Shown one piece after another: positions 1 to 64,000 of a stretch of 64,000 nt of DNA. How positions within the stretch are numbered: position 1 is the first letter of the stretch; each line of letters opens with the position of its first letter. The notes under the pieces were generated by a model. That model was not told the DNA's origin. It saw only the letters and a program-made list of their open reading frames with translations, and made no database searches. Origin of the DNA: Gilvimarinus gilvus. Lineage in GTDB: Bacteria > Pseudomonadota > Gammaproteobacteria > Pseudomonadales > Cellvibrionaceae. Location of the stretch: assembly GCF_030518155.1 (NCBI RefSeq), contig NZ_JAULRU010000583.1:124001-188000 (forward strand). The letters are read 5' to 3'. Both the position numbers and the translations under genes were made by a program.

Positions 1-1630
<1,630 letters not shown>

Positions 1631-1735
1631 CTATGATTCCCTGCGAATTGTCGGTGATAGATAAAGAGCGGGCATTATAGGGGGTAGGCCGCGTGATACC
1701 AAGGGTTGAGTCGTGCAAATAATCGCTAAAAGAGG

Positions 1736-1764
1736 TTGATTTGGGTGGAGGTTTGGCATAAAAT
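1736..1764 (+). promoter_or_regulatory. Sigma70-type promoter for rplU-rpmA
   Basis: TTGATT at 1736-1741 and TAAAAT at 1759-1764 are separated by 17 bases, about 80 bases before the rplU start and inside the leuS/rplU divergent gap. Both boxes are close to consensus. Called by eye. Confidence 0.5.
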
Positions 1765-1847
1765 CGCCGCCCCTAATACGGCTCAAGTCTATAAAACGCG
1801 TGGCAACCCCTCGTTACTTCGTGCCGTCCAAGCGCATTGGAGCAGTT

Positions 1848-2159
1848 ATGTACGCAATTTTTGAAAGCGGTGGCAAACAGCATCGCGTAGTGGAAGGCGA
1901 AACCCTGAAGCTCGAAAAAATCGAAGTCGCCACCGGCGAAAAAATCGAATTCGACAAAGTTTATCTGGTAGCTAACGGCGGCGACGTAAAAATCGGTGCG
2001 CCTGTTGTAGACGGTGCCAAGGTAACTGCCGAGGTAGTTACTCACGGTCGTGCGGACAAGGTGAAAATCATCAAATTCCGTCGTCGTAAGCACTCTATGA
2101 AGCGCCAGGGCCACCGTCAGTGGTACACTGAAGTTAAAATCACCGGTATCAAAGGTTAA
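1848..2159 (+). CDS. rplU: 50S ribosomal protein L21
   Basis: Large-subunit protein of 103 residues that binds 23S rRNA. The sequence begins [14 protein letters not shown], the classic L21 start, and carries the basic stretch [19 protein letters not shown] near the C terminus. The ATG at 1848 is chosen because it gives the family N terminus and has GGAG about 7 bases upstream. The frame is open back to 1800, but that extension is not L21-like. The gene is cotranscribed with rpmA, which starts 14 bases after its stop. Confidence 0.97.
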
Positions 2160-2173
2160 GCAGGAGTTTACTC

Positions 2174-2431
2174 ATGGCTCATAAAAAAGCAGGCGGTAGT
2201 ACACGCAACGGTCGCGATTCGGAAAGTAAACGCCTTGGTGTAAAGCGCTTTGGCGGTGAAGCTGTATCGGCCGGTTCTATCATTGTTCGTCAACGTGGCA
2301 CCAAGTTCCACGCTGGTGTAAACGTGGGTATTGGTAAAGACCACACCCTGTTTGCTAAAGCAGACGGCACTGTAAAATTTGAAGTCAAAGGTGACAAAAA
2401 CCGCCGCTTCGTTTCCATCGAAGCTGTGTAA
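2174..2431 (+). CDS. rpmA: 50S ribosomal protein L27
   Basis: Large-subunit protein of 85 residues whose N-terminal tail reaches the peptidyl-transferase centre. The start [16 protein letters not shown] is the typical processed-free L27 N terminus of gammaproteobacteria, followed by the conserved [20 protein letters not shown] core. An AGGAG ribosome binding site sits just before the ATG. It is the second gene of the rplU-rpmA operon and is followed by a strong terminator. Confidence 0.98.
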
Positions 2432-2483
2432 GTCACTCTTGGTCGGCTGCTAAGCAGCCATTCGGCGCAAGCCGTTTAGAAAG

Positions 2484-2513
2484 AGCCCCGTCGATTACCG
2501 ATGGGGCTTTTTT
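2484..2513 (+). terminator. Rho-independent terminator after rpmA
   Basis: A 10-base-pair stem (AGCCCCGTCG with CGATGGGGCT, one G-T pair) around the loop ATTAC is followed by a run of T. It separates the ribosomal protein pair from obgE. Confidence 0.85.
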
Positions 2514-2565
2514 GTTGATAGACTCACAGAAAGGTCGGGCTGTGAGTGGTGAATTACCGGCCTAA

Positions 2566-3783
<1,218 letters not shown>

Positions 3784-3834
3784 TTCTTCGCATTAAGAGT
3801 CGGTCTTTCAGTGGAACGGTAAGAGAACGAGCGA

Positions 3835-4956
3835 ATGTCAAAACGTCAGGAGTTAGGTCAAGCTAAGCGTTGGGTGGTTAAAATTGGTAGCGCGCTGCTG
3901 ACCGATGATGGCAAAGGGTTGGACTATGCAGCCATTTCGCACTGGGTGTCGCAAATCGCAGCACTCAAAAAGCGTGGCATTGAGTTGGTGCTCGTTTCCT
4001 CTGGCGCCGTAGCCGCCGGAATGACACGTCTGGGCTGGACGCAAAGGCCCACCGAGATTCATCTGCTACAAGCCGCCGCCGCCGTGGGGCAGATGGGCCT
4101 CATTCAAAATTACGAGTCTGAGTTCTCGCAATTTGGCTTACACACCGCGCAAGTATTGCTCGATCACGATGATCTCTCCTCCCGTGAACGCTATCTCAAT
4201 GGCCGTTCAACTCTGCGTGCCCTAATGGATCTTAATGTGATCCCCATCGTTAATGAAAACGACACAGTCGTGACCGATGAAATCCGATTTGGCGACAACG
4301 ATACATTAGGGGCTCTGGTTGCGAATCTGATTGATGCCGATGTTTTGGTCATAATGACGGATCAGGATGGGATGTATACCGCTGATCCTCGCACCCATGC
4401 TGACGCTGAGCTGATCAGTGAAATGGCTGCTGCCGACGCTCGACTCGATGCTATGGCAGGTGATGGCGGTAGTTTGGGGCGTGGAGGCATGATTACTAAA
4501 GTGCGGGCAGCTCGTGTTGCCGCTCGCTCAGGCGCCGATACCATTATTGTCGGAGGTCGGCAGGATTCGGTGTTAACTCGCCTGGCCGATGGTGAAAGCC
4601 TCGGTACTTATCTGTGGGCTGATCAAGAGCCACAGGCCGCGCGCAAACGTTGGATCGCCGGTCACTTACAGTCGCGCGGGACGTTGGTCTTGGATGACGG
4701 CGCTGTAGCGGTATTACAAAAACAAGGTAAAAGTTTGTTGCCGGTTGGCGTAAAACAGGTGATAGGTGATTTTAAGCGCGGTGAAATGGTCGTATGCAAG
4801 AACTTGCAAGGTCGTGAAGTGGGCAGAGGGCTTGTCAACTATCACGCATCGGATGCCCGCCAGATTATCGGGCACCCTAGTTCACAGATAGCGGAACGCC
4901 TTGGTTATCAAGGCGATGCAGAGCTGATTCATCGCGATAATCTGGTTATTGTTTAG
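3835..4956 (+). CDS. proB: Glutamate 5-kinase
   Basis: First enzyme of proline synthesis: phosphorylates L-glutamate to glutamyl 5-phosphate with ATP. Length is 373 residues, the normal two-domain size. The amino-acid kinase domain begins [18 protein letters not shown] and includes [19 protein letters not shown] and [16 protein letters not shown] domain fills roughly residues 280-370. It is downstream of obgE and convergent with the hydrolase gene that follows. Confidence 0.97.
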
Positions 4957-5041
4957 GTTTGCAGTTTCGTTTGTGTCTGAGGTTTTCCCTCACAGCGTAA
5001 TATTCGTGTGTCCGTGCCGGGATCTGGAAGTCTGGGGCCAA

Positions 5042-6367
5042 TTATTCTTCGGCATTTAAATCGTTAAACTGACCCATAAAAAAACCAAAGCATGCAGCGA
5101 AGGAAAAGTGCCCCCCGCGCTCACAATTCTCGCTGAGCATCTTCGATTCCTGGTGCAGGCTGGACGCAACAATAGATGTTAAATACGCCGATACTTTGTC
5201 ATTGAAAATATCGCCATGGTCTTTGATAAAGCTAGCATCGGTGCTTAAAAATACGATGGGGTCTTGTGCGGAGCACGGCAGCCGGGCCGTTAATGGATTG
5301 TGCGTTGTTGCGCTCTTGTCTTCGCAGTAGTCATGAAACTTCCACTCTCCCAACGGCTGGTCGTACGGATCCCTACGGTTATTTCGGTTGAGTGTTATCG
5401 CGCCAGTCCAAAATCGTTCATAGTTGCCAATTGTTGTAATGTCGAGATTGTGTTCGGAAAACTTATACAGTTTATCTTGATAATAGCGTTCAAAATCGAC
5501 TTCCTCCCAACCTAAGGCGGCAATGGACTGTCCGACTGGGAAATACACATGAGTTGCCTGGTCTCCCTTTGAACTAATAACATGTAGGAGCTCCGACTGC
5601 GGCGATGACTGCTCAGCAAAACGCATACTATGCTCTTTTAAGGCAAAAATTTGATTGGCTTCTATGGCTGGGTTAAGCAGTACGACGCCCTCGCCAATAG
5701 GGGGTGTGGCCTTGCCATTGGACATTCCGGTAATCATCTTAGTTAATAATATATTGTCTACCGCCGACAAAGTCATTGCGCCGCCAAAACTGTGGCCGGC
5801 AATCAGCAAAATATTATCAGGTTTACGTGCATCAATTTCCGCCAGCTTCAGAATGACTGACGAAACACCGTTCGCGCCGATTTCTTCGGCTACCGATTTT
5901 CTTGCCCAATAGGTAAGGTATTCAGAGCCCGCACCGTATAAAGATTTGCCTCTCCAACCGATGTAAACCCCCATAAGCTTGCGCTCACCCAGAATATTAG
6001 CACTGCCAATTTTGTTGAGCACCTGGCGAAAACTTTTTACATTGCGGTCGTCGTTGCTGGCATTGTGTAGCCAGCCGTGAACAAAAACGACCACTGCTAC
6101 CCCTGAATCCTCGCTTGCGTAAGACTCTATGCGGCTCACAATGTCCTCGGTTTTACGCCGGTCAAATTGATTGCCTCGCTCGGAGAACTCAATAAAACTC
6201 AATTCGAAATTGTCATGTTCTTCAATATAAGACTCTGCGCACGTTTGCCGGCAGTTGGCGGGTGGCTCGGTTCGCCAGGCGGTACTCCGGGTGCAGGAAA
6301 CCGTTAACGCCACCAATATGCCGGCGCCAAGGAGGAGTGCAAGTACACGAACAAACTTGCTGGGCAT
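5042..6367 (-). CDS. Alpha/beta hydrolase, probable lipoprotein
   Basis: Predicted serine hydrolase of unknown substrate, about 441 residues. The N terminus is a hydrophobic signal (VLALLLGAGILVALTVSC) ending in a cysteine that could be lipidated, although threonine at -3 is not ideal. HGW near residue 97 is the oxyanion region and GHSFGG near residue 191-196 is the nucleophile elbow, with serine as nucleophile. I chose the ATG at 6367, five bases after the upstream stop. A GTG at 6379 in the same frame would overlap that stop. It is the last gene of a four-gene operon with DUF4331, GMC and cytochrome c genes, which suggests hydrolysis of an ester or lactone made or consumed by the oxidoreductase. 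The family is clear; the role is inference. Confidence 0.75.
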   Translation of the reverse strand: MPSKFVRVLALLLGAGILVALTVSCTRSTAWRTEPPANCRQTCAESYIEEHDNFELSFIEFSERGNQFDRRKTEDIVSRIESYASEDSGVAVVVFVHGWLHNASNDDRNVKSFRQVLNKIGSANILGERKLMGVYIGWRGKSLYGAGSEYLTYWARKSVAEEIGANGVSSVILKLAEIDARKPDNILLIAGHSFGGAMTLSAVDNILLTKMITGMSNGKATPPIGEGVVLLNPAIEANQIFALKEHSMRFAEQSSPQSELLHVISSKGDQATHVYFPVGQSIAALGWEEVDFERYYQDKLYKFSEHNLDITTIGNYERFWTGAITLNRNNRRDPYDQPLGEWKFHDYCEDKSATTHNPLTARLPCSAQDPIVFLSTDASFIKDHGDIFNDKVSAYLTSIVASSLHQESKMLSENCERGGHFSFAACFGFFMGQFNDLNAEE

Positions 6368-6372
6368 AGTGC

Positions 6373-7332
6373 TCACCACGGCTCGGCCAGATAAGGAAAC
6401 TCGCTTAAAAACGGCTTGTCATTGGTGTCCTTGCGAGGCCACTCCCAAGTTCGTACATCGCCCAGCGATAGTTCCCACAGCAGGCAGTCACCTACTTTGC
6501 AAGTAAGTGCGGCAACGTCATCGGTTAGCATGCGGCCATTGGGGAAGCCCGGGGAAAACTTTGTGCTAAATATCATGACGTCCGGGAACTTATCATAGTC
6601 GCGAATCGCAAAAAGTGGTGCAAGTTTTGACATAAGTATGCCGTCGATAAAGCCGGGGTCGTTATGTTTTTTGTTGATGGCTTCAAGGTGCTGGGCGGGC
6701 TCCAATGTGTTGAGGAAGTCTAACCGAGGCTGCATGGTTCGGTTAGACCGCCCCACATGATCTATTTTCTTTCCGTGTTTTACAATATCACCCCACATAA
6801 CAAAGTTATGCTGTTCGGCAGCGAATTCGGTGATGGGGATTGTAACAGCCATGGCGACCACGTTAGAGCCAAAAAACTTCGGAAATATAAAGGGGTCGTC
6901 TCGCACGCCGGTAAACACACGAATATTCTCAGAATCCTTCAAAGTGCCGCTTTTCTCTAAAGCCGTAAGGGATGCGTTGTTATCCAGGTGAAAAGCAAGA
7001 GTCGCGTCGGGGTGGATGTGAGACGGGCTGCTAATGCTGCCCCCGTAGCGTAATTTTTGCTGAGGATTATCAAAGCTCACCTCAGACGACAAGTCAAAAT
7101 GTACCCGGTAGGTTTGCTCTGACAAGTGATCAATGGGTGGTGGCTTTTTTAGGCCTGGGTGGGTGGTTAGGATAACAACGAGATTGCCCTTGTGTGGAAA
7201 CACAAATAGCCCCGATAGACTTTGGGTCGGCTCTCCGTTAAAAACCGGGTCCGCATGATCTGAGGCCAAGCTTAATGAGCAGGCACAGCCTAGTATGCTT
7301 ACTAGTAAGTAGCAAAGGTAAAGTTTTTTCAT
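6373..7332 (-). CDS. DUF4331 domain protein, secreted
   Basis: Exported protein of 319 residues with no assigned function in its family. A signal peptide covers residues 1-23 (YLLVSILGCACSLSLASDHADP). The DUF4331 signatures are visible: SDHADP at the mature N terminus, GVRDDPFIFPKFFGSN in the middle, the KKIDHVGRSNRTMQPRL region, and GRMLTDDVAAL ... FPYLAEPW at the end. It starts two bases after the GMC gene stop, so the two are almost certainly coupled. The DUF assignment is from motif recall. Confidence 0.75.
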   Translation of the reverse strand: MKKLYLCYLLVSILGCACSLSLASDHADPVFNGEPTQSLSGLFVFPHKGNLVVILTTHPGLKKPPPIDHLSEQTYRVHFDLSSEVSFDNPQQKLRYGGSISSPSHIHPDATLAFHLDNNASLTALEKSGTLKDSENIRVFTGVRDDPFIFPKFFGSNVVAMAVTIPITEFAAEQHNFVMWGDIVKHGKKIDHVGRSNRTMQPRLDFLNTLEPAQHLEAINKKHNDPGFIDGILMSKLAPLFAIRDYDKFPDVMIFSTKFSPGFPNGRMLTDDVAALTCKVGDCLLWELSLGDVRTWEWPRKDTNDKPFLSEFPYLAEPW

Positions 7333-7334
7333 GG

Positions 7335-9209
7335 TTAGCTCTTGTGGCTTTGGAATATCACGTCGGCGGCCTTTTCAGCGGCAACGTAAATAGAGGTGAC
7401 GATAAAAAAACCGGGAATGCGGGGAAAAATTGACGCGTCTACCACGCGCAAATTGCCAATACCGCGAACCTGAAAATTGCTGTTGAGTACAGCCATAGGA
7501 TCGTCGTCACGGCCAATTTTGCAGGTGCAGGAAGCGTGGTGCCCCCAGGCGCGGTTGCGTACAAACTCAGCCAGTTCGGCGTCGCTTTGCTTGTCTTGCC
7601 CCGGAAGTTCCTCTTCGGCGATTAAGCCTTTGTCAATCAGAGGCTTCGTCATGCTTCGGACAAAGCGAATACCTTCCACCACGGAGGCGAGATCGGCACC
7701 GGTATCGTCATTACCCTCATCGAAATAGCGGAAGTTAATGTAGGGTCGGTCAAGTGGGTCATTGGAGGCGAGTGTTACGTAGCCTGCGGTGTTGTTTGTG
7801 TGTGCTTTCAATATTGCCCAAGTGAGATAGTTCAGATTTTTAATTAGCTTAGAGTAGCCGGGAAAATAGCCTTTAAATTCGGCGAGCAGCGCAAAGCAAA
7901 ATAAATCGGGCAAAGGGCGAGAGGGCAGTGAACGTTTAATGGCAGCCAGCACAGCGCCGTTAGTTGTGTATACGCCTTTACCTTTTAACCATTCTTGATG
8001 CTGCGGATCTTTAGTGTCGTAATTGGCGTCTTTGAGTACTTCCCAGTTGTCAAAGTTCATCCGGTTAACGACACCGACTTCGTAGCGGTCCTGTAAGTTT
8101 TTGCCAACCCCCGGTAGGTGTAGCTTGCATTCAATGGCGTGTGTCTCTAACTCTTCTCGATCGCCAATGCCGGAGAGCATAAGCAGTTGAGGCGTATTAA
8201 ACGCGCCGCCAGCCAGAATAACTTCTTTAGCGGCGTAAACCTCGCGTACCTCTCCCACTTCCCCGCTTGGGTACTGGTAAGCCCGGTACAGCTTTTCACC
8301 CTTGCGGTATTCTACGCCGCGGGCATTGAGCTGCTCATCAATAATAACCCGGGTAACCAGCGCATTGGTTTCAATGGTAAGGCGCTCGGGGTATTTCTTC
8401 GCCACATCGAGCAAGCGTTCGCGAGTGCCGTGTCGTTTGTGTTTGCCGGTGGCAAGTGGTGGGTAGCGCAATCCTGTGGCATTGTTTTTCACAAGGCGCC
8501 AGTCGTTGGGGTCACCTGCTCCGCGTTTTATCCAACCCAGTCGTTGCCATAGCCTTGGCAGCATACGTAAGCCAACCGCACCTTGTTCCTCTAAGGAGTC
8601 GACTAAAGCGTGATCTTTCAGGACATATTCAATTGGAATGGCTTTTTCGGTTCTGAACCAGCCAGAGAAACCGTGGCGCGATGGATTGAACTTGAAGAGT
8701 TTGTAAATCCAGCGCCATACCGGTCGGTAGTGGCAATCCTCCAATTTCTCGAAATAGGATCGCATGGTGTCCGAGTTCCAGCTGTCGTCACCGGTAAGCT
8801 CGGCAATATCGTCCCAATCTTGATTGTGAGGGTAGACCGTAATCATGGCGTTGTGGGCTGTGCAGCCGCCCAGACAACCCGCCCGAGGGTAGAGTACGCC
8901 GTTAACAGGTTGCCCTAAGTATTCAGGGGAGTACTTAGGATCTTTCTTTTGTTGCGTTTGATCAGAGTAATGACGAACAAAGTAATCCCAACGCATTTCA
9001 TTGTTTTCGGTTGAAAAGGCGTGAAAAACCGGCACTTCATAGTCTTCGGGTAGCCGGTTTTCGGTGCTGACCTGATCACTACCCTTGTGTTTGACCGGGT
9101 CTTGTCCGGACTCCAATACCAGTACCCGAGCCCCGTATTCAGCCAGGCGCGCCGCTACCGTGCCACCACCTGCGCCGGACCCGACAACAATATAATCGTA
9201 CTCGCTCAT
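7335..9209 (-). CDS. GMC family FAD-dependent oxidoreductase
   Basis: Flavoprotein of 624 residues in the glucose-methanol-choline family, which oxidises alcohol groups. The FAD-binding GSGAGGG lies at residues 10-16, with VLESG at the end of the second strand. LYPRAGCLGGCTAHNAM is the second GMC signature, and AWGHHASCTCKIG near the C terminus carries the active-site histidine region, followed by VRGIGNLRVVDASIFPRIPG. No signal peptide is seen. It lies 15 bases after the diheme cytochrome gene, its likely electron acceptor. The substrate is not readable; sterol, sugar, alcohol or terpenoid are all possible. Confidence 0.9.
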   Translation of the reverse strand: MSEYDYIVVGSGAGGGTVAARLAEYGARVLVLESGQDPVKHKGSDQVSTENRLPEDYEVPVFHAFSTENNEMRWDYFVRHYSDQTQQKKDPKYSPEYLGQPVNGVLYPRAGCLGGCTAHNAMITVYPHNQDWDDIAELTGDDSWNSDTMRSYFEKLEDCHYRPVWRWIYKLFKFNPSRHGFSGWFRTEKAIPIEYVLKDHALVDSLEEQGAVGLRMLPRLWQRLGWIKRGAGDPNDWRLVKNNATGLRYPPLATGKHKRHGTRERLLDVAKKYPERLTIETNALVTRVIIDEQLNARGVEYRKGEKLYRAYQYPSGEVGEVREVYAAKEVILAGGAFNTPQLLMLSGIGDREELETHAIECKLHLPGVGKNLQDRYEVGVVNRMNFDNWEVLKDANYDTKDPQHQEWLKGKGVYTTNGAVLAAIKRSLPSRPLPDLFCFALLAEFKGYFPGYSKLIKNLNYLTWAILKAHTNNTAGYVTLASNDPLDRPYINFRYFDEGNDDTGADLASVVEGIRFVRSMTKPLIDKGLIAEEELPGQDKQSDAELAEFVRNRAWGHHASCTCKIGRDDDPMAVLNSNFQVRGIGNLRVVDASIFPRIPGFFIVTSIYVAAEKAADVIFQSHKS

Positions 9210-9224
9210 GTGACAATCCTTTGC

Positions 9225-11777
9225 TTACATGGTTTTAAGGAATTCAATCAAAGCATACTTTTCTTGATCCGTAAGGGGTGTTTCCTCTTCGCTATCGGGC
9301 AGGTAGTCGGTGCCGAAATAATGCCCCTTATTGGTTACGTAATCGGGGCAGGAGCTGCCTTGATACAGTGGCTCGACCAAATTGGCGAATATCGTTTTGG
9401 CCTGTTCATCCGACGCGCCATGTGGCAGTTTCTTCAAGTCCTTGATGATTTTTACCAATAACTTTATTCGGTCTTTATCAATGTTACTTATATCCGTATT
9501 GTAGATAAGGTTAACGGGGGTTCCGGCGGGAATAGGGCCTAATGTAATACCATCGGATGAGAACAGCTTGGGCAACAGCTTACTCAAAATACCGTCAAAT
9601 TCGGCGACGAAGTTAGGTAGGTACCCCGGTGTGATATTTAAATAACTTGTTTGCTGAGTGACCTGAATGTAGCCCGGGTGTTTTTTCCCGGAGCGGGTAA
9701 TCACGTCAAACGGATAGTCATAGTCGTAACTGTCGTCCTGGCCGGAGTGAGCGCGACGCTCGGGCCACAGCAGTCTTTCAACCGAGGCCTCAAATGATTT
9801 CATGCGCGCCTCTACTGTGCCTTCATACTCAAAAGGCCCCAGTGCGTTATTAAGCAGGAAGGGGGCGGACGACCATAAACTGATTAATGAAGCGGGGCGA
9901 GTATAGCCGCGACCGCCACCAGGCATGGCGAAATCGCGGACCTCACCGGTATAGGGGTTTTGCACCTGAATGTTGCCCACTGCAGGCAGTGATTTGTATG
10001 AGCTGGATGAGAAGTTATCCCAGATGTCACCGGCCAGCGCATTGCGTGCTAAAGGGCTGCAGGCATTGGTTTCGAGCAGCGTGACCGGCACGCGAAGCTC
10101 AGTGGAAAGAAAGTTGTTCTGCAGAAAGTTATCTTCCTGTACAACTTCTTGCATGGCAGTTTTGAACTGATCGGTTTTACTGTGCTGCCAGTAATCGTTC
10201 CAACACTTCAGGTAATCACCGTTAACGCAGCCCTTGTTGGGGAAGTAATCTTTAAAGACATAGTCGGGCAGTTTCGATGAGTGGCAGCGGGCGCAAGTCT
10301 CGGCAAAAACCTTTTTACCTTCCGCCAGTACCGATTCGTCATCGCTTAAATAGTTTTCCCCGCCAGGGGCATTTGCCAAATAATCGGGTTCAGCACTGCC
10401 TAAGAAAAACAGCGCGACGTCTGCGGTTTGTTCCTCGTTTGCACGCCAATAGGTTGAATTTTTCTGTGCGGTTGCAATCGGGAAGGGGGTGATTTTCTTA
10501 CCGCCAACAACGGGCCTGAAGTGTTCAACCCACTCCTCGCTGAACAGCCCTATGTTGACGTATACCCGGTTCAGAGCGCCCAGGGCACCCACCGAATCGG
10601 CGCCGTCTTTCAACACTCTTGGGGTATAGACAGTGTCCGGGGCATCATAAAACTGACTCAGCGCATGGTCGTCGGGTAGGTAATCATTCAGTTGTTTGTT
10701 GTTCTGCTCCGGTCCTTCAATTTTCTCTTGGCCCCATTTGGTTGCCAGTTCCAGGCGCGATGCCAGGTTGTAAATGGCGTTCATTGTGCGCGGGTTATTA
10801 ATATAATCGGTTGAGACAAGAGAGGTATCCAGCGCACCAGGTTTAGAAGCGTGGAATAGCTGTTTTAAGTAATTATCTTCGTCTTTATCCCACAGCAAAA
10901 TGCGGTCTACCCAGAAGTATTGTGCCCCCGGGTTAGAGTTTAAGTTGGACCACTCAGGGTTATTAAAGTCTTGCGGTGGATTGGTTGGGTTGGGGCCAAC
11001 GTGACAGAAGCCGCACGACATACCAACCCGATAGGGGCGTACCAGATCTTTATTGTCATAATATTCCGGGTCAGTGTAATAGCGCACCGGGTCCCAGTTG
11101 GCCTCGGCTGTTTCATCAAACTCCGGATTGGGAAACAAGCGCAGACCTACAATGCCAGTGCCGTATCCATAGTAGGAGCCGACTTCAATATTTTCGCCTC
11201 GGGCGCCAATTTTCACACCTGGATAGGCTTCGCTGTCTGCAAAGGGGTCGGGGGCGCAGCTGTCGTCCCGAATATCCAGCCACAGACCGTAGCGATCGGC
11301 TTGTGGACCGTTTGGTTTTTCAAAGCACGGTTCATTGACCACCCCTAAATACTCCCAACGATTATCACGGCTGTAGCCTAAGCTTGGGTGGTTGGAAATG
11401 GTTTTTAACAGGTCAGCGTTGCCGAACGTGAATTGACTCAGCTCGTCCCAAAAACGGTCGTTGCCCGCCGTCCAGACAATCCAGTTGTTGCGCCCGCGCG
11501 CGAATCGATCGACGGCGTCTTGCTCGCTAATACCGGGGAAGAAAGGCTCGAGTCGCGCTTGGAGCGCGGCCGGGTTTTTGGAGATGCCGTAGTCCATGTC
11601 CGCGTAATAGTCGACGGTAGAGCCTGAGAGTTGCTCCTTCGTTACGCCAACGCACTGCGCTTCATCAAGAATTTCCCCCGCTCCTTTGCCGCAGGGTGAG
11701 GGTGCCTCAGAGCATCCCGCCAAAATGCTGAGAGTGCCCCAGAAAACCGTATGGACAGCAAAACTTAATACCTTCAT
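9225..11777 (-). CDS. Large diheme cytochrome c lipoprotein (RoxA/MauG-like region)
   Basis: Periplasmic or membrane-anchored electron carrier or oxygenase of about 850 residues. The signal ends in the lipobox LAGC (Cys22). Two CXXCH heme sites are present: CGFCH near 255-259 and CARCH near 495-499. The stretch INNPRTMNAIYNL and the later RPASLISLWSSAPFLLNN resemble regions of the MauG/RoxA superfamily, so a catalytic heme is possible. The ATG at 11777 is preferred over an upstream in-frame GTG at 11801 because AAGGGGA lies just ahead of it and it gives a clean signal peptide. It is the first gene of the cytochrome-GMC-DUF4331-hydrolase operon. Cytochrome identity is firm; the RoxA comparison is inference. 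Confidence 0.8.
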   Translation of the reverse strand: MKVLSFAVHTVFWGTLSILAGCSEAPSPCGKGAGEILDEAQCVGVTKEQLSGSTVDYYADMDYGISKNPAALQARLEPFFPGISEQDAVDRFARGRNNWIVWTAGNDRFWDELSQFTFGNADLLKTISNHPSLGYSRDNRWEYLGVVNEPCFEKPNGPQADRYGLWLDIRDDSCAPDPFADSEAYPGVKIGARGENIEVGSYYGYGTGIVGLRLFPNPEFDETAEANWDPVRYYTDPEYYDNKDLVRPYRVGMSCGFCHVGPNPTNPPQDFNNPEWSNLNSNPGAQYFWVDRILLWDKDEDNYLKQLFHASKPGALDTSLVSTDYINNPRTMNAIYNLASRLELATKWGQEKIEGPEQNNKQLNDYLPDDHALSQFYDAPDTVYTPRVLKDGADSVGALGALNRVYVNIGLFSEEWVEHFRPVVGGKKITPFPIATAQKNSTYWRANEEQTADVALFFLGSAEPDYLANAPGGENYLSDDESVLAEGKKVFAETCARCHSSKLPDYVFKDYFPNKGCVNGDYLKCWNDYWQHSKTDQFKTAMQEVVQEDNFLQNNFLSTELRVPVTLLETNACSPLARNALAGDIWDNFSSSSYKSLPAVGNIQVQNPYTGEVRDFAMPGGGRGYTRPASLISLWSSAPFLLNNALGPFEYEGTVEARMKSFEASVERLLWPERRAHSGQDDSYDYDYPFDVITRSGKKHPGYIQVTQQTSYLNITPGYLPNFVAEFDGILSKLLPKLFSSDGITLGPIPAGTPVNLIYNTDISNIDKDRIKLLVKIIKDLKKLPHGASDEQAKTIFANLVEPLYQGSSCPDYVTNKGHYFGTDYLPDSEEETPLTDQEKYALIEFLKTM

Positions 11778-11948
11778 GGTAATCCCCTTCCGTGTGACCA
11801 AAAGACGCCGCCAGTCAGTGCTGGTGAATATTTTTGTGGTAAAGATGCCGCTCAGGGAGCGGGAGAGATGTACTGCATTGTCCCGGCTTCGCCCATTAAA
11901 TATGGCGCCAGATACATCGAGGGTAGGACAACATCCTGTTGCATAATC

Positions 11949-11977
11949 ACTTTAGCGGCATAGGACAATAGATGCAA
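11949..11977 (-). promoter_or_regulatory. Candidate promoter of the cytochrome/GMC operon
   Basis: On the minus strand TTGCAT (11972-11977) and TAAAGT (11949-11954) are 17 bases apart, about 170 bases before the cytochrome ATG. The surrounding 295-base gap (11778-12072) holds no convincing gene. It also has an 8-base inverted repeat, ATGTGGCA at 11987-11994 and TGCCACAT at 12019-12026, which could be an operator or a weak terminator for the zeta-like gene. Confidence 0.35.
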
Positions 11978-12072
11978 ATGAAATTTATGTGGCATATTAT
12001 TGCTAAAAATCATTTGGGTGCCACATATGTGCTCAGCGGACAATCTGCGGCGTTCGACATTCCCGCTGAAAA

Positions 12073-12675
12073 TCAGGCGTTGATGTTGAGGTCGGTGGGG
12101 TAGGTGTCGCGAATCCAGTCTGGCGGAATGGGTTGTATATTCTCAAATACGCCGTGCTTGACACTTAGGCAAAGCTTGGGCTCTTCAAAATCGACGCTGT
12201 TGTCAAAAATTTGCGCTTCATCGGCTATTTCAATGGCACGGCGAATCAGAGGGGGGCAGCGCGAGTAGCGTTCAAACACCTTGTGCGCGGGTACATTGTG
12301 GCCGCCTTCTTCGACCCGCAGCGCGACACGCGCCTGGCAAATCTCAGGGGTGGCGACACCAATATGAATGATCTTGGTGTAAAAGCCTGCCGCTTTTGCT
12401 GCGGCTACTACATCGGGCTTGCTGGGGTGGGAAAAGGTGGACTCCCAGATGAAACTGGTTTTGTTGTCTATACAATTCTGGCGCCGTTCACTGGCTATTT
12501 CAGCCGCTCGATAAGCCGCCTTCATATCGGGCTCTTCCAGTTCGAAGTACTGAATGATGTCTGCGTTTAGAAAGGGCGTTTCGCCATACTCGTGGTGCAG
12601 TTCATTGTAATAAAAGCTGGTCTTGCCTGCGCCATTGGGGCCGGCTAGGGCGATCATGAAAGGCGCAGTGTCCAT
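12073..12675 (-). CDS. Zeta-toxin-like P-loop kinase
   Basis: Small ATPase/kinase of 200 residues. The Walker A motif GPNGAGKTS lies at residues 12-20. LNADII follows, then the FIWESTFSHP segment typical of zeta-toxin and related kinases, and a basic RVALRVEEGGHNVPAHKVFERY region with the conserved G-H-V-P pattern. Zeta toxins phosphorylate UDP-N-acetylglucosamine; whether this one does is unknown. No epsilon-type antitoxin gene is visible on either side, so it may be a stand-alone member with another role. It is divergent from the glucosylglycerate operon. Confidence 0.7.
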   Translation of the reverse strand: MDTAPFMIALAGPNGAGKTSFYYNELHHEYGETPFLNADIIQYFELEEPDMKAAYRAAEIASERRQNCIDNKTSFIWESTFSHPSKPDVVAAAKAAGFYTKIIHIGVATPEICQARVALRVEEGGHNVPAHKVFERYSRCPPLIRRAIEIADEAQIFDNSVDFEEPKLCLSVKHGVFENIQPIPPDWIRDTYPTDLNINA

Positions 12676-12890
12676 AGGCTAGCTCATCAGTTAAAGATGT
12701 TTAGGGTGCCATGTGTGTACAGTGCTGATACAGTCAGTCCTAACTAACCATAGCACAGGAAGCAAAGTTCGCTTTGTAGCTGTGTTTGGGAGTGCAAGAT
12801 GGGTTGTTGGCGTCATCAAAGGGGCGAGCAATACGCGGTCGAAATTCTGGCTCAAATTGTGCTTATCATAGAAATAGAGGAGATGATGTT

Positions 12891-13856
12891 ATGCCCAATT
12901 CAAGTACCGCTCAATGGCCAGAACACCTGGCGCAGGCCTGCGATCTTAACAGCGTGCCAGCGGGAGTTGTGGAGAGTCTTTCCAAGAATCTTAAAATACC
13001 CCTGGATATTGCCCGCACCTTAGTGGCTTTTTATATGCCATTGGCCGCCTATTGTGCTGGACATTCTGGCGTAGACAGCCCGCCGTTCTTATTGGGGGTG
13101 AACGGCGCGCAGGGAACCGGTAAATCAACGGCGGCGCAAGTGGTCCAGGCTCTGCTGCAGACGGTTTATGATAAGCGTGTATGCGCCGTATCCATCGACG
13201 ACTTGTACTTGGGGCGTGCCGCCCGGCAAACGCTCAGTGCGCATATTCACCCATTGTTGGCTACCCGAGGGGTGCCCGGCACTCATGACCTGCCTTTGGC
13301 GTTGCGACTTTTTAAAAGCCTGAAAGAGTCAGATGCGAGTACCGTGACTCGCATACCGAGGTTTAATAAAGCCCTTGATGATTGCGTTGCCCAAAGTGAG
13401 TGGGATTGTTTTACCGGAAAGCCCGATGTGATTATTTTCGAAGGCTGGTGCGTAGGCGCGCGCCCGCAGCGCGCCGGAGATCTGCAGGCACCGGTCAATA
13501 ACCTGGAGGCGCATGAGGATAATGACGGCGCGTGGCGGCGTTATGTTAACGACTGTCTGCGAGATTACCAGCTCTTGTTTGATCAGATCGACTTGCTGGT
13601 TATGCTCAAGGCGCCATCGTTTGATCAGGTGCTGGAGTGGCGCCAGTTGCAGGAAGAAAAACTCCGCGCGTCACTGAGTGCAGAGGATTTGGCAAATTCT
13701 AAGGTGATGTCGGCCGATGAAATTGGCCGCTTTATTGCGCACTATGAGCGTTTAACACGCTGGATGTTAGGGGAAATGCCCGCGCGGGCCGATGTCTTGC
13801 TAACCTTGGGCAAGGATCATCAAATTGCCACGATTAAATGCCAAATTAGTGAGTAA
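12891..13856 (+). CDS. D-glycerate kinase (plant GLYK-like P-loop type)
   Basis: Predicted to phosphorylate D-glycerate, most likely to 3-phosphoglycerate; 321 residues. The Walker A GAQGTGKST is at residues 72-80, followed by VSIDDLYL and the RGVPGTHDLPLA segment typical of the P-loop glycerate kinases, then IFEGWCVGARPQ. The ATG at 12891 has GAGGAG eight bases upstream. An in-frame ATG at 12786 would add 35 poorly conserved residues. It is first in an operon with a HAD phosphatase and a glucosylglycerate-type synthase. It can supply 3-phosphoglycerate for synthesis, or recycle glycerate released by the phosphorylase at 19569-21317. Confidence 0.82.
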   Translation: MPNSSTAQWPEHLAQACDLNSVPAGVVESLSKNLKIPLDIARTLVAFYMPLAAYCAGHSGVDSPPFLLGVNGAQGTGKSTAAQVVQALLQTVYDKRVCAVSIDDLYLGRAARQTLSAHIHPLLATRGVPGTHDLPLALRLFKSLKESDASTVTRIPRFNKALDDCVAQSEWDCFTGKPDVIIFEGWCVGARPQRAGDLQAPVNNLEAHEDNDGAWRRYVNDCLRDYQLLFDQIDLLVMLKAPSFDQVLEWRQLQEEKLRASLSAEDLANSKVMSADEIGRFIAHYERLTRWMLGEMPARADVLLTLGKDHQIATIKCQISE

Positions 13857-13899
13857 TAGGCATTAACAGAAAATCATAAACCAATAACGAGGTTTTGTT

Positions 13900-14718
13900 T
13901 TGATTGCAAAAGCAGTATTTACCGATCTCGACGGTACCTTGCTAAACCACGACGATTATTCCTACGCTGACGCGCTTCCCGCTATAGAGTTTTTGCGAAA
14001 CAACCACATCCCCCTGATATTGGTGTCGAGTAAAACCCGGGCCGAAATGGCCGACCTGTGCCGCGAGCTGAGTATTACCGATCCTTACGTTTGTGAAAAC
14101 GGCAGTGTCATTGTCTTGCCTAAACCCTGGGTGGCCGAGTTTGGTGTAGACACTGAATCGCTGGCAGAGCAGAGCGATTGTTATTTAGCGTACCGTGGCG
14201 CTGACCGGGCCGCCATATTGTCTATTTTGAAGCCGTTAAAATCTCAGTTCCAATTTGCCGGCTTTTCCGACATGGATGTGGCCGACGTAATCGACTGCAC
14301 CGGTTTGTCCGAACCGGCCGCCATGAACGCGATGCGCCGCGATGCCACCGAGCCGTTGCTTTGGCACAGTGATGGGGCGCTATTGGAGCAGTTTGCCCAG
14401 TTTTTGGGCGAGAGTAAATTGCAGCTCCTCAAAGGGGGGCGTTTTTACCACGTTATGGCCCAGTGCGACAAAGGCGATGCGGTACGTTACTTGCTAAACA
14501 TATATCAGTCTCATATTGGGGCGCGGGTGCGCAGCATTGCACTGGGTGACAGCCAAAATGATTTAAAAATGTTGAAGGCGGTCGATCAAGCGGTTGTTAT
14601 GCCGCACCCAGATGGTTCATATATGAGCGATAAAGACTTAAAGGGCGAGTTGCACGCACCCTATATGGGCGCTAAAGGATGGCGAGCCGGAGTAGAGCAG
14701 GCGTTACTGCAGCTATAA
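13900..14718 (+). CDS. gpgP: Glucosyl/mannosyl-3-phosphoglycerate phosphatase (HAD-IIB)
   Basis: Removes phosphate from glucosyl- or mannosyl-3-phosphoglycerate to give the compatible solute; 272 residues. The HAD motif DLDGT lies at residues 9-13, VSSKTR is motif II, and ALGDSQNDLKML carries motifs III/IV. CENGS in the cap region fits the MpgP/YedP subgroup. The start is TTG at 13900 with GAGG seven bases upstream, a weak start that could keep the level low. It lies 43 bases after glycerate kinase and 18 before the synthase, so operon membership is clear. Glucosyl rather than mannosyl specificity is inferred from the neighbouring synthase. Confidence 0.82.
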   Translation: MIAKAVFTDLDGTLLNHDDYSYADALPAIEFLRNNHIPLILVSSKTRAEMADLCRELSITDPYVCENGSVIVLPKPWVAEFGVDTESLAEQSDCYLAYRGADRAAILSILKPLKSQFQFAGFSDMDVADVIDCTGLSEPAAMNAMRRDATEPLLWHSDGALLEQFAQFLGESKLQLLKGGRFYHVMAQCDKGDAVRYLLNIYQSHIGARVRSIALGDSQNDLKMLKAVDQAVVMPHPDGSYMSDKDLKGELHAPYMGAKGWRAGVEQALLQL

Positions 14719-14736
14719 AACTAACGAGGAAAAACC

Positions 14737-15957
14737 ATGAGTGATTTTTTTCAAAATGGCCGTATAGGAACTCTCCACAATTTGGGCAATCGCCCTATCG
14801 AAGAACTCGAAGCCGAGTTGTTGGAGTGGAGCAAACAAAAGCCTATGTGTTTGGTTTTACCTTGTTTGTATTCGGAACTGGAAGGCCCGGCAATGGACAA
14901 CATTGTTGAAGAGCTGGCCAAGGTCCCGTTTCTCGATGAAATTATTATTGGTCTTGATCGCGCAGACGAAGAGCAATATAAAAAAGCCAAGAAATTCTTT
15001 TCTCGCTTACCACAAAAACACTCCATTTTATGGAACGACGGCCCGCGCTTAAAAGCCGTTGACAAAGTGCTTGATGAAGTTGGCTTGGCGCCGCAACAAT
15101 TGGGCAAAGGCCGCAACGTTTGGTACTGCCTGGGTTACGCATTGGCCAAAGGGCGCGCTCGTGCTGTCGCTTTGCACGATTGCGATATTGTGACCTACAA
15201 GCGCGACATAGTCGCCAAACTTTTTTACCCCATTGCGCACCCCACTTTCAATTACATGTTCTGCAAGGGCTATTACTACCGCGCCGCCGGCGGCAAGTTA
15301 AACGGTCGTGTCAGTCGATTGCTGGTGTCACCCCTGGTGCGCGCCTTGCAAAAAGTCTGCGGCCACAATGATTACCTGGATTTTATCGACAGTTTTCGCT
15401 ACGCCTTGGCCGGTGAGTTTTCCATGAGTATGGACGTGGTCAGTTCAATTCGTATTCCCAGCGATTGGGGGCTGGAAATTGGCGTGTTGTCTGAAGTGAA
15501 TCGTCGCTACTCCGATGAGCGCGTCTGTCAGGTGGACATTGCCGACGCCTACGATCACAAACACCAAGACTTGTCGGCCGATAATCCCGATGGTGGCCTG
15601 TCGAAAATGAGTACCGATATATCCAAATCATTTTTTCGCAAGCTTGCCGTTAAGGGTACCGTCTTCTCGCCTGAAATGTTTCGCACCTTAAAAGCCAGTT
15701 ACTACCGGCTGGCCTTGGATTTGGTGGATCGCTATCACAATGATGCGGTTATCAATGGAATGACACTGGATCGCAACAAAGAAGAAGAAACGGTAGAGCA
15801 ATTTACCCAATGCATTATGCGTGCCGGCGAGCAGTTCTTAAATGATCCCACCGAAAAACCCTTTATGGCCAACTGGTCGCGGGTGTTAAGTGCGGTTCCC
15901 GATGTGTATTCGCGCCTGTTGGATGCGGTTGAACAGGATGGCCAAAAAATCAGTTAG
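14737..15957 (+). CDS. gpgS: Glucosyl-3-phosphoglycerate synthase (GpgS-like glycosyltransferase)
   Basis: Transfers glucose from an NDP-glucose donor to 3-phosphoglycerate, the committed step in glucosylglycerate synthesis; 406 residues, cytoplasmic. The GT-A fold shows LVLPCLYSE at the first strand and the metal-binding HDCDIV (DCD at 148-150). The conserved FCKGYYYRA and AGEFSM segments of the GpgS/MpgS group are also present. It is third in the operon with glycerate kinase and phosphatase. Glucosylglycerate is a known compatible solute in bacteria facing salt stress and nitrogen shortage. The donor sugar cannot be proved from sequence alone. Confidence 0.85.
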   Translation: MSDFFQNGRIGTLHNLGNRPIEELEAELLEWSKQKPMCLVLPCLYSELEGPAMDNIVEELAKVPFLDEIIIGLDRADEEQYKKAKKFFSRLPQKHSILWNDGPRLKAVDKVLDEVGLAPQQLGKGRNVWYCLGYALAKGRARAVALHDCDIVTYKRDIVAKLFYPIAHPTFNYMFCKGYYYRAAGGKLNGRVSRLLVSPLVRALQKVCGHNDYLDFIDSFRYALAGEFSMSMDVVSSIRIPSDWGLEIGVLSEVNRRYSDERVCQVDIADAYDHKHQDLSADNPDGGLSKMSTDISKSFFRKLAVKGTVFSPEMFRTLKASYYRLALDLVDRYHNDAVINGMTLDRNKEEETVEQFTQCIMRAGEQFLNDPTEKPFMANWSRVLSAVPDVYSRLLDAVEQDGQKIS

Positions 15958-15981
15958 TATAGCGTGACTGTCCGGCTCCAC

Positions 15982-16012
15982 TATACAAGCTGTGTGTCGC
16001 ACGGCTTGTATA
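15982..16012. terminator. Hairpin between convergent operons
   Basis: A perfect 9-base inverted repeat, TATACAAGC (15982-15990) with GCTTGTATA (16004-16012), lies in the 115-base gap between the convergent gpgS and TPR-Fic genes. There is no clear T run, so it may act as a weak bidirectional terminator. Confidence 0.4.
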
Positions 16013-16072
16013 TTAGAAGTGGTGAAATCTGACGTCGCCAGATTAAGATCTGAGTCCTGATGTAAAAATTAA

Positions 16073-17536
16073 TTATGCGTCAGACGTCCAGCCATTGGCC
16101 TTCCTGTTGATGATGCCCTGTTCTCGCCGCCGAACATCTGCAAGGAACTCTAGTGCTGACTCTTGTCCTTTTTTGATAACCTCAATCAGAGCATGTGGGT
16201 AGGCGTCGGGAAATTTTCTAAATTCATTCATGGCGTGGCCAAGCCTGCCAAGTATCCCCCACTCTTTATTAAGGAGTACAGGGTGCAAGCCTGCATTTTC
16301 CAATTCCCTATTGAAAAGCGTTTGGGCGACCCGGCCATTTCCATCTGAAAAGGGGTGAATGTCGCATATTGTCATCAGTAATAGCAGAGCTTTAGGTATA
16401 CCATTTGGAGCCTTAGGGTAGATTTCGCTAAAGAATTTCCTGATAGTGTTAGCGCACTGTTCGGGTTTTGGTCGCTCTATAATACGGGAGGCCGATGTTC
16501 TATTTTGAACAAACTTAAATTGTCCTGGGTGAAAGCCGTCGAGATTGTTGGTGGCCAGTGCGTGTACTTCTCTAAGGACAGACTCTCCTTCTGTTGCTAT
16601 CTGATATGAAGAGGCTTTTGCATGTCGCACGGAAGCAATCATATTCCTCGTTTCTACATTTTCCCTACAGGTACGGGTATTTTGCAAAATTTCATCTCTA
16701 TGGGCTATGTATTCTTCGGCAGAACCCACCACGGGTATCATAAAAAATGCTTCATACTCAGGCCAGCGTGGGTCAAGTTTACCAAGCGGCTCTAAAGGGG
16801 AGTTAAAAGCGCTCAGAGTTCGGCTATATTTTTCTAGGCGCTCTAAGGTATAAAGGTCTATGCCGAGTTGATCGTTCGGTGTGCAGTGGCTTACTTCTCG
16901 CAGGTTGTTTTCGTTTGGAGCACTAAGAAATAATTTGGTTGCTGATTGATATCGAATGTATTCATTAGCCAATAATGTAAGCACAGTTGCATCGGCTCTA
17001 TCCTCTCGAGTAGCCCTTTTGTAAGGGAATGCGGCTAAAGACTTTAAAGCATCTGTGGGTTTGGCCAGGTTGAGTTGCACTTGAGCCAGCAGAGTAAATG
17101 AAGGTGCAAGAGCGGGGTCTGCTGCTATTGATTTGTGCAAAAGGTGTTCTGCTTCCTGGTCTTTTGAAAGTCTTGTTTGGCACCTTGCCATTCTATACAA
17201 GCTGCCGGCATCTACCCGAATTTGCAATGCTCTTTGGAACAGCTGCAATGATTGACGATGCTCGCCGCTATCGAGTAGGGCATCCCCCCAGATCTGATAA
17301 GCCTGCGGTAGATTTTCGTTAATTTTCAGTGCACGCTTTGCATACTCGATGGCGCTTTTGTGCCTGCCCAACTGATTTGCCGTTTCGGCTAGGTTTACCC
17401 AGCTCTCAAACCTACCAGGTTCTAATTTTGTGGCGGAATCAAAACAAATAAAAGCGTTCTCAAATTGTCTGTTTTGAAACGCATGAAAACCGTTTGTCAT
17501 GGCCTCAAGCCAGGTTTGGCCCGATTCACTATTCAT
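16073..17536 (-). CDS. TPR-repeat Fic domain protein
   Basis: Probable protein-modifying enzyme of 487 residues with no signal peptide. Tetratricopeptide repeats fill about residues 10-170, a likely substrate-binding arm. A Fic domain follows in the C-terminal part with the full catalytic motif HPFSDGNGR at 394-402. Fic enzymes transfer a phosphate-linked group from a nucleotide (AMP, UMP or phosphocholine) to a hydroxyl on a target protein. The usual autoinhibitory SSxIEG-type motif upstream is altered to SSYQIATEG (309-317), a three-residue expansion. The gene starts 12 bases after the RuBisCO-like gene stop and belongs to the IspD-like/RLP/Fic operon. Target and donor are unknown. Confidence 0.85.
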   Translation of the reverse strand: MNSESGQTWLEAMTNGFHAFQNRQFENAFICFDSATKLEPGRFESWVNLAETANQLGRHKSAIEYAKRALKINENLPQAYQIWGDALLDSGEHRQSLQLFQRALQIRVDAGSLYRMARCQTRLSKDQEAEHLLHKSIAADPALAPSFTLLAQVQLNLAKPTDALKSLAAFPYKRATREDRADATVLTLLANEYIRYQSATKLFLSAPNENNLREVSHCTPNDQLGIDLYTLERLEKYSRTLSAFNSPLEPLGKLDPRWPEYEAFFMIPVVGSAEEYIAHRDEILQNTRTCRENVETRNMIASVRHAKASSYQIATEGESVLREVHALATNNLDGFHPGQFKFVQNRTSASRIIERPKPEQCANTIRKFFSEIYPKAPNGIPKALLLLMTICDIHPFSDGNGRVAQTLFNRELENAGLHPVLLNKEWGILGRLGHAMNEFRKFPDAYPHALIEVIKKGQESALEFLADVRRREQGIINRKANGWTSDA

Positions 17537-17548
17537 GTGAAGGCCTTT

Positions 17549-18799
17549 TTATCCCGCTTGTTCGCGGAAACACCGCGCAGCATACTCAATACCCTCGGGG
17601 TGATTGTCCAGCCAGGTAGCGGCAATAATCATAAAGTTTGCCGAGCCGAGATCAGCAATGTAGTTATTCAACTCATCAGGAATTTTGCCTCCCTGAATGA
17701 TTGGCATTGTCTGTTTGCAGCCGCCTAAAACGCTTGTACAAGCTTCAATAAAGTGAGAGTTTGATTGCGTGTTTTGATAATTGGTTGCAATGGGACCGGG
17801 GCCAACGGTAAGGTCGGCGCCGGCCAATCGGTGCAATTTTGCCATTACCCCATCGGTTGCTCCCCACTGAGCGGAGCGGGTGATAACGTCACCACAGGTG
17901 TTATGGGCAAGTATCATCATGTCGGAACGTTGACGTACTTCTGAGATGAACGACATGCCTTGAATGTAAGAGCTCACAAGAACACCGTCAACACCAGCTT
18001 TCTGTGCTTGCTCTAGCATAGGCAAGGCTGCATCTAAGTCGTCAATGATATTGGCAAAGTACAGTTTTCGCTCGCCGGTGTCATCTTCTACCTGTTTCTT
18101 CACAGTTACCATGCGTTGCACCCGATCAGCAAAAGGGGACCGATTACTGTCGTAGGTCAGCTCATCGTCCTTGATGACATCAAACCCCCCTGTTAGAACC
18201 TGTTTGTTGATTGCTAACATGGTGTTGGTATCAAGGCCATTGGCAGGGCGCATCGAGCGGCACAGGATAGGTCTGTGTGAGAATCCCAGTGTCTGTTGTA
18301 TGCCTTCTATGCCATAGCGCGGCCCGATAAATTGCTGTGCGAGGCGATTTGGAATGTCAACATCGATGAGTATTGCGCTGCTGAGAAACCCAAGGCGGTG
18401 AATTTCGCCCATTACGTTGTTCCAAATTCGGGTTAGGCGATTGCCGAATACGTGAGCGGGGTAAGCAATTACGACTCGATAAACATTGTGTTCGCCTTTG
18501 CCTAATGAGTCACCGTAGACACTTGTGTTGAGAAAATATAGCGGGCTGACGGCAACCATGTTGAAGTCTTGGGGTTCAACCGAAACAACTTTGGCTGCAA
18601 AGCTTTTTGTGTCCTCTGTTATGTCGAAGGTGGCCAACGAAGTGGCACATACACTTTGTTCCTTGGCAATACCGAATGCCGCCTGCTCGCCGTTCAGTGG
18701 GGTGCAAATATGGTAGGTTGCAAACAGGTAGTCATCTGCTTCCTGGTTGGTCCAGGTAAACAGTTGATTATCTTTGGTCGTCAAATTTTCAGAGCTCAT
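17549..18799 (-). CDS. RuBisCO-like protein (form IV type)
   Basis: Large-subunit RuBisCO superfamily member of 416 residues that is unlikely to fix CO2. The metal-site motif GGFDVIKDDE (204-213) keeps the lysine, aspartate and glutamate that hold the carbamate and Mg. AKLHRLAGAD (320-329) keeps the loop-6 lysine region, and AHNTCGD supplies a histidine. However, the TIKPKLG segment of true RuBisCO is MRPANG here (183-188), so the catalytic K175 and K177 equivalents appear to be R and A. The usual FGGGTLGHPWG phosphate loop is rewritten as MIIAATWLDNHPEG. Such proteins are isomerases or carboxy-transferring enzymes of phosphosugars. The start overlaps the IspD-like stop (ATGA), so translation is coupled. 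Confidence 0.88.
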   Translation of the reverse strand: MSSENLTTKDNQLFTWTNQEADDYLFATYHICTPLNGEQAAFGIAKEQSVCATSLATFDITEDTKSFAAKVVSVEPQDFNMVAVSPLYFLNTSVYGDSLGKGEHNVYRVVIAYPAHVFGNRLTRIWNNVMGEIHRLGFLSSAILIDVDIPNRLAQQFIGPRYGIEGIQQTLGFSHRPILCRSMRPANGLDTNTMLAINKQVLTGGFDVIKDDELTYDSNRSPFADRVQRMVTVKKQVEDDTGERKLYFANIIDDLDAALPMLEQAQKAGVDGVLVSSYIQGMSFISEVRQRSDMMILAHNTCGDVITRSAQWGATDGVMAKLHRLAGADLTVGPGPIATNYQNTQSNSHFIEACTSVLGGCKQTMPIIQGGKIPDELNNYIADLGSANFMIIAATWLDNHPEGIEYAARCFREQAG

Positions 18800-19467
18800 T
18801 GATACTTATGTCCTAATTTCGGTGCTATGACTTTTTCGGCAATGTCCCAGTCGAGCTGTGTGGTAATTTTAATGTTTTCTGCCTCGCCTGGCACCGCTGC
18901 AAGCGATTGGCACCTACTGATCACTAATTGTGCGGTTGATTGAAAAGTGTTGCCGTCTGGCGCTTGCATTGCTTTGGCCAGTACAGCGTGTGAGTATGCT
19001 TGCGGGGCTTGAAATATACCGACCTCATCGCGACGCCAAAATCTACTGACGTCGCCCCCGTTAATGCGTCCGACCGGCACTACTGGGTCGATAAATGCGC
19101 CCGCAGCGCCGTGAGCTTCGGCGGCCAAAAATACCGCTTCATGAAGCTCGCGTGACGCAAATGGGCGTGCGGCGTCTTGTATTAGGACAGTTTTTGCATC
19201 GATGGCATTGAATAAATTTGCAATGGTTCCATGTCTGGAGTTACCACCGGTAATAATGGTGCAGTCGGGCAAAAGGATTGTAGCTTGATGCTCAAAACCT
19301 TCAGGCACAGCGATTACAATGGAGTCGACGATAGGGGCTAAACTGTGTGCCACCCACTCAATCAGTGTTCGGTTGCCTAGCGTTAAAAACGCTTTAGGGC
19401 CTTTGTTTAAACGCGTACCAAGCCCCGCCGCCGGAATAATGGCGGCCCGGCGCAGGGCCTCTGCCAT
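18796..19467 (-). CDS. IspD/TarI-type cytidylyltransferase
   Basis: Nucleotidyltransferase of 223 residues, predicted to join CTP to a sugar-alcohol phosphate or similar substrate. The CTP loop is IPAAGLGTRLNKGPKAFL. The IspD family normally has PKQY/F in this loop, and here it is PKAF. QDAARPF matches the HDAARP metal site, and ENIKITTQLDWDIAE matches the C-terminal NIKVT lysine region. It opens the operon with the RuBisCO-like and Fic genes and overlaps the former by four bases. A housekeeping ispD would normally sit with ispF and ftsB, so this is probably a specialised paralogue. The substrate is unknown. Confidence 0.8.
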   Translation of the reverse strand: MAEALRRAAIIPAAGLGTRLNKGPKAFLTLGNRTLIEWVAHSLAPIVDSIVIAVPEGFEHQATILLPDCTIITGGNSRHGTIANLFNAIDAKTVLIQDAARPFASRELHEAVFLAAEAHGAAGAFIDPVVPVGRINGGDVSRFWRRDEVGIFQAPQAYSHAVLAKAMQAPDGNTFQSTAQLVISRCQSLAAVPGEAENIKITTQLDWDIAEKVIAPKLGHKYQ

Positions 19468-19568
19468 GATGAAGACCTTTAAATTATGTCAAATTTGGCG
19501 CATAAAGTTTCAGTGCGGGGAGGATAGAACATCTCGGATTCGGGGGCAAGATGTTCCTATCTGTCGAG

Positions 19569-21317
19569 CTATTGTGAGCAGTAGTTGGTTAACCAAAGGT
19601 TTTGGTACGGAGCGAGTGTAATGGTGTCACACAGGTCTTCGATTGCATTGCCACTGATTAAGTCCACCCAGTTTTCCGTGCTGATCAGGTTGATATCCGC
19701 TAGGTTCAGCTGTTGGGGTTGATCGCTCAGATTATAAATGCAGAAAATGCTTTGGTTGCGCTGCATGCTCTGGCGCCAGAAGGCAAAGATTTCCGGTCGG
19801 ATGTGCAAGGTGAACTGCGTTGCATTGGGATGGAACGCAGGCTGCTTTGCGCGAATTTTGATGAGGCGTTGCAGTTCGTTAAATACGCGCTGGCCTGGAC
19901 CGTTTTCTTTTCCAAGTCGCTCATTCAAATCGCTTAAGCTCCAGTTGCAGCGGTTGATAGAGCGGTTGTGGCCGGTGGTTTTTACCTTGTCATAATCATT
20001 GTGGGTAGCAAATAGGGTGTGAATGTAAAAGGCCGGTATGCCCTCTACTGCGAGCATAATCGTTTGCGAGCTAATAAGCCGTTCCACTTGCCACTGATCG
20101 CTGCCTTTGTAGGTGCCCTTGAAGGCATCGTACAGGCTTATGTTGGCTTCATAGGGCTTACTGTTACCCTCGGCATCGGTGCGTGAGGAAATACGACCAC
20201 CAAAGGATTCCAGTGTCTGCAACATTTGTTGCAGCTCACCTTCATCAAGTAAACCCTCGGCGGGGCGAAGGCCGACACCATCGTGACTGGCGGTGAAGTT
20301 TAGGTAAGTACAGCCAACCGGCGAAGGCGGCATGGTCATCATCCACGTTTTCAGGTAGGTGCAATCACCGGCAAGTAAGGCGTGAATCACCAACGGCGGC
20401 AAGCTGAAGTTATAAATAATATGCGCTTCGTTGCTGTTGCCAAAGTAGGTTAGGTTTTCTCGATTGGGTACATTGGTCTCGCTGATAAGCAGCGCATGGG
20501 CATTTTTGTACTCGGTGAGTAGCCGTACCAGCTTAATGACTTCGTGAGTCTCGTGAAGGTGAATGCAGCTGGTACCCAATTGCTTCCATAAAAAGGCGAC
20601 GGCGTCGAGGCGAATCCACTGCGCGCCTTCGTCCAGATAGCGGCCGATGATACTGAGGTATTCCAGTAACACTTTTTCATTGCGAAAATCCACATCAACC
20701 TGATCGTGGCTGAAAGTACACCACACATGTTTGGTACCATCGGCCGTATCGGTTTTGCGCAGTAGGGGGCTGGTGCGGGGTCGTACCACGTTAGATAAAT
20801 CGTAGTTCGGATCGGCCTCTACAAAATAGCCACGTCCGGGGTCTTTGCCGTACTGGTAGTTGCGAAACCAAAGGCTCTGACTGGAGACATGGTTTATGAC
20901 CAAGTCCGCCATCAGTTTAAAATCCTGGGCGAGAGCGTTGATGTCGTCCCAGTCGCCTAATTCTGGGTCTACCTGGGTGTAATCGATAACCGCGAACCCG
21001 TCATCCGAGGAGAAGGGAAAAAACGGCAGTACATGGACGGCCGAAAATACGCCTTGCAAATGGTTGTGGAGAAAGTGCTGGAGAGTGTCTAATGGTTTGT
21101 GGCCAGCTTCGCGAATGGAATTGCCGTAGGTGATCAGCAAGCAGTCCTTTTCTGACCATAAGCGCTCGGGCGCTACTACGTCCTTGCTGATGCGCGGGCC
21201 AATAGCGGCCAAACACTGCTCTGTTAATTCCTGGGAGTCACAGTGTGGGTAAAGAGCGCCAATCAGCACGTTAACTTTATGCTTGAGCTCTTCCAGAGAG
21301 AGGAAGTCTGTGGTCAT
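19569..21317 (-). CDS. GH13_18 phosphorylase, probable glucosylglycerate phosphorylase
   Basis: Sucrose-phosphorylase-family enzyme of 582 residues, cytoplasmic. It is expected to split a glucoside with phosphate to give glucose 1-phosphate. The nucleophile aspartate is in RLDAVA (D238), the acid/base glutamate in LLISETN (E280), and the third acid in TASHDGVGLRP (D346). Members of this subgroup act on sucrose, sucrose 6-phosphate, glucosylglycerol or glucosylglycerate. The nearby GpgS-type synthase and glycerate kinase favour glucosylglycerate. The gene is 104 bases after gluconokinase and 101 before the IspD-like gene, all on one strand. The family is firm; the substrate is inferred from context. 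Confidence 0.85.
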   Translation of the reverse strand: MTTDFLSLEELKHKVNVLIGALYPHCDSQELTEQCLAAIGPRISKDVVAPERLWSEKDCLLITYGNSIREAGHKPLDTLQHFLHNHLQGVFSAVHVLPFFPFSSDDGFAVIDYTQVDPELGDWDDINALAQDFKLMADLVINHVSSQSLWFRNYQYGKDPGRGYFVEADPNYDLSNVVRPRTSPLLRKTDTADGTKHVWCTFSHDQVDVDFRNEKVLLEYLSIIGRYLDEGAQWIRLDAVAFLWKQLGTSCIHLHETHEVIKLVRLLTEYKNAHALLISETNVPNRENLTYFGNSNEAHIIYNFSLPPLVIHALLAGDCTYLKTWMMTMPPSPVGCTYLNFTASHDGVGLRPAEGLLDEGELQQMLQTLESFGGRISSRTDAEGNSKPYEANISLYDAFKGTYKGSDQWQVERLISSQTIMLAVEGIPAFYIHTLFATHNDYDKVKTTGHNRSINRCNWSLSDLNERLGKENGPGQRVFNELQRLIKIRAKQPAFHPNATQFTLHIRPEIFAFWRQSMQRNQSIFCIYNLSDQPQQLNLADINLISTENWVDLISGNAIEDLCDTITLAPYQNLWLTNYCSQ

Positions 21318-21421
21318 GGGGTGGCCTCATCGCCTGATCGAAATTTCTACTGCCAAATCAGCACCTTGCTGTTGTGCAGAACTAAGTGATCAGAGGCAAA
21401 ACTTGTGCCGCGTAGAAGGTG

Positions 21422-21961
21422 CTAGCCTAGTTTAGCTTCAATATCCCGGTAACAGCTATCAATTACACGCTCGAGCGGTGGGGTTATGTCCACGGAGATG
21501 ATGTCTGACTCCTGATTGCAGGGCTCAAGACTGTCAAATTGGCTGTCTAGTAGGCTGGTTGGCATGAAATGATCGCTGCGATCGTTCATACGCGAGGCGA
21601 TAAGCGCCTTTGAGCCTTCTAGGTGCAGGAATACAATGTTAAACGGCAATTGGCGTAACGTGTCCCGGTGGGCCTGCCTTAATCCGGAGAATGCGAGGGT
21701 ACAGCTGGTGCCTTTTTGGAAGCATTCATTTAAGTATGCACTGATGTTGTGCACCCACGGGGCGCGAAGCTCATCGGTGAGAGGGGTTCCGGCAGCCATT
21801 TGGGCTTTGGCCGCCTCGCTGTGGAAGTCATCTGCGTCGAGATAGAGGTATTGATAGTGTTGGGCAAGCGCCTTTGCCACGCTGGATTTGCCGGATCCGG
21901 AAACTCCCATCACGATAATTAGTACAGGAATGTGATCGTTATCAATTGAAGATTGGCACAT
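21422..21961 (-). CDS. gntK: Gluconokinase
   Basis: Phosphorylates D-gluconate to 6-phosphogluconate for the Entner-Doudoroff or pentose phosphate route; 179 residues. The Walker A GVSGSGKSS is at residues 19-27, with LDADDFHS, MAAGTPLTDELRAPW and CTLAFSGLRQ..RD matching GntK/IdnK. The domain after that ends HFMPTSLLDSQFDSLE, the usual lid. It is divergent from a LacI-type regulator, with an operator-like site in the gap. It explains the fate of gluconate released from cellobionate by the GH94 enzyme nearby. Confidence 0.93.
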   Translation of the reverse strand: MCQSSIDNDHIPVLIIVMGVSGSGKSSVAKALAQHYQYLYLDADDFHSEAAKAQMAAGTPLTDELRAPWVHNISAYLNECFQKGTSCTLAFSGLRQAHRDTLRQLPFNIVFLHLEGSKALIASRMNDRSDHFMPTSLLDSQFDSLEPCNQESDIISVDITPPLERVIDSCYRDIEAKLG

Positions 21962-22003
21962 GAAGGTTAACTCGGTAGTATTGGGACGCCACGTATGGGG
22001 CTA

Positions 22004-22019
22004 ATGATAGCGCAAACAT
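22004..22019. promoter_or_regulatory. LacI-type operator between gntK and its regulator
   Basis: ATGATAGCGCAAACAT is an imperfect palindrome around a central GCGC. Its left half is identical to the perfect palindrome at 27397-27412 upstream of the symporter. It lies between divergent gntK and the LacI-type gene and would serve both. Confidence 0.6.
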
Positions 22020-22065
22020 TGGGTGCTGTGCTAGTATCAATTGAAATAACAGGGGAGAATACACA

Positions 22066-23109
22066 GTGGGTAGAGCCCGCAAAAGCTCAACAAAGCGAGC
22101 GACATTGGCCGACGTGGCAAAGGTGGCTAATGTTAGTGCCATCACTGTTTCACGAGTCATCAATCAACCGGGCAAGGTGTCTCCTGAGCTGGGGCAGCGC
22201 GTGCAAGAAGCGATTGATATGCTGGGCTATATTCCCAACCAGTCTGCCAGCTCCCTGGCGTCAGCGCGCTCTGGCGTTATAGGGGTTTCGATCCCCTCGC
22301 TCTCCAATGTTGTGTTTAATGATGTGTTGCGTGGGATCTACGATGTAGCCGGTGCCAGTGACTACAAGGTGCTGTTGGTGGATACGCATTATTCTCCCCT
22401 TGAAGAAGAGAAAATGGTGCGCACTCTGCTAAGTCAATCGCCCGAGGCAATGATCATTACCGGCGGGGATCAAACCCGTGCCTGTGAGCGCATGTTGGCA
22501 AAAGCGGGCATGCCGGTTGTGCAAATAATGGAGCTTTTGGAGCAGCCCCTTGATATGAATGTGGGATTTTCACATTATCAGGCGGGTTATGACGTTGCTC
22601 TGAAAATGTTGGCAACCGGTTGTAACCAATTGGGCTTTGTCGGTGCGCGTATGGATGCACGTGTACAACAACGTATGGCGGGCTTTGTCGACGCCTTGCG
22701 TGCGAAAAATAAGTTGAATCAGGAGTATATTGTCACGACACCTGAGCCGTCTTCGATTGCGTTGGGTGGCGAGTTGTTCCGCAGCTTACTCAGTGCATCG
22801 TCAGGCGCCGTGGACGGCATTTTTTGCTGCAACGATGACCTTGCTCTCGGCGCGTTATTTGAAAGCCAGCGTATGAATATAAAAATTCCTACGGAAATGT
22901 CGCTGTGTGGTTTTAACGATTTTGAAACATCGGCTTACGTTAATCCGTCATTGTCGAGTGTGCATGTGCCGCGTTATGAAATGGGTGTTAAAGCGGCTGA
23001 AATGATCATCAACGTGCTGAATGATAAAGGCGTTGCGGACAAAACACTCGACATAGGATTCGAGGTGATATTACGCCAATCGTCGAGGGCGTCAGTACCA
23101 CCGCAGTAA
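22066..23109 (+). CDS. LacI/GalR-family transcriptional regulator (GntR-like)
   Basis: Sugar-responsive repressor of 347 residues. The helix-turn-helix at residues 13-40 reads TLADVAKVANVSAITVSRVI, followed by the hinge NQSASSLAS and a periplasmic-binding-like sensor domain. The start is GTG at 22066 with AGGGGAGA eight bases upstream. It is divergent from gluconokinase and convergent with the GH94 gene. The similarity and placement match gluconate-type LacI regulators, so gluconate, 6-phosphogluconate or cellobionate is the likely effector. Two related palindromes, at 22004 and 27397, are its probable binding sites. Confidence 0.88.
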   Translation: MGRARKSSTKRATLADVAKVANVSAITVSRVINQPGKVSPELGQRVQEAIDMLGYIPNQSASSLASARSGVIGVSIPSLSNVVFNDVLRGIYDVAGASDYKVLLVDTHYSPLEEEKMVRTLLSQSPEAMIITGGDQTRACERMLAKAGMPVVQIMELLEQPLDMNVGFSHYQAGYDVALKMLATGCNQLGFVGARMDARVQQRMAGFVDALRAKNKLNQEYIVTTPEPSSIALGGELFRSLLSASSGAVDGIFCCNDDLALGALFESQRMNIKIPTEMSLCGFNDFETSAYVNPSLSSVHVPRYEMGVKAAEMIINVLNDKGVADKTLDIGFEVILRQSSRASVPPQ

Positions 23110-23116
23110 TTTGTGT

Positions 23117-23153
23117 CGGGTGATATGGTTGGCGCGACCATATCACCCGTTTT
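23117..23153 (+). terminator. Terminator between the LacI-type gene and GH94 gene
   Basis: A perfect 13-base-pair stem, CGGGTGATATGGT with ACCATATCACCCG, and a 7-base loop are followed by TTTT. It lies between convergent genes and could serve both directions. Confidence 0.8.
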
Positions 23154-23155
23154 AC

Positions 23156-25522
23156 TCACTGCGTTCCCAGCAGTACTTCCACGTTATATTCTTGCCCTGA
23201 CTTGGGAGCGAGCAGCTTAAACACTGATTGAGTGACGCCGTTAACCTTCAGTGAAGATTTTCCCGCTACACGTGTATAGGTAACGTGCACGGTGGCGCCG
23301 CGAAACTGGCGGGTCACTTTTGCACTGTTCCAGCCCGAGGGTAATTGCGGGCGAATGATTAGATCCTGCCCCTCGCCGCGCAAACCAAACAGGCCATCCA
23401 GCAGTGACCGATACACCCAGCTAACCGTACCGGTGTTAAACAGTTGGCTGGAGCGACCGGCGGTGCGGGGAAACTGGTAGTAGGCGCCACGATAGTAGTT
23501 AGGGATATACACAGGCATTTGGCCGCGTTGAGTATAGTCGTCGGTATCTGGCCCCGGCAGCATTTGTCGCAGTAGTTTGAATGCCTTGTCCGCTTCACCG
23601 ATACTGTAAAGGCTGTAAATGTAAAAAATCGCCGCGTGGTTGTAGACCGAACCATTTTCAGCCGAACCGGGATGCTTTTGCGTGACCCGACCAACGTCCT
23701 CGCGCATGGCGGTAAAGGCGGGTGCCAGCATGGCGACCCCGTAGGGTGTTTCCAGTTGCTGCTCTACATTCTCTAACATGGTACGGCGTTGCTCCGCACT
23801 GCACGTATTGGCGAGAATGGCCCAGCTCTGCGGGTTGAGAAAAATGCGACCTTCTAAATCTTTACTGATGCCAAAAACAACGTCGTCGTCAGTGATGCCA
23901 CGCCCGTACCACTGGCCATCCCACAGGTGTTTGTTGACCGCATTGTTGATTTCGGTTGCGCCGCTGCGAAATTCGTCTGCGTTACCGAGACCCTTTTTCT
24001 CGCACAGATCGGCCCAAAGGTTAAGCGCGTAGGCTGTGGCGACACTGAGCCAGCCGGATACGCCTTTACCTTTGTAACCCACCATATTCATCGGGTCGCA
24101 CCAATCGCCCTGAGCGATATAGGACAGCCCGCGCTCGTCGCGCGCCTGCAGCAACCAGCGCATTGCGTTACTGATGCGCGCGGCGACGGTGAGCGATTTT
24201 CCGTCAGAACCCGTGACTGATTCGGCGAGAAGGTCAAAGTCTCCGGTTTCATCCAAATACGCCTGTAAACACACCGGTAGCCAAACGCAGTGATCGGTGT
24301 GCGGCACCTGATTGATGTATTTTAACTCGGCATCTTCGTGTAACAGGATACCGTCTGGCATTGCACCTGTGTCTTCCTGTTGGCTCAGTGCGTGAACAAA
24401 TGCGTGGCGAGCGACCGCTGGGTTGATGTAGCTCATGCCCATGTTGTCTTGCAGGTAGTTGCGTGTTTGCGGGTCGGTTGTCAGACGGTTGACGTCACCG
24501 TGGTAAAACACCTGGCGAGCGAGCCAGTTGTTAACAAAATTGTCCAGAGTTTTATCCGGTGTATCTATCTGTAGTACACCAGTACCTTGGGCAAGGTAGT
24601 CACGGTAGTCTTGTTTGGCCTTAGCAAACCCTGCGGGGGTCAAATAGCGCTCGCGAATATTGGCAATTTCTTCCAAATCTTTGGCCGGGCCAAAAGCAAA
24701 GCGCAACGTGGAGATATCTTCCGCGTCCAAACAGAGGCGGTATTGTACGGCGGCCAATGGCGTTTCGTAACGTGCGTCGTTGCATGGCAGTATTGGTTCA
24801 CGCAGTGCATCCGGGTTGTGTAAGCCGCCTTCGCCTTCAAACGTTTCTCTTTGTAGGTGCCACGCTGTCGGCGCGGTCTCGCACAACAGATAAGTTTTGT
24901 CTTTAAAGTGTTGGTTTTTAAAGTAGTCAGGGTATTTTTGATAAGGTGTGACGCAGCTGGCAACAACCGCATTCAAGTCGCTGTTGTACTCGGCACTCTG
25001 GTTCATCCAACTCATATAGCCGGGGGTGAAATAGGGGATAACACTGATTTTGCGTTCCCGTCCCGACGTGTTTTCAATTCGGCACTGCCAAAGCTCCACT
25101 ACGTCATCTACCGGCAAGCTAAGTGACAGGTGCACCGTAATCCCCAAGTGCTGAACGTGCCAGCGAATATCACTCTGCCCGGTAATAAATTCAAAGTGGT
25201 CGAGTTCTCCGCGAACTGGTTCGTAGGGCGCTGAAAAAAGCTCGCCAGTTTCATCATCCCTAATATAGAAAAAGCGGCCCGGGTGGTGCGCGTAATAGGG
25301 CTGTTCTGGTTGCATGAATGTTTTTGCTTCCAGGTTTGGCGCATAGGCGTACTTGGCCGGCTCCGGCTGCATAAATTGTGCAACGGCGTAGCCTCGACAA
25401 TTCATCTGGATCATCATTTTTTGGTTCCAGAGAAAGCCGGCCGCGCGTGGCATCATGGTGGGGCTGGTTAAGTGAAAATCTTGGCCGTCGTCTGAGGCGA
25501 ATAACTTAGGATCTAATGACAT
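23156..25522 (-). CDS. GH94 phosphorylase, probable cellobionic acid phosphorylase
   Basis: Cytoplasmic phosphorylase of 788 residues that splits a beta-glucoside with phosphate to glucose 1-phosphate and the aglycone sugar. The catalytic acid region is QGDWCDPMN (about 471-479), where cellobiose phosphorylases have DWND. The variation here and the length fit the cellobionate group found in Saccharophagus. [16 protein letters not shown] and [11 protein letters not shown] are the usual GH94 phosphate and sugar loops. Gluconokinase and a gluconate-type regulator lie beside it and the symporter precedes it, consistent with using cellobionate made by lytic polysaccharide monooxygenases. A terminator-like hairpin lies directly before the start. 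Confidence 0.87.
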
Positions 25523-25534
25523 GGGTACCTCGGT

Positions 25535-25567
25535 AAAAAAGAGCGCCCAAGTTGCCTTGGGGCGCTC
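25535..25567 (-). terminator. Intercistronic terminator or attenuator before the GH94 gene
   Basis: On the minus strand GAGCGCCCCAAG pairs with CTTGGGCGCTC (one bulged G) around a 4-base loop and is followed by six T. The T run ends 12 bases before the GH94 ATG, next to its GAGG ribosome site. It may set the ratio of symporter to phosphorylase. A second inverted repeat, AAGCTCCGC (25663-25671) with GCGGAGCTT (25691-25699), lies just after the symporter stop. Confidence 0.75.
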
Positions 25568-25703
25568 AAGCGAGAGTGACAGTTACAGGCGGTCGGTTGC
25601 CTTAGCCGTCTTACAACCTGGGTTAAAGAACGGTCGTCACTTTACGGAGTCAATCGTTGAGTAAGCTCCGCCGTCGTCAGGCGAAGTGCAGCGGAGCTTA
25701 TAT

Positions 25704-27332
25704 TTATTCAGGGTTTTTAGCTGCCAATTCCTTTTGAATGGCTTCGAGCTTGTCGCCAGTTAAGTCGTAAAACATTAAGGCGATAATAGCAATAAAGGCA
25801 AATGCCCCGGGTGCCAGCGTTTGCATATAAACGATGCCGTCTAGGGAGGCATTCGACTGGGCCTGATTGGCTTGGTAGCCGAGGGCGGCGAGTACGGAAA
25901 GCATAAGCGCGGAGCCCGCTGCACTGCCCATTTTTTGCGAAAAGGTCGTTGCCGCGAAGGTCATGCCAGTCGCCCGTCGCCCGGTTTTCCATTCATTGTA
26001 ATCGGCCACATCGGCGTACATGGCCCAAGTGATAGGGGCTTTGGGCCCCAGAGCCAGAGAAATTAAAATACTGAGGATAAACATCCAAATGATTTCTTGT
26101 GGGATGGCTGCGCTGTCCAGAGTTGACCCGTCCCCGCGTGTTTTTATCACGCTAATGGTTTGATTATCCAGGCCTTCCAGTGCGAGAGTGGCGCTGGTGT
26201 TGTCGAGTTCGACGCGGTCTTTGATAATCCAGAAAACCTTTTCATAGCGGGTCCAGCGATAGGTATCACCGGCTTGGTGTTCCTCTGCGAGCAATTCGCT
26301 GGCAGCGAGTTCTGTTCGCTCGGCGTCGTTCACATCAACCACCCCAAGAGCTTGTGGCTTGGGAACAAACGCAAAGATAAAGCACAGTACGCTGACGATG
26401 CCCATCAGAACCATCAGCAGCCGCACTTTTTCTACGTAGCGGGTTAGGGTGGACGCTGACATGGCACCAATCATCAGCCCCAGTACTTGTAAGCCAACAA
26501 AGGTTCCCAGCAAATCTGGGCGCTCGACGAAATACTTAAAGTAATAGGTGGCCGAGCTACCGCGCAGGGTAAAGGTGGTCATAATAACCATGGCCAGTAT
26601 AAAAATAATGATCCACGGCTTACATGTCAGTAGCACTTTTAAATCGCGCAGCGGTTCAGATTTTTGATCCGCCGGTGGGGCGATACGCTCTTTGGTCGTA
26701 GCGAAGGCAATGACAAACAATATGGAGGCGACCACCGCGTAAATGCTCATGGTGATTTGCCAGCCTATCGGGCTGTAGCGGTCACCACCGCCAAAGTATT
26801 CGGCCAGATCGGGTGTGGCGGCGCCGACAATAATGCCCGTGAAGTAGGCGAAAAAGAAACGAGTACTGTTGAGTGTATTGCGCTCTTGCGCGTCGGCCGT
26901 AAGTACAGCAGACAGCGAGTTGTAGGGCATGTTGAGAACGGTGTAGGTCAACATCAAAATCATGTAGGTGGCGTAGGCCCACAGCAGTTTGCCGCCTTCG
27001 CCAAGGTCTGGGGTGGTCATGGTGAGCAGGCCGGCCCCCATCATTGGCAGTGTGCCAAACAGCAGGTAAGGGCGGAATTTCCCCCAGCGCGTGTTGGTTT
27101 TATCGGCAATTGCGCCCATTGCCGGGTCGGTAAAGGCATCTACTATTTTGGTGATCGTCACCATAGTTGCGGCTGCGGCCGCACTGATGCCAAAGATGTC
27201 GGTATAAAAGAAAATGAGGTATGAGCCAATAATGGCCCAGTAAAAGTTAAAGCCGGCATCACCCAGGCCGTAGCCTATGCGCTCGCGCCAGCTCAACTTA
27301 GCCAGCCGCTGCGGGGAAGTTTGGTCAGTCAC
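25704..27332 (-). CDS. GPH-family sugar:cation symporter
   Basis: Inner-membrane transporter of 542 residues with about 12 membrane helices. The family hallmarks are present: the N-terminal GYGLGDAGFNFYW, VDAFTDPAMGAIADKT and RWGKFRPYLLFG loops. It is longer than most members because of a polar insertion of about 85 residues (325-411) between two helices. The start is GTG at 27332 with GAGG seven bases upstream. It lies upstream of the GH94 phosphorylase in the same direction, below a perfect LacI-type palindrome. Cellobionate or cellobiose is the likely cargo, by context. Confidence 0.88.
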   Translation of the reverse strand: MTDQTSPQRLAKLSWRERIGYGLGDAGFNFYWAIIGSYLIFFYTDIFGISAAAAATMVTITKIVDAFTDPAMGAIADKTNTRWGKFRPYLLFGTLPMMGAGLLTMTTPDLGEGGKLLWAYATYMILMLTYTVLNMPYNSLSAVLTADAQERNTLNSTRFFFAYFTGIIVGAATPDLAEYFGGGDRYSPIGWQITMSIYAVVASILFVIAFATTKERIAPPADQKSEPLRDLKVLLTCKPWIIIFILAMVIMTTFTLRGSSATYYFKYFVERPDLLGTFVGLQVLGLMIGAMSASTLTRYVEKVRLLMVLMGIVSVLCFIFAFVPKPQALGVVDVNDAERTELAASELLAEEHQAGDTYRWTRYEKVFWIIKDRVELDNTSATLALEGLDNQTISVIKTRGDGSTLDSAAIPQEIIWMFILSILISLALGPKAPITWAMYADVADYNEWKTGRRATGMTFAATTFSQKMGSAAGSALMLSVLAALGYQANQAQSNASLDGIVYMQTLAPGAFAFIAIIALMFYDLTGDKLEAIQKELAAKNPE

Positions 27333-27396
27333 GACATTACCTCGACGTTATTATTGGTAGTGGTACCTAAGGTGAAAGCCTCAGGTTATTATCTAA

Positions 27397-27412
27397 ATGA
27401 TAGCGCTATCAT
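27397..27412. promoter_or_regulatory. Perfect LacI-type operator upstream of the symporter
   Basis: ATGATAGCGCTATCAT is a perfect 16-base palindrome with the central GC step typical of LacI/GalR operators, 65 bases before the symporter start. It shares its left half and core with the site at 22004-22019. Confidence 0.75.
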
Positions 27413-27515
27413 ACTGGCGTCAGGCGCTAAAATCCAGTTTTTCACCGTTGAGGCCGTGACAGTAAGCAGAGAGAGGTGCGGCCAGACCCACTAAAGCCTG
27501 GCCATCGGGCAGGTT

Positions 27516-27794
27516 TTACGCGGAGTTTCTCAGCGGGCACTGCTCTTGTTTGATGCTGGTGTATTTCAGCCAGGCGTGGGCGACTGGGTTGGTCGCTGAA
27601 GATTTACCGTCAATCGCCTTGAGTAGTTGCATATCAGCGAAGTTAGGGTTGAGCACTTCGTCCTGTAGCAAGGCGTTGATGAGCGCCCCGTGTTTCTTGA
27701 TCAGCCGCAGCTGGGCGCTGGTCAGGGGGTGAGTATCGTTTAGGTCATTGGCGCCGTGATAGGGCTGTTTTAGGTAGTGTTCACGCGGCAGCAT
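27516..27794 (-). CDS. DUF413/MaoP-like small protein
   Basis: Small cytoplasmic protein of 92 residues. The pattern LTSAQLRLIKKHG, a central acidic P..AD..LL.A.DG segment, and a terminal AHAWLKYT resemble the DUF413 family (YifE/MaoP). The E. coli member of that family takes part in organising the Ori macrodomain. The sequence is short and the match is from recalled motifs, so the family is probable and the function open. AGGAGAG precedes the ATG. It stands alone between the sugar island and rpsT. Confidence 0.55.
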   Translation of the reverse strand: MLPREHYLKQPYHGANDLNDTHPLTSAQLRLIKKHGALINALLQDEVLNPNFADMQLLKAIDGKSSATNPVAHAWLKYTSIKQEQCPLRNSA

Positions 27795-27908
27795 ACTTCT
27801 CTCTCCTAATCTGGCTAAAGGATTGTTATGGCGAGAGTTTTATAACCAAGTTTTCTGACGGCTATGTTGCGAAAATGTGACGATTTAAAGAATTGCCAGG
27901 GCGGGCAT

Positions 27909-27936
27909 AAAAAAACCGGCCATAGGCCGGTTTTTT
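27909..27936. terminator. Bidirectional terminator after rpsT
   Basis: CCGGCC and GGCCGG around the loop ATA are flanked by seven A and six T, so it works on both strands. It ends rpsT transcription on the minus strand. Confidence 0.88.
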
Positions 27937-27953
27937 AAGCGATTGGCGTCGAA

Positions 27954-28220
27954 TTAAGAGGCCAGAGCTTTGATCTTGCTGTTCAGGCGGCTCTTGTGAC
28001 GAGCGGCCTTATTTTTGTGGTAGACGCCTTTGTCGGCTACACGATCCAGCACTGGTACGGCTGCTGTATAGGCTTCTTTGGCTTTCTCTACGTCACCTGC
28101 TTCAATGGCGGCATCCACTTTCTTCAAGTAGGTGCGCACCATGGAGCGCAGGCTGGCGTTGTGCTTGCGAGCTTTTTCATTCTGGCGTGCACGTTTTTTG
28201 GCTTGAGGTGAATTTGCCAC
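27954..28220 (-). CDS. rpsT: 30S ribosomal protein S20
   Basis: Small-subunit protein of 88 residues that binds 16S rRNA. The start [26 protein letters not shown] is the classic basic N terminus. The GTG at 28220 is used because it gives the family N terminus and has AGGAG upstream; an in-frame ATG at 28241 would add seven residues not seen in the family. A weak start codon is known for S20 and links to autoregulation in E. coli. A strong promoter lies upstream and a terminator downstream. Confidence 0.96.
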
Positions 28221-28300
28221 CGTGTTGCTCCTATAAATCAAAATAAGTTTATTACTGGACTACTGGTGATTAACTTACCAGCACCCGTAAAAGACGCGGC

Positions 28301-28328
28301 ATTTTACCCGTTTAGGGGCTATTGTCAA
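28301..28328 (-). promoter_or_regulatory. Sigma70 promoter for rpsT
   Basis: On the minus strand a perfect TTGACA-type box (TTGACA, with 28323-28328 as its core) is followed after 16 bases by TAAAAT (28301-28306). It lies about 80 bases before the rpsT start and overlaps the end of the histidine kinase gene. Confidence 0.75.
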
Positions 28329-30477
28329 CACTTGTTACGGCTCTTCGTGCGCTTAACGCCGGGTATTTGGCCGGCATACTGACACTAAAGCATACTCCAT
28401 TGTCGATATTGCGAGCGGCGGCCTCGCCCTGATGGAAGCGAGCGATCAGTTCGACAATGTAGAGGCCGAGTCCTAAATGCACGGCGCTGGAGTCGCCTGT
28501 ACGTCTTTCTGAGGTCAGAGAATGAAAAAGACGGCCTTGCATTGCGCTCGGTAGCGGTGGGCCCTGGTTAGACACCGCCAATTCGATCAGTACGCCGCGG
28601 CTATCATCTGCTCGATAGGTTAATTCGAGTTGCACTGGGGTCTCGGCGAGGGCAAAGCTCACCGCATTGTCGACTAGCTTATCCAACATCTGTACGAGCA
28701 GTTCAGGGGCCACCTGCACGCAGTAGGTCTCTGGTGCGGCGGTTTGTATGCTTAGCTCGAACTTTTGCTGTGGATAGGCACTCTGATAGGCCTGGTGGAT
28801 ATCACTGAGCAGTTGCTTTAAGTCGACATTCTCCAGTTCAGCGCTGGAAATGCTGGCTTCAACCCGGCTGGCCTCGGTCATGGCGCTCACGATGCGGCTT
28901 AAACGCAAGCTGCCCTCGCGGGCGCGTTGGGCGTATTTGCCGATTGCCCCGGGCTCGGCTGCCATAAGGTTATCCAGTGAGCCGGTGACGACGGCTAGCG
29001 GCGTGCGCAGCTCGTGGGAGAGCTTTCCGGTTAATGAGCGCAAATATTCGTTGTGGTCTTGCAGTTGCGAGAGCACGCCACGGTAATGGCGGGATAACTG
29101 GCCAATTTCGTCGTTAAGGGTTAACCGCGGCCACTGCTCCAGTGCCCGGTTTAGGCTTTGTCCCGGCTTGGCGGCATTGCCAGCGGCGCGGCTTAATTTG
29201 GTGATCCTTGCACTCAGCCAACTGGCGTAACCGATCAACAACAATAACAGCGCTCCACCGCCGAGCAGTGATGACAGTAATAGACGCCTAGTGGCAGAGT
29301 GGTCCAGGAGCTGCCAGGGCATAATTGCTTGTTCGATGACAATACTACCGACATAGCGCGCTTCTAACGCAGCAGCAGTGGCCCGATGCACCGGGACTTC
29401 CACGCGTGCAATCAAGGTGTTGTGATCATGAGTCCAACCGTTGAAATGAGGAGCCTCAGAAGCATCTTCCGGGGGGGTAGACCAAAGGCCTGAGTGGACG
29501 TCCTGCCAGCCTGCCTGTGGGCGCTTAGTGACCCAATGAAGTAACTTTTGCAGAGGTTTGGCGGCGGGATTGTCAGGCGTGAGCTGTCCGGTTTGCGCCC
29601 GCTGCCAGCGGTTCGGATCGAGCAGAGTTAGGCGCGTGGCGGGTCGATTGAATACCTGTAAAGCCCGATGCAGCTGCGCTGCATTGCTCACTAAGCGTCC
29701 TGTCGCTGGCGGAATAACCCCGGGATCGGGTCCGGCGGTGGCTAGAGCCGCTGTAGCCAGGGTCCCTGCTACACGTAACGCTTTAAAGGGGGCTTGGTCA
29801 ACGGCCGCTAAAGCAAAGGGACCCTGCGTCATATTTGAAGGTAATGACAACTCTACCCGATAGCCTTGTTCGGTTTCTTGCCAGACGCCGCGAATACGTT
29901 CCTGCCTAACCGATTGGCCAAATGCGTTGCGGTACACCGCTTCAATCGCGCCGGGCAGTTCCGCCCGCACCACAAAGTAGTGTAAACCTTGCTGCTGGTT
30001 ACCGGCAAAGAGCAGGAGGTGGTCGCCGGTTGCCAACCGTTCGCTACCGGCCTGATGGTAGTGGCGCTTGGTATCCTCAACCTCGATCAGGAAATAGGTC
30101 TTTAAATTATCAGTGACGGCGCGGTAGGAGGCCGAGAACGCGTCGGAGCCCGCAAGAGGCAGTGGCTCGAGCGCTAACGCTTGCCAATCCCCAGTGGCGC
30201 CATCTATGGTAATTCCGGCTTCACTGCCATCGCCGAAGAGTCTATGGCTGTACAGCTCTTGATCTGCCGGTATTTGCGGCGATCCGGCTAATCCGCTGGC
30301 TTGCAACAACTCATCGTCGCTGGCGAGCCTCGCGGCGATAGCCTCGGCCATGCCAACCAGCGCGTTAATGTGGCTGGCCTTGGCCTGTTCATTAAAAATC
30401 TGTAACGAGTAGAGTGTTATGCCCGGAATGAGCAATCCGACCAGGGCCAGAAGCGCCAGTTGTTGCCTTAATTTCAC
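28312..30477 (-). CDS. Sensor histidine kinase of the dedicated-sortase type (PdsS-like)
   Basis: Membrane sensor kinase of 721 residues. There is one membrane helix near the N terminus (LALLALVGLLIPGITLYSL), a large periplasmic sensor region, a second helix near residues 400-425 and a HAMP-like linker. The kinase core follows with SHELRTP (phospho-histidine near 490), NAVSFA as N box and LGLGLYIVELI as G box. The N-terminal layout with ELYSHRL...ITIDGATGDW resembles the proteobacterial dedicated sortase system kinase. The start is GTG overlapping the regulator stop (GTGA), so the pair is coupled. No sortase gene is present in the window. Confidence 0.8.
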   Translation of the reverse strand: MKLRQQLALLALVGLLIPGITLYSLQIFNEQAKASHINALVGMAEAIAARLASDDELLQASGLAGSPQIPADQELYSHRLFGDGSEAGITIDGATGDWQALALEPLPLAGSDAFSASYRAVTDNLKTYFLIEVEDTKRHYHQAGSERLATGDHLLLFAGNQQQGLHYFVVRAELPGAIEAVYRNAFGQSVRQERIRGVWQETEQGYRVELSLPSNMTQGPFALAAVDQAPFKALRVAGTLATAALATAGPDPGVIPPATGRLVSNAAQLHRALQVFNRPATRLTLLDPNRWQRAQTGQLTPDNPAAKPLQKLLHWVTKRPQAGWQDVHSGLWSTPPEDASEAPHFNGWTHDHNTLIARVEVPVHRATAAALEARYVGSIVIEQAIMPWQLLDHSATRRLLLSSLLGGGALLLLLIGYASWLSARITKLSRAAGNAAKPGQSLNRALEQWPRLTLNDEIGQLSRHYRGVLSQLQDHNEYLRSLTGKLSHELRTPLAVVTGSLDNLMAAEPGAIGKYAQRAREGSLRLSRIVSAMTEASRVEASISSAELENVDLKQLLSDIHQAYQSAYPQQKFELSIQTAAPETYCVQVAPELLVQMLDKLVDNAVSFALAETPVQLELTYRADDSRGVLIELAVSNQGPPLPSAMQGRLFHSLTSERRTGDSSAVHLGLGLYIVELIARFHQGEAAARNIDNGVCFSVSMPAKYPALSARRAVTSVDNSP

Positions 30478-31169
30478 GCGTCACCTAGCCAGCGGTAACC
30501 CATGCCGTAGGCGGTTTGAATGCGGTCAAAGTCTGCGTCGACAGCGTTAAATTTGCGGCGTATTCGCTTGATATGTGAGGTGATGGTGTTGTCATCCAAC
30601 ACCACATTGGCCGCATCCATGAGTTGCTGACGGTTTTTGACGTGACCTGGGTGCTTGGCCAGTGCATAGAGTATCCAAAACTCGGTAACGGTGAGATCTA
30701 TCGGCTTGTCTTGCCACTGAACACTCATACGCGAGCTGTTGAGCAGTAAGTTCCCACGTTCAATGGCGTCGTCGCCATTAGCCGGTTCGTGCATTGCATC
30801 TACCCGCCGGAATAGGGCGTGTATTCGGGCCAGCATGTGTGCCTGGCTGATGTCTTTGGTCAGGTAATCATCGGCGCCCAGACGCAGCCCGGAAATAACA
30901 TCAAATTCGTCATCGCGGGCGGTGAGAAAGACAATGGGTAGATTCGGCGCCTTGGCCCTGAGGTCGCGGCAAAGTGTAAAGCCGCCTTCAATATCATCGC
31001 CGAGGCCAACATCTATGACCGCGAGATCCGGTAGTTTCACCGCAAAAGCAGTTTGCGCCGAGCGGCGGTCAAGGTAGTGATCAACTTTAAAACCGAGGCG
31101 GGTAAAGGCATCTTTATAGTTGTCGGCGATGGCTTGTTCATCTTCAACGATTGCGATGGTGCGTGCCAT
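30474..31169 (-). CDS. OmpR-type response regulator of the dedicated-sortase type (PdsR-like)
   Basis: DNA-binding response regulator of 231 residues. The receiver domain (1-120) has the acidic pocket ED at 8-10, the phospho-acceptor in AVIDVGLGD and the lysine in DDYLTKD. A winged helix covers about 140-229. GLRLGADDYLTKDIS and NTITSHIKRIRRKF match the regulator subgroup that accompanies marine proteobacterial sortases. It is the first gene of the pair and overlaps the kinase gene by four bases. It is divergent from the DUF3592 gene. Confidence 0.85.
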   Translation of the reverse strand: MARTIAIVEDEQAIADNYKDAFTRLGFKVDHYLDRRSAQTAFAVKLPDLAVIDVGLGDDIEGGFTLCRDLRAKAPNLPIVFLTARDDEFDVISGLRLGADDYLTKDISQAHMLARIHALFRRVDAMHEPANGDDAIERGNLLLNSSRMSVQWQDKPIDLTVTEFWILYALAKHPGHVKNRQQLMDAANVVLDDNTITSHIKRIRRKFNAVDADFDRIQTAYGMGYRWLGDA

Positions 31170-31259
31170 TTATAAAATCCGTGTCATTGCGTGATTCTGG
31201 ACAATTGCGCATCATGGTATCTTACCGCCAGATGATCAAGCGAGAAAGGAGACAGGTGA

Positions 31260-33005
31260 TTGAGCAGCGGATCGAGTTCACTCATAACAAGAATCAAAGA
31301 ACGCTGGATGTTGATCTTATTCGGCTTACCTTTTGCCGCGGTGGGTATAGGGATGTTTATATTCAGCGTGGGAGATTCGCTCACGCAGTGGCAGGCCATG
31401 AAGTCCTGGCCCCTGGTGCACGCGAATCTTGCCAGTGTTGACGTAAAAAGCAGTACATCTGATGGCTCTACCAGCTACAAGGTCACAGCGGCTTACAGTT
31501 ATCGGTATAACGGGCAGAACTACCGCTCCACGCGTGTGGGAATTGGCAATAGTTATGACAATGTGGGAGATTATCATCAGCGCGAGGCCCGGCGTTTGCG
31601 ACGAGCGCTGGATCAAGGCGGGGTGGTTAACGCATGGGTCAATCCCGCCGAGCCTGAGCAGGCGGTTCTCAATCGCGACCTGCGCTGGGAGTTGCTCGGC
31701 TTTAAAATGATTTTTGTTGTTGTGTTTGGCGGCGTTGGCGTGGGGATCATACTCTATTGTCTGCTGGCGCCGACGGACAAAATGCCCGGATCTCGCACGG
31801 CTCAGAAGAGTTTAGCAAGCCCCTGGCTCGAGCGGCGCGATTGGGCCAGCGACCAAATTAAAAGCGATGGCAAAACCAGTTTATATGTAAGCTGGGGCTT
31901 TGCGATTTTATGGAATGCGATATCGATCCCCGCCGGTATCGGCGGCGTCAGCGAAGCGCTTAAGGGGGAGTGGCTGGCGTTACTTGCCTTATTGTTTCCC
32001 GTTATTGGCATGGGGATTTTGTGGTGGGCTATTGCAGTGACCTTAAACTGGCGCCGCTTTGGCGCCGCACCCTTGCAACTGGACCCTTACCCCGGTGCAA
32101 TAGGGGGCCAGGTCGGCGGCAGCATTGATGTGCAGCTACCGTATTCTATTAATCATCGGTTTGATGTTAGCTTAAAATGTTTGCGCAGTTATGTTACTGG
32201 CAGTGGGAAGAATCGCTCGCGACGTGAATCGCTGGTTTGGCACAGCGAAGGGGTTGCTCATTCTCAGGCGAGTATGAAAGGAACGCGGCTGGAGATACTG
32301 TTTGATGTGGACGCGGGCTTGCCCGTATCGCAAGAGCCCGATAACAACTACCATTTATGGCGACTGGATGTTAGTTGCGAGCTGCCCGGTACAGATTTTT
32401 CGCGCAGTTATGAAATACCGGTGTTTGCGACAGGTCAAAGCGCGCGTCAACTGACGCGGCTAAGTACGGATAATGTTCTGGCGCAAAATGCTCGCGAAGA
32501 AGCCTTAAGTGAAGTGCTTGATATTAAGCAAATAGCCGGCGGCATTATTCTGCACTACCCTGCGTTGCGACACCCAAGCGGCAAGCTGGCATTGATAATA
32601 GTCGGCGCGGTGTTCGCTGGCGTTGGTTTTGCCGTCCCCGCTGATGACTTCCCTAGCTGGATTTTTACGTTGATTGGCGTTCCCATGGTGTTGGCTGGTC
32701 TGTATTTGCTCTTGACCAGTTTAGATGTCCGTATCGACCGCAATGAACTATTGACGCGTCGCCGTTTGCTCGGGGTAAGCTTTGGTAACCGTCGCTACCC
32801 TCGTAACACTATTAAGTCGCTGGCATTAAAGGAGAGCTACTCAGCGCAATCGGGACGTTCACATGTCACTTTTTATAAAATTGTTGCCAAGCGACTTGAT
32901 GGTAAGCCGGTTACTGTTGGGTTTAATTTGGCCGGGCAAAATGTCGCTAAACAAGCGCTGGAATCTTTAAGTCTACTCACTGGGATCGCTACGGATGAAG
33001 CTTAG
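31260..33005 (+). CDS. DUF3592 membrane protein
   Basis: Inner-membrane protein of 581 residues with unknown function. A helix near residues 18-36 is followed by a DUF3592-type beta-rich segment (AAYSYRYNGQNYRS ... AWVNPAEPEQAVLNRDLRW), two further helices near 150-168 and 210-250, a long soluble region, and another helix pair near 445-485. The start is TTG at 31260 with AGGAGA nine bases upstream. The end overlaps the next gene by 11 bases, so the DUF3592 and MORN/C13 proteins are probably made together. No catalytic motif is seen. Confidence 0.7.
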   Translation: MSSGSSSLITRIKERWMLILFGLPFAAVGIGMFIFSVGDSLTQWQAMKSWPLVHANLASVDVKSSTSDGSTSYKVTAAYSYRYNGQNYRSTRVGIGNSYDNVGDYHQREARRLRRALDQGGVVNAWVNPAEPEQAVLNRDLRWELLGFKMIFVVVFGGVGVGIILYCLLAPTDKMPGSRTAQKSLASPWLERRDWASDQIKSDGKTSLYVSWGFAILWNAISIPAGIGGVSEALKGEWLALLALLFPVIGMGILWWAIAVTLNWRRFGAAPLQLDPYPGAIGGQVGGSIDVQLPYSINHRFDVSLKCLRSYVTGSGKNRSRRESLVWHSEGVAHSQASMKGTRLEILFDVDAGLPVSQEPDNNYHLWRLDVSCELPGTDFSRSYEIPVFATGQSARQLTRLSTDNVLAQNAREEALSEVLDIKQIAGGIILHYPALRHPSGKLALIIVGAVFAGVGFAVPADDFPSWIFTLIGVPMVLAGLYLLLTSLDVRIDRNELLTRRRLLGVSFGNRRYPRNTIKSLALKESYSAQSGRSHVTFYKIVAKRLDGKPVTVGFNLAGQNVAKQALESLSLLTGIATDEA

Positions 33006-34419
33006 AATAATCGCCTTACTGATGTATTGCTCGATGTCTGCTTGTGCGCATCAGGAACATGCGACTGAACAGACCGTGCAGTTACCTGATGGGGCACAGT
33101 ATCAGGGGGCACTGGTCGATGGTTTGCTGTCGGGCCCCGGCCAATTGCAATGGCCTAATGGCGACCAGTATCAGGGGCAATTCGCAAACGGGCTTATTTC
33201 AGGACAGGGCCGTCTTACTCTGGCCGATGGCGATGTATTTGAAGGCCACTTTGTCGAGGCAAAACTGCACGGCCAGGGGCGCTGGCAGGGCAGTGATGGT
33301 GCCAGTTACTCCGGCGGCTTTCAAAACGATGAATTTCATGGTGAAGGCGTCTATAAAAGCGACGACGGAGATGTTTATACTGGCGAGTTTGTCGACGGTG
33401 AGCTAACAGGTTTGGGGACCTATGAAAGCTCGGATGGCACCAGCTACGCCGGTGAGTTTCGTGCCTGGCGCTATCACGGTGCGGGCGTATGGCAAGGTGA
33501 GGGGCAGCGCTATACCGGAGAATTTGAAGAGGGTTACTTTCACGGTTTTGGCGAACTGGTCAATACCGAAACCGGCGAGGTTGAAAAGTCGGGACAGTGG
33601 CGATGGGGGCGACAGCAGGCAAGCGCTGAGCAAAAGGCTGATAAAAAGCACCGCCGCGCCGAGTTTGAGCAGGCGTTGCTGAATCAATCCGCACGCTTAG
33701 AGCAATCATTGAGTCAGGTTCACGCATCACGCCCGGGCGAGGTGGATATGTTTGCTTTGCTGGTTGCCGGTGATGGTACCCAAACTGTTTTTGATTCCGA
33801 AGTGAGGGTGGTAGCAGAAAAGCTACAAGAGCGTTATGGGGTGCTGGAGCACCGCGTGATTTTGTCTAACTTGCCCGATTCGGTGCAAGATTATCCGCTA
33901 GCGACGCGGCACAATATTCAGTCAACACTGACGCGTCTAAGCGAACTGATGCAGTTGGACGAAGATATCCTACTGATTTACATGACCAGCCATGGCTCGG
34001 ACGACTTTGAATTTTCACTGAAGTCGCCGCAGCATAATTTTGTCGACATTGATTTACAGGATTGGCAAAGTTGGTTAAAAGAGTCACCGATTAAATGGCA
34101 GGTGGTCATGGTATCGGCATGCTATTCAGGCGGTGTAGTACCGGCTTTGGAGGGCGATACGGCCCTGGTAATGACGGCCGCCGCGGATGACAAAACCAGT
34201 TTTGGTTGTGGCGACAACGACACAATGACTTACTTTGGTCGGGCAATATTTGAGCAGTCTCTGGCCAAAGCACCGGGCCTGGTAGAGGCGTTTGACATGG
34301 CCAAAGAGCTTATTTCTGAGTGGGAGCAAGAGCAGGATTTTACCCCGTCCGAGCCGCAGATATCGGCCGGGCAGGCGATGGTAGATAAGTTGTCGGACTG
34401 GGAGCAACGGCGACCTTAA
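32995..34419 (+). CDS. MORN-repeat C13-family (caspase-like) peptidase, probable lipoprotein
   Basis: Predicted cell-envelope cysteine peptidase of 474 residues. A short signal ends at MSAC (Cys17), a possible lipidation site. About seven MORN repeats (Y.G.F..G..HG.G pattern) fill residues 30-205. A charged linker leads to a C13/caspase-like domain with histidine in TSHGS (H333) and cysteine in SACYSGG (C376), the expected dyad order. It overlaps the DUF3592 gene by 11 bases. The stop overlaps the stop of mrpG on the other strand. MORN repeats often bind membranes, so it may act at a lipid surface. The substrate is unknown. Confidence 0.8.
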   Translation: MKLRIIALLMYCSMSACAHQEHATEQTVQLPDGAQYQGALVDGLLSGPGQLQWPNGDQYQGQFANGLISGQGRLTLADGDVFEGHFVEAKLHGQGRWQGSDGASYSGGFQNDEFHGEGVYKSDDGDVYTGEFVDGELTGLGTYESSDGTSYAGEFRAWRYHGAGVWQGEGQRYTGEFEEGYFHGFGELVNTETGEVEKSGQWRWGRQQASAEQKADKKHRRAEFEQALLNQSARLEQSLSQVHASRPGEVDMFALLVAGDGTQTVFDSEVRVVAEKLQERYGVLEHRVILSNLPDSVQDYPLATRHNIQSTLTRLSELMQLDEDILLIYMTSHGSDDFEFSLKSPQHNFVDIDLQDWQSWLKESPIKWQVVMVSACYSGGVVPALEGDTALVMTAAADDKTSFGCGDNDTMTYFGRAIFEQSLAKAPGLVEAFDMAKELISEWEQEQDFTPSEPQISAGQAMVDKLSDWEQRRP

Positions 34420-34760
34420 TCGTCGCCGTTTTGCTGCCAGGGAATATTGCGGGTGCGCTCTTCGCAGGCAATCTGGCGGTGTAACGCCGCTTTGCCGACA
34501 ATGTGTGCACTGACCGGTGCGGTAATAAACAAGAACAGGGCAATCAGCAGCTCGTGCATACTTAGGGCATTATCACCTGCAGAAAAATAAATGATTGATC
34601 CAATGATCATGCCGCCCACACCTAGGGTGGTGGCTTTGGTGGGGCCATGCAGGCGCATAAAAAAATCTTGTAGGCGCGTCAAACCGAGCGACCCAACCAA
34701 GGCGAACAATGCCCCGAGCAGCAGAAAAAGCGAAATGATGACTTCCAGTAAAAAACTCAT
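34416..34760 (-). CDS. mrpG: Mrp antiporter subunit G
   Basis: Small membrane subunit (114 residues, three helices) of the multi-subunit Na+/H+ antiporter. LLGALFALVGSLGLTRLQDFFMRLHGPTKATTLG is the family signature region. It is the last gene of the minus-strand mrp operon, six bases after mrpF. Its TAA overlaps the stop of the convergent MORN/C13 gene. Confidence 0.93.
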   Translation of the reverse strand: MSFLLEVIISLFLLLGALFALVGSLGLTRLQDFFMRLHGPTKATTLGVGGMIIGSIIYFSAGDNALSMHELLIALFLFITAPVSAHIVGKAALHRQIACEERTRNIPWQQNGDD

Positions 34761-34766
34761 ATTACC

Positions 34767-35036
34767 TCACTCAATAATGTCGCCGCGGAGCAAATACTTT
34801 GACAGGGCAACGGTGCCCACAAAGCCCATTACTGCGATTAACAGTGCCCCTTCAAAGTAGAGCGTTTTCTGCTCGTGCATGCCAAAAACAACCAGCAATG
34901 CAATGGCATTGATGTACATAGTGTCCAGGGCCAATATGCGATCTGGCAGTGAAGGGCCGATACAAAGGCGCCATAAATTGAGCGCCAGCGCCAGGGCGAT
35001 AATAAACATGGTGAGCTGAATTACGGATTGGAGCAT
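34767..35036 (-). CDS. mrpF: Mrp antiporter subunit F
   Basis: Small three-helix membrane subunit of 89 residues. The conserved GPSLPDRILALDTMYINAIALLV stretch identifies MrpF/PhaF. It overlaps the end of mrpE by 16 bases, so translation is probably coupled. Confidence 0.93.
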   Translation of the reverse strand: MLQSVIQLTMFIIALALALNLWRLCIGPSLPDRILALDTMYINAIALLVVFGMHEQKTLYFEGALLIAVMGFVGTVALSKYLLRGDIIE

Positions 35037-35533
35037 TCGAAAATCTCCTTAAGCGGGCGTTCGTAGCGCGATTTAATCTCGGCAATAGTAGCGTCAACGT
35101 CGGTGACATGCAGACCGTGAACGAGTAAATAGCCTTCGTTCATTTGTAGGTCCACAGAGACGGTGCCAGGGGTCAGCGAAATGGTATTGGCGAGCAACGT
35201 GATGGTGAAATCTTGTTTTAACTCGAGAGGAATACGCATAAACGCTGGCTGTAGCTTTTGTCTGGGTCCCATAATCAAAACCGCCACCTGTGCGTTGGCG
35301 ACTACAATGTCCCACAGCACCAGCAGTAAAAAACGTATGGCGAGCCAGGGTTTGTTCATGACCATTGATTGCGGCCAAAAGCTTTGGGTGAAAAAGGGAA
35401 TGGCCCACGCTAGAAATCCCCCGAGTAACCACTGACCAAAGCCCAGACTATTGCTCATGACGAGCCAAACACCGAGCATAAACAGGCTTAACAATTTGTG
35501 AGGGAAGACCTTTTTGCGGGCAAAGCTAGTCAT
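35021..35533 (-). CDS. mrpE: Mrp antiporter subunit E
   Basis: Membrane subunit of 170 residues needed for assembly of the antiporter. Two to three helices at the N terminus precede the conserved ANTISLTPGTVSVDL segment. It overlaps mrpD by eight bases and mrpF by 16. Confidence 0.93.
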   Translation of the reverse strand: MTSFARKKVFPHKLLSLFMLGVWLVMSNSLGFGQWLLGGFLAWAIPFFTQSFWPQSMVMNKPWLAIRFLLLVLWDIVVANAQVAVLIMGPRQKLQPAFMRIPLELKQDFTITLLANTISLTPGTVSVDLQMNEGYLLVHGLHVTDVDATIAEIKSRYERPLKEIFECSNP

Positions 35534-37049
35534 GGTGGACCCCCTCTATGGTCTGGTGATTGAGCACGGCATCAATATAAATCGACGGTTGCATGATTTG
35601 CTCAGCCAATGCATTGGTGTATTGCACCACGGGGCTCGCTGCGAAACTCAATACCAAGCTGGTGGCGAATAATGCCATCACAGCGCTCAGTGCCAGCTTG
35701 TCAGTTTTGCTGGCCTTAGTGGTGCGGCTTTCTGTACGCCAGAAAATTGTGCTGCCACTGCGGCTAAGCGCGGTTACCATGATCAGGCTTGATGCCAGCA
35801 ACAGGAACCAAAGCCAGAAAGTTTGCTCGTCGGTAACCGTTGAGCGCATCAGCATAACTTTGCCAAGAAAACCCGATAACGGCGGCATACCAATAACGGC
35901 GGCCGAACCAATAAAAAACAACGTCCCTAACACCACTGGCTGTTTAACCCGTGGGCCAGTGATAATGCGGTCGGAAGTGGCACCGCGTTGACGCATAATT
36001 ATGTCGGCAAGCAAAAACAATGCGGCGCAGACCCACGTTGAGTGCATTAGATAATAAAGTGTTGCACTGAGCGCAGCGGTGCTGTGCATTGCTACCCCCG
36101 CCAGCATTGTTCCCACTGACACAATGACTAAATAAGCAATTTGTAAACGCAGCTCGCGCGCCGCCAAAGCGCCCGTAGCACCGAGGGCTAGAGTAATCAG
36201 AGCCAATGGCCACAACCAGGGTGTCGCGACATTGGCAACGACACCGGCTTCGTCGCCAAATACCAGGCTATACATACGAATAATCGCGTAAATACCAATT
36301 TTAGTCATAATGCAAAACATCGCCGCTACAGGCGCAGCGGCCGCAGCGTAGGCTCGTGGTAACCAAAAATACAAGGGAACCATGGCCGCTTTCAGGCCAA
36401 ACACCACGAGCAAGATCAGCGCTGCTGCTTTCATAAGGGGCGCTTGTTCCGGGCTTGTGGCCGCCACTTTAACAGCCATGTCGGCCATATTCAGTGTGCC
36501 GGTTAAGCCGTACAGCAGTGCCGCCGCAATTAAGAATAAGCTGGAGCCTACTAAATTAAGCAGCACGTAGTGCAAGCCGGATTTTATCCGGGCGGCACCG
36601 CCACCGTGCAGCAGTAAGGTGTAAGAGGCGATGAGCAGTACTTCAAAAAATACGAACAGATTAAACAGGTCGCCGGTTAAAAATGCACCGTTGATACCCA
36701 TCAATAAAAAATGCACCACACTGTGCAAGCTGTCGGTAGGTTTATCGTTATCGCGAACCGCATACCAGAGGCTGAAAAAGGCGAGACTGGCGGTAATAGT
36801 CACCATCAAGGCGCTGAGGCGATCCAATACCAGAACAATACCAAATGGCGGTGCCCAATTGCCCAGAGCGTAAACCAACATATCGCCACCAGCGGCGACG
36901 CTTAGCAAGTAAATAGCAGCAACAAGTTGAGCGCTGATACTGATAAAGCTAATGGCGCGCTGTACCCGCGGGGGGCGCCCGGTGCCAAGCAACAATAAGA
37001 TGCCGGTTACCAGTGGAATTAGAACAGGAGCGATGATCAGATGGTTCAC
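35526..37049 (-). CDS. mrpD: Mrp antiporter subunit D
   Basis: Large membrane subunit of 507 residues with about 14 helices, related to NuoM/NuoN of complex I. LFNLFVFFEVLLIASYTLL carries the conserved membrane glutamate, and LKAAMVPLYFWLPRAYAAAAAPVAA carries the channel lysine and proline motif. It overlaps mrpC by four bases (ATGA). Confidence 0.95.
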   Translation of the reverse strand: MNHLIIAPVLIPLVTGILLLLGTGRPPRVQRAISFISISAQLVAAIYLLSVAAGGDMLVYALGNWAPPFGIVLVLDRLSALMVTITASLAFFSLWYAVRDNDKPTDSLHSVVHFLLMGINGAFLTGDLFNLFVFFEVLLIASYTLLLHGGGAARIKSGLHYVLLNLVGSSLFLIAAALLYGLTGTLNMADMAVKVAATSPEQAPLMKAAALILLVVFGLKAAMVPLYFWLPRAYAAAAAPVAAMFCIMTKIGIYAIIRMYSLVFGDEAGVVANVATPWLWPLALITLALGATGALAARELRLQIAYLVIVSVGTMLAGVAMHSTAALSATLYYLMHSTWVCAALFLLADIIMRQRGATSDRIITGPRVKQPVVLGTLFFIGSAAVIGMPPLSGFLGKVMLMRSTVTDEQTFWLWFLLLASSLIMVTALSRSGSTIFWRTESRTTKASKTDKLALSAVMALFATSLVLSFAASPVVQYTNALAEQIMQPSIYIDAVLNHQTIEGVHHD

Positions 37050-37387
37050 GACTTGACCTCCTCAACGCTGTTGCGGCCATCTACATGGTCATTGCCGAGC
37101 TCAGCGCGCGCCCGCAGTGCGAGCACAAGGACAAAGGCGGTCATAGCGAAGCTGATCACAATGGCCGTGAGCACCAACGCTTGAGGCAGAGGATCGGTAT
37201 AACGTTCCCCTACACCAATAATGGTACTGGCACCGGGATTGAGTCGGCCAGACATAAAAATAAACACATTGACCGCATAGGTTAGCAACGTCAGTCCCAA
37301 AATAATTGGGAATGTCCTGCCTCGCAATAGCAGGTACACCCCACAGCTGGTTAACAGTGCAATGACAACGGAGATTAAAATTTCCAC
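37046..37387 (-). CDS. mrpC: Mrp antiporter subunit C
   Basis: NuoK-like subunit of 113 residues with three helices. GVYLLLRGRTFPIILGLTLL and the DPLPQALVLTAIVISFA motif are family hallmarks. It overlaps mrpA by one base and mrpD by four. Confidence 0.95.
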   Translation of the reverse strand: MEILISVVIALLTSCGVYLLLRGRTFPIILGLTLLTYAVNVFIFMSGRLNPGASTIIGVGERYTDPLPQALVLTAIVISFAMTAFVLVLALRARAELGNDHVDGRNSVEEVKS

Positions 37388-40224
37388 TAGTTTTCTCCTT
37401 TGCTCAATTCGGCTTCAGTAAAAGATGTACTGGTGGAAGGCCGCGGGGAGTGAGTGGTTTGCGCCAACTTACCCAAGTGCGCCAGAATCAGCAGTGTGGC
37501 GCCGACCACCGTAATATAAACGCCAGTATCAAATGCCATGGCAGAGGCCAACTCAATCTCGCCAATGAGTGGAATATAGAAGTGGCCAAACGTGGAGGTT
37601 AAAAACGGATAACCAAAGAACCAGCTACCAACCCCAGTCAATACAGCAATCAATACGCCGGAAACCGCCACACGGCGATAGCGCCAACGCAAACGTTGTT
37701 GCATCCACACGGTGCCGGAGGCAACGTACTGCAAAATCAAGGCAACGCTGGTCACCAGGCCTGCAATAAAGCCTCCGCCAGGGGCGTTATGACCGCGCAG
37801 GAAAATAAAGACCGAAACCAGAATTGCCAGCGGCAACAGGATACGCGCCATGACCGAGAGAATAGGGGGGTGCGGTTCCTTGTCCCATAGCCGGCCATCG
37901 CCGTCCGCTTGCGGTAGGGGTAAGTGCAAGCCGTTTAGCATGGCGTAAATACCTACGGCAGCAATCGCTAACACGGTGATTTCGCCCAAGGTATCGAAAC
38001 CACGGAAATCTACCAAAATCACGTTGACGACATTAGCGCCACCGCCGCCGCTGACACTGTTGGCCAAGTAGAAGTCCGAAATTGTTTCGTAAGGTGTTGT
38101 CAGCATGGCGAATGTAATCAGTCCCATGCCCAAACCTGCCGCACTTGCCAGTAATATATCGCGGCCCACCCGTTTAGCGCCGGATTCATTCGGCGTCATC
38201 TGTGGCAAAAAGTACAGCGCCAGCATCAGCAAAACAATGGTGACGACTTCGACCGAAATTTGCGTGAGCGCGAGGTCGGGTGCCGAGTAGCGCACAAAAA
38301 TAAGCGAAACGACTAAGCCCACTACGCTCATCAACAGCAGCGCGGCAAAGCGGTTATGGTGCAGCAATACGGTGCCCAGCGCTCCCACCGCCAGAATTAT
38401 CGCTGCAAGTAAACTCACAGGTTCAAGCTCGGTCACTGACAGAGGTCCCATCCACTGCATATTGGGCAGCAGTGCATAGCCAATGGCGACCACCGCCGAG
38501 CCAATAAGCAGGGCCATATAGCGCTGGAGAGAATTGTTTTGAATAAAATCGGTAAACATTTGCGCAACGCGCACCGAGAACTGCACCCGGGATTCAAACA
38601 GTATTTTTTCATCATGCCGGAACTTGCGCTCGTAAAACGCGAACAGGCCCGAGCGCTGCTTGTACATCAATAGGCCACCGGCCAGCGCCACAAAACTCAT
38701 GATGAGCGGCAAGTTAAAACCGTGCCAAATGGCAATGTGGTAATCGGGCATTTCGTGGCCCAGTACCGCGCGACTCGCCGCTTCCAGAAACGGAGCAATG
38801 GTAAGGTTGGGCAGTATGCCCACCAACAGACATAGACCGACCAGTATTTCTACCGGTACCACCATATAGCGCGGGGGTTCGTGTGGCGGGTACTTGGGTA
38901 AGTCTATAGGCTCACCGTTAAAGAAAACGTCGTGGATAAAGCGTACCGAGTAGGCTACGGAGAAAATCCCGGCCAGGGTCGCCATCAGCGGGAAAATCCA
39001 GCTGAACATGCCCATCGACTCTAAATGAAGTGCCTCGGAGAAGAACATTTCTTTGCTGAGAAAGCCATTCAGCAAGGGGACCCCGGCCATGGCCAGTGCC
39101 GCGACCATCGCCAACAGGGCTGTGTGCGGCATGTACTTCCACATCCCGTTAATCTTGCGCATGTCTCTGGTGCCGGTTTCGTGATCGATAATACCGGCGG
39201 CCATAAACAGTGAGGCTTTAAAAGTAGCGTGGTTAATAATGTGAAAAATTGCTGCCACTACGGCAAGATCGGTACTGAAGCCCAAAAGCATGGTAATTAG
39301 GCCTAAATGGCTGATCGTGGAGTACGCCAACAGCCCTTTAAGGTCGTGCTTGAACAGTGCGTTATAGGCACCGAATAGCAAGGTTGCCATACCCGTAAAG
39401 GTTACTAAATAAAACCAGCCGTCGGTTCCCGCCAGTGCCGGATGCATACGCGCCAGTAAAAATACCCCGGCTTTAACCATGGTGGCCGAATGCAAGTAGG
39501 CGGAGACCGGAGTGGGGGCGCTCATGGCGTGGGGGAGCCAGAATTGGAAAGGAAACTGAGCTGACTTGGTAAAGGCGCCGAGCAGCACCAACACCAATAT
39601 CACAGGGTAGTTAGCGTGAGCTTTGATTTGTTCTGCCGCAGCGAAAATGGCGTCCAGTTCGAAGCTGCCGGCGATCCGCTCAATAAGCAGCGCCCCGGCC
39701 AGAAAACAAAGCCCGCCTGCGCCGGTAACCGCCAGGGCCATACGCGCACCCTTACGGGCATCACTCTGGTGCGACCAATAGCCGATCAATAGGAAAGATA
39801 CCAAACTGGTGATCTCCCAAAAGACGATCATCAGCAGTAAGTTGTTGGACAGGACAATGCCCAGCATGGCCATCATAAATAATTGCAAGAGGGCGTAGAG
39901 CTTACCCAGAGAGTCGCGCTCAGAGAGATAGTATCTGGCATACAGCACGACCAGTAGACCAATGCCAACGATTAACAGCGCAAACATTAACCCCAGCCCA
40001 TCCAGTCGCAAGCTGAGATTTAGGCCGATCTCGGGCAGCCAGGCGAAAAACACATGCTCGGTGTGACCTGAGAATACGGAACTGGCGCTGCCGAGAAGAA
40101 TACCCAGTGCGCACAGCGGACCAAAGGCTGCCGAGTACGCACAAAGCGTGCGGCCAAAGCGCTCGGTAAATAGAGGTAGCAAGGCACCTGCCAGCGGCAG
40201 CAAAATAATGCTTAATAGTGTCAT
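37387..40224 (-). CDS. mrpA: Mrp antiporter fused subunit A/B
   Basis: Largest subunit, 945 residues, about 20 or more helices, related to NuoL. MIVFWEITSLVSFLLIGYW, the channel lysine in FPFQFWLPHAMSAPTPVSAYLHSATMV, and HIINHATFKASLFM are present. The C-terminal part (about 790-930: LPLAILVSVFIFLRGHNAPGGGFIAGLV) is the MrpB domain, fused as in the PhaAB/ShaAB group 2 systems of Gram-negative bacteria. It opens the mrp operon. The complex exports Na+ in exchange for H+ and helps with salt and alkali tolerance, which fits a marine host. Confidence 0.95.
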   Translation of the reverse strand: MTLLSIILLPLAGALLPLFTERFGRTLCAYSAAFGPLCALGILLGSASSVFSGHTEHVFFAWLPEIGLNLSLRLDGLGLMFALLIVGIGLLVVLYARYYLSERDSLGKLYALLQLFMMAMLGIVLSNNLLLMIVFWEITSLVSFLLIGYWSHQSDARKGARMALAVTGAGGLCFLAGALLIERIAGSFELDAIFAAAEQIKAHANYPVILVLVLLGAFTKSAQFPFQFWLPHAMSAPTPVSAYLHSATMVKAGVFLLARMHPALAGTDGWFYLVTFTGMATLLFGAYNALFKHDLKGLLAYSTISHLGLITMLLGFSTDLAVVAAIFHIINHATFKASLFMAAGIIDHETGTRDMRKINGMWKYMPHTALLAMVAALAMAGVPLLNGFLSKEMFFSEALHLESMGMFSWIFPLMATLAGIFSVAYSVRFIHDVFFNGEPIDLPKYPPHEPPRYMVVPVEILVGLCLLVGILPNLTIAPFLEAASRAVLGHEMPDYHIAIWHGFNLPLIMSFVALAGGLLMYKQRSGLFAFYERKFRHDEKILFESRVQFSVRVAQMFTDFIQNNSLQRYMALLIGSAVVAIGYALLPNMQWMGPLSVTELEPVSLLAAIILAVGALGTVLLHHNRFAALLLMSVVGLVVSLIFVRYSAPDLALTQISVEVVTIVLLMLALYFLPQMTPNESGAKRVGRDILLASAAGLGMGLITFAMLTTPYETISDFYLANSVSGGGGANVVNVILVDFRGFDTLGEITVLAIAAVGIYAMLNGLHLPLPQADGDGRLWDKEPHPPILSVMARILLPLAILVSVFIFLRGHNAPGGGFIAGLVTSVALILQYVASGTVWMQQRLRWRYRRVAVSGVLIAVLTGVGSWFFGYPFLTSTFGHFYIPLIGEIELASAMAFDTGVYITVVGATLLILAHLGKLAQTTHSPRPSTSTSFTEAELSKGEN

Positions 40225-40610
40225 GGTGTGTTAACACCCCTGTTATCAGATTTACCCGTTTGGAAATCCGGTGAATTCATTGTTATTAATCAGACAGGGT
40301 GGTCCAAAATAGAATTTACCACCGCCAGACCAGCCGGAGGATCTTGATAGTAGGGTTGGTAGGGGGCACAAACTGCCACGCGTGTTGCAGCCTGTGCAAG
40401 CTCAGCCCCGGTGCTGTTGTTGAGTCTAAACTTAATTGTAGTCGGCGCTATTGCCATAACATGCAAATCCCTGAATCTGCTCGCGTTTTGGAGCCGAGTG
40501 CATGGGACTTTATACACAAACTTGCCGCGAAGTGCCAGAGCTGCAGTGGCCTATAAGCAATAGTATAGGCGCCATTTGGTCAGCTATTGAGCTGTTGGGG
40601 TTTGGCTTGA
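40225..40610. other. 386-base intergenic region upstream of mrpA
   Basis: Between mrpA and the DUF3833 gene, both on the minus strand. It must hold the mrp promoter, but I see no convincing -35/-10 pair. A possible minus-strand small protein of 55 residues starts at the ATG 40455-40457 (MAIAPTTIKFRLNNS) and ends at 40290. It lacks a good ribosome site and I cannot name a family, so it is not called as a gene. Confidence 0.4.
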
Positions 40611-41147
40611 TCAGTCTTTGAGTTTTTGGATGACCAGCTGGACACTGCCTACTTTGAATCCCCACTTGCTCAGGGTGGACTCATTGATGACCACATGGTC
40701 GTTGACCTGCCACATCCAGTCATCCACATTGACAGCAATATCGCGGCCATTATAGTCGATCAATAAGGTGTACTCGAGGTTCAGTGCATTGCCTTTATGT
40801 TCGCCTTTTCCTGTGCCCACTACGTCACCGGCTGTGGCGTTGAAGTGGTTTGCGCCGTTTGGTGTCAGCGTCCAGGTTCGATATTGGATTTCGCCGTCGT
40901 CGAATTCGAAACGTTCCTCCAGTGTTCCCACGCCGTCGCGCCACTGCGCGTCAATCGTAGCGTTGAAATGGCGAATGGCCTCTCCTGATCGATTTTTAAC
41001 CACGCCATGAGCCAGAAGCTCGCCCTGGAAAAACGTTTCAGGGGTAAAGCTTGGAGTGCGCTCAGCGTAAGACTGTATGTCGGGCCCTGCACAGGCACTC
41101 AATAAAAAAGTTGAGAGCCACAAACCGGCTACACGTATTGCAGACAT
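40611..41147 (-). CDS. DUF3833 lipoprotein
   Basis: Probable outer-membrane-facing lipoprotein of 178 residues. The signal ends in the lipobox LSAC (Cys19). The body shows the DUF3833 pattern: TPETFFQGELLAHGVVKNRSGE, FEFDDGEIQYRTW, GDVVGTGKGEHKGNALNLEYTL, and DDWMWQVNDHVVINES. Function is unknown in the family. It lies eight bases after the phospholipase gene stop, so the two are probably cotranscribed. Confidence 0.82.
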   Translation of the reverse strand: MSAIRVAGLWLSTFLLSACAGPDIQSYAERTPSFTPETFFQGELLAHGVVKNRSGEAIRHFNATIDAQWRDGVGTLEERFEFDDGEIQYRTWTLTPNGANHFNATAGDVVGTGKGEHKGNALNLEYTLLIDYNGRDIAVNVDDWMWQVNDHVVINESTLSKWGFKVGSVQLVIQKLKD

Positions 41148-41155
41148 GGCAACCT

Positions 41156-42244
41156 CTAGAAAATGTCAGTAAAGGTAACACCCAGCCCTATGGAGCGCGT
41201 ATGTGCGTTGTAATCGATCAGGCTGGCACCGTAACCATCAAATACTTTCATGTAGCCGCGCACCGTTGAGGTTACTGGAAATGACCAGTTCAATTCCAAG
41301 GCGCCTTTGTTGGCGAAAGGGCGGCGCGTCATAAAGCTGATGATATGGTCATTACGAGTGTAAGCTCCGGTTAGTTCATATTGCCCGTAATAATCTTTTA
41401 TGTCGGGGTTATCGTCCTTTTCGGCGTCTTCAGGCAGTCGGTACCACGGCGTAATCGCGAAGGCAAAGTGACCTCGTTCAAAAATACTGCGTGCTTTGAC
41501 ACGATTCCAGCTGCGCGACAAATCACCGGATTGACCATTGGACTGATGTGACAGAATGACTTGATTGAGCACGTTCCGAAAACCAAAAATTTCCCATTCA
41601 GTGGTGGCAGAAAAAATCAGCTCGGGTTCGTGGTTGGTTTCGCGAAAGGGGCGAGAGATATCCGAGTTGTAGGCTTGCCAAAAAGAGTGGTTGGTATAGG
41701 CAACATAAAGATTGCCGTTATCGTGCAGCAGGTCCTGCGCGACCAATACTTTTATACTCAGTTGGAACTCAATTTCCGTATGCTGGAGGTCGGCCTCTTT
41801 GGCGAGAGCCTGTTCAAAGGGCGCTTGGTTTGGGTTTTGTGTATACACCGCGGGTAAGACATAGTTGCGATTGTGGGGTGTTAGCAAAAAGCGGTTTGCG
41901 CTGTTTATCGCCTCTATGGTCATCCGTTTATCCAGTGGGTCCGCCACTGGGGTTGCCTCGTCGTCGCTGGCCGGGCTATTTGCTTCGCGGGAGGCTGGTG
42001 GCGAGGGCTGAGTCGCAGTGTTAGTTTCGCGCTTTGGTTCTAGTATTTGTTGGCAGCCCTCACGCAGCTTGGCCAGCGTCATATCGTCGTCGGCGGTTTG
42101 TACCATCTGGGTTAGGCAATCTAATTGCTCGACCTCAGGGTCTTTGGCTTTGGAGTCTGCGGGCTGAGCCAAGCCGGTGGTCGGCAAAATAGCGATAAGT
42201 GTCAGGCAAGCAAATCGCTTGAGGGTGCAGTGATGTCGTGACAT
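41156..42244 (-). CDS. pldA: Outer membrane phospholipase A1 (OMPLA)
   Basis: Outer-membrane beta-barrel lipase of 362 residues that removes acyl chains from misplaced phospholipids. The signal peptide ends near QPADSK. A periplasmic Pro/Ala-rich linker (70-105) precedes the barrel. The catalytic residues are H233 and S235 in SHQSNGQ and N247 in SRSWNR. YTNHSFWQAYN is another OMPLA signature, and the terminal phenylalanine fits barrel insertion. The N-terminal extension before the barrel is longer than in E. coli. It precedes the DUF3833 gene. Confidence 0.92.
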   Translation of the reverse strand: MSRHHCTLKRFACLTLIAILPTTGLAQPADSKAKDPEVEQLDCLTQMVQTADDDMTLAKLREGCQQILEPKRETNTATQPSPPASREANSPASDDEATPVADPLDKRMTIEAINSANRFLLTPHNRNYVLPAVYTQNPNQAPFEQALAKEADLQHTEIEFQLSIKVLVAQDLLHDNGNLYVAYTNHSFWQAYNSDISRPFRETNHEPELIFSATTEWEIFGFRNVLNQVILSHQSNGQSGDLSRSWNRVKARSIFERGHFAFAITPWYRLPEDAEKDDNPDIKDYYGQYELTGAYTRNDHIISFMTRRPFANKGALELNWSFPVTSTVRGYMKVFDGYGASLIDYNAHTRSIGLGVTFTDIF

Positions 42245-42343
42245 AGGCTTGGCAGTTTTCAGAAAAAGAAACCATTGTGCCGCAGCCCGGTGGCGACCGC
42301 TACCTTCGTTTTATGAATGCGAAGACGGTCGGGAGGCTCAAAA

Positions 42344-43435
42344 TCAGGTTGGGGCGATACCACTTACCAACCATTGGTCCATATCGGCATCGTGCCACTG
42401 GTTGATTAAATCAATGCCGTTGTCGACGATGACTAGATAAACATCGATTATATCCGTTGCCAGGTTGTAGATTCGGTTACTGTCGGCATTGACTGCGCCT
42501 TCGTGCAAGATGTCGGTTTCGACCATGTTAAGCAAGAACATCAACTTTAATTCATAGCTTTTCAGCTGACTCAGCAGACCAATGTCACCGTCCAAAATGC
42601 CCTCTAAGCGTTTAATCTGGTGTCGCAACTTTTCGTTATTTACCCGTGTACACTGAATGACATAGCGCAGTTTGCTGTCGTGGTGAGCATCGAGGTAGCC
42701 GGCGGCTGCGGAATAGGTGCCAAGGGCGCGAATTCGGCCTATTTGCTCGACAACGGCCGGCAGCAGCCGGCTAGTGAAGTGCAGTACTTCAAGATGTTTA
42801 AACCGACTGGGGTAGTTATTGGCTTCGTTGGCCGGAATAGACGACTCGCCAATAGCCTCTTGTATAGGTTGCTCGAGCTCGCGCGACAAGCTGGCTAGCA
42901 TCGACAATGATTGCTCAATGAGGTGACAGTGCAGCTCGTAGTTGTCGATAACCGAGTCTTCTTGCCAGTCCCGGCTGATGGTAACCCAGGCGCTGGCCAG
43001 ATTTTGCTGGTCGCGCTCACTGAGCAAGTTGCCACCGGACTGAGCCATCGACTGTAGCAGCAAAATTCGGCGCTCAAGCTCGGCATGTAACGACTGAAAC
43101 TCGTTGCGAAACATATCGTTGCCACCGAGTAGCCCCATGCTCATGCCGCGGTGTCTTTGCGCGCCTTTGATGGTTCGGTTTAATTGACGGATTAAGTTGA
43201 GGGCATCCTGCCGTCTGCGGTATACGGTGTAATAACGCTCGTATAGAATGCTTGTCCCGCTACTTTCTGGTGCGGAACTCACGTTAATCTGCCCGTTCAT
43301 TGTGCGTGGTTGAGTATTCATGGAGCATAACTCTGCCTCAAGTTCGACAATATCGGCCAAATATGCTGCGCCTTGGTGCATTTGCAGCCACTCTTGCGCG
43401 AAGACCTGTTTCTTAAAGGATGATATAGCAATCAA
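42344..43435 (-). CDS. NIT-like (nitrate/nitrite sensing) soluble protein
   Basis: Helical protein of up to 363 residues with no membrane segment. IKGAQRHRGMSMGLLGGNDMFRNEFQSLHAELERRI resembles the start of the NIT sensing domain, in which an RG..LL....F....R pattern recurs. No output domain is seen. The start is uncertain. The frame is open to a TTG at 43435, but ATG codons at 43381 and 43321 are also possible and none has a strong ribosome site. It is divergent from the RND pair. Function is unassigned. Confidence 0.55.
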   Translation of the reverse strand: MIAISSFKKQVFAQEWLQMHQGAAYLADIVELEAELCSMNTQPRTMNGQINVSSAPESSGTSILYERYYTVYRRRQDALNLIRQLNRTIKGAQRHRGMSMGLLGGNDMFRNEFQSLHAELERRILLLQSMAQSGGNLLSERDQQNLASAWVTISRDWQEDSVIDNYELHCHLIEQSLSMLASLSRELEQPIQEAIGESSIPANEANNYPSRFKHLEVLHFTSRLLPAVVEQIGRIRALGTYSAAAGYLDAHHDSKLRYVIQCTRVNNEKLRHQIKRLEGILDGDIGLLSQLKSYELKLMFLLNMVETDILHEGAVNADSNRIYNLATDIIDVYLVIVDNGIDLINQWHDADMDQWLVSGIAPT

Positions 43436-43727
43436 TGTGCCAGTGTGATTTGTGATGATTTTGACGTCGGCTGCATCCGCCAGCCAGCACTGCGCGTCTA
43501 ACTTGTTTTTAGAGCGCCTCCTCGATGTGAACCTTCAAGGGGCATGCACTCAAGTTTGCGCAACTTATTTGCGCACTTTGCCTTTAAGGGTGCTGTCGAT
43601 AGGTCTGGAAAGGGGTATGATTGCGCTCACATAAATTGCAAATGTCCCGGGTCTGTTGAACTGATTTAAGCGTTTTTGCTGACCTGGAAGAAGTGATGGT
43701 GCCGCCGCAGGCAAGGAGAGAAAATCG
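43436..43727. other. Divergent gap upstream of the RND operon
   Basis: This 292-base gap separates the NIT-like gene from the RND adaptor. It holds two TGCGCA hexamers seven bases apart (inside TTTGCGCAACTTATTTGCGCAC, about 43556-43576), each a palindrome, a possible repressor site for the efflux operon. No gene is seen. Confidence 0.3.
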
Positions 43728-44936
43728 ATGCAGTCCCCTGGTTTTTTTCGAAGAAATATTCGCTGGTTGTTACCGATATTGATCCTCGTAGGCTGTATCG
43801 TACTGTTTATGGGCATGGCAGGGCAGAAAAAAGAGCCGCCGGTTAAACCCCCTGAGGAAAAGTCTCCCCTAGTGGAAACCCGCACCATTGAGCTGTCACC
43901 TATGCAAATCCGGGTTAAATCCCAAGGTTTGGTACAGCCTAAATATTCCACCGATTTGATCGCACAAGTGGGCGGCGAAGTGATTCATTTAGCCCCCGCT
44001 TTTGTTCGCGGCGGCTTGGTTAAGCAGGGCGATATACTGGCTCAGATAGACCCAACCAACTATGAAGTGGCTTTAGAGAATGCCCGGGCTGGTTTGGCCA
44101 GTGCAGAAGCCTCGTTAGAATTGGAAACGGCGCAAGGCGAGGTGGCACGCGTTGAGTGGGAAGATGTGAATGATCGGCCCGCTCCGGCATTAGGTTTGCG
44201 CAAGCCACAGTTAGAGCAAGCTAAGGCTCGCGTCATTGCCGCTAAGGCTGACCTCAAGCTGGCGCAAAAAAATCTGGAGAGAACCAAAATTAAAGCGCCT
44301 TACGACGCACTAATTACTGAGCGAATGGTGAGTCATGGAACATTTCTGAACTCCGGGGCCAAGCTCGGTCATGTTATGGGTACAGCGGCTGCAGAAATAC
44401 GTTTACCGGTGTCCTCGAGTGAGTTGATCTATCTTCCTAATAACGGGGTAGGAGGTGAGGTTGTTCTGACTCAGACTGCTGAGGGGGTCATTAGCCAATG
44501 GCAGGCACAAGTGGTGCGCAGTGAGGGGGTGATCGACGAAAGCACGCGCATGAATTATTTGGTTGCCGAGGTCCTCGATCCCTATAATTATTTAGGCGAG
44601 AGTGCCCAGTCGAAAAGTTTAGCATTCGGCAGTTATGTCGTTGCGCAGCTGGCCGGGGAGCACTTGCCCAGTGCGGTAGAGGTGAGCCGGTCGCTGGTGA
44701 AAGACGGCAAGGTGGCATTGTACGTAGACGGTCAGTTGCACTTTAGCGATGTAGAAGTCGCTCGTTACGCTCACGGTCGCAGTATTATTACGCAAGGCCT
44801 CAGTAGTGGAGATGAGATCATTACCACCGCACTGGAGTTTCCGGTTGAAGGCATGTCAGTCACTTTAAAAGGGGAGGCTGCCACTGAGGCCGCGTCTGAC
44901 ATGGGGTCAACATCGACCGAACAGGGAGAAAGTTAA
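43728..44936 (+). CDS. RND efflux periplasmic adaptor (MFP)
   Basis: Membrane-fusion protein of 402 residues that links an inner-membrane RND pump to an outer-membrane channel. The N-terminal helix is WLLPILILVGCIVLFMG. A lipoyl-like domain (QVGGEVIHLAPAFVRGGLVKQGDILAQID), a coiled hairpin (about 115-185) and a beta-barrel domain follow. AAGGAGAG lies before the ATG. The stop shares one base with the start of the pump gene, so the two are coupled. The substrate cannot be told. Confidence 0.9.
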   Translation: MQSPGFFRRNIRWLLPILILVGCIVLFMGMAGQKKEPPVKPPEEKSPLVETRTIELSPMQIRVKSQGLVQPKYSTDLIAQVGGEVIHLAPAFVRGGLVKQGDILAQIDPTNYEVALENARAGLASAEASLELETAQGEVARVEWEDVNDRPAPALGLRKPQLEQAKARVIAAKADLKLAQKNLERTKIKAPYDALITERMVSHGTFLNSGAKLGHVMGTAAAEIRLPVSSSELIYLPNNGVGGEVVLTQTAEGVISQWQAQVVRSEGVIDESTRMNYLVAEVLDPYNYLGESAQSKSLAFGSYVVAQLAGEHLPSAVEVSRSLVKDGKVALYVDGQLHFSDVEVARYAHGRSIITQGLSSGDEIITTALEFPVEGMSVTLKGEAATEAASDMGSTSTEQGES

Positions 44937-47900
44937 TGGAATCGGTTGATGACACTCGCAATGGAATAATCGCGTGGTTTGCGCGCAACAGTGTAGCAGC
45001 CAATCTTTTGATGATCTGCGTTTTATTGTTGGGACTTTATACCGCCTTCGATATTCGCAAGCAGATGTTTCCTCAATTTGAGCTTAATTTTATCAATGTC
45101 AGTGTGCTGTACCGAGGTGCGGCACCACAAGATGTTGAAGAGGCGATAACCGTCAAGCTGGAAGAAGCGCTGGCGAGTATTCAGGGGATTGAGCGCATCA
45201 TTACCCGCTCCAATCGCGGCAGCGCGAGCGCTAACATTGAGGTAATGGAAGAGTACGACGCGCAGGACGTGTTAGACGAAGTAAAGACTGCGATTGACTC
45301 TATTTCGAGCTTTCCCGACGGTATGGAGCGCCCCCAAATCAGTCGTGCCAAATATCGCCAGGAAGTGATGTACATCAGCTTGTTCGGTGACCTCAGTAAC
45401 TTCGATTTAAAGCGCATGGGGGAAGATATTCACGATGAGCTGCGGGCATTGCCCGATGTGAGTATTGTCGATTATTACAGTGGCGCAAACTATGAAATCG
45501 CCATTGAAGTAAGCCGGGACCGACTCTACGAATACGGGTTAACGTTTAGCCAGGTCGCGGATGCGGTACGCGGTTGGTCGACCAATCAATCAGCGGGTCA
45601 AATACGGGCTGAAGACGGTTATATTTCAGTTCGCGTAGAAGATCAGGCGTATGTGGGTCCGGAATTTGAACGATTGCCTCTGCTCACGCGAAGTGACGGT
45701 ACTGTGGTTCAGCTCGGGGATGTGGCCGAGGTCAAAGATGGGTTCGAGGAGGGCATTCAGTTCACCCGTATTAATGGGCAAAACTCGGTTACTTTTTTCG
45801 TAGGTGCTACCAAAGACCAGAGTATTACCGATGTCGCTCAGGTGGTAAATAATTATATTGAAGATCGTAGCCTGACCCTGCCCGAGGGGCTGCACCTTGA
45901 GACATGGGTGGATTTTACCTACTACTTAAATGGCCGCTTGAACATGATGCTCAGCAACATGTTTTGGGGCGGCTTGCTTGTTCTGCTGATACTTGCATTA
46001 TTTTTGCGGCTAAAGCTCGCCATGTGGGTAATGCTTGGCCTACCGGTCAGTTTCCTCGGTGCCATAATGTTGCTGCCTTTATCGTGGGTGGATGTCACGA
46101 TTAACGTCGGCAGCTTATTTGCTTTTATTATGGTGTTGGGGGTGGTTGTCGACGATGCCATTGTGATTGGCGAGAGCGTCCATACTGAGATTGAAGAGCG
46201 TGGGCAGAGTATTGATAATGTCATTCGTGGGGCGCAGCGTGTTGCGATGCCCGCGACTTTCGGTGTACTGACGACTTGCGCGGCCTTTGTGCCCATGGTG
46301 CTAGAAACAGGGCCTATGTCGGCTTTTCCCAAAGCGATTGGCTTTGTCGTGATATTTTGTCTTCTCTTTTCATTGATTGAGTCAAAGCTCATTTTGCCCG
46401 CGCATTTGGCGCATATGAAACCCGTCAAACCCAATCCACGCAACCCCGTTTATCGATTGCAGTCGTATATCGCCAGTGGACTACAGTGGATAATTGAGCA
46501 TGCTTACTCGCCGGCTTTAGGTTGGTCACTGCACCATCGTTACGTCATTATGGCTGCGTTTACCGGTGCCATTATTATTACCGCAGGTATGTTTGCGGGC
46601 GGGCTTATAAATTTCGTGGGGCAGCCCAAAGTGCCACACGACTTTTCGCAAATACGCATTGAAATGAATTCGAGCGCTTCTGAGCAAAAAACGCACGATA
46701 CATTGCTGTTGTTGGAGGCGATGGTCAAAGATGTGGAAGAAGATGTCGTCGCCGACTTTGGTCAGCCCATGATCGAAAACTTGTACATCTCGCAAACATC
46801 GCGCACCACTGCGGAAGTACAAGCGAAACTGGTTGATCCCGAGTTGCGGCCAATTGGTACTTTTGCGTTATCGGCGCGTTGGCGTGAAAAAATGCCGGAC
46901 ATTCCCGGTATGAAAAGTTTATCGATCATCGATAACGTGTTTGACAGTGGTATGAACGATGGCGATGTTAGCTTTCGGATTATCGGCAAGGATATAGATC
47001 AGTTGCGTTTGGCTGCGCGTGATATTCGCGATGCGCTGAATGAAATTGAAGGGGTTTATGAAATTCAGGACAGCGAACAGCAAGGCGTGCAAGAGGCTCG
47101 CTTCGTCTTAAAGCCTTTGGCTGTGAGTATGGGATTGACGACTGCGGAAGTGGCCCGTCAGGCAAGCTTTGCGTTGTACGGTGTCGAAGCTCAGCGTATT
47201 GTTCGCGACAGCGAAGAAATTCGGGTGATGGTGCGTTACCCAGAGCAAGAGCGTAACGTGCTGGATGCTATTCGTGATGTCATTATTAATGCCCCAAATG
47301 GCAGCCAAGTCCCTTTAGTGGAGCTGGCTGACTTTGAGCTGGCTGATGGTGTGAATCAAATCTATCGTGAGGATGGCAATCGAACAATCAGTATATGGGC
47401 AACACTGGACTTTGCCAAAGTACAACCCCTAACCGTAGCAAATACGTTAGAGGATGGTGTATTTGAAACGTTAGAGTTGAGGTATCCAGCGGTTACCCTG
47501 GAGGAGGCAGGTAGCCTCAAAGACGAGCGGGAATCGGTCAAGAATTTCATGGTTAACCTTGGCAAAATATTAATGATGATTTTTGTTTTGCTCGCATTGC
47601 CTTTGCGCTCGTACGTACAACCTTTGATGATTATGTCGGTAATCCCTTTCGGCGTTATAGGCGCAATCTGGGGACACGTCATAATGGGGTATGACTTGAG
47701 TAATTTGTCACTGTTTGGCATTTTCGCCGCCATTGGCGTAGTGGTGAATGATTCACTGGTGATGGTGGATTACATCAATAAAGCTCGTGAGCGCGGCGAA
47801 ACCTTGAATAATGCTGTGTTGCAGGGGGGGAGGCGTCGATTCAGAGCGGTTATCTTAACCTCGCTGACGACATTTATTGGTTTGCTGCCAATTATGTTTG

Positions 47901-48097
47901 AAAGTTCGTTGCAAGCGCAGATTGTAATACCAATGGCGATCTCATTAGCATTTGGTGTGCTTTGTGCGACGTTTGTGACCTTGCTGTTGGTGCCGGTGTT
48001 GTATTTGGTTATGCATGATGTCGGGCATGTGGGTCGAAAAACTGTTGGCTGGTTTGTACCTCATCGCAAGGCCAAACACGATATCAGCCAGACGTAA
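44936..48097 (+). CDS. RND efflux pump, HAE1-type permease
   Basis: Inner-membrane proton-driven exporter of 1053 residues. The N-terminal helix (AANLLMICVLLLGLYTAF), two large periplasmic loops, and the proton relay VVVDDAIVIGESVH in helix 4 (with the aspartate pair) are present, with the matching second-half segment GVVVNDSLVMVDYINKAR. Its relatives are uncharacterised AcrB-like pumps of environmental gammaproteobacteria. It is coupled to the adaptor gene upstream. No outer-membrane channel gene is adjacent. Confidence 0.93.
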   Translation: MESVDDTRNGIIAWFARNSVAANLLMICVLLLGLYTAFDIRKQMFPQFELNFINVSVLYRGAAPQDVEEAITVKLEEALASIQGIERIITRSNRGSASANIEVMEEYDAQDVLDEVKTAIDSISSFPDGMERPQISRAKYRQEVMYISLFGDLSNFDLKRMGEDIHDELRALPDVSIVDYYSGANYEIAIEVSRDRLYEYGLTFSQVADAVRGWSTNQSAGQIRAEDGYISVRVEDQAYVGPEFERLPLLTRSDGTVVQLGDVAEVKDGFEEGIQFTRINGQNSVTFFVGATKDQSITDVAQVVNNYIEDRSLTLPEGLHLETWVDFTYYLNGRLNMMLSNMFWGGLLVLLILALFLRLKLAMWVMLGLPVSFLGAIMLLPLSWVDVTINVGSLFAFIMVLGVVVDDAIVIGESVHTEIEERGQSIDNVIRGAQRVAMPATFGVLTTCAAFVPMVLETGPMSAFPKAIGFVVIFCLLFSLIESKLILPAHLAHMKPVKPNPRNPVYRLQSYIASGLQWIIEHAYSPALGWSLHHRYVIMAAFTGAIIITAGMFAGGLINFVGQPKVPHDFSQIRIEMNSSASEQKTHDTLLLLEAMVKDVEEDVVADFGQPMIENLYISQTSRTTAEVQAKLVDPELRPIGTFALSARWREKMPDIPGMKSLSIIDNVFDSGMNDGDVSFRIIGKDIDQLRLAARDIRDALNEIEGVYEIQDSEQQGVQEARFVLKPLAVSMGLTTAEVARQASFALYGVEAQRIVRDSEEIRVMVRYPEQERNVLDAIRDVIINAPNGSQVPLVELADFELADGVNQIYREDGNRTISIWATLDFAKVQPLTVANTLEDGVFETLELRYPAVTLEEAGSLKDERESVKNFMVNLGKILMMIFVLLALPLRSYVQPLMIMSVIPFGVIGAIWGHVIMGYDLSNLSLFGIFAAIGVVVNDSLVMVDYINKARERGETLNNAVLQGGRRRFRAVILTSLTTFIGLLPIMFESSLQAQIVIPMAISLAFGVLCATFVTLLLVPVLYLVMHDVGHVGRKTVGWFVPHRKAKHDISQT

Positions 48098-48114
48098 TAA
48101 AAACGGGTAAGAGA

Positions 48115-48660
48115 ATGACGGCTATTAAGAATGTATTGGCTATTTGCGGCAGTCTGCGTCAAGCCTCGCTTAATGCGCAGCTGTTGCAGGCTACAGAAAA
48201 AGTGCTGGATAACCGCGCGCAAGTAAGCTGGGCGAATATCGCCGATTTGCCACATTACAACGGCGATTTGGATGGTGATGATAAGCCGCTACCCGTGACA
48301 CAACTGGTCGCGCAAATAAACGGCGCCGATGCTCTGATAATAGCGACGCCGGAGTACAATTACGGCGTACCGGGCACTCTAAAAAATGCTCTGGATTGGG
48401 CGTCTCGACCGGCCTTTAAGTCATGCTTAGCGCACAAACCTGTTTTGCTTATGAGTGCATCACCAAGCCCGGTGGGTGGGGTGAGGGCGCAAGGACAACT
48501 TAAGCAAATACTTGGAGGTACTTTAAGTCATCTTTGTCCCGTGCCTGAATTCGCCCTGGGGGGTGCGGCAACCAAATTTGAAAATGGGGTATTAGTCGAT
48601 AGTGAGACGCAGAAGAAACTGGAGCGTCTCATTGGCGACTTTTTGGCTTGGTTGGAGTAG
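48115..48660 (+). CDS. NAD(P)H-dependent FMN reductase
   Basis: Flavodoxin-fold reductase of 181 residues that reduces FMN or quinones with NAD(P)H. The phosphate loop is GSLRQASLNAQLL, and PEYNYGVPGTLKNALDW is the family signature. It starts 17 bases after the RND pump stop and may share its transcript. It is convergent with the LuxR-type regulator. Confidence 0.92.
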   Translation: MTAIKNVLAICGSLRQASLNAQLLQATEKVLDNRAQVSWANIADLPHYNGDLDGDDKPLPVTQLVAQINGADALIIATPEYNYGVPGTLKNALDWASRPAFKSCLAHKPVLLMSASPSPVGGVRAQGQLKQILGGTLSHLCPVPEFALGGAATKFENGVLVDSETQKKLERLIGDFLAWLE

Positions 48661-48670
48661 CGTTGTCTTG

Positions 48671-49588
48671 TTAGCCTTTTTCGGCCAGGGTGCGTATTGC
48701 CATGGCCGCTGCGGATGTTCTGTTCTCGACCCCCATTTTCTTAAACACTTGCTCTAAATGCTTGTTAACAGTGCGGGGGCTCATTTCTAAAATTTGGCCA
48801 ATTTCCCGGTTCGTTTTACCGTTGGCGATCCACAGTAATACATCCGCTTCGCGCACCGTAACCTGAAAGCGGGTGCGCAGTAAGTCGGTGTAGCTTTCAT
48901 TACTGGGTTGATCGGACAGGCGTAGCAGATGTTCATTGCCGCTAACATTGGCCAGGTACTCAACGCATATACTTTCGTCCAAGCCTTGTAGCTGCATTTT
49001 GTGCCCAGCGCCTGGTGTATGCTCCAGCCAGGTTTTTAACGTTTTCTGTAAGCCTCTCTCGTTTTCGCTTTCGCCGCCAGGCAGGCGTGCCAACAATTGG
49101 TACACGCGAGGCGTGGCCCACAGAGTATCCCCGTCCTGATCAATGGCAAAAAGCGTTTGCCCAGCAGCGTCCAAAGCCATGCGTGCACTTTGCGTCATGC
49201 GAGCATTAGCGAGATGAACATGCATGCGTGCTACCAATTCCGAAGCATTAATGGGCTTAGTAATATAATCTACCCCTCCCGACTTGAGCCCCATAACAAC
49301 ATGTTCGGTATCGCTTAAACCAGTCATGAAGATAATTGGCACGTCCATTAGCTTGGGATTTTCTTTCAGGGCCCGGCACGTTGCAAAACCATCCATGTTG
49401 GGCATAATGGCATCGAGCAAAATGATATCCGGTGATATGTTTTTGGTAATGGTAAGTGCCTGGCTACCCTCAAGTGCCACTAACACTGTCATTTCGGCTT
49501 CTTCCAGAACATCGCTGATCATCCGAATACTGTCGATGCTGTCATCAACAACCAGTACTACATCTTGTTTGCTACTAGCTTCGTTCAT
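48671..49588 (-). CDS. Response regulator with receiver and LuxR DNA-binding domain
   Basis: Regulator of 305 residues. The receiver (about 8-125) has VVDDS, the acceptor in ILLDAIMPNMDGFATCRAL and the lysine in DYITKPIN. A linker of some 100 residues (PAS-like in size) precedes the LuxR helix-turn-helix TVREADVLLWIANGKTNREIGQILEMSPRTVNKHLEQVF. The ATG at 49588 lies inside the end of the permease-kinase gene (14-base overlap), a strong sign the two proteins work together. An upstream extension to 49732 is open but not family-like. It probably controls the urt/ami/fmd genes. Confidence 0.88.
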   Translation of the reverse strand: MNEASSKQDVVLVVDDSIDSIRMISDVLEEAEMTVLVALEGSQALTITKNISPDIILLDAIMPNMDGFATCRALKENPKLMDVPIIFMTGLSDTEHVVMGLKSGGVDYITKPINASELVARMHVHLANARMTQSARMALDAAGQTLFAIDQDGDTLWATPRVYQLLARLPGGESENERGLQKTLKTWLEHTPGAGHKMQLQGLDESICVEYLANVSGNEHLLRLSDQPSNESYTDLLRTRFQVTVREADVLLWIANGKTNREIGQILEMSPRTVNKHLEQVFKKMGVENRTSAAAMAIRTLAEKG

Positions 49589-52500
49589 TGTTGGGTGCCT
49601 TAAGCATGGATATGAGTGTTTCAAATTGAAAGTTGCGAACCATGTCCGTTGCCTTTTCATAAAACGCTCTGTCGCAATATCCTTGAGCGATGGTTGTATT
49701 GAGTAGTTGAATGAGGCCGCTTTTGTGCCCAATCAGTGCCAGTTTGCGCATCTGCTGCAAAGTCTTTTCATCCGGCAATGCTATAGTGCTTGATGGCGAT
49801 ACGGGTAAGTCAATTTTCTTAATTTCGTGGGCAGGACTGTGCTGCCAGGTAAGATTAAGTTGCTTACCAAGGGTATCGAGTAGGCTGTCGATATTGATTG
49901 GTTTTACTACGTAAGCATTGTGATGTGAGGTGTCTATGGTGTCGGGGTGGGTTTCCCTAGCATCGGCAGATACCATGACAATCGGACAATTCAAACCACT
50001 GCTGCGCATTTGTTCTGCAATTTCCCAGCCGGATAAGCCGGGCATCGATATATCGAGCATCACCAGATCAGGTTTTATCGAATGTGCTGTGTCGACAGCA
50101 AGCAACGAATTATCCACCAGTTGCACGTCAAAGCCCAGCGGGGTTAATACCGCTTCAATCAGTTGGCGGTGACTAGTTTCATCATCGATTACCAAAACGG
50201 TTTTGGCGCTGCCTGCGTACCCGAAAACCTGGCGATTTTTTTGCGGCAGTTTACTCGGTGAGCTGGTACTCAATAGCATTAGTGCAAGTCGAAACTGAGT
50301 TCCTTTTCCAGGCGTGCTGGTAAGTGAAATGTCGCCTCCCATTATATCGGCCAAAAGTTTTGAGATGGTTAATCCCAAGCCAGTGCCAGAAACCGCGGAG
50401 CCGGGAGTTTTAACTCTTTCAAAGGGTTGAAAAATAAGCTCGACATTATCATCGGCAATGCCGACACCGGTATCGGAAACACTGAACTCTGCGACTTGGC
50501 TGCGGTAGCGAACCTTAAAACAAATCTCGCCTTTCTCCGTGTACTTAATGGCATTGGAGAGGATATTAATTAGAATTTGGCGCAACCGTTTTTCATCAGT
50601 CTTAACGAATTCCGGTAGCGCTGTTTCCTGTATATAGTCGAATTTCAAACCCTTACCTTCGGCCTGTAGTCGAAACATATAGACCAGTTGATCCATTAGC
50701 TGGGGTAGACGCACCTGCTCGCTGTGCAGGTCTAGTCGGCCCGCCTCAATCTTAGAAATATCCAGTAGGCCTTCAATCAAATCGCCAAGGTGCTCGCCGC
50801 TGCGGCGAATCACTGATATAGCGTCGCGCCGATTACTGGGGATATTCGGGTCTTTTTCCAACAGCTGCGCGTACCCTAGCACGGCGTTAAGAGGGGAGCG
50901 CAGTTCATGGCTAATACCTGTTAGGTAGCGACTTTTGGCTTTGTTGGCCGCCTCGGCTGTCTCTTTGGCTACCTGAAGTTCGCGGTCGGTTTGCTCGTGC
51001 GCAATGATCTCTTCGGTGAGCAAGCGGGTCTGGCGCTGGGACTCTTCCTGAGCAACAACCCGGCTCTCATGCGCCAATACAAATAGCCAGGTTACGATGC
51101 CGGTAATAATCACCAGTAGAAAGAAGACTTTCCAAAGTGTCGTCGCGGTTACCGGTGTTGGCGATTGAAAGTAAATCAGCGATAACAATAATCCGGAAAA
51201 TCCATTGATAACGGTGAGTAGACCGAAGAAATGACCAATGCGAGAGTTAATGGTGGGAGTGAGTGACGCCGGTAAAAATCGTTGAACAAAGCTTTTTACC
51301 TGAGTCCAATAGCCCGCGCCAGGCTTGCAATAGTCACCACAGCGGGCATCCAGTGAACAGCACAGAGAGCAGATGTTGCCTGCATAGGCGGGGCAGTGGC
51401 TAATGTCTTCGCGCTCCAGGCGGTGCTCACAAATGCAACAAGTCGCTGTAGTTCCTTCAACATCGTTATAAAGAATGTCTGTTGCGATAAATGGGCGCGC
51501 CAGATAGTAGCGCCCCTTAGTAATCCAAGCAATTAATGGTGCGCAAACAAGCGCCGTGGCCAGGGTAATAAAATGTGTCAGAGCTTTAGAAATCTCACCA
51601 GCGACACCCGCATAGCACAACATTCCGACTATGCTTGCTAATATCATAGAGCCGCAGCCGACAGGATTAATGTCATAAAGATGTGCGCGCTTGAACTCAA
51701 TGTGTTTCGGTGAAAGCCCCAGTGGCTTGTTAATTACCAAGTCCGCAACCAAACAGCCAACCCAGGCAACCGCGACGATTGCGTAAAATCCCAAAGTTTG
51801 CTCCAACGCCTGATAGACGCCAAGTTCCATTAACAACAGAGCAATACCGACATTAAAGATGAGCCACACTACTCGCCCTGGGTGTGAATGAGTAAGCCTT
51901 GAGAAAAAATTGGACCACGCGATGGAGCCGGCATAGGCATTGGTGACATTAATTTTCAGCTGACACAGCACCACAAAAATACCGGCCACACCCAGTGCGA
52001 CCGCGGGCGACTGAGTTACATAGCCAAAAGCAACCATATACATGCGTGTTGGGTCGGTGGCTTCGAGTGCGCTATAGCCGTGTTTGAGGGCCAAAACAGC
52101 GAGAAATGACCCTGCTAACATTTTGACGGCCCCCACCAGGATCCAACCCGGGCCCGCCGCCAAAGTTGAAAGCCACCATGTGCGTTTACTGCGGGGGGTG
52201 TTAACAGGTTTCGGGACAAATCGCAGAAAATCCACCTGCTCACCAATCTGCGCAATCAGAGCGAACATAATTGCTGCGGCGGAGCCAAACATGACGACAT
52301 CAAAATTGTGATGCTCTTGTGCCGGGCTGATGTATTGAGTCCAGTCGGTAACGGCGCTGGCGTCAGCGTAGATAATAAAAACAAAAGGTGATAGCTGTAG
52401 CAATAACCAAACCGGCTGACTCCAAACCTGAAAACGACTGATAAAAGTAATACCATAGATTACTAACGGAATTACCACTACCGCGCTAATAAAATAACCA

Positions 52501-52952
52501 ATGGCCAGTGGAATTGAAAATAATTGATTCAGTGCCATGGCCATGATGGCCGCTTCTAGCGCAAAGAATATAAAGGTAAAGGATGCATAGATTAACGAAG
52601 TGATGGTAGAGCCAATGTAGCCAAAACCTGCGCCACGCGTGAGCAGGTCAATATCAACACCATATTTTGCTGCGTAATAGCTAATGGGTATGCCAGATAG
52701 AAAAATAATTAGGCTAACGGTCATGATCGCCGCTAACGCATGCCCGAATCCATAGTGCATGGTGGCCGTAGCGCCAATAGCTTCAAGTGCTAAAAATGAA
52801 ATCCCTCCCAGCGCGGTTAGGGCAACTCGTCGCGCACTCCAGCGTCGTGCACTTTTGGCTGTGAAGCGCAAGGCGTAGTCTTCCAGAGTTTGGTTGGCGA
52901 CCCATTGGTTGTAATTACGGCGGACGCGAAAGATATGTTGCTTTGCTGTCAT
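49575..52952 (-). CDS. NCS1-type permease fused to a histidine kinase and receiver
   Basis: Fused sensor of 1125 residues. Residues 1-480 form a 12-helix transporter domain like purine/cytosine permeases (NCS1). A cysteine-rich segment follows (C505, C506, C508, C520, C528, C531, C532, C538, C542), then two more helices (575-595, 607-627) and a coiled coil (635-675). A kinase core (SHELRSP, H682; DTGVGI and GTGLGLTISKLL) and a receiver near 890-1010 (LVMLDISMPGLSG) complete it, with an Hpt-sized tail. The transporter domain may act as the ligand sensor. It is divergent from the urea/amide transporter and overlaps its regulator gene. Confidence 0.85.
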   Translation of the reverse strand: MTAKQHIFRVRRNYNQWVANQTLEDYALRFTAKSARRWSARRVALTALGGISFLALEAIGATATMHYGFGHALAAIMTVSLIIFLSGIPISYYAAKYGVDIDLLTRGAGFGYIGSTITSLIYASFTFIFFALEAAIMAMALNQLFSIPLAIGYFISAVVVIPLVIYGITFISRFQVWSQPVWLLLQLSPFVFIIYADASAVTDWTQYISPAQEHHNFDVVMFGSAAAIMFALIAQIGEQVDFLRFVPKPVNTPRSKRTWWLSTLAAGPGWILVGAVKMLAGSFLAVLALKHGYSALEATDPTRMYMVAFGYVTQSPAVALGVAGIFVVLCQLKINVTNAYAGSIAWSNFFSRLTHSHPGRVVWLIFNVGIALLLMELGVYQALEQTLGFYAIVAVAWVGCLVADLVINKPLGLSPKHIEFKRAHLYDINPVGCGSMILASIVGMLCYAGVAGEISKALTHFITLATALVCAPLIAWITKGRYYLARPFIATDILYNDVEGTTATCCICEHRLEREDISHCPAYAGNICSLCCSLDARCGDYCKPGAGYWTQVKSFVQRFLPASLTPTINSRIGHFFGLLTVINGFSGLLLSLIYFQSPTPVTATTLWKVFFLLVIITGIVTWLFVLAHESRVVAQEESQRQTRLLTEEIIAHEQTDRELQVAKETAEAANKAKSRYLTGISHELRSPLNAVLGYAQLLEKDPNIPSNRRDAISVIRRSGEHLGDLIEGLLDISKIEAGRLDLHSEQVRLPQLMDQLVYMFRLQAEGKGLKFDYIQETALPEFVKTDEKRLRQILINILSNAIKYTEKGEICFKVRYRSQVAEFSVSDTGVGIADDNVELIFQPFERVKTPGSAVSGTGLGLTISKLLADIMGGDISLTSTPGKGTQFRLALMLLSTSSPSKLPQKNRQVFGYAGSAKTVLVIDDETSHRQLIEAVLTPLGFDVQLVDNSLLAVDTAHSIKPDLVMLDISMPGLSGWEIAEQMRSSGLNCPIVMVSADARETHPDTIDTSHHNAYVVKPINIDSLLDTLGKQLNLTWQHSPAHEIKKIDLPVSPSSTIALPDEKTLQQMRKLALIGHKSGLIQLLNTTIAQGYCDRAFYEKATDMVRNFQFETLISMLKAPNNERS

Positions 52953-53305
52953 AGTTAAATTCAGGCTTGTGCAGCCGCGTCCATGTTACCGCTTGCGCAA
53001 TGCTGGTGCTTGGCATTTTGGTGCGCGCGATTTTGGTGCGATCTGCGTTGAAGAATACTGGCTTCGTCCGCGCGCGTCCTAGCAATACGGTAACTGTGAG
53101 CCTACCTCTCTCAATTCTTGTGCCACTTCCTCTCCTGCTCTTTTAATGCTCTGACACTACGCCGTAATGATGACGGTCCATATGAGTTAAATGACGTAGC
53201 TCTATGGTGTGTTTAGCGAATTGGCCAAATGGCTGTCATTTCTGAGAATGGAGGGGCAGGCACACGATGTCTATCAACTGGCTAAACAAATCATGAGGAA
53301 AGATC
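52953..53305. promoter_or_regulatory. Divergent control region between the permease-kinase and urtA
   Basis: This 353-base gap has no gene. It contains two direct copies of ATTTTGGTGCG (53015-53025 and 53030-53040, 15 bases apart), a possible regulator site. It also has TGACGTAG at 53192-53199, which occurs again upstream of fmdA at 60547-60554. Promoters for both directions must lie here, but none is clear by eye. Confidence 0.4.
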
Positions 53306-54565
53306 ATGGCTACTACGATCAAAACACGACCAACGGGTAGCAGAAGCAAGCTTCCCGGGTTGGTGAAATCGCTAATGGGTGCGGCGGCGTTTGCCACAAT
53401 GGCATTGACTGCGCCTATTTCGTTGGCGGAAGTGAACACCACCGGTTTGGCGGTAACCGAAGATACGGTACAGGTCGGTATTCTACATTCAGTGACTGGC
53501 ACCATGGCAATCAGTGAAACCGGCTCGGTACAGGCTGAGAAGCTGGCCATTGAGCAGATCAATGCAATGGGTGGTGTATTGGGTCGCAAGATTGAATACA
53601 TTCAGGAAGACGGCGCCAGCGACTGGCCCACCTTTGCCGAAAAATCCCGTAAGTTATTGGTGAATGACAAGGTGGCTGCAGTGTTTGGTTGCTGGACGTC
53701 GGCTTCGCGTAAAGCGGTTCTGCCGGTGTTCGAACAATACAACGGTATGCTCTACTACCCAACGTTCTATGAAGGTCTGGAACAGTCGCCTAACGTTATC
53801 TATACGGGGCAGGAAGCAACACAGCAAATTCTTGCCGGTATTGATTGGGTTGTTAAAGCCAAAAATGCCAAAACTTTCTACTTGTTGGGTTCTGACTACA
53901 TTTGGCCTCGCACCTCCAACAAAATCGCTCGCAAGCACATTGAGAAGTTGGGCTTAAAGGTAGTGGGTGAGGATTACTATCCACTTGGCCATACCCAGTT
54001 CAACTCGATTATTAACAAGTTCAAGTTGAAAAAACCTGACGTTATCTTTGCATCTGTTGTGGGTGGATCCAACGTTGCTTTCTATAAGCAATTAAAGGCC
54101 GCCGGTATCGACATGACCAAAGAGAAACCTCTGGTGTTGACCATCTCCGTAACCGAAGATGAAATCTTGGGTATTGGTGGCGAAAACATCGATGGTGCTT
54201 ACGCGTCAATGAAGTACTTCCAAAGCCTCACCAACGAAAACAATATCGCGTTCGTTAAAGCGTTCAAAGAGCGTTGGGGTGACGACATTGTCATTGGTGA
54301 TGTAACGCAAGCGGCTTATCTTGGTCCCTGGTTATGGAAGGCGGCCGTTGAAGCAGCAGGCTCATTTGATATCGACAAAGTTCGTGCCGCATCTCCCGGT
54401 ATAGAGTTGACCACCGCTCCAGAAGGTTATGTCAAAGTCCATCCTAATCATCACCTGTGGTCTAAGACTCGTATCGGTAACGCAAAAACCGATGGGCAGT
54501 ATGAGATCGTTTACGAAACTCCTGAGTTGATCGAGCCCGATCCATTCCCGGAAGGTTATCAATAA
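53306..54565 (+). CDS. urtA: Urea/short-chain amide ABC transporter, binding protein
   Basis: Periplasmic binding protein of 419 residues. The signal peptide runs through LMGAAAFATMALTAPISLA (about residue 41). The mature part begins VQVGILHSVTGTMAISETG, with FGCWTSASRKAV and LYYPTFYEGLEQSPNVIYTGQ, hallmarks of UrtA/FmdD. The amide enzymes downstream suggest it may bind formamide or acetamide as well as urea. A hairpin terminator after it is normal for raising the binding protein over the membrane parts. Confidence 0.9.
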   Translation: MATTIKTRPTGSRSKLPGLVKSLMGAAAFATMALTAPISLAEVNTTGLAVTEDTVQVGILHSVTGTMAISETGSVQAEKLAIEQINAMGGVLGRKIEYIQEDGASDWPTFAEKSRKLLVNDKVAAVFGCWTSASRKAVLPVFEQYNGMLYYPTFYEGLEQSPNVIYTGQEATQQILAGIDWVVKAKNAKTFYLLGSDYIWPRTSNKIARKHIEKLGLKVVGEDYYPLGHTQFNSIINKFKLKKPDVIFASVVGGSNVAFYKQLKAAGIDMTKEKPLVLTISVTEDEILGIGGENIDGAYASMKYFQSLTNENNIAFVKAFKERWGDDIVIGDVTQAAYLGPWLWKAAVEAAGSFDIDKVRAASPGIELTTAPEGYVKVHPNHHLWSKTRIGNAKTDGQYEIVYETPELIEPDPFPEGYQ

Positions 54566-54573
54566 GCAGTGTA

Positions 54574-54598
54574 GGAGCCCGCCTGGCGGGCTCCTTTT
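54574..54598 (+). terminator. Partial terminator after urtA
   Basis: GGAGCCCGC and GCGGGCTCC around CTG are followed by TTTT. It lies between the binding-protein gene and urtB and probably reduces downstream transcription without ending it. Confidence 0.8.
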
Positions 54599-54657
54599 AC
54601 TCATGAACAAATAGTGGCTCTTAGATGTTTCCGATTTTTCAGCACGAGGATTGAGCG

Positions 54658-55584
54658 ATGTTCGCCGATTATTCCACTTCTGAATTAATGTCAATTTTTG
54701 CCATGCAGGGCTTTGCCGGACTAATTCTGTTCTCGGTGTTCGTGCTAATGGCATTGGGTCTGGCGATCATTTTCGGCCAGATGGGCGTTATCAATATGGC
54801 ACACGGCGAGTTTATGATTCTCGGCGCGTATGTTACCTACCTTACATCAAACGTTTTTGCAGATTATATGCCGAGCCTCTTTGGCTCGTACTTTTTTATT
54901 GCCATGATACTGGCCTTTATAGCCGCAGGGGCACTCGGGATGTTCGTCGAGTGGGCCTTAATACGGCATCTATACAAGCGACCGTTGGATACTCTTCTTG
55001 CAACCTGGGGTTTGAGCCTAATTTTGCAGCAAATTTATCGTTCGGTTTTTGGCGCTCGTGAAGTGGGTGTAACCCTGCCGGATTGGTTGATGGGTTCAAT
55101 TCAGCTTACCGACATTGTCGAAGTTCCCATCAATGGTATTTTCGTAATGAGTTTGGCCATCACAATTTCGCTGATTGTGGCTATCCTGATGTACAAGTCA
55201 CGCTGGGGTATTCAAGTGCGATCAGTGGTACAAAATCGTCCTATGGCAGGAGCAGTGGGGATTAATACCGCCCGAGTTGACCGTCTGACTTTTGGGCTGG
55301 GCTGCGGTATAGCCGGAGTGGCGGGTAGCGCGTTTACCATGATCGGATCGACAGGGCCGACGTCTGGCCAGCTTTATATTGTTGATACCTTTTTGGTTGT
55401 AGTATTTGGCGGTGCACAAAGTTTACTGGGTACCATTGCTTCAGCGTTCACAATTTCACAGGCGCAATCGACTATGGAGTTCTTCTTAAGTGGTTCTATG
55501 TCAAAAGTTCTGACGTTGCTGTTCGTCGTGGGTATTTTAATGCTGCGTCCGCAGGGTTTGTTTTCACTCAAAGTGCGTCGCTAG
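54658..55584 (+). CDS. urtB: Urea/amide ABC transporter permease, UrtB type
   Basis: LivH-like inner-membrane permease of 308 residues with about eight helices. MALGLAIIFGQMGVINMAHGEFMILGAY and the GINTARVDRLTFGLGCGIAG loop match UrtB/FmdE. It is the short form, without the long N-terminal extension of many UrtB proteins. It works with UrtC, D and E. Confidence 0.93.
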   Translation: MFADYSTSELMSIFAMQGFAGLILFSVFVLMALGLAIIFGQMGVINMAHGEFMILGAYVTYLTSNVFADYMPSLFGSYFFIAMILAFIAAGALGMFVEWALIRHLYKRPLDTLLATWGLSLILQQIYRSVFGAREVGVTLPDWLMGSIQLTDIVEVPINGIFVMSLAITISLIVAILMYKSRWGIQVRSVVQNRPMAGAVGINTARVDRLTFGLGCGIAGVAGSAFTMIGSTGPTSGQLYIVDTFLVVVFGGAQSLLGTIASAFTISQAQSTMEFFLSGSMSKVLTLLFVVGILMLRPQGLFSLKVRR

Positions 55585-55596
55585 GAGGACGGTTCC

Positions 55597-56745
55597 ATGT
55601 CTTACGCAGGATTTAAAACACTGTTCCCTAAAAGTGATTTGATTGGCTTTGCGGTACTCGCCGTCATTCTGGTGATTGTTCTCCCTTTGGCTGTTGACAT
55701 TTTTAGGCTTAATCTTATCGGTAAATATCTAACCTACGCTTTTGTCGCAGTTGGATTAGTTTTGTGCTGGGGTTCCGGAGGAATACTAAGCCTAGGGCAG
55801 GGCGTGTTCTTTGGTTTGGGTGGTTACGGAATGGCAATGTTTCTCAAGCTTGAAGCATCGTCCCCGGAGAATACAGCAATTCAGTCGACGCCGGGCATTC
55901 CAGATTTTATGGATTGGAATCAGCTCACTGAGCTACCCTGGTTTTGGGAGCCCTTCCACAGCCTAACCTTTACTGTACTTGCCATCGTTCTGGTGCCTTC
56001 ACTATTTGCCTACATTATCGGTGTGGCAATGTTCAAACGCCGTGTAGGTGGGGTTTATTTCGCCATTATTACGCAGGCAGTTGCGGCGATTCTGACGATT
56101 CTAATCATCGGTCAGCAAGGTTATACCGGTGGTGTTAACGGTATTACCGATTTGCGTACACTCAATGGTTGGGATATTCGCTCTGACGAGGCAAAGTACA
56201 TTTTCTACTTTTTGTGTGTGTTCTTACTTTTTGTTTGTCTGGGTGTGGCCCAGTACGTACGAAAAAGTAAGCTAGGCCGTCTTTTGGTGGCAATGCGTGA
56301 GATGGAAGATCGTGTACGATTCTCTGGTTACGATGTCTCCAACTTCAAAATATTTGTATTTTGTTTGGGAGCTGCTTTTGCCGCGGTTGGTGGTGCTATG
56401 TTCACCTTGCAGGTTGGCTTTATGTCGCCCACCTTGGTTGGCATTGTTCCGTCAATTGAAATGGTGATTTTCTGTGCGGTTGGTGGTCGCTTATCAATTC
56501 TCGGCGCGGTGTATGGTGCATTGGTCGTGAACTGGGCCAAAACGACACTTTCGGAAAGTTTTCCAGAACTTTGGCTATTTGCCATGGGCGCGCTGTTTAT
56601 TGCCGTGGTTATGGCGTTTCCCAATGGCTTGGCAGGTTTGTACAGCAAGTACTGTGAACCATACATTAAGCAAAAACTTAAATCTTTTCGCGCAGGCCGC
56701 GGTGGTGATGTAATGGCAGAGGGGGTCGCACATGAGCGCCAGTAA
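55597..56745 (+). CDS. urtC: Urea/amide ABC transporter permease, UrtC type
   Basis: LivM-like inner-membrane permease of 382 residues. The segments LCWGSGGILSLGQGVFFGLGGYGMAMFLK and GYTGGVNGITDL are typical, and MREMEDRVRFSGYDV forms the ATPase-coupling loop. AGGAGG precedes the ATG. Its end overlaps urtD by 14 bases. Confidence 0.93.
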   Translation: MSYAGFKTLFPKSDLIGFAVLAVILVIVLPLAVDIFRLNLIGKYLTYAFVAVGLVLCWGSGGILSLGQGVFFGLGGYGMAMFLKLEASSPENTAIQSTPGIPDFMDWNQLTELPWFWEPFHSLTFTVLAIVLVPSLFAYIIGVAMFKRRVGGVYFAIITQAVAAILTILIIGQQGYTGGVNGITDLRTLNGWDIRSDEAKYIFYFLCVFLLFVCLGVAQYVRKSKLGRLLVAMREMEDRVRFSGYDVSNFKIFVFCLGAAFAAVGGAMFTLQVGFMSPTLVGIVPSIEMVIFCAVGGRLSILGAVYGALVVNWAKTTLSESFPELWLFAMGALFIAVVMAFPNGLAGLYSKYCEPYIKQKLKSFRAGRGGDVMAEGVAHERQ

Positions 56746-57481
56746 TACTGACTTCGTACTTGCAGTCGAGGGTTTAACGGTTTCCTTCGATGGCTTTAAG
56801 GCCGTTAATGACCTCAGTTTCTACGTGGATAAGAATGAAATTCGGGTTATTGTTGGCCCCAATGGAGCCGGTAAAACCACGGTGCTCGATTTGATCTGTG
56901 GTCGAACCAAGGCCACAGATGGATCCATAAAGTTTCGCAACCGCGAACTGACCAAGATGAAAGAGCATCAGATCGTTCGGGCCGGTGTTGGTCGAAAGTT
57001 TCAAACACCGTCTATCTACGGGGACTTGTCTGTATTTGAGAATCTGGAGATTTCTTTCCCCCGTGGTCGCTCGGTATTTGGCGCCTTAGTGTTTAAACGT
57101 GATGCCGAGGTTTTGCAAAGAGTCGACGAAATTGCAGACATGATCTTCCTTAAAGATCTGCTGCACACTCCCGCAGAGCTTCTCAGTCATGGCCAGAAAC
57201 AATGGTTAGAGATCGGTATGTTGCTGATTCAGGATCCGGAGCTACTGATGTTGGATGAGCCCGTTGCGGGAATGTCCGTCGCTGAGCGCCGCCAAACGGC
57301 GGATCTACTGAGGCGTATTACCCGAGACCGTTCCGTTATTGTGATCGAGCATGACATGCAGTTCGTTGCGGAAATTGCCGACAAGGTAACGGTACTACAT
57401 CAGGGAAAAATTCTGGCGGAAGGGTCGGCGGAAGAAGTGAAGAAAGACGAGAAAGTGATCGAAGTTTACTTGGGCCATTGA
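56732..57481 (+). CDS. urtD: Urea/amide ABC transporter ATP-binding protein, UrtD type
   Basis: LivG-like ATPase of 249 residues. Walker A is GPNGAGKTT, the signature is LSHGQKQWLEIGM (SHGQ in place of SGGQ, usual for this branch), and Walker B is LLMLDEPVAGM. It overlaps urtC by 14 bases. Confidence 0.94.
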   Translation: MSASNTDFVLAVEGLTVSFDGFKAVNDLSFYVDKNEIRVIVGPNGAGKTTVLDLICGRTKATDGSIKFRNRELTKMKEHQIVRAGVGRKFQTPSIYGDLSVFENLEISFPRGRSVFGALVFKRDAEVLQRVDEIADMIFLKDLLHTPAELLSHGQKQWLEIGMLLIQDPELLMLDEPVAGMSVAERRQTADLLRRITRDRSVIVIEHDMQFVAEIADKVTVLHQGKILAEGSAEEVKKDEKVIEVYLGH

Positions 57482-57491
57482 GGAAAATGTC

Positions 57492-58181
57492 ATGCTAAAT
57501 GTTTCCAATCATCACGTCAGCTATGGTCAAAGTGAAATCATTCACGGAATGAACTTTGAAGTAAGGCCCAATGAAATTGTTGCCATTATGGGGCGCAATG
57601 GTATGGGTAAGACAACGCTGATGAAATCGCTTATGGGCGTTATTCCCAGCAAGGCTGGCGAGATTACCCTCGAAGGTAAGGATGTTTCGGCCATGCAAAG
57701 CTATCAACGCGTCGGAGCAGGCTTCGGCTTTGTACCCCAAGGTCGCATGATATTTTCCAGTATGACTGTGAAGGAAAATATCGAAACAGGCCTTACTACC
57801 ACGAAAAGTCGCTCAGTGCCGAAAGATCTTTACGACTTATTTCCGGTGTTGTTGGAAATGCGCAATCGTCGTGGCGGGAATCTGTCCGGAGGTCAGCAGC
57901 AACAACTGGCGATTGCACGTGCGTTGGCGAGCGACCCAAAGCTTTTGCTGCTGGATGAACCCACCGAAGGCATTCAGCCTTCAATCATTCGCGACATGGC
58001 GAAAACTCTCAAGGAAATTCGTGATCAACGCGGATTATCAATCGTTGTGTCCGAGCAGGTATTGAGTTTTGCCCTAGAAATTGCCGATCGAATTCTGGTG
58101 ATAGAAAAAGGTGAAGTTGTCCACGAAGACCTGCGTGAAAATGTTGATGAAGCGAAGATTGCTTCCTATTTGTCTGTTTAA
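57492..58181 (+). CDS. urtE: Urea/amide ABC transporter ATP-binding protein, UrtE type
   Basis: LivF-like ATPase of 229 residues. Walker A is GRNGMGKTT, the signature is LSGGQQQQLAIARAL and Walker B is LLLLDEPTEGI. It starts 11 bases after urtD and is followed within 20 bases by amiE, so transport and hydrolysis are on one transcript. Confidence 0.94.
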   Translation: MLNVSNHHVSYGQSEIIHGMNFEVRPNEIVAIMGRNGMGKTTLMKSLMGVIPSKAGEITLEGKDVSAMQSYQRVGAGFGFVPQGRMIFSSMTVKENIETGLTTTKSRSVPKDLYDLFPVLLEMRNRRGGNLSGGQQQQLAIARALASDPKLLLLDEPTEGIQPSIIRDMAKTLKEIRDQRGLSIVVSEQVLSFALEIADRILVIEKGEVVHEDLRENVDEAKIASYLSV

Positions 58182-58199
58182 TTCGCAAGTGAGGTGCGT

Positions 58200-59243
58200 A
58201 TGCGACACGGTGATATTTCGAGTTCCCCCGATACTGTCGGAGTGGCAGTCGTTAACTACAAAATGCCCAGGCTGCACAGCAAAGCTGAGGTGCTAGACAA
58301 CGCCCGCAGTATTGCGCAAATGATTGTCGGTATGAAGCAGGGTTTGCCAGGCATGGATCTGGTGATATTTCCTGAGTACAGCACTATGGGTATTATGTAT
58401 GACCCAGATGAGATGATGGCAACCGCCGCTTCTATTCCGGGTGAAGAAACTGAAATATTTTCCGCAGCGTGCCGCGAAGCGAATACATGGGGTGTATTTT
58501 CACTAACCGGTGAGCGCCACGAAGAGCACCCTAAAAAAGCCCCGTATAACACCTTGGTGTTGATTAATAACGAAGGCGAAATAGTTCAAAAGTACCGCAA
58601 ATGTATCCCCTGGTGCCCCATAGAGGGCTGGTATCCGGGTGACCGAACTTATGTCACCGAAGGGCCCAAGGGATTAAACATCAGTTTGATCATTTGCGAT
58701 GACGGGAACTACCCAGAAATATGGCGCGACTGTGCCATGCGTGGTGCTGAGTTGATTGTGCGCTGCCAGGGTTATATGTACCCCGCTAAAGAGCAGCAGG
58801 TGATGATGGCCAAATCCATGGCCTGGGCCAATAACTGCTATGTGGCGGTAGCCAATGCTACAGGCTTTGATGGTGTCTACTCTTATTTCGGTCATTCTTC
58901 GATTATCGGTTTTGATGGCCGCACCCTAGGTGAATGTGGCGAAGAGGATATGGGCGTACAGTACGCCCAGCTGTCGGTGTCACAGATTCGCGATGCGCGT
59001 AAGAATGACCAGTCACAAAACCACTTGTTCAAACTGTTGCGCCGAGGTTATAGCGGTATTCATGCCTCTGGCGATGGCGATAAAGGCGTGGCCGATTGTC
59101 CGTTTGAATTTTACCGCTCCTGGGTGATGGACGCAGAAAAAACCCGGGAATCTGTCGAGGCTTTTACCCTGACAACCGTGGGTGTTGCGGATTGTCCGGT
59201 AGCGGATTTACCGCTAGAGGAAAAGGGCAAAACAGTTGGCTGA
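58200..59243 (+). CDS. amiE: Aliphatic amidase
   Basis: Nitrilase-superfamily enzyme of 347 residues that hydrolyses short amides such as acetamide to ammonia and the acid. The start MRHGDISSS is the family N terminus, which fixes the ATG at 58200 over a GTG two codons earlier. The catalytic triad is visible: Glu in FPEYS, Lys in VQKYRK and Cys in LIICDDGN. The near-complete AmiE pattern runs to the C terminus. It directly follows urtE and gives the transporter a purpose in nitrogen supply. Confidence 0.96.
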
Positions 59244-59367
59244 TCGTTGCCAGGTGTTTTGAAAAAGGAGCGCACGTGATAGATGCCTCAGGGGTAGGTG
59301 CTGTTAAGTGCGGCTCACCTCAGATTTATGCGCAAAGATAACAGGGTAAATAGAGGTGTACTAAAGC

Positions 59368-60408
59368 GTGGAGCACAACCGCCGTAAATTAGCTGAAAAT
59401 CAAGCAAATCAGCCATCAGCGTATCAATCTGCGCTCCCCATTCGCAGCCGCTTCGCATTTGATTTGGACGACGCCCGCCGCCTTTTACAGGAGCGGCTGA
59501 TTGGACAGTCAGAGGTGCTTGAGCAGTTACTTGACGCGTTATCGTATATTAAATCCGACTTTGCCGACGCCGATCGACCGCTTTGGAACGCCCTGTTAAT
59601 CGAGCCAACCGGAGTCGGTAAAACTGAGGCGGCAAAATTGCTGGCCAAGGTCTTAACCGGCAGCGACGATAATCTTTGTCGGATTGACATGAACACCCTG
59701 TCGCAATCCCATTACAGCGCGGCAATAACCGGCGCTCCACCTGGTTATGTCGGCAGCAAAGAAGGTGTGACTTTGTTTGATGAACGTCTAATTGCCGGCG
59801 ATTTGGCGCGTCCGGGAGTGGTGCTGTTTGACGAGATTGAAAAGGCGAGTGATGAGGTTCGCATGGCACTGCTCAATGTGTTGGAAGATGGATATTTAAC
59901 TTTGGCGGGGTCAGGTAAACGTATCAGCTTTCGCAACAGCATTATTTTAATGACCTCTAACTTGGGCGCCCGCTTGTGGGAATCAACCCATGGGGGACGC
60001 GTTGCCCGTGCGTTAGGGCTGCAACGGCGTCGGCAAAAACGGGTACTGAATGCCATCACGCAGGGGTTTGCCCCGGAGTTTTTTAATCGGATCGACCGAG
60101 TACTTATGTTTGCAAGTTTGTCCGATACAGCCGCCGGCGACATTCTCATGTTGGAACTAGAGCGCCTTAACCAGCGTCTGCAGCGCAAGGGGATTTCAAT
60201 GACCTTAAGCGCAGATGTTTGCCAGCAGCTGGTGCGTGAGGGTTTTTCTTCGCGCTATGGCGCGCGTTCTGTCCGGCGCATTGTGCGCGATCGGGTCGAA
60301 ATGCCGTTGGCTTGTTTTCTTATTGGCTGTAGCGCTTTACGTCATGAGCGGGGTGATCTGGTTGTACACGGTGTATGGGAAGATAACGCCGTGCAATTTC
60401 AGTTTTAA
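59368..60408 (+). CDS. AmiB-like single-domain Clp ATPase
   Basis: Clp/Hsp100 D2-type AAA+ ATPase of 346 residues. Walker A is EPTGVGKTE (79-87; the first position is E where ClpA has G). The pore loop is GYVG (126-129), Walker B VVLFDE (151-156) and the arginine finger region FFNRID. The tripeptide LGL (216-218) sits where ClpA has its ClpP-binding IGL loop. Pseudomonas amidase operons carry a similar ATPase, amiB, next to amiE, so this is the likely counterpart. Its client is not known. The start is GTG at 59368. Confidence 0.82.
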   Translation: MEHNRRKLAENQANQPSAYQSALPIRSRFAFDLDDARRLLQERLIGQSEVLEQLLDALSYIKSDFADADRPLWNALLIEPTGVGKTEAAKLLAKVLTGSDDNLCRIDMNTLSQSHYSAAITGAPPGYVGSKEGVTLFDERLIAGDLARPGVVLFDEIEKASDEVRMALLNVLEDGYLTLAGSGKRISFRNSIILMTSNLGARLWESTHGGRVARALGLQRRRQKRVLNAITQGFAPEFFNRIDRVLMFASLSDTAAGDILMLELERLNQRLQRKGISMTLSADVCQQLVREGFSSRYGARSVRRIVRDRVEMPLACFLIGCSALRHERGDLVVHGVWEDNAVQFQF

Positions 60409-60444
60409 ATACTGGCGTTTCAATATTGTTCACACTCAGTTGCC

Positions 60445-60474
60445 GCCGGCTTTGTTAACCGAGCCGGCTTTTTT
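60445..60474 (+). terminator. Terminator after the AmiB-like gene
   Basis: GCCGGCT and AGCCGGC around a 10-base loop are followed by six T. It ends the urt-ami transcript, so fmdA must have its own promoter. Confidence 0.85.
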
Positions 60475-60516
60475 ACGCCCGTCAGGTTTGCCAGGCTCGT
60501 ACGATACCGGAAGCTG

Positions 60517-60554
60517 TTGACCTGCTTAATGGGTCAATGCGTCATTTGACGTAG
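60517..60554 (+). promoter_or_regulatory. Palindromic sites upstream of fmdA
   Basis: TTGACC (60517-60522) and GGTCAA (60532-60537) form an inverted repeat. CGTCA-TT-TGACG (60540-60551) forms a second one. TGACGTAG at 60547-60554 also occurs upstream of urtA. These may be regulator sites for the formamidase genes; the role is inferred. Confidence 0.35.
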
Positions 60555-60665
60555 GCGTCGGGCTATTTGTCGTATTGTTGCCAAAGGCATGGGTGCGGAT
60601 ACTGAGTTCGAATTCTGGTGAATTTTTTCACTTTTTCTCGTTCTGTTCCATAAGGAGCCTCAACC

Positions 60666-61901
60666 ATGACAGACACGATTGTCAAAATTGATTTATCCAA
60701 GTCACCCTATGAAAACGACATGATCCACAACCGCTGGCACCCGGATATACCCATGGTGGCGACGGTGAAACCCGGCGACGATTTTATAATGGAGTGTTAC
60801 GACTGGACCGGTGGCCAAATTGCCAACGATGACAGCGCCGATGACGTGCGCGATGTAGATTTATCGCAGGTGCACTTTTTGTCCGGCCCAGTCGGGGTTG
60901 AAGGTGCAGAACCTGGTGATTTGCTGGTTGTCGATATTATGGATATTGGGGCTTTTGATGAAAGTCAGTGGGGTTTCAACGGATTCTTTTCTAAACAAAA
61001 TGGTGGCGGCTTCTTGACAGAGCACTTCCCGGAGGCGCAAAAATCCATTTGGGATTTCAACGGCATGTTTACCAAGTCTCGCCATATTCCCGGGGTCGAG
61101 TTTGCCGGCCTTATTCACCCGGGGCTCATTGGTTGTTTGCCCTCCAAAGACATGCTGGACACCTGGAACAAGCGTGAAAAAGGCTTATACGACACCGAGC
61201 CCGATCGTGTACCTGCACTCGCCACTCTGCCTTACGCTGAAACTGCGCATATGGGGCGTATGGCACCCGATGATGCCAAAGAAGCTGCAGCCGAAGGCGC
61301 CCGCACAGTGCCCCCTCGTGAACATGGTGGAAACTGCGACATCAAAGATCTGTCGCGCGGTTCCAAAATTTACTTCCCGGTTTACGTTGAAGGTGGCGGG
61401 CTGAGTGTTGGCGATTTGCACTTTAGCCAGGGCGACGGTGAAATTACCTTTTGTGGCGCCATTGAAATGGCGGGATGGATTCACCTGCGGGTTAATCTGG
61501 TGAAGCAGGGCATGTCGAAGTACGGGATTAAGAACCCAATCTTTAAGCCAAGCCCGATCACGCCAAATTACGACGATTATATTATCTTCGAAGGCATCTC
61601 TGTGGACGAGTACGGCGAGCAGCATTATCTCGATGTGCATGTTGCCTATCGGCAGGCTTGTCTCAACGCTATTGAGTTCTTGACCAAATTTGGCTACAGC
61701 AAGGCTCAGAGTTATGCGATTCTCGGCTGCGCACCGGTGCAAGGTCATATTAGTGGTGTGGTCGACATACCAAATGCTTGCGCTACGTTATGGCTGCCCA
61801 ATGACATTTTCGAATTCGATATCAATCCAAACGCGAATGGGCCCACCATTCAGGTTGATAGCTCGGTGGTCGACATTCCCAAATCTCCTGATAAGGAGTA
61901 A
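60666..61901 (+). CDS. fmdA: Formamidase
   Basis: Acetamidase/formamidase-family enzyme of 411 residues, cytoplasmic, converting formamide to formate and ammonia. MIHNRWHPDIPMVATVKPGD, GHISGVVDIPNACATLWLP and the glycine-rich REHGGNCDIKDLSRGSKIYFPVYVEGG region match FmdA of Methylophilus. AAGGAG precedes the ATG. It is followed by fmdB after three bases. Confidence 0.95.
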   Translation: MTDTIVKIDLSKSPYENDMIHNRWHPDIPMVATVKPGDDFIMECYDWTGGQIANDDSADDVRDVDLSQVHFLSGPVGVEGAEPGDLLVVDIMDIGAFDESQWGFNGFFSKQNGGGFLTEHFPEAQKSIWDFNGMFTKSRHIPGVEFAGLIHPGLIGCLPSKDMLDTWNKREKGLYDTEPDRVPALATLPYAETAHMGRMAPDDAKEAAAEGARTVPPREHGGNCDIKDLSRGSKIYFPVYVEGGGLSVGDLHFSQGDGEITFCGAIEMAGWIHLRVNLVKQGMSKYGIKNPIFKPSPITPNYDDYIIFEGISVDEYGEQHYLDVHVAYRQACLNAIEFLTKFGYSKAQSYAILGCAPVQGHISGVVDIPNACATLWLPNDIFEFDINPNANGPTIQVDSSVVDIPKSPDKE

Positions 61902-61904
61902 ATC

Positions 61905-62276
61905 ATGCCGGTATACGATTATCGCTGCCAGCAGCACGGAGTTTTCAGTGATTTGGCTACCATGGACAATAGTGCAAATCCTGTAGATTGTCCCGTGTGC
62001 GGTGAGGCCTCAGCGCGCGTCATTATGATGTCGCCCGAGCTCTTTGACATGGCGCCGTCTAATCGCAAGGCTCACGAGCGCAATGAGCGCTCGCGCGAGG
62101 CGCCCATGTTTTCCACTCCCCAATCGCGGGCGGAAAAGCAAGCTCGCCATGCGCACGATCACAAAAGTGGCTGTGGTTGCGGTTCGGACGCTCCTATTCG
62201 CGGGTCAAAAGCGGTGTACATGCCTGACGGTAGCAAAATATTTCCGTCGGCCAGACCGTGGATGATCAGTCACTGA
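61905..62276 (+). CDS. fmdB: FmdB family zinc-ribbon protein
   Basis: Small protein of 123 residues. It starts MPVYDYRCQQHGVF and has a zinc-ribbon CPVCG near residue 32. A histidine/cysteine-rich stretch HAHDHKSGCGCGSD occurs later. FmdB proteins accompany formamidase and are thought to be regulatory. It is four bases after fmdA, so the two are cotranscribed. Confidence 0.9.
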   Translation: MPVYDYRCQQHGVFSDLATMDNSANPVDCPVCGEASARVIMMSPELFDMAPSNRKAHERNERSREAPMFSTPQSRAEKQARHAHDHKSGCGCGSDAPIRGSKAVYMPDGSKIFPSARPWMISH

Positions 62277-62320
62277 GGTAACGATTTTGCCTTAATCTCT
62301 GTTCGTTTGTTTGAGACTTT

Positions 62321-62344
62321 GGGAGGCTTGCGCCTCCCTTTTTT
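62321..62344 (+). terminator. Terminator after fmdB
   Basis: GGGAGGC and GCCTCCC around TTGC are followed by six T. Confidence 0.88.
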
Positions 62345-62375
62345 GTTTCAGTTTTTGTTTCAGTTTTTGTTGCAG
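62340..62375 (+). repeat. Three tandem copies of a 12-base unit
   Basis: TTTTTGTTTCAG occurs twice in full (62340-62351, 62352-62363), then once with a single change (TTTTTGTTGCAG, 62364-62375). It directly follows the fmdB terminator. It is probably a slippage repeat. Confidence 0.85.
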
Positions 62376-62491
62376 TGCGCTTATTGTTGGCGGATTTTTC
62401 ATTCTTTACTCATTTTAACAGTTTGTGTGCATCTAGATTCATATTGGCGCCGTATTATGCGTTTCGAGGAAAATATAAGGGGCAAATCAGC

Positions 62492-63751
62492 ATGACGGGC
62501 AGTTACAATCTTACTTTAGTGTTCGCATCTTACTGTGTGGCGGTAATCGCGGCCTACACCGCGATTTACTTTGGTACGCGTCTTTTCACACTACAGGGGA
62601 GCTCGCGCAAATTTTGGCTCGGTGCCGGAGCCGTGTGTCTTGGCAGTGGTATTTGGTCCATGCACTTTGTCGGCATGAGCGCCTATTCCATGCCTCACGA
62701 CATGACGATGAGTTTTAGTTTACCGCTGACAATCGCCTCCTGGATTCCCGCGGTAGCCGCCTCCGCACTGGCTTTGCTGGTGATTACTCGCGAGCAGGTG
62801 GCCTTTCGTGGTATCGCTGCCAGCGCCGTAATTATGGGGGCGGGTATATCCGCTATGCATTACGGCGGTATGTGGGCGATGAAAATGGAGCCCGGCATTG
62901 TCTACGACCAAACCATTGTCGCCATATCCATTGCCATTGCGGTGGCCGCTTCAGGTGCTGCGTTGGTGATTTGCCGCCAGGTGCGGGTGGTGCCGGCGCG
63001 ATATGCGTTGCTGACAAAAACCGTTGCCGCCCTGGTGATGGGCGCGGCCATTTGTGGGATGCATTACACCGGCATGGCGGCGGCGAGCTACCCGATGAAC
63101 GCGGCAATGTCTGCGGATAATGCGTTGCGCGGGGACTGGATGGGCATTCCTACGGCGATAGCCGCGGGTGGATTTTTGCTGATTGCTCTGATTGTGGCTT
63201 ACCAAGATTTTCGTCAGGCGGAGCTCGAGCGCCAGCAGCGTGTGCAGCAGGCGCAGAAAGTTCAGGATGATGCCTTTCGCGACCCGGTGACTGGCCTTGG
63301 CAATCGCAGTGATCTCGACCGTCAGGTCATGGCACTATTGGCCGATGATTCCACCAAATCGGGATTCTCTGTCATTTGTCTGGATATCGCACAGTTTCGA
63401 GAGCATGCATTGGCATCCTCCGGTGAGACGACCAATGATGTAGTCCGTGAACTCGCCAATGTACTAGCGGCGGTTGTGCCTAATGCACACAGTGTTGGGC
63501 GCCTGGGGTCGAGCGGGTTTGCAGCCTTGTTGCCGCGACTTGATGAGTCCGAAGAGTTGGCGCTGGCTAAGCAGCTCAAAGCTGCCATGCAACACTCAGC
63601 GCAAATCCGCCGATTTAGCCCCTTTACCCTGGGAGTCAGTCACTACCCCACATCGGCGACTAACAGCCGTTTATTGTTTCGTGAGGCGCAGCGCCCCAAA
63701 TACACCCTGTCGTGGTCGCAACCTGCGATTGCAGAGGCCGAGCCAGCCTAG
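62492..63751 (+). CDS. MHYT-domain membrane sensor with degenerate GGDEF domain
   Basis: Seven-helix sensor of about 419 residues. MHYT motifs appear as MHFVGM, MHYGGM and MHYTGM, thought to bind a metal and sense O2, CO or NO. A coiled linker leads to a GGDEF-like domain from about residue 263 (FRDPVTGLGNRSDLDRQV). Its active-site loop reads LGSSGF in place of GGDEF, so it should not make cyclic di-GMP. The ATG at 62492 is preferred, with AAGGGG upstream. The open frame to 62375 lies in the repeat region and is not family-like. Confidence 0.88.
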   Translation: MTGSYNLTLVFASYCVAVIAAYTAIYFGTRLFTLQGSSRKFWLGAGAVCLGSGIWSMHFVGMSAYSMPHDMTMSFSLPLTIASWIPAVAASALALLVITREQVAFRGIAASAVIMGAGISAMHYGGMWAMKMEPGIVYDQTIVAISIAIAVAASGAALVICRQVRVVPARYALLTKTVAALVMGAAICGMHYTGMAAASYPMNAAMSADNALRGDWMGIPTAIAAGGFLLIALIVAYQDFRQAELERQQRVQQAQKVQDDAFRDPVTGLGNRSDLDRQVMALLADDSTKSGFSVICLDIAQFREHALASSGETTNDVVRELANVLAAVVPNAHSVGRLGSSGFAALLPRLDESEELALAKQLKAAMQHSAQIRRFSPFTLGVSHYPTSATNSRLLFREAQRPKYTLSWSQPAIAEAEPA

Positions 63752-64000
63752 CAGGCTGAGGGCGCTTGGGGTTTTTCACTCGCCTGTAGTACACGCCGTT
63801 CTCTCGTGTGCCGCGATTGACTTGTGAATCGGTGACGGTAGCGCGATTCTCGCGAACGAGAGAACCCGTTGCTACACGCATACGGGTTAAAACGTGGTGA
63901 ATAACCCCATTCGCGGTCGCAAATCTGTGGTAATTGGGGGGACACGCCAAACGTTCAACGGGCCGCAAACGCTGATGAGCGCAGACTCTCCGCAGGCAAT
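63752..64000. other. Right-end non-coding stretch
   Basis: The last 249 bases hold no convincing gene. A 10-base inverted repeat, GTTCTCTCGT (63798-63807) with ACGAGAGAAC (63856-63865), is the only structure I see. Confidence 0.4.

Follow-up and report, generated by a model that had tools for sequence, protein, structure and literature searches.

A cytidylyltransferase-Fic gene pair in Gilvimarinus that looks like an undescribed protein-tagging system

Results

Genes for an IspD-like cytidylyltransferase and a TPR-Fic protein form a pair in five of the eight Gilvimarinus genomes examined, and in three of these five loci a gene for a RuBisCO-like protein (RLP) lies between them. Since the other two genomes (loci L138 and L139) join the IspD-like and TPR-Fic genes directly by a 4-base overlap, at the same locus and without an RLP, the core is the cytidylyltransferase-Fic pair and the RLP gene is an insert. 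Judged from its sequences, this module looks like an undescribed protein-tagging system; a description of the gene set was not found in the literature searched.

The window, a 64,000-nucleotide stretch of the Gilvimarinus gilvus genome, carries the three-gene form as minus-strand ORFs (Table 1). The joints given in the original prediction were all found in place, and Pfam matched all three families, although no protein of the three attained the cut-off of any curated NCBIfam equivalog: the IspD-like and RLP ORFs have ATGA in common (a 4-base overlap, 18796-18799), and a 12-base gap with AAAGG inside it separates the RLP and TPR-Fic ORFs. The arrangement goes beyond chance: two other species, Gilvimarinus polysaccharolyticus YN3 and G. 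chinensis DSM 19667, carry the genes in this order. In the three trio genomes the spacing is -4, -4, and +1 bases between IspD-like and RLP and +12, +4, and +4 bases between RLP and TPR-Fic. Upstream of the operon, the aligned regions have only short blocks in common, and the counts of promoters and terminators at the operon showed no excess over shuffles.

Table 1. Genes and sites of the operon in the window
Feature	Position	Strand	Remarks
IspD-like cytidylyltransferase, 223 aa	18796..19467	-	operon's first gene; PF01128 109 bits; paralogue of canonical ispD
RuBisCO-like protein (RLP), 416 aa	17549..18799	-	PF00016 80 bits; middle gene, 3/5 loci
TPR-Fic protein, 487 aa	16073..17536	-	PF02661 + TPR models; third gene
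KDDE motif, RLP residues 210-213	18161..18172	-	carbamate/metal site, kept
Arg184 in place of K175 equivalent, RLP	18248..18250	-	R in 3/3 trio RLPs, K in 26/26 others
Ala394-Thr395 in place of phosphate-site Gly-Gly, RLP	17615..17620	-	GG -> AT
Fic motif HPFSDGNGRVAQ, residues 394-405	16322..16357	-	last position Q, Arg in 39/39
FMIPVVG, TPR-Fic residues 265-271	16724..16744	-	aligned with inhibitory (S/T)xxxE(G/N) helix; Glu replaced

The expectation that the three genes would be adjacent elsewhere was borne out within the genus (3/8 genomes). Outside Gilvimarinus, searches of sampled genomes with three-row profiles found neither the trio nor the pair, and a scan of genome contigs with N-terminal patterns returned only the two known loci. 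Inspection of 13 stretches around RLPs from outside the genus, nine of which yielded the RLP ORF by ORF picking, revealed a Fic match in none, and IspD was matched in that search by the genome's own canonical ispD alone. In viral contigs, three-row alignments of the Fic part, IspD, and RLP found no relatives, and a TPR-Fic alignment of five rows picked up 44 Fic loci, whose 831 ORFs included no IspD-like one. Plasmid tblastn gave only distant RLP, Fic, and IspD matches; following these viral and plasmid searches, a phage or plasmid match for the system was rejected. Among PADLOC models, the Fic domain weakly matched SoFic and PDC-S04 (best 35 bits), and neither the RLP nor the IspD-like protein had a match.

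The genes have diverged deeply inside the genus. Among trio genomes, identity is 68-73% for the IspD-like protein and RLP and 44-51% for Fic; between the trio type and the RLP-less type it is 43-47% for the IspD-like protein and 25-28% for Fic. All three trio genes are judged to be under purifying selection: synonymous sites were saturated in all whole-gene pairs except one, with pN/pS of 0.20-0.49 in the saturated pairs and dN/dS of 0.14 in the unsaturated pair.

The operon sits between genes for GH13 and GpgS in a variable region where two-partner-secretion (TPS) and LuxR genes, a GH13 remnant, and the IspD-like/Fic pair come and go. Its neighbours are sugar-metabolic genes whose conservation exceeds that of the operon (GpgS 95% and GH13 84% in G. 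chinensis) and are also found without it. A TPS exoprotein gene lies near three of the five pair loci, making the exoprotein a weak candidate for the target of Fic modification; nearness counts for little here because in one genome (G002) TPS and LuxR occur at this place while the pair does not, and neither of the two is found at the locus in the window.

Apart from the pair's cytidylyltransferase, the genome encodes a separate canonical ispD (238 bits) that adjoins ispF. The IspD-like gene is thus not the sole ispD, as the original prediction needed; its identification as the housekeeping ispD was rejected, and the paralogue may have been freed for another substrate. The IspD-like protein falls below the ispD equivalog (TIGR00453, 116.7 bits against a cut-off of 181.3) while matching PF01128; the proteins of the RLP-less genomes score 99 and 111 bits to the IspD model. 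Relatives of the IspD-like protein occur in four other Gilvimarinus genomes, and identity to the genome's own canonical ispD is 27-31%. The equivalents of R20, K27, and K213 are kept in all five IspD-like proteins. D106 and R109 are replaced by N and S in both RLP-less genomes, changes that could weaken catalysis there. We take T140, R157, T165, and T189 to be the MEP-site residues of IspD. The T140 position is changed in all five proteins, the R157 position reads R, H, R, K, and S, and the T165 position is A in three and T in two; the T189 position depends on the alignment, with Q in one and Thr, followed by a two-residue deletion, in others. The PDB matches include TarI-type entries. The protein probably makes an activated (CMP-linked) small molecule.

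The original prediction had the RLP make a phosphosugar; as an indispensable step, this was not supported. The gene is absent from two of the five loci, which rules out the trio as an obligatory three-enzyme unit, and the trio RLPs have lost the equivalents of K175 and of the first phosphate-site Gly, both kept in 26/26 relatives (the second Gly is kept in 23/26); K175 and K334 are numbered as in RuBisCO. No Lys stands at the loop-6 place (K334), and the residue set of carboxylating RuBisCO was not found. Besides RuBisCO_large, the protein matches the N-domain model (PF02788, 22 bits), and it lies far below every curated NCBIfam RuBisCO/RLP model, including the MtnW (TIGR03332, 117 of 514) and OiaX (NF042437, 124 of 700) equivalogs. 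In a tree of 29 sequences (3 trio RLPs plus the 26 of 39 hits that were non-duplicate and 360-560 aa long), the trio RLPs stand on their own long stem of 2.36 changes; the closest RLPs from beyond the genus are 25-30% identical to them. The RLP structure model was poor (mean pLDDT 45) and was left unused.

The TPR-Fic protein belongs to the Fic family (PF02661, 37 bits) and matches many TPR models, with a TPR superhelix at about residues 1-200 and the Fic domain at about residues 260-470. Its relatives in the RLP-less genomes also match TPR and Fic models, with PF02661 above cut-off. In a middling structure model (pLDDT 66), the TPR part matched TPR folds over residues 1-195; none of the 50 fold matches listed was a Fic entry, in a comparison that barely covered the Fic part. 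In the sequence search, the best PDB matches of the Fic part were an AMP-type Fic entry and FICD, and no AnkX entry appeared in the 41 rows with E values of at most 1.

Examination of the Fic motif revealed a kept core and a lost last residue. H394, G399, N400, G401, and R402 are invariant in all five Fic proteins, all of which have GNGR and none the Doc-type GNKR; one reads HPFSNGNGR, with Asn where the metal-binding Asp would stand. The last Arg of GNGRxxR is lost in all five (Q, L, I, M, M) and is kept in 39/39 cellular Fic ORFs (distinct ORFs from 37 of 42 loci; four loci were repeats and L108 had no motif ORF) and in 37/38 from viral contigs. The aligned inhibitory Glu is also replaced in 5/5, a loss that hinges on the alignment by one residue because three of the five have an acidic residue one place later. 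The (S/T)xxxE(G/N) pattern has one chance match elsewhere in the window's Fic protein, and 7/39 ordinary Fic ORFs also have no such motif upstream. In the tree the five proteins form their own clade (100/99), nested among Fic proteins in which the last Arg and the inhibitory Glu are both retained.

In the excerpts of the literature consulted, this Arg binds the gamma-phosphate of ATP and pairs with the inhibitory Glu in a salt bridge (PMC12409994, PMC4454073), Doc motifs are without it and can carry Asn at the position of the metal-binding Asp, and the donors of Doc and AnkX are bound inverted (PMC4177925, PMC4454073). The same excerpts describe recruitment of the target by the TPR domain in FICD and more AMPylated BiP in FICD R374H cells (PMC12409994), so that a lost Arg is not proof of a switch in donor. 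The joint disappearance of Arg and Glu would also be compatible with a dead enzyme or an altered AMP transferase.

Discussion

A donor such as CDP-X, where X is a small molecule, has no gamma-phosphate. We propose, giving it somewhat short of an even chance, that the IspD-like enzyme makes CDP-X and that a Doc/AnkX-like Fic enzyme moves phospho-X to a protein caught by the TPR arm. We infer that the IspD-like protein would use CTP to join CMP to a phosphorylated small molecule, X-P, which is probably not MEP, yielding CDP-X. The TPR-Fic protein would then bind CDP-X in the manner of Doc and AnkX, in the reverse of the orientation used by AMP-transferring Fic enzymes, and move phospho-X to a hydroxyl-bearing side chain of a protein in the cytoplasm, with release of CMP. 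In three species, the derived RLP would probably alter X, either before activation or on CDP-X. From the original prediction, the link between a maker of a CDP-linked donor and the Fic protein stands, through the direct joining in two genomes and the lost gamma-phosphate Arg; the RLP as obligatory sugar source does not. The broader reading, somewhat less likely than not, is that a Fic enzyme with a dedicated donor-making operon partner tags a protein of its own cell, perhaps a TPS exoprotein before export, and that the RLP changes X in some species, so that the tag itself would diversify.

Among the alternatives, an unlikely one is that the IspD-like protein, in some species together with the RLP, supplies a CDP-linked precursor to surface glycan or lipid synthesis and that the Fic protein, catalytically dead or weak, acts as a scaffold or sensor. 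Enzymes of the IspD type are known to supply isoprenoid and teichoic-acid-like pathways, TarI-type entries appear among the PDB matches, and loss of the last Arg, seen here in 5/5, is discussed as possibly inactivating in the part of PMC4454073 consulted; however, no glycosyl- or phosphopolyol-transferase gene lies in the operon at the five loci, and H394, N400, G401, and R402 are invariant although the Fic types differ at about three quarters of positions.

We regard as unlikely that the TPR-Fic protein is a nucleotidyl transferase of ordinary orientation, moving AMP from ATP or CMP from CTP or CDP-X to regulate neighbour enzymes or another protein. Its HPFxDGNGR core is of the AMP-transfer type, unlike the GNKR of Doc, its best PDB sequence matches are AMP-type entries, and AMPylation persists in FICD R374H cells according to the excerpt consulted (PMC12409994). 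This reading has to accommodate an Arg lost in 5/5 and kept in 39/39, and it leaves the joining of Fic to a gene for a donor-type enzyme, seen at all five loci, unexplained.

Improbable, in our estimate, is a small molecule, lipid, or glycan as the acceptor of phospho-X (or CMP), with the TPR arm binding a partner enzyme: the sugar-metabolic neighbours would suit it, but they outlast the operon in conservation and occur without it, and the Fic acceptors described in the excerpts consulted are proteins. That the genes are unrelated passengers gathered in the variable GH13-GpgS region is very improbable, given that IspD-like and Fic form one unit in 5/5 genomes despite deep divergence and that the trio genes are under purifying selection.

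If the preferred reading, CDP-X made for phospho-X transfer, is true, a Fic enzyme would act inside the cell that makes it, using a CDP-linked donor produced specially for it; AnkX, which uses CDP-choline and is the case of a CDP donor in the cited excerpts, is an effector that is injected. The system would also provide a defined two-gene unit for finding a new protein modification, suggest the joint Glu-Arg loss as a sequence mark of Fic enzymes with other donors, and give one RLP clade a possible job beyond carbon fixation or salvage.

The components resemble known systems in part. Form IV RLPs have both RuBisCO domains and KDDE, and the nearest PDB entries are IV-Photo type 2qyg and 1tel, whereas the trio RLP differs by K175 -> R, GG -> AT, and its 2.36-change stem; two plasmid RLP operons have a sugar-acid kinase neighbour, unlike the operon here. 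With IspD, TarI, and ISPD the IspD-like protein has in common its family and CTP-site residues; from IspD it differs in scoring below the equivalog cut-off and in the changes at T140 (5/5) and T165 (3/5). The nearest clade in the Fic tree (99/97) consists of bacterial Fic proteins from L054-L057, L074, and L075, which we take to be wHTH-type or AbiEi-like; alignable from the inhibitory helix onward, they keep SNFIEG or SNYIEG and the last Arg and, in the stretches examined, have no TPR or IspD-like neighbour, unlike the pair here. FICD/HYPE, which AMPylates BiP and is among the best PDB matches, also has an N-terminal TPR followed by Fic, whereas the last Arg and inhibitory Glu (R374 and E234 in FICD, in the excerpt of PMC12409994) are lost here. 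Finally, the phosphocholine transferase AnkX, as far as the excerpts describe it, is alike in its Fic core, in a repeat domain joined to Fic, and in the class of CDP-linked donor proposed here; AnkX has ankyrin repeats and uses CDP-choline, whereas the Gilvimarinus protein has TPRs and the putative donor-making gene lies in its own operon.

The cytidylyltransferase-Fic pair and its distribution

The original prediction described three minus-strand genes with a 4-base ATGA overlap (IspD-like/RuBisCO-like) and a 12-base gap (RuBisCO-like/Fic), and all of this was found in the window as claimed, with the families assigned by Pfam. None of the curated equivalogs of NCBIfam fits any of the three proteins: the IspD-like protein scored 116.7 bits (181.3 required) and the RuBisCO-like protein (RLP) fell far under the cut-offs of the RuBisCO, MtnW and OiaX models. 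Upon testing whether the IspD-like gene is the only ispD of its genome, we found a separate ispD (238 bits) adjoining ispF. Literature searches on this gene set returned no paper describing it.

Features of the window and of related loci
Feature	Locus	Coordinates	Strand	Remarks
Zeta-toxin/AAA-type kinase gene	window	12073-12675		PF06414, 37 bits
Glucosylglycerate-like set	window	12786-15957 and 19569-25522		kinase-like, MPG-phosphatase-like, GpgS-like, GH13 phosphorylase-like (some names putative); flanks operon
TPR-Fic gene	window	16073-17536	-	Pfam family confirmed
RLP gene	window	17549-18799	-	Pfam family confirmed
IspD-like gene	window	18796-19467	-	Pfam family confirmed
GH13 sucrose-phosphorylase-like gene	window	19569-21317		upstream of trio; Pfam/NCBIfam
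Gluconate-like set	window	19569-25522		flanks operon; gluconokinase, GntR-type regulator, 788-aa putative phosphorylase (some names putative)
Gluconokinase-trio junction	L012 (G. polysaccharolyticus)	6980-7333		GH13 gene absent; trio directly follows gluconokinase gene
Short TPS-domain ORF	L013 (G. chinensis)	4994-5521		beside trio
C-terminal quarter of second GH13 gene	L013	6757-7188		directly upstream of trio; 144 residues, 62.5% identity
ShlB-type transporter gene	L084 (G. polysaccharolyticus)	14640-16301		
ShlB-type transporter gene	L082 (G. polysaccharolyticus)	9978-11639		same length as in L084
Divergent RLP gene	L044 (gammaproteobacterium)	1487-2860		between GAPDH-like and aldo-keto-reductase-like genes (named by eye)

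In a genome profile search of 144 family genomes, trio-type RLPs turned up in three, each of them a Gilvimarinus; a search of 97 genomes added a fourth match, a distant RuBisCO (50 bits). With the own genome counted, RLP matches occurred in 155 of 369 genomes of the class sample (E 1e-15), 6 of 390 of the order (1e-30) and 2 of 398 of the phylum (1e-45), where non-trio matches reached at most 207 bits vs about 890-898 for trio RLPs. The best RLP outside the genus (L044, 207 bits) lies on a short contig with neither IspD nor Fic beside it; this is possibly an undescribed RLP context. Nine of the outside-genus stretches searched yielded an RLP ORF. When conserved adjacency of the three families was checked, the trio order was present in three Gilvimarinus genomes (the window's own, G. 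polysaccharolyticus YN3 and G. chinensis DSM 19667), all of which keep the tight spacing (IspD/RLP: -4, -4, +1 bases; RLP/Fic: 12, 4, 4 bases). pN/pS is well below 1 for all three genes, with synonymous change mostly saturated, and the flanks are better conserved than the operon (G. chinensis: GpgS 95%, GH13 84% vs trio 45-71%).

A profile of the Fic part matched 6 of 143 family genomes: the three trio genomes, two further Gilvimarinus genomes (G006, 161 bits; G001, 148 bits) and G039, whose match is an ordinary Fic. In G006 and G001 (loci L138 and L139) an IspD-like gene lies directly before the Fic gene with a 4-base overlap and without an RLP, and the pair adjoins GpgS as the trio does in the window. 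The Pfam models matched in the two genomes are IspD, at 99 and 111 bits, along with TPR and Fic (28 bits each). Since these pairs join directly without an RLP, the constant core is the cytidylyltransferase-Fic pair, present in 5 of 8 Gilvimarinus genomes, and the RLP is an insert in three of the five. The original prediction thus holds in coupling a putative maker of a CDP-linked donor to a Fic transferase, and is not supported in making the RLP a necessary source of the sugar, as two of five loci do without it. The trio and pair types share 43-47% identity in their IspD-like proteins and 25-28% in their Fic proteins.

Active-site residues

We aligned the IspD-like proteins with E. coli IspD and with the own genome's ispD; T140, R157, T165 and T189 are MEP-site residues of IspD. 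The equivalents of R20, K27 and K213 are kept in all five proteins, the T140 place lacks Thr in all five, and the R157 place reads R, H, R, K, S. At the T165 place the three trio proteins have Ala and the two RLP-less ones Thr; the trio type retains D106 and R109, where the RLP-less type has N and S. The T189 place is alignment-dependent (Gln against E. coli IspD vs Thr followed by a two-residue deletion against the own ispD). Thr189 and Lys213 of IspD are treated in PMC13071607. As judged from sequence, the pocket appears to differ from that of ispD and between trio and pair types; the latter difference would fit a changed small-molecule tag, X, where the RLP is present.

In the Fic proteins the last position of GNGRxxR is Q, L, I (trio) and M, M (pair). 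The Arg is present in each of 39 distinct other Fic ORFs, which were picked by a pattern leaving this position free and came from 37 of the 42 loci scanned; 37 of 38 distinct viral-contig Fic ORFs have it too, and 32 of the 39 carry (S/T)xxxE(G/N) upstream. The aligned inhibitory stretch of the five reads F-M-I-P, with V, V, T, I, I at the Glu place; counting against Glu loss, the window protein has one chance (S/T)xxxE(G/N) match elsewhere and three of the five have an acidic residue one position later. The five form a clade (100/99; long branches flagged by the tool), beside which (99/97) stand six Fic proteins keeping both residues, so that Arg and Glu were probably both lost on this branch. 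The proteins belong to the Fic family, depart from the AMP-transfer type at the last Arg and are not of the Doc type.

In described Fic proteins, the last Arg binds the gamma-phosphate of ATP and is also the partner of the Glu in the inhibitory salt bridge (PMC12409994, PMC4454073); this Arg is missing from Doc motifs, and donors sit inverted in both Doc and AnkX (PMC4177925, PMC4454073). CDP-X, the CMP-activated form of X, has no gamma-phosphate, and the joint loss therefore fits such a donor. The loss fits dead enzymes as well, although inactivity is argued against by H394, G399, N400, G401 and R402, which are invariant in all five. Nor does losing the last Arg prove a changed donor, since AMPylated BiP is higher in FICD R374H cells (PMC12409994).

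The RLP alignment comprised 29 rows (3 trio RLPs, 26 others); residues are numbered as in RuBisCO (K175, H294). KDDE and the equivalent of H294 are retained in all three trio RLPs, which have Arg for K175 (K in 26/26 others). At the phosphate site their first Gly is replaced by Ala (G in 26/26 others), and 23 of the 26 others keep the second. Their stem measures 2.36 changes per column with weak nearest-neighbour support (81/77), and the nearest PDB sequences to the window RLP are the RLPs 2qyg and 1tel. It is possible that the RLP acts on a CDP-linked substrate with a remodelled phosphate site.

Locus history and neighbours

Because a GH13 remnant lies directly upstream of the G. chinensis trio, the arrangement seen in the window, with GH13 ahead of the operon, is probably the ancestral one at that locus; the remnant and the short ORF with a two-partner secretion (TPS) domain are relics of insertion or duplication, with decay. 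Unlike L012, the window has a GH13 gene between gntK and the operon. Downstream of the window trio lie a convergent GpgS-like gene and further metabolic genes, and the GH13-GpgS interval varies between Gilvimarinus loci. In L138 and L139, too, the zeta-toxin/AAA-type kinase gene neighbours the GpgS cluster.

In G006 the pair is followed by a LuxR-type gene and then by a divergent TPS-domain gene (119.6 bits), which the end of the contig truncates. G. chinensis has a LuxR gene together with a TPS-domain fragment upstream of its trio. The G. polysaccharolyticus trio faces two convergent genes, a complete one for an exoprotein of 1966 aa (with TPS, GLUG, MBG and OmpA domains) and one for the ShlB-type transporter of that exoprotein. 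LuxR alone adjoins the pair in G001, neither LuxR nor TPS adjoins the window trio (a ShlB-type gene lies on a different contig of its genome), and G002 has TPS and LuxR at the equivalent place without the pair. By position, in three of five loci, the TPS exoprotein is a weak candidate target. The two ShlB-type genes of G. polysaccharolyticus, on separate contigs, are identical over the first 50 residues compared and equal in profile score; each follows an exoprotein gene of about 2000 aa, one set adjoins the trio, and the two sets look like a recent duplication.

Proposed mechanism

We tentatively propose, at slightly less than an even chance, that the IspD-like enzyme would make CDP-X, that the TPR-Fic protein would pass phospho-X from it to a TPR-bound protein, and that the RLP, in loci bearing it, would alter X. 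Such a system would resemble AnkX in its CDP-linked donor and FICD in its TPR-plus-Fic architecture.
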